From contig NZ_JACVCV010000025.1 of the NCBI RefSeq assembly GCF_017811155.1, forward strand, positions 1-50,173: a DNA stretch of 50,173 nucleotides, read 5' to 3'. The notes beneath the pieces were generated by a model. That model had not been told where the DNA came from and did not search any database. It was given only the letters and a program-made list of their open reading frames with translations. The stretch comes from Lunatimonas salinarum. GTDB lineage: Bacteria > Bacteroidota > Bacteroidia > Cytophagales > Cyclobacteriaceae. This document shows positions 1 to 50,173 of the stretch, in pieces (within the stretch, counting starts at the first letter, position 1; each line of letters opens with the position of its first letter). The position numbers were made by a program, and so were the translations under genes.

Positions 1-373
1 CGCCTTCCTTGTCCACGATAAAATCGTCAAAGGCAAAATCCATATCAGGAAAATCTTTGTGGTCAAGAAAGTTGCTTACCTTAAATAGAAAATCTCCGGT
101 ATTCTTAAAACACAATACTGATTTGGCAATATGTCTATCTAAAATATAAATCCTGTCTCCATGCTGTATCAGCTTATCTATTTTTCCAATTAGTGCTTGT
201 TCATTTAATTCCAACTGAATGATTTTATTGACATCTACTACATCGGACAAATTTACATCAACCATATCCTTAATTTGAAAAGGAATGGTTTTGACTTCTC
301 CGTTCTCAACTACCTTAGGAGGGTCACATGAAAAAGAAAAAACCAAAACCAGTAATGTTAATATGTTCTTCAT
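1..373 (-). CDS. 6-bladed beta-propeller lipoprotein, N-terminal part (runs off the left edge)
   Basis: The first 124 codons are visible, starting at an ATG at 373. The protein begins MKNILTLLVLVFSFSCDPP, a lipoprotein signal with lipobox SFSC, so it should be anchored in a membrane facing the periplasm or the outside. After the Cys come short strands with a propeller-blade pattern (about residues 60-124: IGKIDKLIQHGDRIYILDRH, then SVLCFKNTGDFLFKV). This matches the 6-bladed propeller lipoproteins common in Bacteroidota, whose ligands are unknown. The start lies 3 bp after the stop of the small exported protein at 377-754, so the two are surely co-transcribed. The family call rests on the blade pattern and the neighbour only. 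Confidence 0.6.
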   Translation of the reverse strand, partial: MKNILTLLVLVFSFSCDPPKVVENGEVKTIPFQIKDMVDVNLSDVVDVNKIIQLELNEQALIGKIDKLIQHGDRIYILDRHIAKSVLCFKNTGDFLFKVSNFLDHKDFPDMDFAFDDFIVDKEG

Positions 374-376
374 TCC

Positions 377-754
377 TTAATCTTTAAAACAATTAGCTCC
401 ATAGTTGGGGCCAGGGAAATTGTTCCAACAACAAGCGTAACATCCCCCCTCAGTTACACAGGTAACTTGAAGTTTTCTAGATACACCCAATACTTCCACG
501 TCAAGTAAGCATTGAGAAGCACCTGGCCCTCCTGCTGTACATGACACATCGATAGGTTTTGGCATACAATTTCCACCACTTCCATTTTCACCCTGCGCAT
601 AAGCCCTATTCCCCAGTTCAATCAAGGTCAACGAAGGCAGCGTCTTATCCTTCTCAAATTCTAAGCTGATCATGATGTTAAGTACCAGCATAACGCCGAA
701 TGCACCCGCAGCGACCCACCGCAGCCATTTGCTTGCTTTTAGATAATTTTTCAT
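377..754 (-). CDS. Small exported Cys-rich protein, NVEALA-like
   Basis: A 125-residue protein with an N-terminal membrane segment (about residues 12-31, WVAAGAFGVMLVLNIMISLE), then LTLIELGNRAYAQGE at about 42-56, which resembles the conserved segment of NVEALA-type Bacteroidota peptides. The C-terminal half has eight cysteines, including a CYACC cluster near residue 105, which suggests disulfides or metal binding outside the cytoplasm. NVEALA-type peptides are typically encoded next to 6-bladed propeller lipoproteins, as here. Their function is not established; secretion and processing near the NVEALA-like segment are plausible. The leader of the gene is formed by a 92-bp repeat that recurs near 48.9 kb. 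Confidence 0.65.
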   Translation of the reverse strand: MKNYLKASKWLRWVAAGAFGVMLVLNIMISLEFEKDKTLPSLTLIELGNRAYAQGENGSGGNCMPKPIDVSCTAGGPGASQCLLDVEVLGVSRKLQVTCVTEGGCYACCWNNFPGPNYGANCFKD

Positions 755-846
755 CTGTTTATAATTTGTCTTTAAGCGGTCAGATGGAATCTCGCACGTA
801 TTACAATCGTTCCTCCGTGTGTCGCTTGCGTCGTGCTCGATTTCAT
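755..846 (-). repeat. Dispersed ~92-bp repeat, copy 1
   Basis: This stretch is nearly identical to 48837-48928 and clearly related to 48929-49019. It lies immediately upstream of the ATG of the small exported protein. It contains an imperfect inverted repeat (ATCTCGCACG against CGTGCTCGAT). On the minus strand it also holds a 24-codon open frame beginning MKSSTTQATHGG. Its nature is unknown; a small mobile palindromic unit is the simplest guess. Confidence 0.75.
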
Positions 847-956
847 GTTGTTATTATTTAAATGAACAATAAAATATTTACGAGATAAAATTAAGCTAAT
901 AAAAATTACGATGAAACCAAAAAAATAGGACAAAACCGGACAGGGTGGTTTATTAC

Positions 957-1212
957 TCAGTTCGTTTCTTGGTATTGTTTCAAAATGAGGTTCATGTCCG
1001 CTTTGATATCATACACTGCGGATGAAGGGATCTTGGGATCTTTTTCCAGCAGATAACATGCAATCGGCAGCAGTTTTCCGGTTTGCCCTGTCTCCGAATA
1101 AAGTTTTGCCAACAAGTACCCTGCATAAAAACGGTCAGGAAGCATGTCCACAGCCAGTTGATAGGCCTCCTCCGCCTCCTGATACAGCCCCAGGGCGGGG
1201 ATTGACAGACAT
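957..1212 (-). pseudogene. C-terminal remnant of an O-antigen ligase/TPR-type protein
   Basis: An open frame ending at 957 encodes a TPR-like tail: GLYQEAEEAYQLAVDMLP, then FYAGYLLAKLYSETGQTGK, then LLEKDPKIPSSAVYDIKADM. This is the pattern at the C-terminus of Bacteroidota O-antigen ligase family proteins with TPR repeats. The similarity fades at about 1212, where palindromic repeats begin, and there is no proper start codon or upstream domain. I read it as the surviving 3' end of a gene cut by rearrangement. The family assignment is from pattern only. Confidence 0.55.
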
Positions 1213-1224
1213 CCATCCCACCCT

Positions 1225-1448
1225 CAACCCCAAAGTGGGTTGAACAAGTCCTGCGAACCATCTGTCCATCCGTGGAGAAGATTTCCCTTGACAAACCCGC
1301 TTCCAAATAATGGATTGAATGCGAGGTTATTTTATCCTATAAAGTCATTTACGTCAAGTTCAACCCCATCCGGGGTTGGAGGTAGTAGGTAGTCCCGCTG
1401 CCGTGGGTTGCCACCCACGGTTATTGTTGTTCAGGCCCTACAGGCCTG
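1225..1448. repeat. Cluster of REP-like palindromes
   Basis: Four short inverted repeats follow one another: CAACCC/GGGTTG at 1225-1242, CAACCCC/GGGGTTG at 1361-1378, CCGTGGGT/ACCCACGG at 1401-1420 and CAGGCC/GGCCTG at 1432-1448. The last arms are perfect. This style is typical of repetitive extragenic palindromes that are moved by RAYT/Y1-type transposases. No transposase gene of that type is visible in the window. Confidence 0.6.
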
Positions 1449-1659
1449 GTTTCGGGAACCGATCCGACAAGGCTAGAAAAATTTCCACATTAGATTACAT
1501 CTGATCCAAGGTTAGAGTCGACCGGCTATTCGATAATCGTGGTTCCCCTACGATTATTAATGTTCTGGGACTACAGGCCTGAGTTTAACTATAAGATCTG
1601 GAAGAGACCAGACGGAAATCGCGTCAGCATTGTAAATTTCATAGTTATACTCGTCCAAT

Positions 1660-1803
1660 TTACAACCTCTCCGGCTTAAACCCCACAAACACCATCTGAT
1701 TTCCCGAGGGGTTATCGTCGGGATGGTTAAGAGAAAGGTACAGCTTGCCGTTATGGGTAAAGTACGCGGGGCTACGGCTCTGGAGTCGTTCAAAACTTTG
1801 CTA
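1660..1803 (-). pseudogene. Possible C-terminal gene remnant
   Basis: The minus strand reads SRSPAYFTHNGKLYLSLNHP, DDNPSGNQMVFVGF and KPERL before a TAA at 1660-1662. The composition and the amphipathic strand pattern look protein-like, unlike the surrounding repeats, and the frame has no start codon. It may be the tail of a propeller-type or secreted enzyme. I cannot name the family. Confidence 0.3.
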
Positions 1804-2385
1804 CTGGTATTTTCGAATCCTTCTCGCAACAAGAGAGGCAAATCCACCTCTATTTCCTTTGCGTCTTAGCGCCTTTGCGTGAACCACTCCTCCCGGAAAA
1901 ACTGGAGCAGATCTATTGAAGATAACAATCCAACGCCCCTGCAGAAGCTAGAAGCCTTTTCTACTCGTTTTTTTGATTCCTTCTCATAACGAGAGAGACA
2001 AATCCACCTCTATTTTCCTTTGCGTCTTAGCGCCTTTGCGTGAACCTCTTCTCCCGGAAAAACCGGAACAGCTCTATTGAAGAATGCAGGGCTATTGCCC
2101 TGAGGTAGTTAGAAGGCTTTGCTATTTGTATTTTTGATTCCAATTGGGACCGAGGTCGACGAACATATCCCCTCTATTTTCCTTTGCGTCTTGGCGCCTT
2201 TGCGTGAATCTCTTCTCCCGGAAAAACCGGAACAGGACTTTTGAACATGGCAGAGCTACGCCCTTGGGGTGGTGCAAAAAATTTGCTACAGGTATTGTTG
2301 ACTCCTCCTCGCAACGAGAGAGACAAATCCACCCCTATTTTCCTTTGCGTCTTAGCGCCTTTGCGTGAACCTTATTCCCGGATAT
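1740..2385. repeat. Four tandem ~162-bp repeats
   Basis: The 20-mer CCTTTGCGTCTTAGCGCCTT, or a one-base variant, begins at 1856, 2017, 2181 and 2342, giving periods of 161, 164 and 161. Each copy is preceded by a GAGAGAGACAAATCCACC-type stretch and followed by TCTTCTCCCGGAAAAACCGG or a variant. The copies diverge by roughly 10-25 percent. Motifs of the type CTTAGCGCCTTTGCG recur in non-coding DNA of many unrelated bacteria. No convincing coding frame runs through the array. Confidence 0.85.
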
Positions 2386-2447
2386 CCTGCCACAACAAAT
2401 GGCTTGACGAATTTTGCGTTGTTCAAAAAAGGAAAAGACAATCGGGT

Positions 2448-2490
2448 GTAGTGGATACTACTCCCTGTTCGGGAGAATAGATCCTACTAC
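2448..2490. repeat. Long imperfect palindrome, REP/MITE-like
   Basis: The outer arms GTAGTGGAT and ATCCTACTAC pair with one bulge, and the inner arms CTCCC and GGGAG are perfect around the loop TGTTC. The unit sits between the tandem array and the terminator of the downstream operon. It resembles a small non-autonomous palindromic element. Confidence 0.5.
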
Positions 2491-2517
2491 CTCTGGAAGA
2501 ACTAGTGATAAAAAGTA

Positions 2518-2542
2518 AAGCCCGGAACACGGCTCCGGGCTT
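2518..2542 (-). terminator. Rho-independent terminator of the sugar catabolism operon
   Basis: Perfect 9-bp arms AAGCCCGGA/TCCGGGCTT with a 7-nt loop. On the minus strand they are followed by a T-rich tract (TTTACTTTTTATC). The hairpin lies 46 bp past the stop of the last gene of the operon. Confidence 0.85.
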
Positions 2543-2587
2543 AGCTATTTATTAGGTAAAACCGATTCTATCGGCTACTTTCTTTTT

Positions 2588-3751
2588 TTACTTTTCCACC
2601 CACTCCACGCCGGTATCTTTCCAGCTACGTGACGCGGCAGAGTCGAGCACGGCCTGACATACCTTCTGTGTTTCGTAGGCGTCTCGGAAGGTAGGATGAC
2701 AGGGCTCGCCGGTCTCCAAGCTCTTGAAGAAATCGGCCACCTGATGGATAAAGGAATGTTCATACCCTACACTGGTACCGGGTATCCACCAACGGTTCAT
2801 ATAGGGCTGATCGCCGTCGGTCACGTGGATGGACCTCCAACCTCTTACGATCGAATCATCGCTATGGTCAAAGTATTCCAGCCGGTTCATATCGTGCAGA
2901 TCCCAACGGATAGAGGCGTGCTCTCCGTTGATTTCGAAGGTATATAGCGCCTTGTGTCCACGTGCATAACGGGTAGCTTCAAACAAGCCCAGGGAACCGT
3001 TATCAAAGTGGCAGTGGAATAGGCAGGCATCGTCAATACCAACTTTCTTCTTCTCTCCGCTACCTTGATGCACCCGCTCCTTGATAAAGGTCTCCGTCAC
3101 CGCGGAAACGTCCTTGATACCACCGTTTAGCCACATCGCTGTATCCACACAGTGTGCCAACAGGTCACCGGTAACTCCGGATCCAGCTGCGTCCACATCC
3201 AACCTCCACAGCGCATCCCCCCCCTGAGGCAAATCCGGACTGATGGTCCAATCCTGTAGGAAATTGGCCCTGTAGTGGAATATTTTTCCCAATTTACCGG
3301 ATTCCACCACCTGCTTGGCAAGCGTAACCGCAGGAATACGCCGGTAGTTGTACCAAACGGTATTTTTCACTCCAGCCTTCTCGATCACCTCCACCATCTC
3401 TTTGGCTTCATCCAACGTACGTGCCAGTGGCTTTTCGCAAAGGATCATCTTACCGGCCTTGGCGGCGGCGATGGAAATTTCGGCGTGGGTGTCGTTGGGC
3501 GTACAGATATCCACGGCGTCTACATCGTCACGCTCGATTACTTTTCTCCAGTCTGTTTCGTAGGAGGCATAGCCCCACTGCTCGGCAAAGGCTTTGATCT
3601 TTTCCTCCCTACGTGAACAGGCTACCTGCAACACTGGACGGTATTCGTATTCGGGAAAGAAGTCTCCCAGTCTTTTATATCCGTTGGTATGGATTCTTCC
3701 CATCAAACCCGTACCGATCATGGCAATTCGTATTGGCTTCTTTTCACTCAT
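2588..3751 (-). CDS. Gfo/Idh/MocA family oxidoreductase
   Basis: A 387-residue NAD(P)-dependent sugar dehydrogenase of normal family length, without a signal peptide and so cytoplasmic. The N-terminal Rossmann motif is GTGLMGRIH (residues 13-21). The family hallmark EKP is in CEKPLA (105-110), whose Lys takes part in catalysis in this family. A downstream GDLLAHCVD (196-203) carries the conserved Asp and His of the active site. It is the last gene of the six-gene catabolic run and is followed by a clear terminator. With a DUF1080 hydrolase and isomerases in the same run, oxidation or reduction of a 3-keto-sugar intermediate is likely. The exact substrate cannot be read from the sequence. Confidence 0.88.
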
Positions 3752-3799
3752 GGTTATTTCACATTTAACGTTAAAACTACATCAAAGAAAATGCGGAGT

Positions 3800-4831
3800 C
3801 TATTCACTCCAGCCGTGGGCGTTTCGCACCTTGATCAGCGCTGCCAAGATATCGTTCCAGGTTTGCTGCTTGCCCATGACGGCGTTGGGGAACATACAGC
3901 CATCCCAGCAGATATGCTTGAAGGCTTTGGTAAGATTACCGTTTTCATCCCTCAGCCAGTGTGCAGCGTCTTCCACTACATTGAGCTTGCCATGGGGATC
4001 GGTAGCCAGACAGTGGCGACCGGTCTTATCGTGTGAACCGGATCCAAATACAGAACCGTCGTTTTGAGCTACGTGAAAGTCGATCGTCCAGGGACGTAGG
4101 GCTGCTGTCATTTCTTTCAACGCCGCGGTCAGCACACTTCTGTCCTGCCAATCGTATCCCTCTGGCAATATCCTGTGCTCCGGAAAGTTATATCCCATGG
4201 TATAGAGCAGGGTATGGGCCATATCAGCCTGAAAGCCCAAATTCGGACTGTTTACCGATTCCAGCGTTTCCAGCATCGTTTTCCAAGAGTGCATACCTCC
4301 CCAGCAGATTTCGCCTTCGGCAGCCAGCCTCTCCCCGTAGTTTCCGGCGATATTGGCAGCTTCTTTTAGCGTCTCCACAATGATTTTCTGACTTCCCTTG
4401 GGATCCTTCGCCCATTGTTCCGGACTACTTGCGGTATCCACACGCACAATCCCGTACTCTCTAACGCCAAGGTCTTTTAGCTTTTGGGCAAACTTGCAGG
4501 ACTTCTCCACCATATCGAGGTAAGTCGCTCTATCTTCGTCGGAGCCCAGTATGGGACCACCCCAGATGGGTGCTACCACACTGCCGATCTTCAAGCCTAA
4601 AGCCGAGACTTTATCCGCCAGCCTCTTGGCCTCGTCATCTCCGCCTTCCAAGTTTACATGGGGTTCAAACAACCCCACATCCACACCGTCAAACTTGACA
4701 CCGTCTACCTCCGCATTGGCGGTGAATTGAAGCATCTCGTCCAGTGAAATTACCGGCTCGGAATCAGGCCCTTTACCTACAATCCCAGGCCAAGTAGCAT
4801 TATGTAACTTTGGAAAATTATTTTGGGACAT
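3800..4831 (-). CDS. Sugar phosphate isomerase/epimerase family protein (TIM barrel)
   Basis: A 343-residue cytoplasmic protein of the xylose-isomerase-like TIM-barrel superfamily. Barrel signatures with metal-ligand-type acidic and His residues are visible: VDGVKFDGVDVGLFEPHVNL (about 41-60), YGERLAAEGEICWGGMHSW (about 165-183), LGFQADMAHTLLY (about 198-210) and WTIDFHVAQNDG (about 248-259). Such enzymes interconvert sugars, keto-sugars or cyclitols using a divalent metal. It lies between the cupin and Gfo/Idh/MocA genes on the same strand, 48 bp upstream of the latter, which suggests that it acts on the same sugar or keto-sugar. Its exact reaction is unknown. Confidence 0.8.
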   Translation of the reverse strand: MSQNNFPKLHNATWPGIVGKGPDSEPVISLDEMLQFTANAEVDGVKFDGVDVGLFEPHVNLEGGDDEAKRLADKVSALGLKIGSVVAPIWGGPILGSDEDRATYLDMVEKSCKFAQKLKDLGVREYGIVRVDTASSPEQWAKDPKGSQKIIVETLKEAANIAGNYGERLAAEGEICWGGMHSWKTMLETLESVNSPNLGFQADMAHTLLYTMGYNFPEHRILPEGYDWQDRSVLTAALKEMTAALRPWTIDFHVAQNDGSVFGSGSHDKTGRHCLATDPHGKLNVVEDAAHWLRDENGNLTKAFKHICWDGCMFPNAVMGKQQTWNDILAALIKVRNAHGWSE

Positions 4832-4949
4832 AATTAAAATGGTTTTAGGTTAACTAACTGATTAATGTACTAATAGAAGTAAGGCAGATAAAAATAATGC
4901 ATTTACCCTAGAGTATACGCATATTTTAACGCCTTTCTCCAATAGATGT

Positions 4950-6155
4950 TTACAATTTCAGATCGGGATTGTTCGGGCCGAAATGCTTAAGCATCACGAT
5001 GGGGTCCGTCTTGGAGAGATTGGTGATCTTCACCCCTTCCATGGCGGCTTTTTCCGTCACAAAGTACTCGTCGTGGGTAAGCTGCCCGTAACGGATCAAA
5101 GCCGGGGTTTCTATATCCCACACCCCTATGGTGCCGTGCCCCTGCATCATGATAAAGCCGTAGGCGGCGCTGTCTTTGATAACGACCGTCTGTCCTGGGA
5201 GGACGGTTAATTCCTTCGCGGAAAAATCAGCCGAACGGTAACAAATCCACTTGTCAATGTATCCAGCCGCTTCCATTTCCTCCAACGGCTTAACCGGAAT
5301 AGGCTCCATAAAGCGCGTCTCAAGCAGGTTGGGGTTAACGTTCAATTCCCAATCGATCACCTCCATCAACTGATCATAGTCTCCGATTCGATCTTTGGGC
5401 GTGCCCTTCCAAAGCAGTTCTTCCGGAATAATCGCCTCATTTACCAGCGACTGATACATGGCAAATACGTCAGAAGCCTTCTGCGGCTCATAGGTACACA
5501 AGCTTCCCGGCGCATGAAGCATCCCCGGAGGCACATCCCATCCGGTTCCCGGCTGCAGTCTGAAAGCTTGGGAATAGTTGGTGATTTTGTTATCCCCTTT
5601 GGTAAAATTCATCAAGCATTCTTTGATCTGCTCTTTGGTGGTACCTGGCGCAATGCCAAAGAAGGTGTAGGGGAAATCTCCCCCATGGTTGTTCAACTGG
5701 GGCGGGAAGTAATAGGCCTCGGGCTTGCCTTTTTGGCCTACTTTGGCGGCATGCTCGTCGTTGTGGTGTATGTGGTGGGGAAGGGGCCCCATGTTGTCAA
5801 AAAACTTGGAGTACATAGGCCAGCTTTTGTACTCGTTCCAGATCCGGTCACCGATGATGGCTCCTTGAAGCTCGTCGATTACATCCTTCAACAGAATCAA
5901 TTCCTCCTTACCCTCAGGCCCCACTACCACTTTACTCAAGCCTTCGTCTTTGCCTGTTAGCGGGCCGTTTTCGGCGGGGGTGGTGGATGAAAACCAGCGC
6001 TCGTCAATGCCGCCGCGCTCGCCGCCCAAGATATAATAATCATCCGGATGCAGCTTGATCCTTCTTCCGGGTACGCAAAATGAACGTGGAACCCAGTTAG
6101 GAGCCAGTCTCAAAATGCCCTGGCCTTCTTCTAATGCTTTTTTTGCCAAACTCAT
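4950..6155 (-). CDS. Cupin, mannose-6-phosphate isomerase-like
   Basis: A 401-residue cytoplasmic protein. The run HHIHHNDEH (about residues 127-135), together with the downstream PGTGWDVPPGMLHAPGS (about 213-229), gives the His/Glu metal site of the two-cupin phosphomannose isomerase fold. The second cupin is more degenerate (about 310-380: VLPGQTVVIKDSAAYGFIMM). It is the kind of cupin isomerase encoded with Gfo/Idh/MocA dehydrogenases and TIM-barrel isomerases in Bacteroidota sugar operons. It probably isomerises an aldose/ketose pair, although a true mannose-6-phosphate specificity cannot be claimed. It sits 30 bp downstream of the DUF4432 gene. Confidence 0.72.
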   Translation of the reverse strand: MSLAKKALEEGQGILRLAPNWVPRSFCVPGRRIKLHPDDYYILGGERGGIDERWFSSTTPAENGPLTGKDEGLSKVVVGPEGKEELILLKDVIDELQGAIIGDRIWNEYKSWPMYSKFFDNMGPLPHHIHHNDEHAAKVGQKGKPEAYYFPPQLNNHGGDFPYTFFGIAPGTTKEQIKECLMNFTKGDNKITNYSQAFRLQPGTGWDVPPGMLHAPGSLCTYEPQKASDVFAMYQSLVNEAIIPEELLWKGTPKDRIGDYDQLMEVIDWELNVNPNLLETRFMEPIPVKPLEEMEAAGYIDKWICYRSADFSAKELTVLPGQTVVIKDSAAYGFIMMQGHGTIGVWDIETPALIRYGQLTHDEYFVTEKAAMEGVKITNLSKTDPIVMLKHFGPNNPDLKL

Positions 6156-6185
6156 AGGTAGTAAATCGATTTATTGTTAGTTATT

Positions 6186-7268
6186 TTAGATGGAATTCCA
6201 TTTCGTCAGTATCTCTATGGCAGCGGGTTCATGCAGTACTTCAAAATCCAATCTGTAGCTGCGTGACTCTCCAGGCTCCAAGAAAATCAATGTTCCCTCC
6301 TCCCGGGCTTTGGCCTGTCCTATGGGCGGGTTGGTGCCCGGCTCCAAGGCCATCACGTATTCATTTGTGCCCCAGTGCTGCCAATTGATTAACCAAGGCA
6401 ATTGTTTTTTCTGAAATGCAATCTGTAGCGCAAAGCCTAGGCGTGGGTTGTGTACTCCGGTGAAGCAGCGCCCACTGCGATCTGCCGCCACGTCTATAAA
6501 GGCCACGTCTTCCCCACTGCCCGCATGGTCTGCGCGCGGTGCTGGGCAGGCTTTGAAATTGTTGGACGGGTTAAAGATTCGGTTGTTGGGATCTTGATCC
6601 CTTGCATGCCAGTGTCCGGACCACACGATTTCTGCCCCCTCATCGAGCAGCGGCCACCCCAAGTTCAGGTGGTACAAAAGCATGTGCGGTGCCTGCGTAT
6701 TTCCCCGGTTGATCACTTCGTCCTCCACACGAAGGGAGGGATTTCCAAGCGTTCCACTGATTTTTCGTCGAAGCAGCAGGTGGGGGCCAAACACTTGGCT
6801 TTCAAAGATCTCTCCTATAAGACAGAAATCCATTTTTCCCATCAAGGGATCTGGTTGGTCTACCTGAACTAGCTCCGCCGGTGTATTGCTGATTCTGCCA
6901 TGAAGTCCCCTACTGCCGAAACCATCGTCTTCCGGGCCCCCGACATGGCACAGCCCGCAGGTAGTCATGAGACCACCACCAAAGGTACGCAGCCAATCTA
7001 TCCCCCGATCCGACATAGGCTGGGGATTGACCGGACCCGAATGGCTCATCCAAGCGAGGGAATGCTGCTGGTAAAAGGCCTCAGCAATATCCATGCCCCG
7101 ATCCAAAAGCACTTTATAGCGGAGACCGGCACCGGTATCTATCCAAGCAATCCGGCTGCCCTTTGCAGGACCATTGTCCAAGACAGCCAGCTCTATTCCT
7201 CCCACCTGACAGCGGTTTCCAACCTTTCCGCGCATCCTGTGCTTTAACTCCTCTGTATTGTTGTCCAT
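6186..7268 (-). CDS. DUF4432 family aldose 1-epimerase-like protein
   Basis: A 360-residue protein when started at the ATG at 7268 (MDNNTEELKHRMRG). An upstream ATG at 7298 would add ten residues but lies right at the base of a strong hairpin. The family marks are GGLMTTCGLCHVGGP (about 98-112), GLHGRISNTP (about 122-131) and LLYHLNLGWPLL, the galactose-mutarotase-like beta-sandwich pattern of DUF4432. The family is thought to bind sugars and may epimerise the anomeric or another carbon. The gene follows the DUF1080 gene after a 236-bp gap that holds a structured hairpin, so its expression may be tuned separately within the operon. Confidence 0.8.
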   Translation of the reverse strand: MDNNTEELKHRMRGKVGNRCQVGGIELAVLDNGPAKGSRIAWIDTGAGLRYKVLLDRGMDIAEAFYQQHSLAWMSHSGPVNPQPMSDRGIDWLRTFGGGLMTTCGLCHVGGPEDDGFGSRGLHGRISNTPAELVQVDQPDPLMGKMDFCLIGEIFESQVFGPHLLLRRKISGTLGNPSLRVEDEVINRGNTQAPHMLLYHLNLGWPLLDEGAEIVWSGHWHARDQDPNNRIFNPSNNFKACPAPRADHAGSGEDVAFIDVAADRSGRCFTGVHNPRLGFALQIAFQKKQLPWLINWQHWGTNEYVMALEPGTNPPIGQAKAREEGTLIFLEPGESRSYRLDFEVLHEPAAIEILTKWNSI

Positions 7269-7304
7269 GTTATTTTTTTCCACTCCCAATATAAGCAATC
7301 AAAA

Positions 7305-7360
7305 GCTAACCACTATCCTGCTGTGTCGGGTACTCCGAGCACAGTTGGGAAGTGGTTAGC
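7305..7360 (-). promoter_or_regulatory. Strong two-tier hairpin between DUF1080 and DUF4432 genes
   Basis: Perfect 10-bp outer arms GCTAACCACT/AGTGGTTAGC enclose an inner stem CTGTG/CACAG and TCGG/CCGA. On the minus strand the hairpin is followed by TTTTGATTGC. It could be a terminator, an attenuator or an mRNA-processing hairpin. It lies only 36 bp before the DUF4432 start, too close for a full promoter in between, so read-through regulation is more likely than separate transcription. Confidence 0.65.
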
Positions 7361-7504
7361 CTGCACAATTAAAATCCGCCACTAACTGCCAAAGAATCTA
7401 CTATTATTTCGAAAAGCAAACGCGTGGAAATGGAAACCCTATCTTATTCCAACGGGAATTCCAGCATAATATTCGGTCACCAAGGAACACTTGATTCAGG
7501 TGGA

Positions 7505-8263
7505 TTAAAGTTCTTTCAAGTACAAATTTTTTAACTCAACCTTCATTGGAGGGCCCACATGAACCTGAATCCCCAAATAGCCGGAATCTGCCCGGTTAGC
7601 CGGATCCTCGTCGGTCACGTCACTCATCAGCACGCCGTTGATGTAGTGCTGCAGTCGATTTCCTTTGATGACCAAATGAAAGGTATTCCAGTCTTCCGCG
7701 TTGATTTTTTCCTTAAGCGCATCTCTGTCACCCAACTCTTCGATCACTTCCAAGCCCTTCCATGCATTCCGTTCCACGTACTCTCGGGGGTTCCCTCCTC
7801 CCGGCTGGGGATTGATTTTGGTTTTCTGTCCACGATAGGCAAGCGTGGTACGCTTACGCTCTTCGTAGTTTTGTCCGGTATAGGCATTTCTACCATCGAT
7901 GTCGGCTTGGTAACCTCTTAGTGCGAAGGGAACGTCCGCCAGCCGGTCACTACGATATTGAATACCGGAATTTCCCCGCTCGGAGATACGAAACTCTCCT
8001 TTCAACTCGAAATCCGAAGGCTGTCCACCCTCCCAGATCAAAAAGGTATTTGCTTTAAGCGGGGTATTTTCTGTCAGTTCGCCGACGATACTCCCATTTT
8101 CGACGCGCCAGTAAGTGGCGTCGCCCTCCCAACCGGAAAGGGATTTGCCGTCGAAGATGGAGTTAAATCCATCGTTGCTACCGGATTGCGCAGCGCGCTG
8201 CCCGTTACAGCTGAATACTACAAGGGCCACAAAGGCCATCAGAGGTAAGATGTTTTTTATCAT
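7505..8263 (-). CDS. DUF1080 (3-keto-disaccharide hydrolase family) lipoprotein
   Basis: A 252-residue lipoprotein starting at the ATG at 8263 ([19 protein letters not shown], lipobox VFSC). The longer open frame would put 17 residues before the signal and is unlikely. The mature part opens with [16 protein letters not shown] and continues with [12 protein letters not shown] and [13 protein letters not shown], the typical concanavalin-like DUF1080 fold. Members of this family cleave 3-keto-glycosides or 3-keto-disaccharides. An outer or periplasmic location fits a role directly after oxidation of the glycoside by an exported dehydrogenase. It lies between the cytochrome-dehydrogenase gene and the epimerase gene. 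Confidence 0.85.
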
Positions 8264-8416
8264 GGTACTGTTCTTTTTGGTAATAGCCGACCGACCATCA
8301 TAGCAGGAGGCCATGGTATAATCAAAAAAATCAGGAAGGCTGCTTTCCGGAAATCCAGGTGGTGCCGGATGACACGCACAGATCCCGCAAAGCAGGCTTA
8401 CCTGATCGATAGTTGT

Positions 8417-11071
8417 TTATTGGAATACCTCGTGCTCCGGATTACCTCCAGAAATCAGGTAGGCCATTAAGTCCTTTAATTCCTCTTCGTTCAGCCGGTT
8501 GATCAGACCTGGAAGCATCACCGAAACCTCCGAAACTTTGGTCGATTTCACCTGGCTCTTGGGTATCTCCCTTAAATCGTTAGGAGCAAAGGGATTTTGG
8601 GACACATGATACACCCCGTCTTCTTCGGTAATCAACCTGCCCACCACAGTGGACTCGTCGTTCATTACAAAGACAGTCGCTTCATATTGATCCGAAATCT
8701 CGGAACTGGGGTTGATGGTGGCATCCAGGATATCCCTTGGCGAAAAGCGTGTTCCCAGCTGCGTCAGGTCGGGACCCACTGCACCGCCCTCACCACGCAT
8801 GGCATGGCAGGATTGGCAAAGCGTGGCCTGATACATGGCATGGCCCTTCTCAAAGTCCCTGCCAGCGAGCTGAGCCATCAATGGTTCTGCTTCCTCAACC
8901 GTCCATCGACGTCCGGGTCCTTCCGGCTGAACAGCCGCCACTTGAAGATCATTGCCACTACCTGTGAGCCTAGCAGCTCCTGACATCTCGTTGTAATGGT
9001 CAAATTTATCCTTGGGAACAGTAGCCAACGCCATTTTCCTGGCACGATCGATAAAACCTACGTAGCTTCTACCGCCTTTGTATTGGAAAGCGTTGTCTAT
9101 CCAAGTGAAGTACTTTTCGTAATTCTGGTCATTCCATCCTGCTTTGGCACCTCCGAGCACCGTCGCATAATAGGTCTGCTGTGCTGGAGGCACTGCTGCC
9201 AACATCCCGGCAATATCCAATCCGTATTGGGGATTCCTCATGATCAAATCAGAGGATGAGGTAAACGTTTTCTGGAAGTTTGGATCATCTTCCGCATTAT
9301 CCAGCATGGCCAACAGCTTAGGCACCGCGGAAGGTGCTTCTAACTTGACCAAGACCTTGCCCATTACGCGGTTTAGTCGGTTGGTAGAAGCCGGGAAGTT
9401 CGGATCCAAATAGGCAATCACCTTGCTTCGCATGGCACCTGCTGGGTTATCATGGCGAAACAACACCACCTCAAATGCTCGGACAAGGTTCATTTGATCT
9501 TCTTCACTTAGTGCCGCAAAATCTGGCTTCATCAATGCTTCCAACATGCCGTTTAACTGGGACTTGCTCCCGTGCCTTGCCAGTGCGATAATCGCATGTG
9601 CCAAGGCTCTGGGATTTTCTTCGGCCAATGCCTTTGCTTGCCACTCACTTACCGGCTGATGCTCCACAGCGATACGTGCAGCATATTGGACAAAGCGATC
9701 CGCATGGCTTAGGTAGGGCCATGCGGCCTCTATGGCACCCGCCTTAGGTCCGCCTACGTGGAATTCCTCTAGCATACGGCGGATTTTGTGTTCTTCCGGA
9801 AGATCAGCTTCCTTAAGACCCTGCGACGCCTCGTTACTTAAGTCGCCTTTATAGTACACCCGATAAAGATCCGACTCCAGTCTACGTCCACCCGTGGCAA
9901 AATAAAATGCGCCATCAGGACCGAAAATACCGTCCGTCAGGGGAAGTGGAGATCCGGAAATGAACTCTTCCGCTTTCACAGCATAACTACCTCCCTGAGG
10001 GGTCATCTGCATGGCATAGATAATCCCAAAGCTCCAGTCAAAAGCAAAGATGGACCGCTTGTATTTATCGGGGAAATTGGATTTGGCACCAGAGACCACG
10101 TTAGTTGGTGAACCCTGTCCAATGTTTAAGATGGCGGGAAGATTGTCGGTATAGTCTGGAGACCACTTTTTATTGCCGGTTCTCCAGCCAAATTCACTGC
10201 CACTGGTAACGTGGTTGATACGGGTGGGTCGGTACCAAGGCATACCAAAGTCCCATTCCATATCGGAATCGTAGGTGAAAATGTCCCCCACTTCGTTAAA
10301 GGCGATGTCGAATTCATTTCGGAAGCCTACGCTGACAAGCTCCCAATGTTTGCCTTCCGGGTCAATCTTGGCAATCCATCCTCCTGGGGCACCCCGGCTA
10401 TTGGCATGCCCTCTGGGATCTTTGATCTCTGGAATCAAGTTATCATCTTCCCAAACCCGTGGAATGCGGTAGTGGTCCATCTCGGGCACATCGATGTGGT
10501 TACCGACCACGATGTACAAGGATTGTCCATCTGGAGACACCACAATACTGTGGGGGCCGTGTTCTCCTTGCCCTCCGGTAAAAGTCCTCACTTCAATCAC
10601 TTCGTCAAACTGATCGTCACCATTGGTATCCTTCAGGCGATACAACCCGGTTGCTTTGTCAAACTGGTCATTGGGATTGTGGTTTACCATCACGTAGAGG
10701 CTGTTGAAGGCATAGGTAACCGCCTGGGCAAATCCCATTCCCAACTTTTCCTCCCCGTTCGGACCAATCTTTAACTTTTCCACTTTGGGGGTCAATGAAT
10801 CGGATCCTATGGCAGGTATCTCAAGGCGATAAATCGCACCATACTGATCGGAAGTGATCATCCTTCCCTTATCGTCAAAGGTCATTCCCACCCAGGATCC
10901 CTGATCGTTTACGCCAGGGCTATACAGGTGTTCTACCTCAAACCCAGAAGGAAATTTTAATTTATCCACCTTGGGATTGGGCTCCCGTGTTTCTTCCTGA
11001 CCACCGCAGGCAAAGAGCAGTGCGGCGATAAGCAGCACCGGGAAGTGCTTGAATACGAGTTTATAATTCAT
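8417..11071 (-). CDS. PVC-type cytochrome c / membrane-bound dehydrogenase-like lipoprotein
   Basis: An 884-residue lipoprotein (signal ending ALLFAC). The N-terminal half is a sugar-dehydrogenase-like beta-propeller (LKFPSGFEVEHLY, then HGPHSIVVSPDGQSLYIVVG). The middle (about 430-640) is helical and HEAT-like. The C-terminus is a heme domain with CQSCH at 752-756 and the typical downstream pattern VGPDLTQLGTRF and DILDATINPSSEIS. This is the Pirellula/Verrucomicrobium-type heme-binding architecture. It could pass electrons from an exported sugar oxidation to the respiratory chain, and so create the 3-keto sugar needed by DUF1080. Whether the propeller itself is catalytic is uncertain. It is the first gene of the catabolic run. 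Confidence 0.85.
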   Translation of the reverse strand: MNYKLVFKHFPVLLIAALLFACGGQEETREPNPKVDKLKFPSGFEVEHLYSPGVNDQGSWVGMTFDDKGRMITSDQYGAIYRLEIPAIGSDSLTPKVEKLKIGPNGEEKLGMGFAQAVTYAFNSLYVMVNHNPNDQFDKATGLYRLKDTNGDDQFDEVIEVRTFTGGQGEHGPHSIVVSPDGQSLYIVVGNHIDVPEMDHYRIPRVWEDDNLIPEIKDPRGHANSRGAPGGWIAKIDPEGKHWELVSVGFRNEFDIAFNEVGDIFTYDSDMEWDFGMPWYRPTRINHVTSGSEFGWRTGNKKWSPDYTDNLPAILNIGQGSPTNVVSGAKSNFPDKYKRSIFAFDWSFGIIYAMQMTPQGGSYAVKAEEFISGSPLPLTDGIFGPDGAFYFATGGRRLESDLYRVYYKGDLSNEASQGLKEADLPEEHKIRRMLEEFHVGGPKAGAIEAAWPYLSHADRFVQYAARIAVEHQPVSEWQAKALAEENPRALAHAIIALARHGSKSQLNGMLEALMKPDFAALSEEDQMNLVRAFEVVLFRHDNPAGAMRSKVIAYLDPNFPASTNRLNRVMGKVLVKLEAPSAVPKLLAMLDNAEDDPNFQKTFTSSSDLIMRNPQYGLDIAGMLAAVPPAQQTYYATVLGGAKAGWNDQNYEKYFTWIDNAFQYKGGRSYVGFIDRARKMALATVPKDKFDHYNEMSGAARLTGSGNDLQVAAVQPEGPGRRWTVEEAEPLMAQLAGRDFEKGHAMYQATLCQSCHAMRGEGGAVGPDLTQLGTRFSPRDILDATINPSSEISDQYEATVFVMNDESTVVGRLITEEDGVYHVSQNPFAPNDLREIPKSQVKSTKVSEVSVMLPGLINRLNEEELKDLMAYLISGGNPEHEVFQ

Positions 11072-11224
11072 TGGTTATCTGTTATTGTTGTTATTTCGTG
11101 TATCGATTTATCATACAGGGTGAAACGGACTTGAAAGTTATCGCATATTATTGGCAAACAAAAACCGATGGTGGGATGAGTGTGCCATTTATAAATTTAG
11201 GCCTGCTGTTGAATGAAACCAAGT
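11072..11224. other. Leader and promoter region of the catabolic operon
   Basis: This is the gap before the first gene of the six-gene run. On the minus strand it holds TAACTTTC, a one-base variant of the Bacteroidota TAnnTTTG box, but I see no well-placed TTG partner. The CCTGTACT element found before three other operons is not present in the same form here. Confidence 0.3.
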
Positions 11225-11265
11225 AAGCACCGGAGGGCAATTTATATGCTGCCATTCCGGTGCTT
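11225..11265 (-). terminator. Hairpin terminator after susD of pair 1
   Basis: Perfect 10-bp arms AAGCACCGGA/TCCGGTGCTT with a 21-nt loop, 39 bp past the stop of the susD-like gene. The T-tract that follows on the minus strand is weak (ACTTGGTTTC), so termination may be partial. Confidence 0.55.
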
Positions 11266-11303
11266 AAATTTTGACAAACTACCTGTATTTCAGAAATATC
11301 CGA

Positions 11304-12809
11304 TTAGAAGTGCGGAGTGATTTCTGCTTCTGCAGCTGGTAGTGCATAGTATTTAGTGATGTTGGTAAAGGCAATAGATCGAAACGTAGCTCCGGCAGGA
11401 TAGTAGTAATCCAGCGGATTGGCCAGCGCACGTGCGCCAAAATCACCAATGATCTCCTGCACCCTGTCCGCCCGGGTAATGTCAAACCAGCGCTTGTTTT
11501 CAAAGGCCAATTCTACCCTTCTTTCCTTAAAGATGGCTTCTCGCATATCGGCCTGCCCGGATGCGGTCGAATTTGCTAATCCGGCACGGTTCCGAACCTG
11601 ATTCAAGTACCCTGCAGCCTCTACTGTCTTACCCTGTTCATTCAAAGCTTCCGCTAAGAAGAGTAACACCTCCGCATAGCGGTAAATGGGCCAATTCATG
11701 CCATGAACATTGTGCAGGGCATGATGCTTGGCGTATTTCTTTATGTATGGATATACCTTATCTTCCCGGTCACTGCCTGCTATCTCAACATAAGCGATGG
11801 AAGCATCCTTTCTCAGGTCGCCTTCCTCATATGCCGCAATAATATCTGGGGTAGGAATATTATTTCCTTCACCGTCCAGCGGCTGCGGGTTGGAAGTACC
11901 GGTAATGGGCTGCAATTCCTGCAAAGAAATGGGCCGTGGCATAAAGCTGTACAGGAAACTACTATGCAAGCCCTCTGGGCCTTCCAGAAACTGGATCTCG
12001 AATAGAGACTCCGCATTGTTTTTATTGCCCACACTTTCGGAAAACACATCCTCGTAATTGCCGATCAACGAATACTCCCCGCTATTGACAATACCCTTCA
12101 GCAGAGTCTCAGCTTCTGCCCAGCGCTTCTGGGTTATAAATACGTCTGCCAGCAACATTTGGGCGGCACCCTTGGAGGCACGGCCCACACCCTGCTGTGA
12201 ACGCACAGGGAGCAAGTTAACAGCAGATTGGATATCACTGATCAACTGTGCATAAATCTCAGATTCCGGAGCCAAAGGCTGGGCCGCTTCTTCCCGGGTA
12301 GTCACCGGGACTAAATGCAGCGGAACACTTCCGAAATACCGGGCCAACTCGTAATAGGCGTATCCGCGAAGAAATAGCGTCTGCCCTTTTAAATTGTCCT
12401 TCGCTGCCTGATTGAATTCGACCTGGTCGATCTGGCTCAAAATCTGGTTAGCACGTGCAATGATCAGGTAATCCTGTCGGTATTGGTTCAATACGTGTGT
12501 GTTGGTCGTAATTCCCTGATCATCCGGCAAGCAGTGGTCGGAGATATCTTCCTGTTGCTCTGTAGCACCAAAGTTAATATTACGGGCATAGATGGTATTG
12601 TCCGAGCGCATCTCACACAACAACCAAGATCGGGTGTTTGCGATCGTCCGTAGCGGCGCATAGGTAGCATTTACGGCTTGTTGGAAATCAGATTCTGTTT
12701 TGTAAAACGTCGCCGAACTTAGGGATGTTTCTGGGGCAATTGTCAAGAAGTCTTCGCAACTTGACATAATTATTCCCAATAGTGCTATATATATCGATAT
12801 TTTTTTCAT
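11304..12809 (-). CDS. SusD/RagB-family outer-membrane lipoprotein, pair 1
   Basis: A 501-residue lipoprotein with lipobox GIIMSSC (Cys18) followed by EDFLTIAPETSLSSATFYKT, the standard opening of SusD proteins. TPR-type helices follow (QTLFLRGYAYYELARYFGSV at about 148-167). The C-terminal motif VRNRAGLANS, then KERRVELAFENKRWFDITRA, is the SusD hallmark. SusD proteins act as the lid of the SusC pore and bind the incoming glycan or oligosaccharide at the cell surface. It follows susC by 29 bp. It differs clearly from the other two SusD proteins here, so each pair should have its own ligand. Confidence 0.93.
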   Translation of the reverse strand: MKKISIYIALLGIIMSSCEDFLTIAPETSLSSATFYKTESDFQQAVNATYAPLRTIANTRSWLLCEMRSDNTIYARNINFGATEQQEDISDHCLPDDQGITTNTHVLNQYRQDYLIIARANQILSQIDQVEFNQAAKDNLKGQTLFLRGYAYYELARYFGSVPLHLVPVTTREEAAQPLAPESEIYAQLISDIQSAVNLLPVRSQQGVGRASKGAAQMLLADVFITQKRWAEAETLLKGIVNSGEYSLIGNYEDVFSESVGNKNNAESLFEIQFLEGPEGLHSSFLYSFMPRPISLQELQPITGTSNPQPLDGEGNNIPTPDIIAAYEEGDLRKDASIAYVEIAGSDREDKVYPYIKKYAKHHALHNVHGMNWPIYRYAEVLLFLAEALNEQGKTVEAAGYLNQVRNRAGLANSTASGQADMREAIFKERRVELAFENKRWFDITRADRVQEIIGDFGARALANPLDYYYPAGATFRSIAFTNITKYYALPAAEAEITPHF

Positions 12810-12838
12810 TTGTCGGTCAATTTAAGGTGAAAGTGGCT

Positions 12839-15800
12839 TTAGAACGTAAAGTTTGCACCTATGGTAAAGGTACGTGGAACCGGGTATCCGGTCAAGTCGA
12901 TTCCTGGACTCAGGTTTCCACCGTCTCCTTGTCCGTTGTCTTGCTGGCTAACCTCCGGATTGGGTCCTCCCCAATAAGGTGTAAAGATGTAAACATTCTG
13001 CACGGAGGCATAAAACCTGGCCGCCTTTACCACATTCGCGATGGCCCCTGCATTGAAGCCAAGCGTGATGTTTTTGATGGAAAAGAAGGATGCATCCCAA
13101 ACAAAGTTGCTGTTTGCCCAATCTCGTTCGATACCGGTTACGTTTCCGCCACCCACAGTGGTTCCGAAAATTCCCTCTCCCGGATCTTCGGGCGAACGGA
13201 AGCGGTCAGTCGCTTTACGAACCATATTGAACACGCCGTCCAGGTTGGCGGTACTAAACAAGTGGCGCATGTACAGCTGATTTCCGTGCGATCCGGAAGT
13301 GATGATATTCATGTCCCACTTTCCATACTTGAAGTTGTTGGTGATGCCATACGTGAAATCCGGAAAGGGATTGCCAATGATCGTACGGTCGTCGTTGTTT
13401 CCACCGATCGTGATGATCCCATCTCCGTTGATATCTTCCAACTTGATCGAACCTACCCTAGAACGTCCAGGTACCTGAGGAGAACTGTTCAGATCTTCCT
13501 CGTTCATGTAGTTCCCTAGTTTTCTCAGTCCGTAAAACTGTCCGAACGGCTGCCCCACTTGCGTAATGTGGAATTGACCGTAAACGCGATCGATCCCTTC
13601 TGCCAGCGCCATTACCCGGTTACGGTTAAAGGAAATGTTTGCATTGGTGGTCCAAAGCAGTTTTCCCTGCGTGTTTCGGGTCGTGACTGAGAATTCATGT
13701 CCCCAAAACTTAATCTCTCCAATGTTATCGGTGATGCTACCGAAGCCTGCTTCCTGAGGTATCTGCACATTATAAAGCAGGTTGGTAGTATTCTTGGTAT
13801 AAAAATCATACACAAACTGAACACGGTCATCAAACAAACCCAGGTCCAATCCGACATCAAACTGATGGGTTGTTTCCCATCCCAAGAAAGGGTTTTGGAG
13901 TGAGGTAACCGCCGCTCCAGGTACCACAGTATTGTTAAAAACGTGATTTACGGTATTGTTTACCAGGGCGTACTGCGTGTAATTACCGATGTTATTGTTA
14001 CCGGTTACTCCGTAGCTACCCCGCATTTTCATGAAGGAAACTTTGTCACTGGTACTAAGGAAGCCTTCGTCAGACACCACCCATCCTGCAGATACGGAAG
14101 GAAATACCCCCCACCTGTTTTCCGAACCAAATCGGGAAGATCCGTCGGCACGGATGGCAGCCGTCAATAAGTACTTGCCTTGGTAATTATAGGTTAGTCG
14201 GCTTAGGAAAGAGGTCAATGCCCACTCCTGCACGTCAGAAATCGTACTTCCTCTGTTAATGTTTAGCGCACCCTGTATGGTTGGTAAACGATCGTCTGCA
14301 TAGGTATCTCCCACCACTTGAGTACGATCCAATCGGAAGTACTGGTTGGTAAATCCGCCCAACAACTGGAAGTTGTGATCGTTGATCGACTTGGTATAGG
14401 TTACTGTGTTTTCGTTCAACCAGCTGAAGATTTCCCGATCATCCCGTGTCGAACGCGCTACCGTGGGAATGGCTTGGTTCATCCCCGGCGTGGCCGTTGA
14501 CGGATTGAAGTAAAAGAACCTGTCGTTTCTGAGCTCCGCGTTGATGGTCGATTTGAGTTCCAGCCCCTCGATAGGTTGGTACTGAATGTAGGCATTGGAA
14601 AGCAAGTTGGTCTCTTTGGTCTCATTGGTAATTTCCAAGGCTGAACGTACGTAATTTGGATAGGCGAAGATGTTACCGGTTTCACTGGGAAACCGATTAA
14701 AGTAGGTTAGTTCCCCGTTTTCGTCGTATATAGGCATGTTTGGCCAGGTATGCAAGGCATTAAATAAAATACCCGTACCCCTGGACCCATCGGTTCTGGG
14801 GATATTGTCACGAATGTAGGTGGGGGCCAGGTTAAACCCCACGGTTAGCTTGTCCGATACTTTGAAGTCGGAATTGATTCGCAACGAAAAGCGCTCATAG
14901 TCGGTGTTCAGTACAACGCCTTCCTGGTCAAAAAACCCTGCCACAATCGAAGTCCGCATTTTTTCGGTATTGTTGTTAATTGTCAGATTATAGTTGGAAA
15001 TCGGTGCGGTCTGAAGCAAGGCATCGTACCAGTCTTGGGTTTGTCCTTCGTATTGGGAAGGATTCTGAAACATGGCAGGCACAGGACGTCCCGCATCTTC
15101 GAAGTATTCCTTTTTAAACTGTGCAAACTCCACGGCGTCCATCATTTCTAAGCGGTTATAATGAGGTACGTTTTGCAGTCCCCGGTACACATTGAGAGAT
15201 ACGCTTGACTGTCCGGCCTTGCCTCTTTTGGTAGTGATCAGCACGACACCATTTGCCGCACGAGACCCGTAGAGGGAAGTAGAAGCGGCATCCTTCAAAA
15301 CGGTAATGTCCTGAATCTCGTCCGGGTTCAAAGTGGAGATGTCACCCGTAATGGGAAACCCATCCACTACGTATAAAGGCTCACTTCCCGCAGATACCGA
15401 TAACTGTCCTCGGATACGTACGTTCATTCCTCTGCCCGGCTGTCCAGTAGTTTGATTGATTTGCACTCCGGCCAACTGTCCTTGTAGTTTCTGTGCCATT
15501 AAGGGAACCGGAATATCCAACAGGTCATCCCCTTGTATGGTCTGTACCGCCCCCGTGATCTCCTTCTTCAACTGGCTACCATAGCCCACAACCACTACCT
15601 CACTAAGGTCGCTCATGGAAGAGGCCAGTGTAATTTCATAGCTCGTCTGCCCGGACAGAACGGGAACTTCTTTGGTGGTGTAACCAATGTAGCTTACCGT
15701 CAATACTTCTCCCGGAGACGCATTGACCTGAAACATCCCGTCCAGGTCGGTTACGCTTCCCCGAGTTGTTCCTTTGACCAACACAGATACGCCAGGTATG

Positions 15801-15940
15801 GTCTCGTTATCACCTTCGGAACGAACTACGCCTGAGATGGCGGATTGTGCCCAGCTGCCCAGGGCGAGCAGCATGGATACAAAAGTAAGGAGCAGCGATT
15901 TGCCACTCCCGGTCAAGTAATGATTTACCTTCATAATCAT
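12839..15940 (-). CDS. SusC/RagA-family TonB-dependent receptor, pair 1
   Basis: A 1033-residue outer-membrane receptor. A signal peptide ending SWAQ is followed by a carboxypeptidase-like domain (ISGVVRSEGDNETIPGVSVL and TDLDGMFQV), the TonB-box region (EVVVVGYGSQ), a plug (PLYVVDGFPITGDI, SLYGSRAANGVVLITTKRG) and a barrel ending FTIGANFTF. ATGs at 15940 and 15934 are both possible; the second matches the signal better. It imports the ligand bound by its SusD using TonB energy. A TACGTTTG box and a shared upstream element precede it. No N-terminal STN signalling domain is present, so it does not seem to signal to an anti-sigma factor itself. Confidence 0.95.
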   Translation of the reverse strand: MIMKVNHYLTGSGKSLLLTFVSMLLALGSWAQSAISGVVRSEGDNETIPGVSVLVKGTTRGSVTDLDGMFQVNASPGEVLTVSYIGYTTKEVPVLSGQTSYEITLASSMSDLSEVVVVGYGSQLKKEITGAVQTIQGDDLLDIPVPLMAQKLQGQLAGVQINQTTGQPGRGMNVRIRGQLSVSAGSEPLYVVDGFPITGDISTLNPDEIQDITVLKDAASTSLYGSRAANGVVLITTKRGKAGQSSVSLNVYRGLQNVPHYNRLEMMDAVEFAQFKKEYFEDAGRPVPAMFQNPSQYEGQTQDWYDALLQTAPISNYNLTINNNTEKMRTSIVAGFFDQEGVVLNTDYERFSLRINSDFKVSDKLTVGFNLAPTYIRDNIPRTDGSRGTGILFNALHTWPNMPIYDENGELTYFNRFPSETGNIFAYPNYVRSALEITNETKETNLLSNAYIQYQPIEGLELKSTINAELRNDRFFYFNPSTATPGMNQAIPTVARSTRDDREIFSWLNENTVTYTKSINDHNFQLLGGFTNQYFRLDRTQVVGDTYADDRLPTIQGALNINRGSTISDVQEWALTSFLSRLTYNYQGKYLLTAAIRADGSSRFGSENRWGVFPSVSAGWVVSDEGFLSTSDKVSFMKMRGSYGVTGNNNIGNYTQYALVNNTVNHVFNNTVVPGAAVTSLQNPFLGWETTHQFDVGLDLGLFDDRVQFVYDFYTKNTTNLLYNVQIPQEAGFGSITDNIGEIKFWGHEFSVTTRNTQGKLLWTTNANISFNRNRVMALAEGIDRVYGQFHITQVGQPFGQFYGLRKLGNYMNEEDLNSSPQVPGRSRVGSIKLEDINGDGIITIGGNNDDRTIIGNPFPDFTYGITNNFKYGKWDMNIITSGSHGNQLYMRHLFSTANLDGVFNMVRKATDRFRSPEDPGEGIFGTTVGGGNVTGIERDWANSNFVWDASFFSIKNITLGFNAGAIANVVKAARFYASVQNVYIFTPYWGGPNPEVSQQDNGQGDGGNLSPGIDLTGYPVPRTFTIGANFTF

Positions 15941-15987
15941 TTGGTTTTTTGGGTTAATAATAGATTTAACGCCAGGCAGTATCCTGC

Positions 15988-16050
15988 CAAACGTAATTCT
16001 AATTAACGCTAAAGTTTTCTATAAACCATCCTGTACTATGCTGCTTCAAA
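15988..16050 (-). promoter_or_regulatory. Promoter and upstream element of susCD pair 1
   Basis: On the minus strand TACGTTTG (15988-15995) matches the Bacteroidota -7 consensus TAnnTTTG exactly. Thirty bases further upstream begins an element (plus-strand reading ACCATCCTGTACTATGCTGC at 16025-16044) that recurs at the same distance before susCD pair 2. There is no TTG at -33, so the element may be an activator site replacing it. Confidence 0.55.
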
Positions 16051-16077
16051 AAATCATATAGGTTAAAAAAAAAGAAA

Positions 16078-16112
16078 AGCCAGAGAAAATCCCTGTAAGG
16101 ACCTCTCTGGCT
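16078..16112 (-). terminator. Rho-independent terminator after susD of pair 2
   Basis: Perfect arms AGCCAGAGA/TCTCTGGCT with a 17-nt loop. On the minus strand the hairpin is followed by TTTTCTTTTTTTTT. It separates the two susCD transcription units, which therefore have separate promoters. Confidence 0.9.
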
Positions 16113-16153
16113 GAATGGACATTCATGGATAGGTTACCTATCCAAAAACGATG

Positions 16154-17659
16154 CTAGTAACCCGGGTTCTGTCGGGTAGATGGATTAATCCGCATCTGTA
16201 CTTCAGGGATTGGAAAGAGCACCTGATGCGCCTCAAACACAAAATCATCATTGGAAAAAGGAATACCTCCTCGGGAAGTAGTCGGATTGGCACGCTCCCT
16301 AAGCCCGTATGCATTCAGGAAAGAAACCAACTCGGGCGTAGTCATCGTGCGCTTCAGATCCAGCCAACGGTGGTTTTCAAAGGCCAGTTCAATCCTTCGC
16401 TCTTTAAGCACCGCCTCCCGGAACGCAGCCTGACTTAAACCGCTCAACGGATCCAAGCCGGCACGCTCCCGAATGGCATTCAGGTAGCCAAATGCTTCTC
16501 CGGTGGGTCCGCTAGCTTCGTTGATCGCCTCAGCCAGCATAAGCAACACATCCGCATACCGTATCACCGGCCAGTTGTCATTGGTAACCCCCCGAATCGT
16601 ATGGGGATGATTGAATTTATTGATAAACGGAACGGGAACCCACTGTCCTTGCAGGTTGGTATAGCCCTCCTGTAAAGACGGTTCCTTTCGCAGGTCTCCC
16701 TCTTCGTATGCAGCAATGATATCCCTTGTAGGTGTGTTCCATCCACCCCCTTCCTGGCCAGGAAAGTTGATCACAGCACCACCGGATTCACGCGGTGCAA
16801 AGGTGTAAATAAAGCTGCTGTGCACCCCAAACAGGTTGTCCCCTTGGTATTGAATATCCCAAATTGATTCTTTGTGGTTTTTATTGGCTGGCACAAAGAT
16901 GTCGCCATAGTTTGGAAGTAACTCATACCCTAAGGTAGTCACCTGATTAAGGGCCGCAATCGCCTGCGGGTATTCCTTGCGGGTAAGGTGTACCTTACCT
17001 AGCAGCGAAAGCGCTGCTCCTCTAGTTACCCGACCAGTTTGATTGGCCGGATGGCTTACAGGCAACGCCGCGATCGCATCGTTTAGATCTGCGACAATCA
17101 ATTGGTAAACGGTCTCTACGGGCTGTCGCTCTAACGCAAATGCCTCAGAGGGTGTACTTACCGGTTCCGTTACAATAATCACATCTCCAAAATGCTGCAC
17201 CAACTGAAAATACAGGTATGCACGGATCATCTTCATCTCCCCCTCTGCCCGCCGTTTTACGGCATCTGAGGCATTGGCGTCCGGTAGGCGAACCAGGGTG
17301 GTGTTCACATTGACCATTACACTGTAGATATTGTTGTACAGGGTTGCCACATTCGGTGTAGCAGCGTTGTACTGCCAAAACTCGATCGCTTCCAGGGCCG
17401 GCCCGTTACCTCTATTGCCTACATTGAAATGAAGGGTCGTGTTGTCGGAAATGTACTCGTTGTACTGCCATTCGTTATTGAAATGGCCACGAAGCATACC
17501 ATAAACGCCGGCAACTGCCTGTTCTACTTCTTTTTCATTGCTATAGAAGGTATCGGCCACCAAGACCGTAGGGTCTGTCTTGTTAAGAAACTCATCGCTA
17601 CAAGAAGCGCAAGCCAACACAATCCCTGCCATTATGGAATAAACTGTTGTATTTTTCAT
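16154..17659 (-). CDS. SusD/RagB-family outer-membrane lipoprotein, pair 2
   Basis: A 501-residue lipoprotein with signal MKNTTVYSIMAGIVLACASC, then SDEFLNKTDPTVLVADTFY, the standard SusD opening. A TPR-like helix MKMIRAYLYFQLVQHFGDV and the C-terminal KERRIELAFENHRWLDLKR are present. It is the surface glycan-binding partner of the SusC protein encoded 17 bp upstream. The length equals that of the pair-1 SusD, but the sequences differ widely, which points to a different ligand or to an old duplication. A strong terminator follows the gene. Confidence 0.93.
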   Translation of the reverse strand: MKNTTVYSIMAGIVLACASCSDEFLNKTDPTVLVADTFYSNEKEVEQAVAGVYGMLRGHFNNEWQYNEYISDNTTLHFNVGNRGNGPALEAIEFWQYNAATPNVATLYNNIYSVMVNVNTTLVRLPDANASDAVKRRAEGEMKMIRAYLYFQLVQHFGDVIIVTEPVSTPSEAFALERQPVETVYQLIVADLNDAIAALPVSHPANQTGRVTRGAALSLLGKVHLTRKEYPQAIAALNQVTTLGYELLPNYGDIFVPANKNHKESIWDIQYQGDNLFGVHSSFIYTFAPRESGGAVINFPGQEGGGWNTPTRDIIAAYEEGDLRKEPSLQEGYTNLQGQWVPVPFINKFNHPHTIRGVTNDNWPVIRYADVLLMLAEAINEASGPTGEAFGYLNAIRERAGLDPLSGLSQAAFREAVLKERRIELAFENHRWLDLKRTMTTPELVSFLNAYGLRERANPTTSRGGIPFSNDDFVFEAHQVLFPIPEVQMRINPSTRQNPGY

Positions 17660-17676
17660 CTTTACTGGGATTATTA

Positions 17677-20600
17677 TTAAAACTTGATGGTCGCACCCAA
17701 GGTAAATGTGCGTGGCACAGGGTAACTTTCGTCATCCACACCGATGTTGATACCACCTCGCCGATTTACTTCGGGATTTGATCCTGGATAGGAAGTGATC
17801 AGAAAGAGGTTTTCCGCACTTACAAACAAACGGGCGTTGGGTATGACCGGATTCTTGGGAATTGCATAACCTAAGCTTACGTTTCTCAACCACACGTGTG
17901 TCGCATCATAGATATACCGGGAGTTGGACTCACGCTGCCATTTCCAGGTATTGGTAGTTGCTCCCACGCCATCTCCAGGATTTTCTGGAGACCTCCATCG
18001 ATTGATCCCAGAACGGAGGATATTAAATACCCCATCCATGTTCATCGTAGTCGCTTCGATGTTACGCATCACATCGTAGTTAAATGCCCCTGTGAACAGG
18101 ACATTGAAGTCAAACTTTTTGTAATCACCCCCCAGCGTCAAATTGATGATGTAATCAGGATGCGGATTGCCAATCTCGATCATGTCCTGCTGATCGTAGG
18201 AGATAACTCCGTCCCCATTGGCATCGAAGTACTTGTAGGTACCGGGAACAGCGCCATCCTGTTCTGGCCAGGCAGCGATCTCTTCTTCGGTATTGAATAT
18301 GCCCATCATCCTAAAACCGTGCAGCATGGCCATAGGACGACCAACTTGGGACACGTTGTAAACACTGTAAAATCCACCACTCCAAATCTCATCATTATCT
18401 CCCCGTATCTCCAGTACCTTGTTTCGGTTCAGGGTGAAATTCAGGTTACTTCTCAGATTTAATTGGTTGATTCGGGTTCGGTAGTCCAATGCCAGTTCTA
18501 CACCGCGGTTACGCACACTTCCCACGTTGTCCAGGGAGGAACCAAATCCGGATACGATGGGCATCTCTACCGAGAGCAACATATCGTTGGTAAGCCGATT
18601 ATAATACTCAGCGGTGAAGATCAATCGGTTGTCAAACATGGCCAGATCCAGTCCGATATCCGTTTGCTCCGATTGCTCCCAGCCTAGGTTGGCATTGGCA
18701 AAATTGGCCAACCGCTGCCCATTGGCGATATTACCTCCCAGCACGTAGTTGGAAATAGCCATATTGGACAAGCTGGAATAATTTCCGATTGCGTTGTTAC
18801 CGGTAATACCATAACTGGCCCGCACCTTCAGGTCAGTAATCCAGTTGGTTTGAGGCATAAAGTCCTCCTCCGAAACCCTCCATCCAGCTGAAAAAGCCGG
18901 AAAATTTCCCCATTTGTTGTTTGCACCGAACCGGGAACTACCTTCCCGTCGAATGGATGCCGAAAACAGGTACTTGTCATTAAAGGAGTAGTTTGCCCGG
19001 GCAAAATAGGCCAACAGACTCCAAGAGTATTCACCGGAGCTCGATGTCTGCCGAATCGCTGAATTCAGGTAGCGGTTCACATCATTGGGAAACTCGTTGC
19101 CGTTGCCTTGCAGGCGCTTGAAGGTTTCTTCTTGGGCGGAATAACCCAGTAGACCTTCTACGCGGTGTTGTCCCAAAACTTTACTGTAGGACAGCAATTG
19201 ATCCGCGGCAATGTTCAGTACATTATCGGCGCGCTGCATCAGGTTCGCTTCCCGTGGAGGTGGCTGATTAAATCCAGTGCCTGCGAGGGTAGATGGACGA
19301 TATTCCTTCTGCTCGGTTCCAATCAGCGTAGCATTCACAGAAGTCCGGAATTTGAAGTCTTTCAAAAAGGAAAACTCCAAATACCCATTGCTCAGTACGT
19401 TGTTGGTATTCAGTGTACGCTCCATTTCATGCAATTCCTGGACCACGTTTGCCGTACCAAACACCCCATTGGTTCCACCGATATAGGAGTTGAATGTACC
19501 ATCTTCATTGTAAACTGGATACCGAGGGTCTGCCCAAAGCGCCCTTCCGATCAACGCATCCCTACCGTCGGTAGACGCATAATTTTCCCGAGAATGCGAG
19601 GCGGCAATGTTCCAGCCCATGCTCAACCAATCGTTGATCTTCCCGTCAATGTTCGCTCGGACGTTGAATCGGTCAAAATTGGTGTTGATGACCGCTCCTT
19701 CCTGATTGATGTATCCTACGGAGATCAATGACCGGATGTCGCCCTTGCCGGCTGTCAAGGTGGCATTGTAATTTTGGAATTTGGCGTTTTGATTCATGAT
19801 TTCCTGAAACCAGTCCGTACTGTACTGCGTCTGCTCCGGAAAACGGAATTCCAAGGGTATCTCTTCCAAAGAGGGTTCCCTTCCCTCAAAATACCGCACC
19901 CGATCCTGGAAACTTTCCTTCTTAAACTGGGCAAACTCAGGTCCATTCATCATGATGGTACGTCGGGAGTCCGGCACATTCGTAAAACCTTGGTTCACGA
20001 CAAAGTCTATGCCCACCTTACCTTCTTTGGCGGACTTCGTGGTGATAAGGATTACCCCATTGGATCCCCTAGCACCATAGATTGCAGTGGATGCCGCATC
20101 TTTCAAAACAGTGATACTCTCGATATCCGCAGGGTTTAGGTTTTGACCCAGAGAGGTACCAATCGGAAACCCATCAACGACGAACAGCGGCTGACTTCCC
20201 GCACCCAATGACCCAAGACCCCGAATGGTAATCTCCATTTCCTCTCCCGGTCTTCCGGAGCGCTGCCTCACTTGCACACCGGCCGCCTGGCCTTGGAGCA
20301 ATCGCGACACGTTCGTGGTAGGCACGTCTCCGATGTTTTCCATGTTGATCACCGATACGGCAGAGGTAATGTCCGCCCTACGCTGGGAACCATAGCCCAC
20401 TACCACGACCTCTCCCAAGTCCCCCATGGAGGAATTCAACGAAATCTGATAGCTGGTCTGTGTGGTAACCGGCACTTCAGTGGTTTGAAAACCGATAAAG
20501 CTTACAGTCAATGTTTCACCGGAACTTGCCTGAATGGAAAAATCCCCCTCCATATCGGTGACAGTACCTCGGTTAGAACCCTTCACCAAGATGGAAACAC

Positions 20601-20748
20601 CCGGGAGTGGCTCTGAGTCCTCTGCGGAAACGACCTTACCGGAAATTACTCCGCCTTGCTGGGCATGGAGGTATCCCGGTATCAAAAGCAATGCACAGAG
20701 AAAAAGACAAAGCTTCCCTCTGATCCAACGATCATAAATTTTCTTCAT
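17677..20748 (-). CDS. SusC/RagA-family TonB-dependent receptor, pair 2
   Basis: A 1023-residue receptor when started at the ATG at 20748 (MKKIYDRWIRGKLCLFLCAL); the longer open frame has 21 extra residues before the signal and overlaps the promoter. After the signal (ending LHAQ) come the carboxypeptidase-like domain (ISGKVVSAEDSEPLPGVSIL), the TonB-box region (EVVVVGYGSQ), a plug (PLFVVDGFPIGTSL, AIYGARGSNGVILITTK) and a barrel ending FTLGATIKF. It takes up the SusD-bound ligand. It is co-transcribed with its susD and carries the same upstream element as pair 1, so both pairs should respond to the same signal. Confidence 0.95.
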   Translation of the reverse strand: MKKIYDRWIRGKLCLFLCALLLIPGYLHAQQGGVISGKVVSAEDSEPLPGVSILVKGSNRGTVTDMEGDFSIQASSGETLTVSFIGFQTTEVPVTTQTSYQISLNSSMGDLGEVVVVGYGSQRRADITSAVSVINMENIGDVPTTNVSRLLQGQAAGVQVRQRSGRPGEEMEITIRGLGSLGAGSQPLFVVDGFPIGTSLGQNLNPADIESITVLKDAASTAIYGARGSNGVILITTKSAKEGKVGIDFVVNQGFTNVPDSRRTIMMNGPEFAQFKKESFQDRVRYFEGREPSLEEIPLEFRFPEQTQYSTDWFQEIMNQNAKFQNYNATLTAGKGDIRSLISVGYINQEGAVINTNFDRFNVRANIDGKINDWLSMGWNIAASHSRENYASTDGRDALIGRALWADPRYPVYNEDGTFNSYIGGTNGVFGTANVVQELHEMERTLNTNNVLSNGYLEFSFLKDFKFRTSVNATLIGTEQKEYRPSTLAGTGFNQPPPREANLMQRADNVLNIAADQLLSYSKVLGQHRVEGLLGYSAQEETFKRLQGNGNEFPNDVNRYLNSAIRQTSSSGEYSWSLLAYFARANYSFNDKYLFSASIRREGSSRFGANNKWGNFPAFSAGWRVSEEDFMPQTNWITDLKVRASYGITGNNAIGNYSSLSNMAISNYVLGGNIANGQRLANFANANLGWEQSEQTDIGLDLAMFDNRLIFTAEYYNRLTNDMLLSVEMPIVSGFGSSLDNVGSVRNRGVELALDYRTRINQLNLRSNLNFTLNRNKVLEIRGDNDEIWSGGFYSVYNVSQVGRPMAMLHGFRMMGIFNTEEEIAAWPEQDGAVPGTYKYFDANGDGVISYDQQDMIEIGNPHPDYIINLTLGGDYKKFDFNVLFTGAFNYDVMRNIEATTMNMDGVFNILRSGINRWRSPENPGDGVGATTNTWKWQRESNSRYIYDATHVWLRNVSLGYAIPKNPVIPNARLFVSAENLFLITSYPGSNPEVNRRGGINIGVDDESYPVPRTFTLGATIKF

Positions 20749-20790
20749 ACGACTTAAATTTTGAGTTGATTTGGTTATTGTATTATTTGA

Positions 20791-20846
20791 CAAAACAACT
20801 TGAAATAACAAAAATCAGCATAGACAACCATCCTGTACTGTGCTGT
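20791..20846 (-). promoter_or_regulatory. Promoter and upstream element of susCD pair 2
   Basis: The plus-strand reading ACCATCCTGTACTGTGCTG at 20827-20845 matches the pair-1 element in 18 of 19 positions. On the minus strand TTGTTTTG (20791-20798) sits 29 bases after the element, the place where pair 1 has TACGTTTG. The ATG follows 43 bases later. Confidence 0.5.
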
Positions 20847-21070
20847 TTTTTCAAAATTTATTATGGCGATTAATTATTATGAAAAGTTTTTAAACTGTAA
20901 ACGCAACACTTTTTCTCACTTTAGTTAAGCAAATCCAACGATGGCAGAAAAACGGATACCCGACCATAGAAGGAATACGCCATCCTTCTTTCAAAGGTGC
21001 CGATAGTCAAGTAGAAGAAAAAAGTTCTTGGTTCTCATCACGCTACTTGTGAATAAACCTGGACGTGATG
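20847..21070. other. Gene-free gap upstream of susCD pair 2
   Basis: I see no gene, terminator-quality hairpin or repeat here. The first 70 bases are AT-rich. The rest separates the glycan locus from the DUF418 fragment. Confidence 0.4.
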
Positions 21071-21385
21071 TTAGATCAATTTCCTCCATAGACTCTCCAT
21101 GGGACCCTGCTTGTATACTTTTAGGTATCCTCTTGACGCATATACCTGCAAACCAAAAACCACTACGCACAACAAAAGCAACCGAGAAGGTGCCAGCGTA
21201 CCGAAAAGGCCGAGCCCCAAAAAGGTAAATAGAAAAATACCTACAATTGTCTGCATGAGGTAGTTGGTCAATGCCATCCTCCCTGCAAAGCTTACTAGAA
21301 CGAACAGTTTCGATAGCTTGCTATACTGCACAGGTGAAAAAATGAGCAGGATATAGCCCAAGCTTTGCATTACATCGAACACCAC
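21071..21385 (-). pseudogene. C-terminal fragment of a DUF418 membrane protein
   Basis: The 104 residues contain GRMALTNYLMQTIVGIFLFT, then GLGLFGTLAPSRLLLLCVVV and a final KQGPMESLWRKLI. This is the C-terminal signature of DUF418 family membrane proteins (usually near 350-400 residues). The frame stays open further upstream to about 21500, but that part does not resemble the family, and the N-terminal helices are missing. I read it as a gene cut when the hipBA region arrived or was rearranged. Confidence 0.7.
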
Positions 21386-21530
21386 TATCTGTATTCCGAT
21401 TTTTCCATGGCATGTGTCTGTTATTGCGTTAACCTGATCACAACCTATCCCTACAAATTGATTTTGAATAGTTAGATTGGAACGCTGCTTTGGCGGCAGA
21501 CACTTAGCCTAAGGAGGATAAGCGAAAATA

Positions 21531-21580
21531 TCAGATTTAATTGCTATTATTGTGTTAGATTTAAGCATAAATTACCTTTA
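21531..21580 (+). promoter_or_regulatory. Putative hipBA promoter and operator
   Basis: TTG at 21550-21552 and TACCTTTA at 21573-21580 are 20 bp apart, close to the Bacteroidota -33/-7 pattern. Two direct copies of a TnAGATTTAA-like sequence begin at 21531 and 21555 and could be HipB sites. The box lies only 8 bp before the ATG, so the message would be almost leaderless; this weakens the call. Confidence 0.35.
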
Positions 21581-21588
21581 TTACTACT

Positions 21589-21897
21589 ATGATATCCCTT
21601 ATTTCTCCCGCAAGAGCTCAGCAAATCCTGACTACCATCGTGCGAGAAAAACGATTGGCACAGAATTTAACTCAAGAAGGCTTGGCTGACCGGTCGGGGG
21701 TACCCGTCTCCACGCTTCGGAAGTTTGAACAAAAGGGCAGCATTTCACTCGAATCCTTCCTCAAATTGATGTGGGTACTTGGAGGATTGGAAGATATGCT
21801 GACTGCTTTAAAGGCCTCGAAAACTACTTTCAATTCGATAGAAGAGGTCTTAGCAAAAAACGTTGAAAAAACACGAAAGAGAGGAAGTAGAAAATGA
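21589..21897 (+). CDS. hipB: HipB-like helix-turn-helix antitoxin
   Basis: A 102-residue protein with an XRE-type helix-turn-helix (about residues 14-65: LTTIVREKRLAQNLTQEGLA, DRSGVPVSTLRKFEQKG). The C-terminal tail is basic (KTRKRGSRK). Its stop overlaps the start of the HipA-like gene by 4 bp (ATGA), which is typical translational coupling of antitoxin and toxin. In this family HipB binds DNA at its own promoter and holds HipA inactive. Confidence 0.85.
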   Translation: MISLISPARAQQILTTIVREKRLAQNLTQEGLADRSGVPVSTLRKFEQKGSISLESFLKLMWVLGGLEDMLTALKASKTTFNSIEEVLAKNVEKTRKRGSRK

Positions 21898-23123
21898 AAG
21901 TCGAAATCTCATCAGTGAAGGTCGGTTTGGATTTCGGATCCGGAATACAGTCTGTTGGACGGTTGGCAATTCGTGACCATCGGATATACTTTGAGTTTTC
22001 TGAAGAATTTCTGCAAAAGGGAATTGAAATTTCACCCCTAAAATTATCTCGGCAGCGCGGTGTCATGGAATTGCCACTTCGCCCGTTTGAGGGTTTAGCC
22101 GGGGTTTTTGCGGATTCTTTACCGGACGGATGGGGACGTTTGTTGTTTGATCGAAAGCTACGAGCAAATGGTATCCATCCGTCAGCTGTTTCCAGTTTGG
22201 ACCGCCTCACCTATGTAGGCCTTTGGGGATTGGGAGCGTTGGTATATGAACCGGATCAAAGTCAACCGGTAGATGCTCATATCATTGATCTGGATCTTTT
22301 GGCCAGTCAAACTCAGGAAGTGCTAAAGGGAAACTCGGAGGAAGTATTGAATGAACTTTTGGCATTAAACGGATCCTCGGCAGGAGCTCGCCCAAAGGCC
22401 CTGATAGGACTGGATGATACAAAAAGTGTCATCCATCATGGAGCCAAACAGTTGGGGAATGGACTTGAGCCCTGGATTGTAAAATTTCACAATACACAAG
22501 ACGGAGAGGATGCGGGGGCAATTGAATACTGCTATGCCATCATGGCGAAGGAGGCTGGTATTGCCATGCCTGATACCCATTTGTTTAATGCTAAAAAAAG
22601 TGGAGCCGGCTACTTTGCTGTCAAGCGTTTTGATAGGATCGGTAGCAGAAGGCAGCACATGCACACCGTAGCTGGCTTGTTGCACTCCGATTTCAGAACA
22701 CCCTCACTTGACTACGAAGATCTCTTAAATCTGACTGGGGCGCTTACCAAAGATATTAGGGAGGTTGAAAAAATGTTCCGCTTAGCTGTATTTAACGTTC
22801 TTGCCCACAACAGAGATGACCATGCCAAGAATTTCAGTTTTCTAATGGATCATTCCGGTGCTTGGAAACTGGCACCGGGCTATGATCTCACGTTCTCTGG
22901 AGGACCCTCCGGAGAGCAAAGTACATTGGTATATGGCGAAGGAAAAAATCCAGGTATAGACCACTTGACCAAACTTGCCATGGAGGCAAATCTTTCCAAA
23001 ACAACCGTAATTAACGTGATCGACCAAACCCAAACAGCGTTACGCAAATGGGAATCTTTAGCTTCTGAATTCGGAGTAAGTAAATCAAACATCCTATTGG
23101 TTTCCAAATTTCTGAGGATTTGA
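21894..23123 (+). CDS. hipA: HipA-like serine/threonine kinase toxin
   Basis: A 409-residue protein of normal HipA length. It has the N-terminal HipA domain (GLAGVFADSLPDGWGRLLFD at about 67-86), a Ser-rich loop GSSAGARPKA (160-169) equivalent to the autophosphorylated loop of E. coli HipA, a nucleotide-binding Lys in WIVKFH (194-199), the catalytic loop HNRDDHAKNFSF (305-316) and a metal-binding YDLTFS (330-335). All kinase landmarks are present, so it is probably active. E. coli HipA phosphorylates glutamyl-tRNA synthetase; the target here is not predictable. It is coupled to the antitoxin gene by a 4-bp overlap. Confidence 0.9.
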   Translation: MKVEISSVKVGLDFGSGIQSVGRLAIRDHRIYFEFSEEFLQKGIEISPLKLSRQRGVMELPLRPFEGLAGVFADSLPDGWGRLLFDRKLRANGIHPSAVSSLDRLTYVGLWGLGALVYEPDQSQPVDAHIIDLDLLASQTQEVLKGNSEEVLNELLALNGSSAGARPKALIGLDDTKSVIHHGAKQLGNGLEPWIVKFHNTQDGEDAGAIEYCYAIMAKEAGIAMPDTHLFNAKKSGAGYFAVKRFDRIGSRRQHMHTVAGLLHSDFRTPSLDYEDLLNLTGALTKDIREVEKMFRLAVFNVLAHNRDDHAKNFSFLMDHSGAWKLAPGYDLTFSGGPSGEQSTLVYGEGKNPGIDHLTKLAMEANLSKTTVINVIDQTQTALRKWESLASEFGVSKSNILLVSKFLRI

Positions 23124-23219
23124 AAGCAGAGAAAAACCGGTATTCCTAAGTTGATTTAAACGGCATTACGAGACACAATACATCCTACGCTCCGCGAGAC
23201 CAAAACACCACATAAAAAC

Positions 23220-23244
23220 AAAAGACTGCACTTGGCAGCCTTTT
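23220..23244. terminator. Bidirectional hairpin between hipA and the propeller gene
   Basis: Arms AAAAGACTGC and GCAGCCTTTT pair with one mismatch around a 5-nt loop; each strand ends in a short T-run. It lies between two convergent genes and can serve both. A second, weaker pair of inverted repeats follows at 23271-23299. Confidence 0.6.
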
Positions 23245-23326
23245 GTGAATTTATTCAATTGTATAGATAGGGCTAAACGACCTAGCCCGTTTGTAAACGG
23301 CTCCTTTTAGCGTTTTCTACTAGGAT

Positions 23327-24394
23327 TTACACCCGTTCCAATTTCACCGGATACGTCTTTTTTGATGCCCATTGAGGTACGTAGATGTTGCCATCCCGAT
23401 CCACACATACATCATGAGGATGCATAAAGCCCATAAATGATCTGTCTTTCCGTTGCTCCTGCAGTTTGCCGCCGACATATTCCGGAGCGGTACCACCTGG
23501 CGTGCTGACCACTTTGTCGTTGGCATCTAGGATGGTGATGTAACCGGAATTGGGGTATTCCTGCGTGGTGCTTCGGTACACCGCTGCATACACATTATCG
23601 CCGTGCAGAACGGGTCTACACACGAAGGAACCCGGCATGGGGATGGTTTTGAGGTATTTGCCATCCAGTGTGAAGCGCTTATACTGCATATTTCCCCGAT
23701 CTGTAATCAACAGGGTTGGATTGCTTTTATTGCGTGTATCTACCACGATGCCGTGGCAGCAATTAAACGTCTCGTCCGAACTTCCGGCACCGCCAAATGT
23801 CCGAATAAGCTCACCCTTTGCGTTGTACTGCATTACGTGGTTTTTACCGTATCCATCCACCACATAAATGTCACCATTGGCCGGGTTGATCGCAGTTTCT
23901 GTAGGCACAAATTGGTTGGGAAAATCGTACTTACCGTTTTCCCGCGGGTAATCCAATTTCATCACTTCCTTACCTTTCAGGTCAGTCTTGATTACCTGAT
24001 GACGGGCAGTGTCGGTGATGAACAAAAACTCTTCCCCTCCTTCATTGCTCAGGGTGAGTCCATGTGCACCCGGATAGGTGGTACCCCAGCTTTCCAAAAG
24101 TTTTCCCGACTTGTCGTATACCAGAATATTGTTTTTGGTTTCGTTGGTCAGCATAAAAAGCCTGCCTTTGGCATCTTCCACCATCTCATGACAGTCGTTT
24201 ACAGGGTTTTTGCCTGCGTCAAGGACTCCCCAGCCCTCGATGACACGATAGCGGTATGAGCCGTGGCCCAGAATAGTTTCTTTTTTCATAGCATGGGTTT
24301 TTTGGATAATGATCGTGGGTGCCACTGCACCAGCTAGGGCGGCAACACCTGTTTTTTTCATAAATGATCTCCGCGATTCTTGTGGTTTTTTCAT
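23327..24394 (-). CDS. Tat-exported 6-bladed beta-propeller (NHL-type) protein
   Basis: A 355-residue protein with a twin-arginine signal (SRRSFMKK at 7-14) followed by a hydrophobic stretch and a cleavage-type KTHA. The mature part is a run of propeller blades (for example HEMVEDAKGRLFMLTN, HGLTLSNEGGEEFLFITDTA, HPHDVCVDRDGNIYVPQWAS). Such propellers are usually binding scaffolds, sometimes lyases or lactonases; no catalytic motif can be picked out here. It lies downstream of the DUF1501 gene on the same strand but behind a strong terminator, so it probably has its own promoter or depends on read-through. Tat export suggests folding before export. Confidence 0.8.
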   Translation of the reverse strand: MKKPQESRRSFMKKTGVAALAGAVAPTIIIQKTHAMKKETILGHGSYRYRVIEGWGVLDAGKNPVNDCHEMVEDAKGRLFMLTNETKNNILVYDKSGKLLESWGTTYPGAHGLTLSNEGGEEFLFITDTARHQVIKTDLKGKEVMKLDYPRENGKYDFPNQFVPTETAINPANGDIYVVDGYGKNHVMQYNAKGELIRTFGGAGSSDETFNCCHGIVVDTRNKSNPTLLITDRGNMQYKRFTLDGKYLKTIPMPGSFVCRPVLHGDNVYAAVYRSTTQEYPNSGYITILDANDKVVSTPGGTAPEYVGGKLQEQRKDRSFMGFMHPHDVCVDRDGNIYVPQWASKKTYPVKLERV

Positions 24395-24476
24395 TGATGG
24401 GAAATTGAGTGGGTTAATCTGTATGGTTCATAGTGATCGCTTTACGCCCGAAGGAAACCGTCAAATGGAACAAAAA

Positions 24477-24506
24477 GGGAAGACCTGCCCGTTATCAGGT
24501 CTTCCC
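24477..24506 (-). terminator. Rho-independent terminator after the DUF1501 gene
   Basis: Perfect 11-bp arms GGGAAGACCTG/CAGGTCTTCCC with an 8-nt loop. On the minus strand it is followed by TTTTTGTTCC. It lies 12 bp past the DUF1501 stop codon and separates that gene from the propeller gene. Confidence 0.9.
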
Positions 24507-24518
24507 TTCCATGGTAAC

Positions 24519-25946
24519 TTAGGCCAAGAGATCCAACTCCGCCTTGCCCAATCCATCCGGTGTGGTATAGAAGGGCCTTTTTTCGATTTCGTAATGCTTC
24601 TCGGGGTCTATCCCCAATGCGTGGTACATGGTTTGATGGATGCTATCTATCTTGATTGGCTTTTCGATGGTTTTACAGGGTCGCTCATCCGCTGTCTTTC
24701 CGTACACGTGACCTCGCTTGATGCCACCACCAAACATCAGCATGGAGCACCCGTCTGTAAAGTGGCGGTGCATGCCGTAATTCTTCATGTCTTCGATAAT
24801 ATCCGGCACCTCTACTTGATCTTTCACCTTCAGGTCAGGGCGGCCCTCGGTAAGCATATCTCTGCTGAATTCACTCGCCAAAATGATCATGGTTCGGTCC
24901 AGCCTCCCACTCTCGTCCAAGTCTTTAATCAACTGCGCAATGGGCGCATCGATCATCTTTTTCATATCTACCAGCCTCGTGTGTCCGTTTTCATGGGTGT
25001 CCCAGCCAAAAAACGGCTCGTATTCGGTGGTCACACTGATAAACCGGGCACCCTGCTCAACCAACCGCTTTGCCATCAGGCACCCAAGTCCAAATTTACC
25101 GGTATTGTACGCGTCATATTTCTCCTTCGGCTCCTGACTCAGATCAAATGCCTTCGCTTCAGGCGAGTTAAGCAAGATGTACGCCTGCTCCATAGAGCGC
25201 TTCAGGGATTCCTTTTGGTAGTCACTTCCAAACTCACCCATGGCACTTTCACTGATGAGGCGCTCGTACAGTTGGTTTCTGGATTCAAATCGTTTGGTCG
25301 ACATGCCCACAGGCGGTCGCACACTATCGAGGCCACCGGTAGGATCCGGGATCAGAAAGGGACCATATTCACTTCCCAAGAAACCGGCGCTGTGAAAGGC
25401 CTTTAGCTCTTCTCCCTCGCCTACCGTAAATCGCTGTCCTATATTGATAAATGCAGGAATTACCGGATTCAATGGGCCCAATTCCTTTGATATCCAAGAT
25501 CCCATGTGCGGAACCAGCACCGATTGGGGCGGTTCGTAACAGGTATGCCAATGGTATTGGTGTCGCGTATGCAAAATATGCCCGAGGTCAGCCGCCACAT
25601 AAGAGCGTATCAGCGTGCCACGGTCAATGATCTGTGCAATGTTCTCCAGGCCTTCCGAGAAATGTATCCCATCCAATGCCGTAGGAATGGAAGGGAAGGT
25701 ACTCAATACCTCTTTTGATTCCATCCCTTTGCGAAAGGGGGTATACCTCTTCGGATCAAAGGTTTCGGTATGGGCCATGCCCCCCGCCATGTACAGGAGT
25801 ATAACACTGTCTGCGGTGGTGGGCATCGCCTGCGTGCGTTGGCAGGAACTGAGTAAACCGGACAGCGGTGCACCCATCGCCATGGTGGCCATGGCCGCTG
25901 CGCTGGTTTTTTTGAGAAAGTCCCTTCTATTCCTAAGCGTCTTCAT
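24519..25946 (-). CDS. DUF1501 family protein, Tat-exported
   Basis: A 475-residue protein with a twin-arginine signal (NRRDFLKK at 6-13) and a Cys after SGLLSS at residue 35, so possibly a Tat lipoprotein. Typical DUF1501 stretches of the sulfatase/phosphatase-like fold are present: LLYMAGGMAHTETFDPKR (about 50-67), EPFFGWDTHENGH (about 308-320), MIILASEFSRDM (about 354-365) and MLMFGGGIKRGHVYGKT (about 402-418). DUF1501 proteins are nearly always encoded with PSD1/DUF1553 proteins, as here (25 bp gap). Their function is unknown; a hydrolytic or carbohydrate-related role has been suggested from fold and context. Confidence 0.88.
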   Translation of the reverse strand: MKTLRNRRDFLKKTSAAAMATMAMGAPLSGLLSSCQRTQAMPTTADSVILLYMAGGMAHTETFDPKRYTPFRKGMESKEVLSTFPSIPTALDGIHFSEGLENIAQIIDRGTLIRSYVAADLGHILHTRHQYHWHTCYEPPQSVLVPHMGSWISKELGPLNPVIPAFINIGQRFTVGEGEELKAFHSAGFLGSEYGPFLIPDPTGGLDSVRPPVGMSTKRFESRNQLYERLISESAMGEFGSDYQKESLKRSMEQAYILLNSPEAKAFDLSQEPKEKYDAYNTGKFGLGCLMAKRLVEQGARFISVTTEYEPFFGWDTHENGHTRLVDMKKMIDAPIAQLIKDLDESGRLDRTMIILASEFSRDMLTEGRPDLKVKDQVEVPDIIEDMKNYGMHRHFTDGCSMLMFGGGIKRGHVYGKTADERPCKTIEKPIKIDSIHQTMYHALGIDPEKHYEIEKRPFYTTPDGLGKAELDLLA

Positions 25947-25971
25947 GATGATGTTGAATTTATTTTCGCTG

Positions 25972-28470
25972 TCAATATATTAATTGAAATTCGGGCAATA
26001 GAACCAGCGCCCAAAAGAAGTCCTGTACAGCCTCCACCGAAGGAGAATCCCCTAATACTTCTTGGGCAATTCGGTATTCCGACTGTTGGGGATCACGGGC
26101 TAAGAGCTGCCTAAAGACCTCGTGGATCAAAATGTCACCATCGGGGTACTTTTCCTTCCAACGTTCCGCTCCCAGCCGAAGGGCTTCGTTCAGGGTTACA
26201 CCATTGGTAAGCTCCAACGCCTGTAGCAGACTTGCTTGAGAATCCCTATTGGTAGATACGATTTCACGATTCGGCCTTCCCAAGGCTTTTAGGAACTCGT
26301 TATTTTGAACCAAAGAAGCCCGTGGATATTCCAATTTCGCTTGTTCAGAGCTAACAAGCTGATAGGGGTTATACTTGACCTGCTTCTCGTCAAACAAGGG
26401 GTAAATAAAGCTGCTGATGGCATCCGAAAACTGCTCCGCCGTCAACCGTCTACGCACCATTCCTTCAAACACGTAATTTTCATCCGCCAAATCCAAGGGG
26501 TCATCAAAGCTGATGGAAGGCTGTTGATAGGCCTTCGAAGTGGCAATGATCCGTATAAGCCTTTTCAGGTCATACCCATTGTCAGCAAAGTCACTTGCCA
26601 GCCAGTCCAACAGATCCTGACTCCAAGGCTCGTTATCCATTTCGTCCACAGGTTCTACCAATCCGCGGCCCATTAGCTGCTTCCATATTCGGTTCACGAT
26701 GGTACGGTATAGCCGACCGTTGGCAGGCTGTACCAGGTATTCGGAAAGCTGGCGAAGCTTTTCAGCACGGTTTGCAGTACTGTCTATCTCTCCGAGTTCT
26801 TCCCAGAGTAATTTGGTACTGGCCTTTTTTCCGATAGGGGTTTCACAGCGGGCTACTTCCAAGTCCTCTTCGGCAAAGATATTCGCAAAGGCATACGCCT
26901 CTTCCAACTTCCAATCACTGATAAAACTGTCGTGGCAGGAAGCACATTTCAGGTTCAGTCCTAAAATCACCTGCCCCACATTTTGTGCGGCCTGCATTTC
27001 GGTCACTTGACTGGCATTCACGTCGCCTCTCCACCGGATACCCTCAATAAAGCCTTTAGAACTCTCATCCGGATTCAACAATTGCTTCACAAATACATCA
27101 TAGGGTTTATTATCACGCAAAGACGTATACAGCCAGTCGGTGATGGCAAAACGCCCCCTTGTAATGTAACCCGTCCCGGTATAATCATTACGAAGGGCGT
27201 CGTTCCAAAAGGTAAGCCAATGGATCGCGTATTCGTCGTTCTTTGACAGCAGCTCATCTACTATGCGTTCCCGCTTATCTGCTTTCGTATCTGCCAGGAA
27301 TGCCTCATAAGCCTCAGGGCTTGGCAACACTCCCAATACATCCAAGTAAACGCGCCTTAGGTAGGTTTTGTCGTCGATTGGCTGCTTCCACTTGACTGAT
27401 TTTGTCGCGAAGTAATTGTCCACCAATAAGTCTACGGGGCTTTCCAATCCCGCTTTAGGCGCAGGAAGTTTCGGCATGCGCGGGGCTAGTTCTGCTACCC
27501 GGTACACACTTTGGTTTTCTACGGCGTCTGGCCAGGGAGCGCCCTTTTCCACCCATAAGTTGATCACGGCGATCTCTTCTTTGCTAAGGGTTTTCCCCTT
27601 GGATGGCATAGCATCTTCATGGCTTGCCGGTAGCTTGATCCGGCGAATCAGATCACTGGACGACGGATTACCGGGAACAATCACAGGACCAGATTCCCCA
27701 CCTGCAAAGATCGCCTCCTTGCTGTCCAATCTCAGATCACCCTTGATTTTTGCGCTGCTGTGGCAGTTGTAGCAGTTGTGGGCAAAAATTGCCCGAACCT
27801 GCCCCACCAGCTTCACCTGCTTTTCCTCTGAAAGATCCTCCGCTTGATAGGCCACCAGATCAATGTCCATGGCTACTTGAGAATAGCTGCTATCTTCATT
27901 CCATGGCAAAACGCTAGTAAGGTAATCATCCCCGTGTGTTAGCGAAGCCCCAAAATGCCCCGCAAAGGAAACGCCAAAAGCAGCCACAAAAAGAACCGCT
28001 CGATAACCCTTCACCGAAGCAGCATTGAAAGAATCTTCCGTCCTTTTCAGCATGAGGTAAAGTGGAATCCCCAATACCGCGGTTGCAATGCCGGCCCATT
28101 GGTGAATCACCAATGTGTCTCCCCCATAACCTTCTACATTGGCCAATAAGATTCCAAATAGGGTCGATGCGAAGGCCGCAAAGATTCCCCCAAGCACCAA
28201 CATCCGAATGCCGGGACGGAGCTTACTTTGAAAGTTACGCAGTGTAAAAAGCTCCAAAAAAGCCGCAAAGACCAATAAGCTTACGGGAAAGTGAACGACC
28301 ATGGGGTGTAGGCGGCCCAAAAGCTTCCAAAGCCAAAAGGAATCTCCGGATGCCACGGCCCCGTCGTCTGCCCATGCATCGCCAAGTGTGCCAAGGGTAA
28401 CCAAAAAGCCCAAAATGATTATTTTCGGTAGCCCCCGCTTGATGGTTTGGGGGAAAGAAAGGCTGTTCAT
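25972..28470 (-). CDS. PSD1/PSCyt cytochrome protein with DUF2231, DUF1549 and DUF1553 domains
   Basis: An 832-residue exported protein started at the ATG at 28470 (MNSLSFPQTIKRGLPK); the open frame extends 16 codons further but lacks a better signal. After the signal come four membrane helices of DUF2231 type (LHPMVVHFPVSLLVFAAF at about 54-71). A PSCyt1-type heme site CYNCH follows at about 233-237, then a DUF1549 domain with a second CASCH at about 509-513, and a DUF1553 C-terminus (MVRRRLTAEQFSDAISSF). This architecture is best known in planctomycetes and verrucomicrobia, and here it is fused to a membrane anchor. It should pass electrons at the membrane; its substrate is unknown. The DUF1501 partner is encoded 25 bp downstream. 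Confidence 0.87.
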   Translation of the reverse strand: MNSLSFPQTIKRGLPKIIILGFLVTLGTLGDAWADDGAVASGDSFWLWKLLGRLHPMVVHFPVSLLVFAAFLELFTLRNFQSKLRPGIRMLVLGGIFAAFASTLFGILLANVEGYGGDTLVIHQWAGIATAVLGIPLYLMLKRTEDSFNAASVKGYRAVLFVAAFGVSFAGHFGASLTHGDDYLTSVLPWNEDSSYSQVAMDIDLVAYQAEDLSEEKQVKLVGQVRAIFAHNCYNCHSSAKIKGDLRLDSKEAIFAGGESGPVIVPGNPSSSDLIRRIKLPASHEDAMPSKGKTLSKEEIAVINLWVEKGAPWPDAVENQSVYRVAELAPRMPKLPAPKAGLESPVDLLVDNYFATKSVKWKQPIDDKTYLRRVYLDVLGVLPSPEAYEAFLADTKADKRERIVDELLSKNDEYAIHWLTFWNDALRNDYTGTGYITRGRFAITDWLYTSLRDNKPYDVFVKQLLNPDESSKGFIEGIRWRGDVNASQVTEMQAAQNVGQVILGLNLKCASCHDSFISDWKLEEAYAFANIFAEEDLEVARCETPIGKKASTKLLWEELGEIDSTANRAEKLRQLSEYLVQPANGRLYRTIVNRIWKQLMGRGLVEPVDEMDNEPWSQDLLDWLASDFADNGYDLKRLIRIIATSKAYQQPSISFDDPLDLADENYVFEGMVRRRLTAEQFSDAISSFIYPLFDEKQVKYNPYQLVSSEQAKLEYPRASLVQNNEFLKALGRPNREIVSTNRDSQASLLQALELTNGVTLNEALRLGAERWKEKYPDGDILIHEVFRQLLARDPQQSEYRIAQEVLGDSPSVEAVQDFFWALVLLPEFQLIY

Positions 28471-28597
28471 AACTCGCATATACATTTCATTTGGGATTAG
28501 CCCGGAATTTAAAAACAACTCGCAATTTGAAATCGTTTCGCACCCCGACTACCCCCTATTTCTCCTATTTACAATATTATCTATTTTATATGAATAT

Positions 28598-28628
28598 ACC
28601 TTCCTGTACTTACCTGCTTCGGTACAGG
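28598..28628 (-). promoter_or_regulatory. Upstream element of the PSD1 operon, palindromic version
   Basis: The plus-strand reading ACCTTCCTGTACTTACCTGC at 28598-28617 resembles the elements before both susC genes. Here it extends into a perfect inverted repeat, CCTGTAC (28603-28609) and GTACAGG (28622-28628). It lies about 130 bp upstream of the PSD1 start. Confidence 0.5.
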
Positions 28629-28682
28629 ATCGTGTGATCGGCTATACGCTCTTTTCGATGGCGATCTTTTTACACAAAACGA

Positions 28683-29342
28683 TCAAGATCCCGTCAGTGA
28701 TTGCAGGATAGCGGGTCCTGCACTCGTTCCTATTCGATCCGCACCGGCCTTTATAAGGCGAACAGCACCGCCTAAATCTCGGATGCCGCCGCTTGCCTTG
28801 ATGCCTACTTGACTTGGTAGTCGACTGCGCATTAAGCGCACCTGAGCTTCCTTGGCACCCTCCGGGGCGTAGCCGGTAGAGGTTTTTACAAAATCCGCCC
28901 CTGCGTCGCTACAAATGTCACAGGCCTGGATTAGCTCCGAGTCACTTAGATAGGCCGTTTCGACGATAACCTTAAGCAAGCACCCCTCATCGTGGCAAAG
29001 AGTGGATAGCTTCGCCAATTCAATCTTAGGCCAAGGCATTCCTGACTTAAAAGCAGTCAGGGACCAGACCACATCGATCTCATCTGCGCCATCACGAATT
29101 GCCTGCCGGGTTTCGTCCACCTTGGCCTCGGTAGTTGTGTACCCAAAGGGAAACCCGACTACGGTCACCACTTGGATATCCAAATCGCCAAGGTCCCGCT
29201 TCACCTTCCTCACCCAAAAGGGAGGGACACAGACACCCCTAAATTGGTGGCGCTTTGCATCCAATATAAGTTGATCTATATCCTGCTGGGTACAGGTGGC
29301 TTTCAAGATCGTGTGCTCTAAGTATCGATTTAGGTGTTGCAT
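28683..29342 (-). CDS. deoC: Deoxyribose-phosphate aldolase
   Basis: A 219-residue cytoplasmic class I aldolase started at the ATG at 29342 (MQHLNRYLEHTILKA), which gives the normal family length; the longer frame adds a non-homologous stretch. The catalytic set is complete: Schiff-base Lys153 in VKTSTGYAPEG, proton-relay Lys182 in GIKASGGIRD, and ADEIDVV at 86-92. The enzyme cleaves 2-deoxyribose 5-phosphate to glyceraldehyde 3-phosphate and acetaldehyde. It is isolated from nucleoside catabolism genes here. It lies 212 bp upstream of the PSD1 gene on the same strand and could share a transcript with it, although a promoter element lies between. Confidence 0.92.
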   Translation of the reverse strand: MQHLNRYLEHTILKATCTQQDIDQLILDAKRHQFRGVCVPPFWVRKVKRDLGDLDIQVVTVVGFPFGYTTTEAKVDETRQAIRDGADEIDVVWSLTAFKSGMPWPKIELAKLSTLCHDEGCLLKVIVETAYLSDSELIQACDICSDAGADFVKTSTGYAPEGAKEAQVRLMRSRLPSQVGIKASGGIRDLGGAVRLIKAGADRIGTSAGPAILQSLTGS

Positions 29343-29566
29343 GCCGCTGCGTAGTTCCCCCGAATATAGTAAAACAAAACCAAAACACCAGTCAACCAAG
29401 TCGCCATTCTGGACGATATCCCTTTATACAGAAACCAGTATCTTCTCGGAAAACGAGTAAAAACAGGCGATCACCAATTAGCGGCCTGACATGGGAAAGC
29501 ATTTGCAGTTACGCATAGAAAAGTATAAATTCACCGAATTTTGAATTAAACCAAAATGGTTTCAGT
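29343..29566. other. Divergent intergenic region deoC / exported ridA
   Basis: The two genes point away from each other, so both promoters should lie here. I see no clean TAnnTTTG box; GAATTTTGAATT near 29537-29548 is the closest on the plus strand. A small hairpin CTCG/CGAG lies around 29443-29455. Confidence 0.35.
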
Positions 29567-30031
29567 ATGAAAAAAATCGAAAGAAGATCAACATTAAAGA
29601 AACTGTTTGCCTCCTTGGCAGGTTTCGCCGGAATCACTACCGTAGCAAACGCCAACTCGGAAACAGCCGCTCCTGAAAAGCAAGCTTTCAACATTGTGGA
29701 AGATCAGGATGTACCCCTTTTCTCAGGAGCTACCAAATTAGGTAACATGGTGTTTATCGCCGGTAAAGGTGCCCACTTCGACGGCGATATCAAGGCACAC
29801 ACCGATCACGTATTGAAAGAACTGGAAAAAGAATTGGTAAAGGCGGGCTCCTCTATGGAGAAGGTCCTGAAAGTAAACGTATACCTGCACGATTTGAATG
29901 ATTACAAAGGAATGAATGAGGTATTCAGAGGCAGGTTTGGCAGCAAGCCTCCTGTACGAACCACAGTAGCTACCTATGGTGGTGTCCCAGGCGACTCTTT
30001 GGTTGAAATGGACTGTATTGCCTATATTTAA
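29567..30031 (+). CDS. Exported RidA-family protein (Tat-type signal)
   Basis: A 154-residue protein: a twin-arginine-like signal (ERRSTLKKLFASLAGFAG at 5-22, cleavage near VANANS) followed by a RidA/YjgF domain of normal length (about 43-154). The conserved active-site Arg is present in KPPVRTTVAT (Arg131). RidA enzymes hydrolyse enamine/imine intermediates released by PLP enzymes, normally in the cytoplasm. A Tat-type export signal is unusual. It is followed by two BASS transporter genes on the same strand, and a second exported RidA lies 17 kb away beside an exported PLP enzyme. Confidence 0.85.
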   Translation: MKKIERRSTLKKLFASLAGFAGITTVANANSETAAPEKQAFNIVEDQDVPLFSGATKLGNMVFIAGKGAHFDGDIKAHTDHVLKELEKELVKAGSSMEKVLKVNVYLHDLNDYKGMNEVFRGRFGSKPPVRTTVATYGGVPGDSLVEMDCIAYI

Positions 30032-30085
30032 TCCTTACGAACACCCCCCTAAACCTAAACAGCCTTGAAAACCCAAAAACTATTT

Positions 30086-31174
30086 ATGGGCCTTTTGATT
30101 GCAGCCCTGCTGTTGTTTCTGATCGCACTTATCTTAATGGCAAGTGGCCAAATCGAATCCACAGGCCCCTTAATGATTGGGTTCTTTGTGCTTCTGGGAG
30201 TTGGGTTTAGGGGGTTTCCCAAGCTAAAAGGATACACCTATACCACCATGATTTTTGCCGGTGTTACCGCTGCCATGTATTACCCACAACCGCTTACCGA
30301 ATACAATGGCTATTCCTTTAGCAAACTGATTACCCCACTCATTCAGATTATCATGTTTGGTATGGGAACCTCCATGTCCATCAGGGATTTCGTAGGTGTG
30401 GCCAAGATGCCCAAAGGGGTTCTTGTAGGGCTGACGTCCCAGCTAACCATCATGCCCCTGCTGGGTTTTGTAATTGCCAGTTTTAGTGCTTTCCCTCCTG
30501 AAATAGCCGCCGGTATCATCCTCATCGGATGTACGCCTTCTGGCCTAGCATCCAATGTGATGAGTTACCTTGCCAAGGCTAATTTGGCCCTCTCCATCAC
30601 CATCACTGCGGTAGCAACGCTATTGGCACCTTTCACCACGCCCTTTCTGATGAAAATGCTGGCAGGCACCTTCATAGCCATCGATGTGTGGGACATGATG
30701 TGGAGCATCGTCAAGATGGTCATCTTCCCGATCGGGGGAGGCTTGCTTTTCAACCGCTTTCTGAGCGGTAGAGCCAAATGGCTGGATGATGCCATGCCCT
30801 TGGTTTCTATGATCGGAATTGGCATCATCATTACCATCATCACTGCTGCAGGCAGAGACAGCTTGCTGGAAATTGGCGGCATTCTGATCGTTTTGGTAAT
30901 GATTCATAACCTAATGGGCTATAATCTTGGTTACTGGGTCAGCCGGTTGCTACGGTTGGATGAAAAAGATTGCCGAACCATTGCCCTGGAAGTCGGCATG
31001 CAAAACGGTGGCCTAGCCTCTGGATTAGCAAATGAAATGGGAAAAGCAGCCACTGTCGGATTGGCTCCGGCAGTTTTCGGACCACTCATGAACATCACCG
31101 GATCCGTATTGGCGTCCTACTGGCACCGGAAACCGCCACTGGAAAAACCCAGCCAAAAAAAGCCCCAGAGATAA
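30086..31174 (+). CDS. BASS-family (bile acid:sodium symporter type) transporter 1
   Basis: A membrane protein of 362 residues from the ATG at 30086, or 369 from a TTG at 30065. About ten helices are visible. Family signatures are FGMGTSMSIRDF, VGVAKMPKGV, GCTPSGLASNVMSYLAKAN (helix-breaking crossover) and LEVGMQNGGLASGLANEMGK. BASS proteins are sodium-coupled importers of organic anions, including bile acids, pantothenate and keto acids. It follows the exported RidA gene by about 55 bp and is directly followed by a second copy, so the three genes form one unit. A keto acid made in the periplasm would be a logical substrate, but that is inference. Confidence 0.85.
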   Translation: MGLLIAALLLFLIALILMASGQIESTGPLMIGFFVLLGVGFRGFPKLKGYTYTTMIFAGVTAAMYYPQPLTEYNGYSFSKLITPLIQIIMFGMGTSMSIRDFVGVAKMPKGVLVGLTSQLTIMPLLGFVIASFSAFPPEIAAGIILIGCTPSGLASNVMSYLAKANLALSITITAVATLLAPFTTPFLMKMLAGTFIAIDVWDMMWSIVKMVIFPIGGGLLFNRFLSGRAKWLDDAMPLVSMIGIGIIITIITAAGRDSLLEIGGILIVLVMIHNLMGYNLGYWVSRLLRLDEKDCRTIALEVGMQNGGLASGLANEMGKAATVGLAPAVFGPLMNITGSVLASYWHRKPPLEKPSQKKPQR

Positions 31175-31177
31175 TCC

Positions 31178-32266
31178 GTGAGAAATCAGCGTATTTTTGC
31201 GTACCTCTCGGGGTTGTCAGCTGCGGCACTGCTACTAACTATCCTTCCCCTGTCATTGATTTCCTTCGACCATCGAGGCCCCTCGCTAATTTTTGCGCTA
31301 TGTTGCCTGGGTATGGCCTTTCACCACCATGAAAGGCTGAAAGGATATGTCTATACCCTGATGATACTGGCCGCCGCTGCCTTGGCCTTGCTTTATCCCC
31401 AGCCCTTTGTCGTCTACAATGGCTACCAATTAAACCAGCTTATCATACCCATGCTCCAATTTATCATGTTTGGCATGGGGTCATCTATGACGGTACAGGA
31501 TTTTGTTGGCGTGGCTAAAATGCCCAAAGGAGTTGCCATTGGGCTTGCTTGCCAACTAAGCCTAATGCCACTTTCTGGATTTTTGATTGCCAAGTGGAGC
31601 AGTATGCCCCCGGAAATCGCCGCTGGCATCATCTTGGTGGGTTGCTCGCCCAGTGGCGTAGCCTCCAATGTGATTAGCTACCTAGCCAAGGCCAACCTGG
31701 CACTTTCCATCACACTAACGGCCGTTTCCACGCTTTTAGCCCCCTTTACCACACCGCTACTGATGAAATTGCTCGCCGGAGAGTTTGTCTCCATACAGGT
31801 TTCTGAGATGATGTGGACCATTTTCAAACTGGTCATTTTCCCCGTAGTGGGAGGATTGGCATTTAACCATCTTATGCGCAACCATGCAGCTTGGATACAA
31901 CGCATCATGCCCACTGCCTCCATGGTGGTTATTGCCTGCGTGATTATCCTAATCACCGCATCGGGAAGGGACAATTTTCTGGCTCTCGGAGCTGCCCTGA
32001 CTTTTTGGGTGCTGCTGCACAATGCACTTGGATACAACTTAGGCTACTTCACTGCAAGGCTTTTTGGACTAGCCGAGAGAGACTGCCGAACCATCGCCTT
32101 GGAGGTGGGGCTTCAAAATGGAGGCATGGCAGGTGGATTAGCCAAAGAAATGGGCAAATTGGCTACCGTGGGACTGGCTCCTGCCATTTTTAGCGTACTC
32201 CAAAATATCACCGGTTCCGTACTTGCTTCGCATTGGCACCGTAGGCCCCCCAAGGTCACCGGCTAA
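31178..32266 (+). CDS. BASS-family transporter 2
   Basis: A 362-residue membrane protein starting with GTG at 31178, only 3 bp after the stop of the first BASS gene. The two are clear tandem paralogues, sharing QFIMFGMGSSMTVQDFVGVA, GCSPSGVASNVISYLAKANL and LEVGLQNGGMAGGLAKEMGK with small changes. They differ most in the first two helices and the C-terminal tail. Both keep the substrate/sodium crossover regions, so both may be active, either with different substrates or as partners. The stop lies 11 bp inside the oppositely oriented FG-GAP gene. Confidence 0.85.
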   Translation: MRNQRIFAYLSGLSAAALLLTILPLSLISFDHRGPSLIFALCCLGMAFHHHERLKGYVYTLMILAAAALALLYPQPFVVYNGYQLNQLIIPMLQFIMFGMGSSMTVQDFVGVAKMPKGVAIGLACQLSLMPLSGFLIAKWSSMPPEIAAGIILVGCSPSGVASNVISYLAKANLALSITLTAVSTLLAPFTTPLLMKLLAGEFVSIQVSEMMWTIFKLVIFPVVGGLAFNHLMRNHAAWIQRIMPTASMVVIACVIILITASGRDNFLALGAALTFWVLLHNALGYNLGYFTARLFGLAERDCRTIALEVGLQNGGMAGGLAKEMGKLATVGLAPAIFSVLQNITGSVLASHWHRRPPKVTG

Positions 32267-35200
32267 GACGATACACCTTGACAGACCCGTTATTCCGCAA
32301 ATAAATAAAATAATCCTCCCCATCCAGCGAAAGGTGTCGAATATCCCGAATGTCCCCCTTCACCGCTAACTGACCCAAGGATGGGCTTCGAAGGCTAAAG
32401 GATCCACTTCCATCACCCAGAAAGATAAAACCTGGATTCGCATCCTGCTGACCCATACTCACCCGTGACTTCGCCAGGTTTCCTCCCGATAATAAATCAA
32501 GTGCCCCGTCACCGTTTACATCCACCACCTCAACGGCATAAAGTGGGGAAAACTGCGCCTCTTTAGGCAATGGCTTCACCTTAAAGCTAGCATTACCATC
32601 ATTGATCAATACCACGGATTGCAGGGTTACGACACGCAGGGTATCGGCACCTTCCATTTCTTCGGTCGTAAAAAAACCACCAATATCCTGCTTAGCAAAG
32701 GACCGGTAATCCGTAAATCTTCCTTTTAGAAATGGAAGCTGTCCCACTAATTCATCGCGGCTGTATGCAAAGGTACTGGTATCGGCAATGTAATAGGTGA
32801 AAATGGGATCCACCGACCCATTTCCGTCAAAGTCTTTATAAATCAACCGCATAGGCTGTTCCGTGCTTGGATTGAACGGGTTGTTGTCCCCAAAATTTCC
32901 GAGTATAAGATCCTGGTGACCGTCTCCATTCAGATCTGCGGCCGTAATACTTAGCCACCACCCGGAGAGGTCGATATCAAAGACATTGGCTTGGAGCGCT
33001 AGGCCTTTGCCACCATTGTTCATAAAAACCTTTGGTTCCATCCACTCACCTACCAACACCAGATCCATCCATTGATCTCCGTTGAGGTCCACCAACTGTA
33101 GATCGGCAATCAGCCCTGCTTGGCCAAGCGCTGCCGCAAAGGACTGTGTAATATCTTCAAAAGCTCCATTTCCTAAATTCCGCAGCAGGTAACTGTCCGG
33201 TACCAGCGGAAAGCTTCCGGGCACATAACGCCCCCCAATAACCAAATCCGCTAAACCATCCCCATCTAGATCTGCCGCGCCCACGGTGCCACCGCTTCCC
33301 GGCAGGTGAGGAAGCTGCCGCGGTGCCCGGCGAAACGCACCCCGCCCATCATTCAGGTACAATCGGTCCCGGTACAATGCATCTCCAGCTACAAAATCAC
33401 TCCCACCACTCACTACGTAGAGATCCAGATGCCCGTCACTATCGGCATCCAGAAACACAGCATCCGTATCTATATGGGCTGCATCAAGTCCAAATACCTC
33501 CTGCCCACTGGCAGCAAATTCCCCGGAGGCCCTCTGAATAAACAACCGACCGGCTTGGCCCTTTCCCCCGCCCACGTAGATATCGTCCAAGCCATCTCCG
33601 TTCACATCTCCCAATGCCATTTTCGGCCCCAATGCTGACAGGGTATTGGGCATCAACCGATCCTGCGTAAACTCCAAAATGCCGCTTTCGGAATGCGTAA
33701 ATGTGAAGCCCAATTGCCCGTCTACTTCTGCTAAAACCGGTTTAGGCTTTTCCGGCACGACTTCTTCAATCCGGGCATTTTCCTGTCGCATAGTCAGGAT
33801 TTGGTTAACGGCCACACTACGAAGAATTTCTCGCTCGCCGGTGGGCCAGCGCACTACCAAGCTGTCCAATGATGGCACATCGCCCAATCCGATCAGCAGT
33901 TCCTGATCGACGGCGGATTGATAGCCCCTCACTGGCATCAGCTCATTTTTGAACAGTCGGTCGCCCTGATAGGCGGTCACCGTTGCGCCAATCCCTTTGG
34001 TGTTCTGGTTGTTGCCCACAAAGCGAAGCTTAAGGTAATTTCTCTCAAATAGCCGTTCGCTATTGTTTCGGTAAATGGAAACCGGATCATTCGTATGACA
34101 AACGATCAGGTCGAGGTCTCCATCCCCATCCAAATCGGCATAGGCCGCTGCATTTGAAACGGTGAGGCCCTTTAAGCCCCACTCCGAGGCACGATTGGTA
34201 AAGGTAAGATCCTGGTTGTTGTGGAACAGGTAGTTCTCCACATAGATAGGAGGCATCTTTTCGATCAATTCGATAAGCGCATCCTCCTTGTTGGCTCCCT
34301 GATTACTCCGGATGCGCTCGCTCACCATGTAGTTTAAAAAATCCATGTCCAGGTAGTTTCTGGCGTAACCATTGGCCACAAAAATATCCTTCCATCCATC
34401 GTTATCAAAGTCAGCGGCCAATGCTGCCCAGCTCCAGTCCGTTTGGGACACACCGGCGTATTGACCAATCTCGCTAAAATAGCCATTACCAAGGTTAAGG
34501 TGTAGCATATTACGCATGGTTTGGGGAAAGAAGCCCTTTGCGAGCAGCTCTCGGTATTTGTCGTAATTCTCCGGACCCAGGATCGTCTTTTGGTTGTAAG
34601 TGTACTCCGGCATCATGTCCATGGTCAGCAGGTCCACCAACCCGTCGTTATTGATATCGGCGGCATCGGCCCCCATGGAAAACAGCGAGACATGCCCAAA
34701 GTATTCGCGTACCGATTCAAAAAAGGTACCATCTTGTTGATTGATGTACAGGTAGTCCTCCTCGTTATAATCGTTGCTGACATAGATATCCGGCCATCCG
34801 TCGTCGTTGACATCTGTAACGGTAACGGCAAGTCCAAATCCCAGTACGTTGTTGATGATTCCGCTCTCTTGGGTGACGTCCACAAATTTGCCCCCCTCAT
34901 TGCGAAACAGCTTATCACCCAAATACTCCCCCTTTCGGTTTTTAAAACTACCGTCTATACGGCTAAAGCCGGCATACTCCTGGGTGGAATGGTTGAGCAG
35001 AAACATGTCCAAATCGCCGTCCCTGTCATAATCGAAAAAGGTGGCCTGGGTAGAATAGCCCGGATCATCCAAACCAAATTCCTTGGCTCGGTCGGTAAAG
35101 GTCAGGTCCCCATTGTTTATGAGCAACACATTTCTACGCCGATTTGGGTCGTTTGCAGCAGATCGGCAAATGTATATGTCCAATAGCCCGTCCTCGTTGA

Positions 35201-35570
35201 CATCGGCCATGGTCACGCCGGTGTTCCACAGTCCGGCAGCCGCCACACCAGCCGACTCGGTGATATCTTCAAACTCCAGGTTGCCTTTGTTTAGGTAGAG
35301 TTTACTTGCCATCATATTTCCTGTGAAATAGATATCCGGGAGCCCATCGTTATTTATGTCACCGATAGCTACCCCTCCACCCTGGTAAAAATAACCGTAG
35401 GTAAGCACATTGAACTCCTCGGTTTCACGTACCAGGTTTCGGAAGCTGATGCCGGTTTGCTTGGAGGACAACTCGGTAAAAAGCGCATTTGGATCTTCCT
35501 GCTGACAGGCAACTCCAACCAACAAAACCAGGAACGCAGAAAGGGTGCGCATACGGGTGGTGACAGACAT
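32256..35570 (-). CDS. FG-GAP/VCBS repeat lipoprotein with ASPIC/UnbV domain
   Basis: A 1104-residue surface or periplasmic lipoprotein (signal ending LVGVAC, Cys22). The body is two propeller-like arrays of FG-GAP/VCBS repeats with calcium-type loops (GDINNDGLPDIYF, DYDRDGDLDMFLL, DLDGDGDLDLIV, DVNGDGLDDIYV, DLNGDGHQDLIL). An ASPIC/UnbV segment (RWPTGEREILRSVAVNQILT, about 530-550) lies between them. Such large proteins are often encoded next to SusCD-type systems in Bacteroidota; their role is unknown, with glycan or protein binding the usual guess. It follows susD of pair 3 but behind a strong terminator. It overlaps the second BASS gene tail to tail by 11 bp. Confidence 0.88.
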   Translation of the reverse strand: MSVTTRMRTLSAFLVLLVGVACQQEDPNALFTELSSKQTGISFRNLVRETEEFNVLTYGYFYQGGGVAIGDINNDGLPDIYFTGNMMASKLYLNKGNLEFEDITESAGVAAAGLWNTGVTMADVNEDGLLDIYICRSAANDPNRRRNVLLINNGDLTFTDRAKEFGLDDPGYSTQATFFDYDRDGDLDMFLLNHSTQEYAGFSRIDGSFKNRKGEYLGDKLFRNEGGKFVDVTQESGIINNVLGFGLAVTVTDVNDDGWPDIYVSNDYNEEDYLYINQQDGTFFESVREYFGHVSLFSMGADAADINNDGLVDLLTMDMMPEYTYNQKTILGPENYDKYRELLAKGFFPQTMRNMLHLNLGNGYFSEIGQYAGVSQTDWSWAALAADFDNDGWKDIFVANGYARNYLDMDFLNYMVSERIRSNQGANKEDALIELIEKMPPIYVENYLFHNNQDLTFTNRASEWGLKGLTVSNAAAYADLDGDGDLDLIVCHTNDPVSIYRNNSERLFERNYLKLRFVGNNQNTKGIGATVTAYQGDRLFKNELMPVRGYQSAVDQELLIGLGDVPSLDSLVVRWPTGEREILRSVAVNQILTMRQENARIEEVVPEKPKPVLAEVDGQLGFTFTHSESGILEFTQDRLMPNTLSALGPKMALGDVNGDGLDDIYVGGGKGQAGRLFIQRASGEFAASGQEVFGLDAAHIDTDAVFLDADSDGHLDLYVVSGGSDFVAGDALYRDRLYLNDGRGAFRRAPRQLPHLPGSGGTVGAADLDGDGLADLVIGGRYVPGSFPLVPDSYLLRNLGNGAFEDITQSFAAALGQAGLIADLQLVDLNGDQWMDLVLVGEWMEPKVFMNNGGKGLALQANVFDIDLSGWWLSITAADLNGDGHQDLILGNFGDNNPFNPSTEQPMRLIYKDFDGNGSVDPIFTYYIADTSTFAYSRDELVGQLPFLKGRFTDYRSFAKQDIGGFFTTEEMEGADTLRVVTLQSVVLINDGNASFKVKPLPKEAQFSPLYAVEVVDVNGDGALDLLSGGNLAKSRVSMGQQDANPGFIFLGDGSGSFSLRSPSLGQLAVKGDIRDIRHLSLDGEDYFIYLRNNGSVKVYRLSR

Positions 35571-35598
35571 AACGGTAGCTATTTAGGCACTAAAATAA

Positions 35599-35626
35599 AA
35601 AAGTGCCGTCAATCGACGGCACTTTT
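35599..35626 (-). terminator. Rho-independent terminator after susD of pair 3
   Basis: Arms AAAAGTGCCGTC/GACGGCACTTTT with the 4-nt loop AATC. On the minus strand the hairpin is followed by TTTATTTTAG. It lies between the susD-like gene and the FG-GAP gene, 30 bp past the former. Confidence 0.92.
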
Positions 35627-35655
35627 ATTAACCAAAACGGTCGAAGAATATAAAA

Positions 35656-37275
35656 TTACGGTTTGGCATCCCACCAGAGTTTGGTGGAGTTTCTATTTCC
35701 TCCTCGGGACGTAAGCTCTGGCAGTTGCTCTGCTGCCTCTACCGCAGAGCGGTTATTGTTGTATTCACCCTCTACAAAGATCAACCTAGGCATTACTTGA
35801 TCCCTTGGCACATCTACGTTATCAGATGCCACCCTAGGGAAATGCCGAGGATACTTGGTTCTTCTCAATTCAGTCCAAGCTTCCCATCCATCGGGGTATA
35901 GCGCAAGCCACTTTTGGGTAATAATCTGCTCCAGCTGCTTCTCCTTGGTACCTGCTGTTAAGAAAGCAACCGGGATATCAGAAGAAGCTGGCAGGTTCCA
36001 ATCTGGTCTCGCAGCATAGGTAACCGGCGCGGGGGTATTTGTACGGGAGATATAGTCTTGTACTTGCTCTGGTGTTGCACCGATTCGCTCTTCGGTCATG
36101 GACATTTCGATGCCTTTTTCGTAGAGGTCTTTGGCAGTTCCGCCCATATTCCAACCTTCCAAAGCACCCTCTGCTCGCAAGAAGAACACTTCCGCTGCAC
36201 TGATCATTCTAAATCTTGGACCGAAAGGCAAGCCACCGCGTCCTGCATTCAACCATCTGACTCCCATATCAGAGTGAGCCCTATTAAGTGCACCCTGATC
36301 CAAATCAGCCCTAGGTAATCCATTTCGAACACCCTTGTATTCCTCTCCAGATTCGTCTTCCACAAAGTCTACTGTTGGACTGAAATAAACACCCATACGG
36401 GGATCATCGTATCCTTTAAGCACACTCTCCATCAAGGCACTCATTCTGAACTCGCCCCAGTTGGTAATGGTCCAGTAAGGATGGCGGGAATTGGTGGTTG
36501 TCAAAACAGAGGCACTATTTTCATTTGTCATGATCACCCCGTCATTAATGGCCTTCTCTGCCTCAGTCCTTGCTAGTGCAGGTTCTACGTACTTCACCCG
36601 CATGGCCAGTCTCAACCGCAACGAATTGGCAAATAGAAGCCACTGATTCACATTGCCTCCATACACCTGGTCGTGTGCCAAGAACGCCGTACCTCCGGCA
36701 TTTGCCTTTAATACAGTAACCGCAGCGTCGAGCTCCTGGAAGAAACTTTTGTAGATATCCTCTTGTGAATCATACGGCACGGTGGTCTCTCCGTTTCCAA
36801 AATTAGAATAGATGATAGGACCCCAATAATCTGTGATTCTGTGATATGCATAAACCTTTAACACCTTTGCAAAAGCATTCTCCAAGGGAAGATTATTTGC
36901 AGCGGTAAACTTTTCCACAAAGTCGATAACCGGAGCGGCCTGCTGATAGAAAGAATTCCAAGCGCCGTTCGACCAGCCGCCTACTTGAGTATGCCTGTCT
37001 GAATCGAAGTTTGTGGCCGTATTGGCAAAGTATTGGGAATAAATATCCGCAAACAAACTTTGCGCTAATTGGAATCCACCCGGACCCGCCGTGCCTGGCA
37101 CACCGTACATGGTTCTCCACTGTGCGTTGGCAAATGCCTGACCCAATAAGCCCAGATCCAAATTATCTGCAAGAATAACGTCGGGACGGGTATTTAGCTC
37201 TTCAAAATTTTCTGTACAGCCCAGAAACAAACCGGCTGCCAAAGAAAATCCGAGTATATTTTTTATCAATTTCAT
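35656..37275 (-). CDS. SusD-like outer-membrane lipoprotein, pair 3 (distinct subfamily)
   Basis: A 539-residue lipoprotein with lipobox GLFLGC (Cys20), then TENFEELNTRPDVILADNLD. The pattern (NANQWLLFANSLRLRLAMRV-like helix at about 204-222, EVFFLRAEGALEGW, QKWLALYPDGWEAWTELRRT) is that of the SusD-like subfamily different from classic RagB/SusD proteins. It would bind the ligand of the SusC protein encoded 12 bp upstream. This subfamily is often found away from polysaccharide loci, so the ligand may be a small molecule or peptide rather than a glycan. A strong terminator follows. Confidence 0.88.
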   Translation of the reverse strand: MKLIKNILGFSLAAGLFLGCTENFEELNTRPDVILADNLDLGLLGQAFANAQWRTMYGVPGTAGPGGFQLAQSLFADIYSQYFANTATNFDSDRHTQVGGWSNGAWNSFYQQAAPVIDFVEKFTAANNLPLENAFAKVLKVYAYHRITDYWGPIIYSNFGNGETTVPYDSQEDIYKSFFQELDAAVTVLKANAGGTAFLAHDQVYGGNVNQWLLFANSLRLRLAMRVKYVEPALARTEAEKAINDGVIMTNENSASVLTTTNSRHPYWTITNWGEFRMSALMESVLKGYDDPRMGVYFSPTVDFVEDESGEEYKGVRNGLPRADLDQGALNRAHSDMGVRWLNAGRGGLPFGPRFRMISAAEVFFLRAEGALEGWNMGGTAKDLYEKGIEMSMTEERIGATPEQVQDYISRTNTPAPVTYAARPDWNLPASSDIPVAFLTAGTKEKQLEQIITQKWLALYPDGWEAWTELRRTKYPRHFPRVASDNVDVPRDQVMPRLIFVEGEYNNNRSAVEAAEQLPELTSRGGNRNSTKLWWDAKP

Positions 37276-37287
37276 AGTTTACAAATT

Positions 37288-40200
37288 TTAGAATCCAAGA
37301 TTAACGTTGAAACCAAAGGATCTAGCAGTAGGGGGTGCAAAGGAGTCAAAACCCTGCGCGGCCGTACCAGTACCTACAGTCACGTCCGGATCAATATTAC
37401 CGGCCCTATTCAGCAGGAAGAATAAGTTACGGGCTACGAAGTTCACACTAGCCGTTCTTATGGGCAGCCTTTCTAATTTGCTCGCTGGGATGTTGTAGCC
37501 GATAACCGCTTCACGCATCCTTACGTTAGTAGCAGATACCGAGAACACCTCACCGATAGGTGCGTTTCGTCCACCCATCTGTACCCAAAATTGCTCTGCA
37601 GTAATCGGAATATTATTGGGTTCGCCCGTTTCTAACACGGCAGTTTCATGCTCCATAAAGTTCTGTCCGAAGATCAACCCGCCCTCGCGACCTTGCAAGG
37701 TCTCCTCGGTCAAACCATCCGCATAAATAATGGCGTTTGTAAGAGAAGCAATGGATCCACCCTGACGGAAGTCGATAGTAAAGTTAGCTCGGAAGTTCTT
37801 ATACTTGAAGTTATTCTGAATACCGCCCAACCAGATTGGATTGTAGTTGGCTACCCGTACAGTAAAGCCGGGAGTAGTTCTAGGGATACCGTTAGAACCA
37901 ACAATTACCCTCCCCTGCTCGTCTCTCAAATAACCTCTGGAATACACCTCACCAAACATCGCACCTTCCTCTACAAAGAATCGACGAAGGAAATCCCCTC
38001 CAACTTCCACACGAGGACGCTGATCGTTGATGGAGTTAACCATGGATATGTTTCGCGCAAAGTTAGCGGTGATATTCCATTCAAAATCCGCCCGTTTGAT
38101 TGGGTTCAAGGTAATCACTGTTTCGATACCCTCGTTTTGAACATCCCCTCCGTTGGTAAAGAACTGAGAGGCACCGGAACCCACGGGAAGGCCTACCGTA
38201 AACAACTGATTAAACGAGTTGGTCTTGTAGTAGGTGAAATCAATACCTAGTTTGTTGTCAAACAATCGCACATCAGCACCCAATTCAATCGACTGGGTTG
38301 TTTCCGGAAGCAAGTTGGCATTTGGCAAAGTAGTATTAAGCCTCAGGTAACCTGCACGTCCTCCCGGATCTAAAAATGCCTGTCTTTGAAGCTGGAAAGG
38401 GCTAGTATCATTACCTACCTCTGCAAACGAACCCCTTACTTTGGCGAAGGTCAACCAAGTAGGAAGTTCTACCAAGTCAGAAATAACTGCATTTAACCCT
38501 ACAGAGGGATAAAAAAACGACCAGTTGTCTCTAGGAAGCGTGGAACTCCAGTCATTTCTGGCGGTAATGTCCAAGAAAACCGCATTTTTCCAGGAGATTT
38601 GGCTAAAGCCGTAAAGAGAGTTTACATCTCTAGGAGCACCTACCCCGTAAGTAGAAGCTACCAACTGCGTGTTGCTCAATGCAAAGAAGTTTGGAACCAC
38701 CAAGTTGGGTCCGGTATTGGAACTTAGAGTCGTATTTCGGTTCTTCCGTGCGTTTCCACCTACGTTGACATTAAAGTACCAATCTTGATTCAAACTCTTT
38801 TCGTAAGAAACCAGGAAATCCGTATTGATTTCCATGGATTCGCCAAAACCTACACCATACCTACCATCTTGGGCAATGATATAGGTATCATTATATATTG
38901 CATCCTCATTGGTTGTAAATGAACGGTCTACAGCTGCCCTCGCCAACACGGTAAGCCCCTCGGTGATGTCATACGTCAGGGAGGTTAAGCCAATCATCCG
39001 GTCCAGGGTATTTTTAAACAGGTTTCTGTTGACGGTCCAGTAGGGATTCATACCACCGTTTGAGCCGGGATTGAAATAGTTTTGTCTCAGAAGTCCTGCG
39101 GCATTCGTATACTCAAATTGGTTAAGATCCTCTGTTCGGATATTTCGGGGAATACGGTAAGCATTTCGGATTGGGTTGGCAAAATCCTCCCCTTGCCTCA
39201 AAAGCTGATCAATATCCTGACGGATATAGTTCAACTTAGAATCCAAGGTCAACTTATCTGTGAGCTTATTGGTCAGACGCAGGTTAATACTATGACGCTT
39301 CAGCTCGTTGCCAGGCACTACCCCAGCTGCGTCTGCAAAGGTATACGAAAAGTAGGTTTGGTTCTTTTCGCCACCGCCTGTAACAGACAGCGTGTACGCT
39401 CGGTTGTGCCCGGTCTGAAAGAAATCCCTCACGTTGTTAGGCTGTGGGGAAAATGGGTAAGTAGTGCCTTCCTTTCCTTCTACCCTAGACCATTGTGCCA
39501 CTTGGGAACCATCCAGCCGGGGACCCCAAGAAAACTCAGAAGCAGGAGAGTAAGCTCCACCGGAACCCTGTCCATACAAATTCTGATAGTTCGTCATCAG
39601 GATGGGATTGTCAAACATGATGCTGGTGTTGAAATTCACCGCAAAACCTTGCTTTCCTCGCTTGGTATTCACCACGATCGCTCCGTTGTTTGCCCGGCTA
39701 CCGTAAAGTGCGGCAGCGTTTGGCCCCTTCAATACGTTGATACTTTCGATATCATCGGGGTTCAAATTTTCGATGCCGGAAGCAGGCACACCATCTACGA
39801 TATAAAGGGGCTGCGAATCACCACTGATGGAGCGGTTACCTCTTAAAATAACCCTGGTAGGAGAACCCACCCCAGAACCGGAACGGTTAATGGATAACCC
39901 CGCTACTTTTCCGGAAAGAGAGTTCATTACATTCAGTTCTCTGGCCTCGGTAAGTTCCCTGGTGCCCACATCTTGAACGGTATAGGTAAGGGCCTTCTTT
40001 TCCCGTTCCAATCCGAATGCTGTCACTACCACTTCTCCAAGGGCTGTTTCTTCCGCCTTAAGAGCTACATTGATCACGTTCGAATTGCCGATGGTCATTT
40101 CTTGCCGGGTGTAACCCAAATAAGAAAACACCAAGGTAGTACTCGAAGAAGGAACGCTGATACTATACCTTCCGTCGATATCGGTAATGGTACCCGTATT

Positions 40201-40344
40201 CGTCCCCTTTACAAGTACACTGACACCCGGCAAGGGTGCGGCGGCATCAGCGTCAGTCACCGTTCCGGTAACTGTCCTCTCCTGTGCAAAGGCATATATG
40301 CCTGTAAACAGCAGCAGAAGAAAAGCGAGTAAACTTTTTTTCAT
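37288..40344 (-). CDS. SusC/RagA-family TonB-dependent receptor, pair 3
   Basis: A 1018-residue receptor. A signal ending YAFAQ is followed by a carboxypeptidase-like domain (VTGTVTDADAAAPLPGVSVL, TDIDGRYSISV) and the TonB-box variant EVVVTAFGLEREKKAL, which marks a different SusC branch from pairs 1 and 2. The plug is standard (PLYIVDGVPASGIENLNPDD, ALYGSRANNGAIVVNTKRG) and the barrel ends FGFNVNLGF. Its promoter region lacks the CCTGTACT element of pairs 1 and 2, so it is probably under separate control. It may supply the exported enzymes encoded to the right. Confidence 0.94.
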   Translation of the reverse strand: MKKSLLAFLLLLFTGIYAFAQERTVTGTVTDADAAAPLPGVSVLVKGTNTGTITDIDGRYSISVPSSSTTLVFSYLGYTRQEMTIGNSNVINVALKAEETALGEVVVTAFGLEREKKALTYTVQDVGTRELTEARELNVMNSLSGKVAGLSINRSGSGVGSPTRVILRGNRSISGDSQPLYIVDGVPASGIENLNPDDIESINVLKGPNAAALYGSRANNGAIVVNTKRGKQGFAVNFNTSIMFDNPILMTNYQNLYGQGSGGAYSPASEFSWGPRLDGSQVAQWSRVEGKEGTTYPFSPQPNNVRDFFQTGHNRAYTLSVTGGGEKNQTYFSYTFADAAGVVPGNELKRHSINLRLTNKLTDKLTLDSKLNYIRQDIDQLLRQGEDFANPIRNAYRIPRNIRTEDLNQFEYTNAAGLLRQNYFNPGSNGGMNPYWTVNRNLFKNTLDRMIGLTSLTYDITEGLTVLARAAVDRSFTTNEDAIYNDTYIIAQDGRYGVGFGESMEINTDFLVSYEKSLNQDWYFNVNVGGNARKNRNTTLSSNTGPNLVVPNFFALSNTQLVASTYGVGAPRDVNSLYGFSQISWKNAVFLDITARNDWSSTLPRDNWSFFYPSVGLNAVISDLVELPTWLTFAKVRGSFAEVGNDTSPFQLQRQAFLDPGGRAGYLRLNTTLPNANLLPETTQSIELGADVRLFDNKLGIDFTYYKTNSFNQLFTVGLPVGSGASQFFTNGGDVQNEGIETVITLNPIKRADFEWNITANFARNISMVNSINDQRPRVEVGGDFLRRFFVEEGAMFGEVYSRGYLRDEQGRVIVGSNGIPRTTPGFTVRVANYNPIWLGGIQNNFKYKNFRANFTIDFRQGGSIASLTNAIIYADGLTEETLQGREGGLIFGQNFMEHETAVLETGEPNNIPITAEQFWVQMGGRNAPIGEVFSVSATNVRMREAVIGYNIPASKLERLPIRTASVNFVARNLFFLLNRAGNIDPDVTVGTGTAAQGFDSFAPPTARSFGFNVNLGF

Positions 40345-40824
40345 AAGATGATTGATTGATTAACGTAAATAGTTGTCTTTGAAATCACCGCTTTCCAGTC
40401 ACCGTTTACCTTACCGCCATCCCATCAAAATCCAGTGCAACCCGCACGCAAATGAAACCACGTCTCGCAATCGAGGAAGTGACTGCATGTTGCAAGATAG
40501 ACTACACAACGCTATTCAATGAAATCAGCTAGGTTTGGTTTAGGCTTGGTGGGCAATTTTCAACCGAATATTACGAATAAAAAAAATCACTTGCAATCTA
40601 CCGCAAATACCATCGTTCCTGAATTTTGCTCCTAACCCTTGTAAAACCATCTTTTATTGAACAGATATAAAATAAAATAAAATTATTTTTGCCTCATTCC
40701 GCATTTACTTGCCTAGAATAAGGTTTTAAGCCTAAAAAAAAATTTTATTTCAGCCTAAATTTTTTTATACTAGTTTTATATAACGCCCGAGGTTTCACCA
40801 ATTATCCGGCCTCATTTCCTTTCA
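40345..40824. other. Long AT-rich upstream region of susCD pair 3
   Basis: This 480-bp stretch has no supported gene. It is very AT-rich between about 40640 and 40790. On the minus strand it carries two direct copies of TTTAGGCTnAAA (plus-strand readings near 40731 and 40756) flanked by A/T tracts. These may serve the promoter of susCD pair 3, but I cannot place a convincing TAnnTTTG/TTG pair. Confidence 0.45.
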
Positions 40825-42093
40825 TCAAAACATTTCCCGAAGGGCTAAAAATCCTGTATACGATATTAATAAGGAAAAAATAAATGCTGCCCCCAACCCC
40901 AAATTAAGCCACCCTCCGGCCCGGTGGGCCCGCATCAAATCTGCACGATTCACCAAGTAAAAGATACAGGCTATTACGACAGGCAAGATAAAAACCGCGG
41001 CTACCTGTGTGAGAATCTGCGCCAGTATCGGGTTGGCTCCCAATATTGGCACGGTAAGCCCTACTATACAAGCAATGCCGGTCAACACCCGAAAGCGAGT
41101 AGAAGTGGTATCCAAAACCCCCTCTTTGTAATCTGCCACCAGCAAAGGAGCAACCATGAGAATCGGAAAAACCGAAGAAAGCCCGGCACTCAGTGCTCCG
41201 GTCATAAAGATCGCCACGGCAAACTTACCTGCTATGGGCTCCAAGGTATAGACCATATCCATCACCTTTTCAATGGTCTTCCCCTCTACAAACAAAGACC
41301 CCGCAGCGGCAGCCATAATCGCCAGGTTTATCAACAGCATCAAAGAAGCTGATAATAAGGCATCTTTGGACTGTTCTTTGGTATGCAGCTCATTCCAGCC
41401 CTTTCCCTTCATCAACAGCGGCCTCACCACAAAGGTGGGCGCTGCCATCGTAGTCCCAACAAATGCCGCGACCAACAGCTTGCCCCCAGGCACCGACGGA
41501 ATACTGGGCTTTAGCCCTTTTGCGATATCAAGCGGATCCGGTAAGACCACGAACATGGAAATGATAAAGGATATTCCCATCAGCGTCACAAACACGATGA
41601 GCACTTTTTCAAAAAATGAATATTGTCCCACCCAGAGAAACCCATACATTACAACGACCAAAAAAACAGCGATACCCAATACAGCCCAATAATTTTGCGC
41701 AGGGAGGCCCGGGAAAAAGAGAACTGCCACCTCATAGAGTGCATTCGCACTCAGCCCCAATATCCCCGAAAGGGAATTCCACTGAGCAATGATGATTCCA
41801 ACTACCACCAGGATGGCTATCCATTTGCCACCTCTTATCTTTGTTTTGAAACTATAAATGGAGGTGCTCCCCGTGACGATCGCATACCGCCCATAGGCTT
41901 CCATGAGCGTCCACGAAAAAAAACAACTCAGCACCAGGACCCACAACAGCTCCATGCCGAACTGGCTTCCGGCCTTGGCCATGGAAGTAACGCTGCCCGT
42001 GCCTACCGTATAGCCAATACAAAAAATCCCCGGCCCAATGCTGAGCATCCATAGCCATATGCGACCCAAAAAGGTGTGATTCTTATCGTTCAT
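40825..42093 (-). CDS. Nramp-related transporter lacking the metal motifs
   Basis: A 422-residue membrane protein with about eleven helices and the Nramp/LeuT-like fold pattern (GPGIFCIGYTVGTGSVTSMA at 20-39, YGFLWVGQYSFFEKVLIVF, FMTGALSAGLSSVFPILMVA). The two motifs that bind metal in Nramp proteins are gone. DPGN in helix 1 aligns with GTGS (31-34), and MPHN in helix 6 aligns with AAPT (217-220). It should therefore not be read as a manganese/iron importer; it may carry another cation or an organic substrate. It is divergent from the amidohydrolase operon and upstream of susCD pair 3, which ties it to the same locus. Confidence 0.75.
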   Translation of the reverse strand: MNDKNHTFLGRIWLWMLSIGPGIFCIGYTVGTGSVTSMAKAGSQFGMELLWVLVLSCFFSWTLMEAYGRYAIVTGSTSIYSFKTKIRGGKWIAILVVVGIIIAQWNSLSGILGLSANALYEVAVLFFPGLPAQNYWAVLGIAVFLVVVMYGFLWVGQYSFFEKVLIVFVTLMGISFIISMFVVLPDPLDIAKGLKPSIPSVPGGKLLVAAFVGTTMAAPTFVVRPLLMKGKGWNELHTKEQSKDALLSASLMLLINLAIMAAAAGSLFVEGKTIEKVMDMVYTLEPIAGKFAVAIFMTGALSAGLSSVFPILMVAPLLVADYKEGVLDTTSTRFRVLTGIACIVGLTVPILGANPILAQILTQVAAVFILPVVIACIFYLVNRADLMRAHRAGGWLNLGLGAAFIFSLLISYTGFLALREMF

Positions 42094-42189
42094 AGTATTT
42101 GAAAGGCTTCGGGTAAATACGACCCAAAGGAAAAAGAATACCTTTTATCCATTCAGATTGCCATTTTACCCAGACAGGCTAAACTTATA

Positions 42190-42228
42190 AAATATTGCTT
42201 GGGAAAAATAGATTTTTAAGCAATATTT
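42190..42228. promoter_or_regulatory. Perfect inverted repeat in the divergent promoter region
   Basis: AAATATTGCTT (42190-42200) and AAGCAATATTT (42218-42228) are perfect 11-bp arms 17 bp apart, centred between the divergent Nramp-like and amidohydrolase genes. The half-site spacing, about two to three helical turns, suits a dimeric or tetrameric regulator controlling both directions. No regulator gene lies nearby. Confidence 0.6.
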
Positions 42229-42350
42229 CTCATAAATTAACCCACCAAAATACCGATCACCTACCTAACCCGCCCGATCACCCCATTCGAACGTTACGGG
42301 GGAAGAATAAGCCATCATGATTTACTCACGCTTTATTGCCTGCTTTTCAC

Positions 42351-43649
42351 ATGAACAGAAAAAACAACCATTCAGGCACCACTGCAAGGGCAGTGCTGCA
42401 ATACGTAGGCACCTGTGCCATCCTGCTTTTGTTGGAATTGACGGCCTATGCCCAAGACATCGATCTGCTTCTTAAGGGCGGCCACGTAATCGATCCCAAA
42501 AACAACATCGATGCGGTGATGGACGTGGCCATATCCAATCGGAAAATCCACCGGGTCGCCCCCAATATCCCTGCAGCTGAGGCCAAAAAGGTCATAGACG
42601 TATCCGGCCTGTATGTCACGCCTGGTCTGGTGGACATGCACGTACACGTCTTTCATGGCACGGAGCCGCTATCCTATATTGCCGATGGCCATACGAGTCT
42701 GCCGCCGGACGGATTTACCTTCCGATCAGGGGTAACCACGGTAGTGGATGCCGGTTCCTCCGGCTGGCGTAATTTTCGGCAGTTTAAGCAGCAGACCATA
42801 GATCGCTCCCAAACCAGGATTTTGGCTTTTTTGAATATCGTGGGCACAGGCATGTATGGTCGCTTCGAGGAGCAGGATGTGTCCGACATGAATCCTACCA
42901 TGACCTCCCATATGATTACCCGGCTCTTTCCAGACCTGATTGTCGGCATCAAATCTGCTCATTACTGGGGTGGCTTCACCCAGGTGGATTTGGCCGTAGA
43001 AGCCGGGAATCTCGCCCAAGTTCCCGTGATGGTAGACTTTGGCGAACATCAGCCGCCAAACTCCATCGAAGACCTATTTATGAAGCACCTCAGACCTGGG
43101 GACATTTTTACACACACTTATTCCTACGGTCCGGCCAACAGGGAAACGGTCGTAGACGAAAACCTGAAAGTGAAACCCTTTATCTTTGAAGCCCAAAAAC
43201 GGGGAATCCTGTTCGATGTAGGGCATGGAGGCGGCGCTTTTTCCTTCCGTCAAGCCATTCCTTCCCTGCAACAGGGTTTCTTCCCCGACGTGATCAGCTC
43301 AGATCTTCACAAGGACAGCATGAACGGAGCATTTAAAGACATGTGCAACCTCCTGTCCAAATTTATGGCCATGGGTATGTCCCTGCAGGAGGTGATTCAC
43401 CGCTCCACTTGGAGACCCGCCCAGGTGATCTCACGCCCTAAATTGGGGAACCTAGATGTGGGAGCAGAAGCGGACGTTGCCGTATTTCGGTTAAGAGAGG
43501 GCGATTTTGGGTTTATGGACATCCGAAGAATGAAAATTGATGGAGACAAACGCCTGGAGGCCGAGTTGACCTTACGTGCGGGTCGCATTGTATGGGACCT
43601 GAACGGCATCAGCGCTCCCTACTGGGAAACGGAACTTGGCAATGAATAA
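42351..43649 (+). CDS. Exported amidohydrolase 1 (dihydroorotase/deacetylase-like)
   Basis: A 432-residue enzyme from the ATG at 42351 (MNRKNNHSGTTARAVLQ); an in-frame TTG at 42336 is less likely. A signal peptide ends TAYAQ. The amidohydrolase metal set is complete: HVH (97-99), the carbamylated-type Lys201 in VGIKSAHY, His233, His255 in GDIFTHTY and Asp318 in ISSDLH. FDVGHGGGAFSF (288-299) places it with the EF_0837-like amidohydrolase/deacetylase group. It should cleave an N-acyl or cyclic amide bond, but in the periplasm. It is followed 18 bp later by a paralogue and then by a SelA-like gene, the same pairing known for cytoplasmic members. Confidence 0.88.
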   Translation: MNRKNNHSGTTARAVLQYVGTCAILLLLELTAYAQDIDLLLKGGHVIDPKNNIDAVMDVAISNRKIHRVAPNIPAAEAKKVIDVSGLYVTPGLVDMHVHVFHGTEPLSYIADGHTSLPPDGFTFRSGVTTVVDAGSSGWRNFRQFKQQTIDRSQTRILAFLNIVGTGMYGRFEEQDVSDMNPTMTSHMITRLFPDLIVGIKSAHYWGGFTQVDLAVEAGNLAQVPVMVDFGEHQPPNSIEDLFMKHLRPGDIFTHTYSYGPANRETVVDENLKVKPFIFEAQKRGILFDVGHGGGAFSFRQAIPSLQQGFFPDVISSDLHKDSMNGAFKDMCNLLSKFMAMGMSLQEVIHRSTWRPAQVISRPKLGNLDVGAEADVAVFRLREGDFGFMDIRRMKIDGDKRLEAELTLRAGRIVWDLNGISAPYWETELGNE

Positions 43650-43667
43650 CCAAAAACCACACAAATC

Positions 43668-44915
43668 ATGAGGTGGAATCTGGATTTTTACATAGCATCC
43701 ATTCTCTGGCTTCTTTGCCTCGCAGTCCCGATGGGCGTAAAAAGTCAATCCTATGACCTGGTCATCAAAAACGGTCACCTATATGACGCAAAAAACCGGA
43801 TAAACCAACCCATGGATCTTGCCATTAAAGGCGGAAAAATCGCAAAAGTTGCCCCCAAAATACCTGCCGGAGATGGAAAAAAGGCAATTGACGCCACCGG
43901 GCTTTGGATCAGTCCGGGATTTATCGATCCCCATACGCACGTATTTGTCGGGGAAAACCCACGAGTCTTTGCAGGAGGTTCGTCCAGTGTATTCCCCGAT
44001 GCCTTCTCCTTTCGGTCCGGGGTCACCACCGTAGTGGATGCAGGCACTTCCGGGTGGCGGAATTTCGAGGATTTTAAGACCTCCGTCATTGATGTGGCTC
44101 AGACCCGCGTGTTGGCCTTTCTAAACATCGCCGGTGGAGGAATGAGTGGAGACCCTTTCCAGCAGGACATACAAGACATGAATCCCGAAATGACCTTTAA
44201 CATGATCCAAAAATACCCTGACCTGATGGTTGGGGTAAAAATCGGCCATTACGAAGGAAAAAGCTGGCAGCCGTTTGATCTTGCCATTGAGGCGGCCACG
44301 CTGGCCAAACGTCCACTGCTTGTGGAATGCCACCTGCCGGAATACAGCCTAGAAGATCAACTCAAACGGATGAGGCCGGGGGATTTGCTGACCCACACCT
44401 ACGAAAACATTCGCGACCGAAGCCCCGTCGTAGACGAGCAGGGAAATCTTCGCCCCGAAGTACTGGAGGCCAAACACCGGGGAGTGCTCTTTGACCTAAG
44501 CCATGGAGGCGCGGGCTTTTGGTTTGATCAAGCGGTGCCGGCCATCCAACAAGGGTTGACTCCAGATACCTTTGGCACCGATTTGCACCGATTTAGTATG
44601 AATTCCGGCATGAAAAACTTCGCCAATGTGCTCTCCAAGTTCCTCGCTCTGGGGATGGGGCTGGAAGAAGTATTGGAAAAAGCTACCTGGGGAACCGCGA
44701 AAGCCCTCCTGCGGGAGGATTTGGGACACCTCAGCGAAGGCACCGTTGCAGACTTGACGCTTATCCGCATTCGGGAAGGATCTTTTGGATTTGTGGATTC
44801 AGGCGGAGTGCGCATTACAGGAAACAAACTCATTGAGCCCGAACTCACCATTCGGGCAGGCCGCATTGTATATGACTTAAACGGACTTTCGGCCTCACCC
44901 TTTAAATTCGATTAA
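43668..44915 (+). CDS. Exported amidohydrolase 2, paralogue of amidohydrolase 1
   Basis: A 415-residue enzyme with a signal peptide (MRWNLDFYIASILWLLCLAV, cleavage near VKSQ). The catalytic residues are again complete: HTH (89-91), Lys191 in VGVKIGHY, His222, His243 in GDLLTHTY and Asp305 in FGTDLH. It shares most motifs with amidohydrolase 1 (SGVTTVVDAG, GWRNF, RAGRIVYDLNG) but differs in loops after HxH and around the third His, so the two copies probably differ in substrate. It lies between amidohydrolase 1 and the SelA-like gene, with 18- and 5-bp gaps, in one operon. Confidence 0.88.
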   Translation: MRWNLDFYIASILWLLCLAVPMGVKSQSYDLVIKNGHLYDAKNRINQPMDLAIKGGKIAKVAPKIPAGDGKKAIDATGLWISPGFIDPHTHVFVGENPRVFAGGSSSVFPDAFSFRSGVTTVVDAGTSGWRNFEDFKTSVIDVAQTRVLAFLNIAGGGMSGDPFQQDIQDMNPEMTFNMIQKYPDLMVGVKIGHYEGKSWQPFDLAIEAATLAKRPLLVECHLPEYSLEDQLKRMRPGDLLTHTYENIRDRSPVVDEQGNLRPEVLEAKHRGVLFDLSHGGAGFWFDQAVPAIQQGLTPDTFGTDLHRFSMNSGMKNFANVLSKFLALGMGLEEVLEKATWGTAKALLREDLGHLSEGTVADLTLIRIREGSFGFVDSGGVRITGNKLIEPELTIRAGRIVYDLNGLSASPFKFD

Positions 44916-44920
44916 CTAAC

Positions 44921-46528
44921 ATGGATAGAAGAGAAGTAATCAAAGGATTGGCCATGCTGCCCATTGGGGGCAGTTTTATGTCTATGGCAGAAGCAGGCCA
45001 GCAGCGGGAAAACGGTCCGCTCGCATTAAACGAAGACATCTACGGCTCCATCGGTGTAGACACCATTATCAACTGCCGGGGTACATTCACCATCATCGGC
45101 GGATCAAGGGAGCGCCCGGAGGTATTGGATGCCATGAAAGCAGCGGCAGGCAACTTCATCCAGTATGATGAGCTGGCTGCGGGCATAGGGCAGCGCCTAG
45201 CAGATATCACCAAAGCCGAATGGGGCATCATCACAGCCGGTTGTGCGGCCGCAATGAAACACGCCACCGTGGCCTGTGTCACCGGGGGCAATCCGGAAAT
45301 ATTGATGAAGGTGCCGTTTCTGGACGATGTGCCAAAAAACGAGGTCATCATCCCGCGCCACTCACGAAACGTCTATGATGCCTCTATCCGAAACGTAGGC
45401 GTAAAAATAATCGAGGTCAATACCCCGGAAGAGCTGGAAGAAGCCATCAACCCGCGCACCGCGATGATCTACCTAATGACCAACAATGCCTCCGACACAG
45501 GCAAACCGCTTTCGCTAGAGAATATCGCCAGGATTGCCAAACCCAAAAACATCCCCGTACTCGTGGATGCGGCAGCGGAAGACCTCACGATTCCCGTAGT
45601 CCATTTCGAACGGGGCGCAACCATGGTGGCCTACAGCGGCGGCAAAGCCATCTGTGGCCCACAGTGTGCCGGACTCTTGTTGGGACAAAAGGACATTTTG
45701 CTTTCAGCTTGGCAGGCATCATCCCCCCACCATGGACCAGGAAGGGACAACAAGGTCGGCAAAGAAGAAATGATGGGCATGCTCGCCGCCGTCGAAGCTT
45801 GGACTACGCGAAACCACCCCCAAGAATGGGACAATTGGATGAAATGGCTGGGTCAGATTTCCGATGCCGTCACCAAAGTAAAAGGGGTAACGACCCAAAT
45901 CCAGGAGCCTACTGGGCTCAACAACCGAGCCCCAACCCTGCACATCATGTGGGACCCCGCGGCGCTGCACATTACGGGCCCCGAAATGGCGGAGTACTTG
46001 GGCAGAAACAAGCCACGAATTGCTGTGGGAGGCAGAGACAATGGCTCCGAAAGGACCTTGCTGACCGTGACCCCCAGTCAGATGATTGCCGCCGAAGTCC
46101 CCGTCGTGGCCAATCGCATCCAAGAGGTGCTGAAAATGAAACGGCAGCCCAAGAAAGGAATGGCGGCACCTACCGGAAGCATGGCTGGCCGTTGGACCGT
46201 GGTGGTTCAATATTCCAGCAGCCAAACCACCCATCAGTGGTTTTTAGAGCAGGACGAAAACTGGCTGGCTGGCAGACATGAAAGCGACTTTGCCACCCAG
46301 GATATCATAGGTACCATGGATGGAAAAACGGTCAAGCTGCATTCTACCTTCCGAGAACCAGGAAAAAGTGTTCCTTTTATGTTTTCGGGCACCTTGGAAG
46401 GCAATACCCTCACCGGCAATATCCACCTAGGAGAGTACCAGAATGCCAAATTTACAGCCACCAAACAGGACTATCAGGCACCGCGAAGGAACATCCTCAT
46501 TCCCGATGGACCGCCGTTGGCGACCTAA
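44921..46528 (+). CDS. Exported SelA-like PLP-dependent enzyme with C-terminal beta domain
   Basis: A 535-residue protein with a Tat-type signal (MDRREVIKGLAMLPIGGSFM, cleavage near AEAGQ). Residues about 38-405 form a fold-type I PLP enzyme of the SelA-like group: AGCAAAMKHATVACVTGG (106-123), the PLP-holding Asp216 in VLVDAAAED and the Schiff-base Lys242 in YSGGKAICGPQCAG. Characterised relatives include D-glucosaminate-6-phosphate ammonia-lyase. Residues about 418-535 are an added beta-rich domain (GRWTVVVQYSSSQTTHQWF, FSGTLEGNTLTGNIHLGEYQ) not usual in this family. Tat export would let the PLP cofactor be loaded before export. Elimination of an amine exposed by the amidohydrolases is the likely reaction. 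Confidence 0.82.
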   Translation: MDRREVIKGLAMLPIGGSFMSMAEAGQQRENGPLALNEDIYGSIGVDTIINCRGTFTIIGGSRERPEVLDAMKAAAGNFIQYDELAAGIGQRLADITKAEWGIITAGCAAAMKHATVACVTGGNPEILMKVPFLDDVPKNEVIIPRHSRNVYDASIRNVGVKIIEVNTPEELEEAINPRTAMIYLMTNNASDTGKPLSLENIARIAKPKNIPVLVDAAAEDLTIPVVHFERGATMVAYSGGKAICGPQCAGLLLGQKDILLSAWQASSPHHGPGRDNKVGKEEMMGMLAAVEAWTTRNHPQEWDNWMKWLGQISDAVTKVKGVTTQIQEPTGLNNRAPTLHIMWDPAALHITGPEMAEYLGRNKPRIAVGGRDNGSERTLLTVTPSQMIAAEVPVVANRIQEVLKMKRQPKKGMAAPTGSMAGRWTVVVQYSSSQTTHQWFLEQDENWLAGRHESDFATQDIIGTMDGKTVKLHSTFREPGKSVPFMFSGTLEGNTLTGNIHLGEYQNAKFTATKQDYQAPRRNILIPDGPPLAT

Positions 46529-46637
46529 TCCCCCTACACCCCAGCTACCCGGCACTTGCAAAATGTCAGGAGTTGGGGTAACTTTCCGCTTCAAAAAATG
46601 CTCAATATCTAACTTGCAACTAACCACGAACGTCACG

Positions 46638-47210
46638 ATGAAAAAAGCATTGCTTACACTCCTTGTACCCATGCTGCTATCCGTAGGGTGCAGCTCTGAA
46701 AAAACCGAAACCGCCGATCAAAAGCCCGTCGCTTCCCTAAATGATGGCGTGGATGCCGAAGCCAATCTTAAGAACCTGGGGATTACCCTCATCATGCCAA
46801 ATGCACCTACTGCCAATTACCTAAAGGCGAAACGATCTGGGAATCTAGTATACTTAGCGGGGCATGGACCAGACCGCCCCGACGGTACCCAGGTAATCGG
46901 CAGGCTTGGTGAGGACTTGGACATAGACGCCGGCTACGAAGCAGCTAGGTTTACCGGTATTTCCTTACTCTCCTCTCTCAAAGCGGAAATCGGGGATCTG
47001 AACAAGGTAAAGAGTATCGTTCGTGCGCAGGGCATGGTGAATGCTGATGCAGGCTTCAAAAACCATTCCCAAGTTATCAACGGGTTTTCAGATCTGATGG
47101 TAGAGGTATTTGGGGAAAAAGGCAAACATGCGAGGGCCGCTATTGGTATGAGTTCCCTTCCCAACAACATTGCCGTCGAGATTGATATGATCGTGGAAGT
47201 TGAGGATTGA
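46638..47210 (+). CDS. RidA-family lipoprotein
   Basis: A 190-residue lipoprotein from the ATG at 46638 (MKKALLTLLVPMLLSVGC, lipobox SVGC). A longer open frame exists upstream, but it overlaps the end of the SelA-like gene and hides the signal. The RidA domain spans about 44-190 with NLVYLAGHGPDRPDG and the active-site Arg166 in KHARAAIGMSSLP. RidA proteins hydrolyse the enamine/imine released by PLP ammonia-lyases. Its position 110 bp after an exported PLP enzyme and its own membrane anchor fit exactly this task in the periplasm. A strong terminator follows, ending the operon. Confidence 0.88.
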   Translation: MKKALLTLLVPMLLSVGCSSEKTETADQKPVASLNDGVDAEANLKNLGITLIMPNAPTANYLKAKRSGNLVYLAGHGPDRPDGTQVIGRLGEDLDIDAGYEAARFTGISLLSSLKAEIGDLNKVKSIVRAQGMVNADAGFKNHSQVINGFSDLMVEVFGEKGKHARAAIGMSSLPNNIAVEIDMIVEVED

Positions 47211-47268
47211 GCATTCCCCACGCAACTTGGGGAAAACAATCGCTACACCGCTTCGATCATGATAAAGG

Positions 47269-47301
47269 AAGAGGCTGCCCATTTCGGACAGCCTCTTTTT
47301 G
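47269..47301 (+). terminator. Rho-independent terminator of the amidohydrolase operon
   Basis: Perfect 9-bp arms AAGAGGCTG/CAGCCTCTT with an 11-nt loop and a T-run (CTTTTTGC). It lies 59 bp past the stop of the RidA lipoprotein gene. The following ~190 bp hold no gene I can support. Confidence 0.92.
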
Positions 47302-47495
47302 CATTTGGCCCTCAATACGTATTTCCAATGTTCAATCAATCCCGGAGCGGCTTTGTGGAGCAGCCCCTCCATTTTCAGGAAAACGACGACCACAGCCGTT
47401 GTCCCTGCTATAACAAAGGCGTTACACAGCCGATACGCTTCCGCCGTTAGCTACTTTATCCATGCGTTTCGTCATTAATGCAACGTTGTCAACGG

Positions 47496-48008
47496 TCAGC
47501 TGCTAAGTTGTTGTTGGTTCATTATCTTTTCCATCCAATCTGCCGGTTCGTCAACAATGAATTTATGTCTGTCGCCATTTTTTAACTCTAGAGTCAGACC
47601 ATTTTCTAAAAACTTACATGTCTTCGTTACCTGAAGTTTCTCAACTTGTCCAAGGTCAAAATTGTCTTGATGGTTTTGAATATTGAATTTGTGGGATTTG
47701 AAAATAAGTCGCTTGTCTGTTAAAAGCAGCTTACCCCCAACTCCTTCCTTTCCCTTGAAGTGATTAGCTCCACCTTCCTTAATAATTTCTTCGTTGTCTG
47801 CTGTCTCAATGGTTATCCTTTTGAATAGTCTTTTAGCGGTGTACTGCATCATCCAGGCGAAAAGAAGTCCAGCGACAATGCCACCCATTAAAGTAGAAAC
47901 AACTATCCCAAGTATTGGTCCGTCCTTTATTATTAGATTAATAACAATCATGATGATTGTCCATGGTAGTCCAAATGTCAATGCTATTGTCCAAAACCTC
48001 TTTGTCAT
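47496..48008 (-). CDS. Membrane protein with GRAM-like domain
   Basis: A 170-residue protein with two membrane helices at about 8-26 and 32-56. They are followed by a small beta-rich domain (GVGGKLLLTDKRLIFKSHKF at about 89-108, then ENGLTLELKNGDRHKF) of the GRAM/PH-like type. The domain faces the cytoplasm if the N-terminus does. GRAM-type domains in bacteria are of unknown role and may bind lipids or proteins. The gene stands alone, with no clear operon partner, and sits between the catabolic operon and mobile-element remnants. Confidence 0.7.
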   Translation of the reverse strand: MTKRFWTIALTFGLPWTIIMIVINLIIKDGPILGIVVSTLMGGIVAGLLFAWMMQYTAKRLFKRITIETADNEEIIKEGGANHFKGKEGVGGKLLLTDKRLIFKSHKFNIQNHQDNFDLGQVEKLQVTKTCKFLENGLTLELKNGDRHKFIVDEPADWMEKIMNQQQLSS

Positions 48009-48064
48009 ATTATGATCTTTTTGCGAATTGGTGGTAATTGAGATTCAGCTTCCCTATAACTGCA

Positions 48065-48148
48065 AATCCGGCAGATGCTGACCCCTTCGTTTTGAATAAT
48101 CCGGAGCATATCGACCCCCAGGTCTATAATCCGGAGTATGCTGCCCCC
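48065..48148. repeat. Three 21-bp repeats, IS21-like terminal remnant
   Basis: Units begin at 48065, 48098 and 48128: AATCCGGCAGATGCTGACCC, AATCCGGAGCATATCGACCC and AATCCGGAGTATGCTGCCCC (first 20 bases of each). They share the TCCGG...TGACC layout with the two units at the right edge of the window. Multiple terminal repeats of this size are typical of IS21-family ends. No transposase gene is attached here. Confidence 0.55.
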
Positions 48149-48560
48149 CTAAATGGATTTAGGTTAATTAGCGGTTTTACCAAACCGATAACCAGAACTT
48201 CAGATGGCTGGAAAACCAAAACTTTTCAAACCTAGTCCGGCCCCATCTTGATCCATTTGCGGGATCCAAGAAGCCAATGGTTGGATCCGGGACATGCCAA
48301 AAATCGACTCCCAAAAAATGGGTAGGGGACGCTGTGCCCAAATGGTGGGAAAATTCCCGAAAAGCCCGAACAACCAGCTCCTGAAATTCACCGACCAATC
48401 TACAATTCCACCTAGCCGCCGCTTCACCTAGAGAATGTCAGTCAATTTATCTCCCGCAGGGATGACAGCCACTAGCATCCCGATCCCAATCGCTGACCCT
48501 GATAGCTCATTGCATCAATCAGGGCTTTTTTGCAGGGGCTTTTCGCTAGTGGGCTAAATG
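48149..48560. other. Gene-free stretch with a hairpin terminator
   Basis: Overlapping open frames of 60-75 codons exist on the minus strand, but none has a recognisable pattern or a gene-like start. CCCTGAT (48497-48503) and ATCAGGG (48518-48524) form a hairpin followed by CTTTTTTGC on the plus strand, a good terminator without a clear gene before it. I take the stretch as mobile-element debris. Confidence 0.45.
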
Positions 48561-48725
48561 TTAGGTGTGGTGCTTCTTTATTTTCGGTAGGCCTATGTTT
48601 TTCAGGATTTCATTTGCCTTATCCACCTTCTCTTGAAATAGAGGTTGCCCCTTAAATTGTTCTAATGAATTGTCTATCCGAACAATAGGAACCTTATTTT
48701 TATTTAATTCATCAATCTTTTTCAT
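48561..48725 (-). CDS. Small hypothetical protein, 54 residues
   Basis: A short frame from the ATG at 48725 (MKKIDELNKNKVPIVRIDNS) to the TAA at 48561. The sequence is charged and soluble, with a likely amphipathic helix (QEKVDKANEILKNIGLPK) and a basic end (KIKKHHT). The codon use and amino-acid pattern look real. It starts 7 bp after the stop of a short protein-like tail (48733-48837), as in a two-gene operon of toxin-antitoxin size, but neither part is recognisable. I do not know its function. Confidence 0.45.
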   Translation of the reverse strand: MKKIDELNKNKVPIVRIDNSLEQFKGQPLFQEKVDKANEILKNIGLPKIKKHHT

Positions 48726-48732
48726 ATTTGAA

Positions 48733-48837
48733 CTATTTACGTCTTACCAGAAAAGCGTCATATTCCACTTCTCTATGAAACATTTCCCACTCATTTTCTC
48801 TTAAACCAAAAATCTCAAAATCATTTTTAATTTCATC
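48733..48837 (-). pseudogene. C-terminal remnant of a small protein
   Basis: An open frame without a start reads DEIKNDFEIFGLRENEWEMF, then HREVEYDAFLVRRK and TAG. It runs straight out of the 92-bp repeat, so the gene seems to have lost its 5' part when the repeat arrived. Its tail touches the 54-residue gene. The family is unknown. Confidence 0.35.
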
Positions 48838-48928
48838 TGTTTATAATTTGTTCTTTAGCGGTCAGATGGAATCTCGCACGTATTACAATCGTTCCTCCGT
48901 GTGTCGCTTGCGTCGTGCTCGATTTCAT
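48837..48928 (-). repeat. Dispersed ~92-bp repeat, copy 2
   Basis: It differs from copy 1 (755-846) only near one end (TTCTTTAG against TCTTTAAG). The minus-strand mini-frame MKSSTTQATHGG is kept and runs further, to a TGA. As at copy 1, the unit stops right where coding-like sequence begins. Confidence 0.75.
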
Positions 48929-49019
48929 GTGTCTATAATTGTTTTTCAGCGGTCACATGGAATCTCGCATGTAGCATAGTCATCCCAGTGTGTGTCGCTT
49001 GCGTCATGCTCGATTTCAT
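48929..49019 (-). repeat. Dispersed ~91-bp repeat, diverged copy 3
   Basis: It follows copy 2 directly in the same orientation. It shares both ends and the core TGTGTCGCTTGCGTC with copies 1 and 2, but the middle differs (about 75 percent overall). The minus-strand mini-frame stays open (MKSSMTQATHTG). Confidence 0.7.
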
Positions 49020-49669
49020 GACATCCAAAGATACGATTTACTAGCAATGATTGTAGCGTTTTGATATTACCCACAATCGGGTCAGACAAGGGAATCTCAC
49101 CCTCACCTTCCTACGGAACTCCCGCAAAAAACGGGACAGGCTGTGCGTGAGATGCTCACCCCGATACATCGGTGGCTCCTCATCCCAACAACCACTTAAA
49201 GGTAATGCGCTAGCTTCATCAGGTAGCGGTGGTTCTGCTTCTTTTCCATAAATCCTCCCTTGAATAGTCAAGGTTGCAAATGAAGGCGAAACAGGGCATG
49301 CTCCCTCCCCTCATACCTCGGTCAAACGTCCTCCCGGACATTTGCCGTGCTCCACTCCCATTTACTCATAAGGTAACTGATCTTATCGGTATTCGTGAAT
49401 GCTATCGGTTTTCAGGAGTTTCATCACTACTACGCATGAGTCTGCCCCCTGACAGCGTCAAGGCACCGGAGGGCCTATCTATTGGTTGCCCAATAGTCCT
49501 CCATCCATTTCAAAGCATTCGACCTGCTTTTAAGGTCGATTCAATTGGCGACGGCGGGCATTCGGAGCCGTTCTCTTCCAATCAACTCCTAACTTCTCAA
49601 AGATGCTAAACTTTCTATTTACTCGGAACCGCCCGCTATCTTCCAAGGTATGTTATGCACTGTTCTTTT
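49020..49669 (-). other. Gene-free segment, possibly a structured RNA or group II intron remnant
   Basis: No protein pattern is convincing on either strand. On the minus strand, short G-rich blocks alternate with likely hairpins (for example CCGATGTATCGG near 49161, and CCCGTTTTTTGCGGG near 49124-49138). The phrase AGTAGTGATGAAACTCCTG near 49408-49430 resembles leader sequences of bacterial group II introns. I see no reverse transcriptase and no domain V, so this is only a suspicion. Confidence 0.3.
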
Positions 49670-50126
49670 TCATTTTTTTGAGGCAATGAGTTCAAAAATC
49701 AATTCTTTCAATGTCACCAAATCACTCTCTATTGTTCCTTTCATATATCTTTCATACACACTTTTATTATCCGGAGGGTTAAGGTTCAGAATCAGTCCTT
49801 TTTCCAAGGCCAACAACCTTAAAAACTCTCTTTGTGTACGTCCGTTCCCTTCTCTAAAGGGGTGAAAGTAATTTACAGTATCTAAAATTTCTGCTAACTT
49901 CTCTGCTAATTCCTTTCTTCTGTTCCTTCGAGTTTTTTTGTAGTCATCTATCAAAGAATTAATGTAGTTACTGGCATTATCAAAATGCGTGGTGGGAAAA
50001 AATTGCTTCCCATCTTTACTTATTTCCACTATCCGTTTTTTACCAGCCCAAACATATATATCTTGAAACAAATGTTTGTGAATATCAAAAAGGCTTTCAA
50101 TTCCTTTAATCTTAATCGGATTGTAT
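49670..50126 (-). pseudogene. Fic-domain protein, 5' end cut by an insertion sequence
   Basis: The frame holds the Fic motif HPFREGNGRTQREF in full, preceded by SLFDIHKHLFQDIYVWAGKK and TTHFDNASNYINSLIDDY. Fic proteins transfer AMP (or similar groups) from ATP to target proteins; the motif His is the catalytic base. The normal N-terminal part, where an inhibitory helix or start codon would lie, is replaced at about 50126 by IS21-like terminal repeats. A TTG at 50071 could start a shortened protein of 133 residues with the motif intact, so residual activity is possible. The frame stays open into the repeat up to the window edge. Confidence 0.7.
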
Positions 50127-50173
50127 ATTCCGATCCATCTTGACCACCTGTTCCGGTGATGTTGACCACTTTT
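50127..50173. mobile_element. IS21-like element, terminal end (runs off the right edge)
   Basis: Two related units, ATTCCGATCCATCTTGACCA (from 50127) and GTTCCGGTGATGTTGACCAC (from 50150), are 23 bp apart, followed by TTTT. IS21-family elements end in such multiple repeats. The transposase genes (istA/istB type) would lie outside the window. Confidence 0.6.

Follow-up and report, generated by a model that had tools for sequence, protein, structure and literature searches.

A putative extracytoplasmic deacylation and ammonia-elimination module encoded by a linked gene set in Lunatimonas salinarum

Amino acids and amino sugars are generally assumed to be deaminated in the cytoplasm, since this is where PLP is synthesized and since reactive enamines require Rid proteins. 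The closest described system is the oxidative chitin (Ong) pathway of Pseudoalteromonas prydzensis, which comprises a deacetylase, a PLP deaminase and an essential Rid protein, OngD; OngB is D-aminoacylase-like, OngC belongs to fold type III, and both are predicted to be cytoplasmic (PMC9537276). A second point of reference is DGL, a SelA-like enzyme whose wild-type form releases an imine and of which only the H163A mutant releases an enamine (PMC9529869). An earlier note on the present DNA knew of no exported pathway of this kind. No description of an exported version is found in one open-access library, as far as titles and the first parts of abstracts reveal, but a cytoplasmic pathway of the same logic, Ong, is published (PMC9537276). 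The Rid papers PMC4433059 and PMC5619798 mention no export signal for Rid proteins.

The window, meaning the whole stretch of 50,173 nucleotides analyzed here, contains the four adjacent genes that had been claimed, and a sequence check places them consecutively at 42351-47210 of the forward strand. They encode AH1 (42351-43649), an exported-type amidohydrolase and predicted N-deacylase; its exported-type paralogue AH2 (43668-44915); a SelA/DgaE-like PLP enzyme with a twin-arginine N-terminus (44921-46528); and a Rid-family lipoprotein (46638-47210). The gaps are 18 nt between AH1 and AH2, 5 nt between AH2 and the PLP gene and 109 nt before the Rid gene, whose longest open reading frame starts at 46443 and whose lipoprotein start is the ATG at 46638. 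A hairpin with a T run (47269-47297, forward strand; its stem is listed on the other strand) is the probable terminator of the set, although terminators in the window (9) are not above chance (shuffled mean 7.8). All four genes of the supposed chain are present, but the chain is longer than four. On the forward strand, two BASS/PanS-like sodium symporter genes (30065-32266; TIGR00841 and NF047939, both below cut-offs) are inferred to encode keto-acid transporters, candidates for import. Profile matches on the reverse strand identify a SusD and SusC outer-membrane uptake pair (35656-40344) and a divergent NRAMP-like transporter (40825-42093), the latter kept with the gene set in 4 of 80 loci from named genomes (L034-L037).

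The probable, though by no means assured, function of the set is an extracytoplasmic catabolic module that deacylates N-acyl-2-amino-3-hydroxy acids, probably N-acetylhexosaminates, and eliminates ammonia from them. At the level of sequence, the genes, their families, the exported-type N-termini, the intact PLP lysine and the recurrent linkage are established; the localization, reactions, order, substrate and activity of the module are inferred.

The PLP enzyme scores below the cut-offs of TIGR01437 (158.7 bits, cut-off 385.3) and NF047797 (141.7 bits, cut-off 600), and has no match to PF03841 (SelA) at E 0.001, a profile that its two paralogues reach with 33.5 and 30.3 (gathering 22.8). In its structure model (pLDDT 89), residues 423-515 form a C-terminal all-beta domain, and the nearest solved folds found by Foldseek in the pdb are those of DGL (7lc0) and Cap15 (8t7j). 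The PLP lysine, Lys242, and Asp216 are conserved in all 130 aligned relatives. At the columns of the His162/His163 pair of DGL the window enzyme has N and A, and a histidine occurs at either column in 6 of 131 rows and at both in none, the alignment of this loop being uncertain. Loss of the pair is not unique to the window enzyme, since aligned relatives lack it too, and a proton donor other than these histidines remains possible, as the loop is hypervariable. The places of the phosphate-binding Arg301, Arg332 and Arg346 of DGL are occupied by T, G and S. These absent arginines, together with the scores below cut-offs and the export-type start, rule out that the enzyme is simply a DgaE orthologue with a 6-phosphate substrate. 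The tree of these enzymes includes DGL and leaves out one long row (L070_1032). On profiles, fold model and Lys242, the enzyme is predicted to be an ammonia-lyase, an activity that remains inferred.

It is improbable, but compatible with the fold, that the enzyme is instead an exported O2-dependent PLP oxidase like Cap15 or PvdN, which would oxidize the N-deacylated amino acid and leave an imine for removal by Rid. Cap15 and DGL come equally near to the enzyme in fold (TM by target 0.87 and 0.85), and Cap15 uses O2 on a beta-hydroxy-alpha-amino acid (PMC6384614, PMC7497351); PvdN stands among the PLP oxidases and is called periplasmic in reference titles of the review PMC7497351. Sequence, however, favors DGL (107.7 bits versus 86 bits), and the KDPG aldolase, 2-keto-3-deoxygalactonokinase (DgoK) and galactonate-type transporter encoded in a few related loci fit a 2-keto-3-deoxy acid, which is the product of elimination.

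For the deacylation step of the preferred elimination module, both amidohydrolases exceed the cut-off of 371 for NF006689 (PRK09237), AH1 with 449.6 bits and AH2 with 394.2 bits. Alignment with relatives gives HxH, K, D, H and D at the metal-ligand places of AH1, and AH2 has a glutamate at the beta-5 place. Over 98 aligned rows, the beta-5 residue is an aspartate in 70 and a glutamate in 28, HxH, the beta-6 H and the beta-8 D are each present in all 98, and K in 91. In the solved relatives 2ogj and 8je0 the beta-5 place holds a histidine; the metal ligands of such solved proteins follow the pattern HxH, K, H, H, D, which is not reproduced in full here, as none of the 98 rows has the beta-5 histidine. 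In the own genome, all three matches of the family at E 1e-10 adjoin SelA-like genes.

The Rid lipoprotein is over the cut-offs of PF14588 (58.4 bits) and PF01042 (37.9 bits). Aligned with the Rid1 proteins PA0814 and ACIAD3089, it shares with both an arginine, presumably the catalytic Arg-105 of Rid imine deaminases. Its HARAAxG motif is also found in PA0814, with which the R of HARAAIG and the E of VEID align, so that the test for a conserved Arg/Glu is met. The protein is predicted to be an enamine/imine deaminase, its activity being inferred. A second Rid protein of the window (29567-30031, forward strand; PF01042 67.1 bits, over cut-off), absent from the earlier note, has a Tat-type N-terminus and belongs to the type that also prevails among the Rid genes close to the PLP gene in relatives. 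Export-type N-termini occur in three of the six Rid genes of the own genome, two of these lying within the window and the third at C11.

Linkage was counted as genes within 8 kb of PLP genes in three samples: an even phylum sample (9 loci from 7 genomes), a family sample (11 loci) and a sample of 80 loci from named genomes, kept by similarity and many of them on short contigs. An amidohydrolase is found within this distance in 8/9, 8/11 and 40/80 loci, respectively, and a Rid gene in 8/9, 7/11 and 24/80; 40 of the named loci, with their often short contigs, have no amidohydrolase in this range, and 56 of them, as well as 4 of the 11 family loci, no Rid. The third SelA-like locus of the own genome has neither. 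The chance of a Rid gene within 18 kb is about 0.02 in the own genome, and the counts rule out chance adjacency of the set. Its linkage is conserved in Bacteroidota and is also seen in some Acidobacteriota; a lack of such linkage, or a PLP site unable to bind its cofactor, would have refuted the earlier note, and on both points its claim survives at the level of sequence.

Recurrent neighbors include an exported sugar dehydrogenase-cytochrome c, a lactonase, an exported RraA-like protein and a BASS symporter. In the phylum sample, an SMP-30 lactonase occurs within 8 kb in 7/9 loci, a sugar dehydrogenase in 6/9, BASS in 5/9 and an RraA-like protein in 4/9. DgoK and KDPG aldolase are present in few loci: L065 has DgoK (PF05035), KDPG aldolase and a DgoT-like MFS transporter (TIGR00893, 255.5 of 395 bits) beside the PLP gene, and in L061 an aldolase and an MFS transporter are likewise adjacent. 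Chitin is not supported as the source of substrate, as no chitinase or hexosaminidase is found among the proteins scanned, namely 27 of the 87 unlabelled neighbors, two window genes and the DgoK of L065; one GH32 is present among the 27.

These neighbors bear on the substrate. With the exported chemistry unchanged, the substrate could be N-acyl-D-serine, N-acyl-D-threonine or some other D-amino acid, such as one derived from cell-wall peptides, instead of an amino-sugar acid. The Ong deaminase also takes D-Ser and D-Thr (PMC9537276), and neither a sugar dehydrogenase nor a lactonase adjoins the set of the window. This substrate is nevertheless unlikely, given that a sugar dehydrogenase or lactonase lies within 8 kb in 7/9 phylum, 6/11 family and 24/80 named loci, and that DgoK or KDPG aldolase occurs in a few.

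Signal-type N-termini are present on all four proteins, in agreement with the signal peptides claimed for them, as judged by simple hydropathy and motif rules and not by SignalP. AH1 and AH2 have Sec-type N-termini with hydrophobic cores (mean 2.7 over 10 residues), the Rid lipoprotein has the lipobox LSVG-C, and the PLP enzyme begins with the twin-arginine sequence MDRREVIKGLAMLPIGGS. This signal and the TatC of the genome make it meet the criteria for a Tat substrate; export itself is inferred. A twin-arginine N-terminus is found in 119 of 131 PLP rows (two false hits dropped by eye), and seven relatives lack any signal. The Tat-like test is passed by 65/79 PLP proteins versus 79/640 other ORFs; 316 of these 640 pass the Sec or Tat rule, and the Sec test is therefore weak. 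By eye, 52 Rid N-termini of linked loci look exported. That none or only some of the proteins are exported, the pathway being cytoplasmic or split, is very unlikely: six window-type relatives have no signal, which suggests that the PLP enzyme is able to work inside, and the simple Sec or Tat rule is passed by half of the control ORFs, but four neighboring genes carry three kinds of export-type signal and twin-arginine starts are kept in Bacteroidota and Acidobacteriota relatives.

In the preferred extracytoplasmic module, an exported sugar dehydrogenase and lactonase would make N-acetylhexosaminate, the most likely substrate, and AH1 and AH2 would take the acyl group off this N-acyl-2-amino-3-hydroxy acid. 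The PLP enzyme would fold around its cofactor prior to Tat export and then eliminate the C-3 hydroxyl and release an enamine, which the exported Rid proteins would hydrolyze to ammonia and a 2-keto-3-deoxyaldonate. The latter may be taken up, or cut by the exported RraA-like aldolase to pyruvate, imported in turn by a BASS-type symporter. That SelA-like lyases release enamines for RidA, as had been stated, holds for H163A DGL and not for the wild type, which gives the imine (PMC9529869); the role of Rid here thus rests on the missing histidines.

A bolder extension, possible but doubtful, is that N-acetylhexosamines are converted to pyruvate by a complete, phosphate-free chain outside the cytoplasm, which would amount to a periplasmic amino-sugar Entner-Doudoroff pathway feeding dehydrogenase electrons into respiration. 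It would run from sugar dehydrogenase/cytochrome c through lactonase, deacetylase, PLP ammonia-lyase, Rid hydrolase and RraA-like aldolase to sodium-coupled uptake of pyruvate or a keto acid.

If the module is real, some bacteria have moved the whole deamination step outside, with PLP loaded before Tat export and Rid exported along. We know of no other exported PLP eliminase or exported Rid enzymes, and these would be the first. The module would provide a function for the exported SelA-like and Rid genes described above and a second system for testing why the Ong pathway needs OngD. It would also point to a means of keeping toxic enamines from cytoplasmic PLP enzymes.

Compared with known systems, the PLP enzyme is nearest to DGL (7lc0) in solved sequence and fold, with the same catalytic lysine and Asp; it differs by lacking the His162/163 pair and the phosphate arginines and by having a Tat-type N-terminus and an extra C-terminal beta domain. 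Cap15 (8t7j), a PLP monooxygenase-decarboxylase, shares the SelA-like fold and a beta-hydroxy-alpha-amino acid substrate but acts in antibiotic biosynthesis and is not known to have an export signal or a Rid partner. PvdN of Pseudomonas is exported by Tat, and no exported Rid partner of it is known to us. It is likewise a fold type I PLP enzyme, periplasmic according to reference titles in PMC7497351, but it serves siderophore maturation and not catabolism. The Rid lipoprotein resembles the Rid1 subfamily (PA0814, ACIAD3089; PMC5619798) in sequence match and aligned arginine, and PA0814 also in HARAAxG. With Ong, as inferred from sequence, the locus would share N-acetylaldonate deacetylation, PLP deamination to KDG, a Rid-family protein and TonB-dependent outer-membrane uptake. 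Membership of Ong is not met, as OngB and OngC types and cytoplasmic N-termini are absent from the window set, which has instead an NF006689 amidohydrolase, a fold type I SelA-like enzyme and export-type N-termini; in relatives, genes for a sugar dehydrogenase and a lactonase lie close by. The module is best read as a counterpart of the cytoplasmic Ong pathway that is exported and not homologous to it.

Four genes arranged head to tail on the forward strand (42351-47210) encode two amidohydrolases, AH1 (42351-43649) and AH2 (43668-44915), a SelA/DgaE-like PLP protein (44921-46528) and a Rid protein (46638-47210). In order, 18, 5 and 109 nt separate them. A hairpin followed by a T run, taken from a stem listing and the sequence, lies 3′ of the set (47269-47297). 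In profile searches, AH1 and AH2 both exceed the cut-off of family NF006689 and the Rid protein those of PF14588 and PF01042; the PLP protein matches TIGR01437 and NF047797, each below cut-off. By simple rules, the N-termini resemble export signals of three types: Sec for AH1 and AH2, twin-arginine for the PLP protein and lipoprotein for the Rid protein. An NRAMP-like transporter gene and a SusC/SusD pair lie upstream of the set and are divergent from it.

Export signals were followed across relatives. A Tat-like test is passed by 65/79 window-type PLP genes (80 in all, 79 starting within the contig) versus 79/640 other ORFs of the same loci (693 minus 53 running off the contig). With both PLP types included, RR precedes the domain in 121 of 131 rows, or 119 once two cases false by eye (L075, L084_18035) are removed. 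Of the 12 remaining rows, two lack the N-terminus (L096, L106), one (L065) has its RR out of frame, two have RK (L084) and seven show no signal at all (L059, L064, L075, L082, L083, L103 and L070_1032). At L065, near position 9900, the twin-arginine start is out of frame with the remainder of the gene, a frameshift either in the gene or in the assembly. The first six signal-less rows (three Chloroflexota, two Gemmatimonadota, one Latescibacterota) form a single clade (SH-aLRT 99) nested inside signal-bearing rows in a quick tree with long outgroups, so that the signal, judged from sequence, was probably lost a single time. These members are presumably cytoplasmic, and at their loci, one of just 3.3 kb, no homologue of the set's amidohydrolases or Rid proteins was found. 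A Sec or Tat test is passed by 60/73 amidohydrolases, a result uninformative alone because 316/640 control ORFs also pass. Export-signal tests are passed by 24 of 25 Rid proteins in two gene clusters, and 52 Rid N-termini from the locus survey look exported by eye (ORFs of ≥260 aa excluded). RraA-like proteins are Sec-like in 7/7 cases versus 269/640 control ORFs.

The trait is rare and patchy in the phylum sample, since SelA-like relatives at E 1e-30 occur in 8/395 genomes, the own genome counted. Matches at E 0.001, several of them partial and weak, occur in 23/59 genomes (own included; 37 from its family). The nearest named relative among the matches listed is a Lunatimonas MAG, with a 96% identical PLP protein and the gene order kept. 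Linkage was counted within 8 kb of the PLP gene in nine phylum stretches (every match of the seven other genomes used), 11 family loci (nine genomes, hand-picked out of 44 matches) and 80 named-genome loci, the best 80 of at least 572 confirmed relatives. In that order, an amidohydrolase is found at 8, 8 and 40 loci, any Rid gene at 8, 7 and 24, GSDH at 6, 5 and 18, SMP-30 lactonase at 7, 2 and 7, RraA-like genes at 4, 1 and 9 and BASS at 5, 1 and 7. Counted only in the best 80 named loci were PF10282 lactonase (4), DgoT-like MFS (5), KDPG aldolase (4) and DgoK (2); the window's gene order including NRAMP recurs in four of these 80 (L034-L037). The counts are lower bounds because BLAST used one or few seeds per family, and family names were verified on single representatives only. 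About 0.02 Rid genes are expected per 18 kb from own-genome density, giving binomial tails of 2e-13 (phylum), 4e-10 (family) and 9e-22 (best 80 named loci), which leave out of account both kinship and the greater span (over 18 kb) of loci with several PLP genes. Arrays at three loci (L068, L091, L094) each combine three PLP genes with five or six for amidohydrolases, as if the cassette had been duplicated. At L133 (5530-9582), three PQQ_2 beta-propeller genes adjoin a PLP/Rid/amidohydrolase set.

The own genome (5.46 Mb in 166 contigs) holds three SelA-like genes and one TatC copy. The second SelA-like gene, on contig C11 (L004), is flanked on one side by GSDH-cytochrome c, CBM9 and Rid genes, in that order, and on the other by an amidohydrolase gene. 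At L005, on contig C89, the third adjoins a sulfatase gene, with a 3-keto-disaccharide hydrolase nearby; the 19.5 kb examined there yielded no homologue of the set's amidohydrolases or Rid proteins. All three amidohydrolase-family matches at E 1e-10 adjoin SelA-like genes. Six Rid genes are present, three without signal (L137, L138, L142) and three with (both window genes and the C11 gene). There are also two KDPG-type aldolases, three RraA-like genes away from the set with Sec-like N-termini by eye, and four SMP-30 matches, the top one at 55% (C155, one in-frame TGA flagged) and the rest at 32-36%. Elsewhere in the window, a DUF1501 gene and a PSCyt1/PSCyt2/DUF1553 cytochrome-type gene (24519-28518, reverse strand) adjoin the Tat-Rid/BASS genes; this pair, perhaps an alternative dehydrogenase, also occurs about 3 kb from the Rid gene of L118. 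A GFO/IDH/MocA oxidoreductase, a xylose-isomerase-like protein and a 3-keto-disaccharide hydrolase (2588-8314, reverse strand) resemble a 3-keto-sugar route, and a HipA-like kinase is encoded at 21894-23123 (forward strand).

The AlphaFold2 model of the PLP protein has a pLDDT of 89 (below 50 for residues 1-28). Its all-beta C-terminal domain (residues 423-515; 46187-46465) is lacking in the two shorter own-genome paralogues. The top solved matches of the model are DGL (7lc0) and Cap15 (8t7j), then SelA; Cap15-type O2 chemistry within the same fold counts against an exported elimination pathway. The PLP lysine and Asp are kept in 130/130 relatives. Where DGL has its three phosphate arginines, the window protein has T, G and S. 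At the columns of DGL's His pair, 6/131 rows have His at one and 0/131 at both. In DGL, His163 protonates C-3, and H163A keeps most activity (kcat 20 versus 27 per s) yet releases the enamine (PMC9529869). By inference, an enzyme lacking that His could work with a Rid partner, and by this analogy the window enzyme, its activity itself inferred, might rely on one; the loop varies, however, and a different proton donor may take over. In the amidohydrolases, HxH, beta-6 His and beta-8 Asp are present in 98/98 rows, but at beta-5, where solved relatives have His, Asp or Glu stands throughout: Asp in AH1-type (44/44) and C11-type (25/25) relatives, Glu in AH2-type relatives (27/27).

Exported deacylation, elimination and hydrolysis, as the earlier note proposed, is the somewhat favoured reading, without assays. 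The pathway would take in N-acetylhexosaminates and give out 2-keto-3-deoxyaldonates, which would suit the genes that lie close to relatives of the set and encode a sugar dehydrogenase, lactonases, KDPG aldolase, DgoK and transporters. Judged by general background and family names, GSDH proteins use PQQ, BASS proteins carry keto acids and RraA-like proteins cleave them. A full extracytoplasmic route down to pyruvate, equally unassayed, remains unlikely. The exported pathway is further weakened in that no assay backs it, partner genes went undetected at many loci, and no glycan enzyme among the neighbours scanned points to the source.

No description of an exported SelA-like ammonia-lyase or an exported Rid pathway was found in searches of a single open-access library, several of them directed at individual proteins and with subscription papers mostly outside the scope. 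A known comparison is the Ong pathway, in which GlcNAc1A is deacetylated and GlcN1A deaminated to KDG, the Rid protein OngD is required in a role that is unknown, and OngB and OngC are cytoplasmic by the authors' prediction (PMC9537276); OngB is also treated in PMC12017989. The window set differs from Ong in the families to which its deacylating and eliminating enzymes belong, and in its export-type signals.
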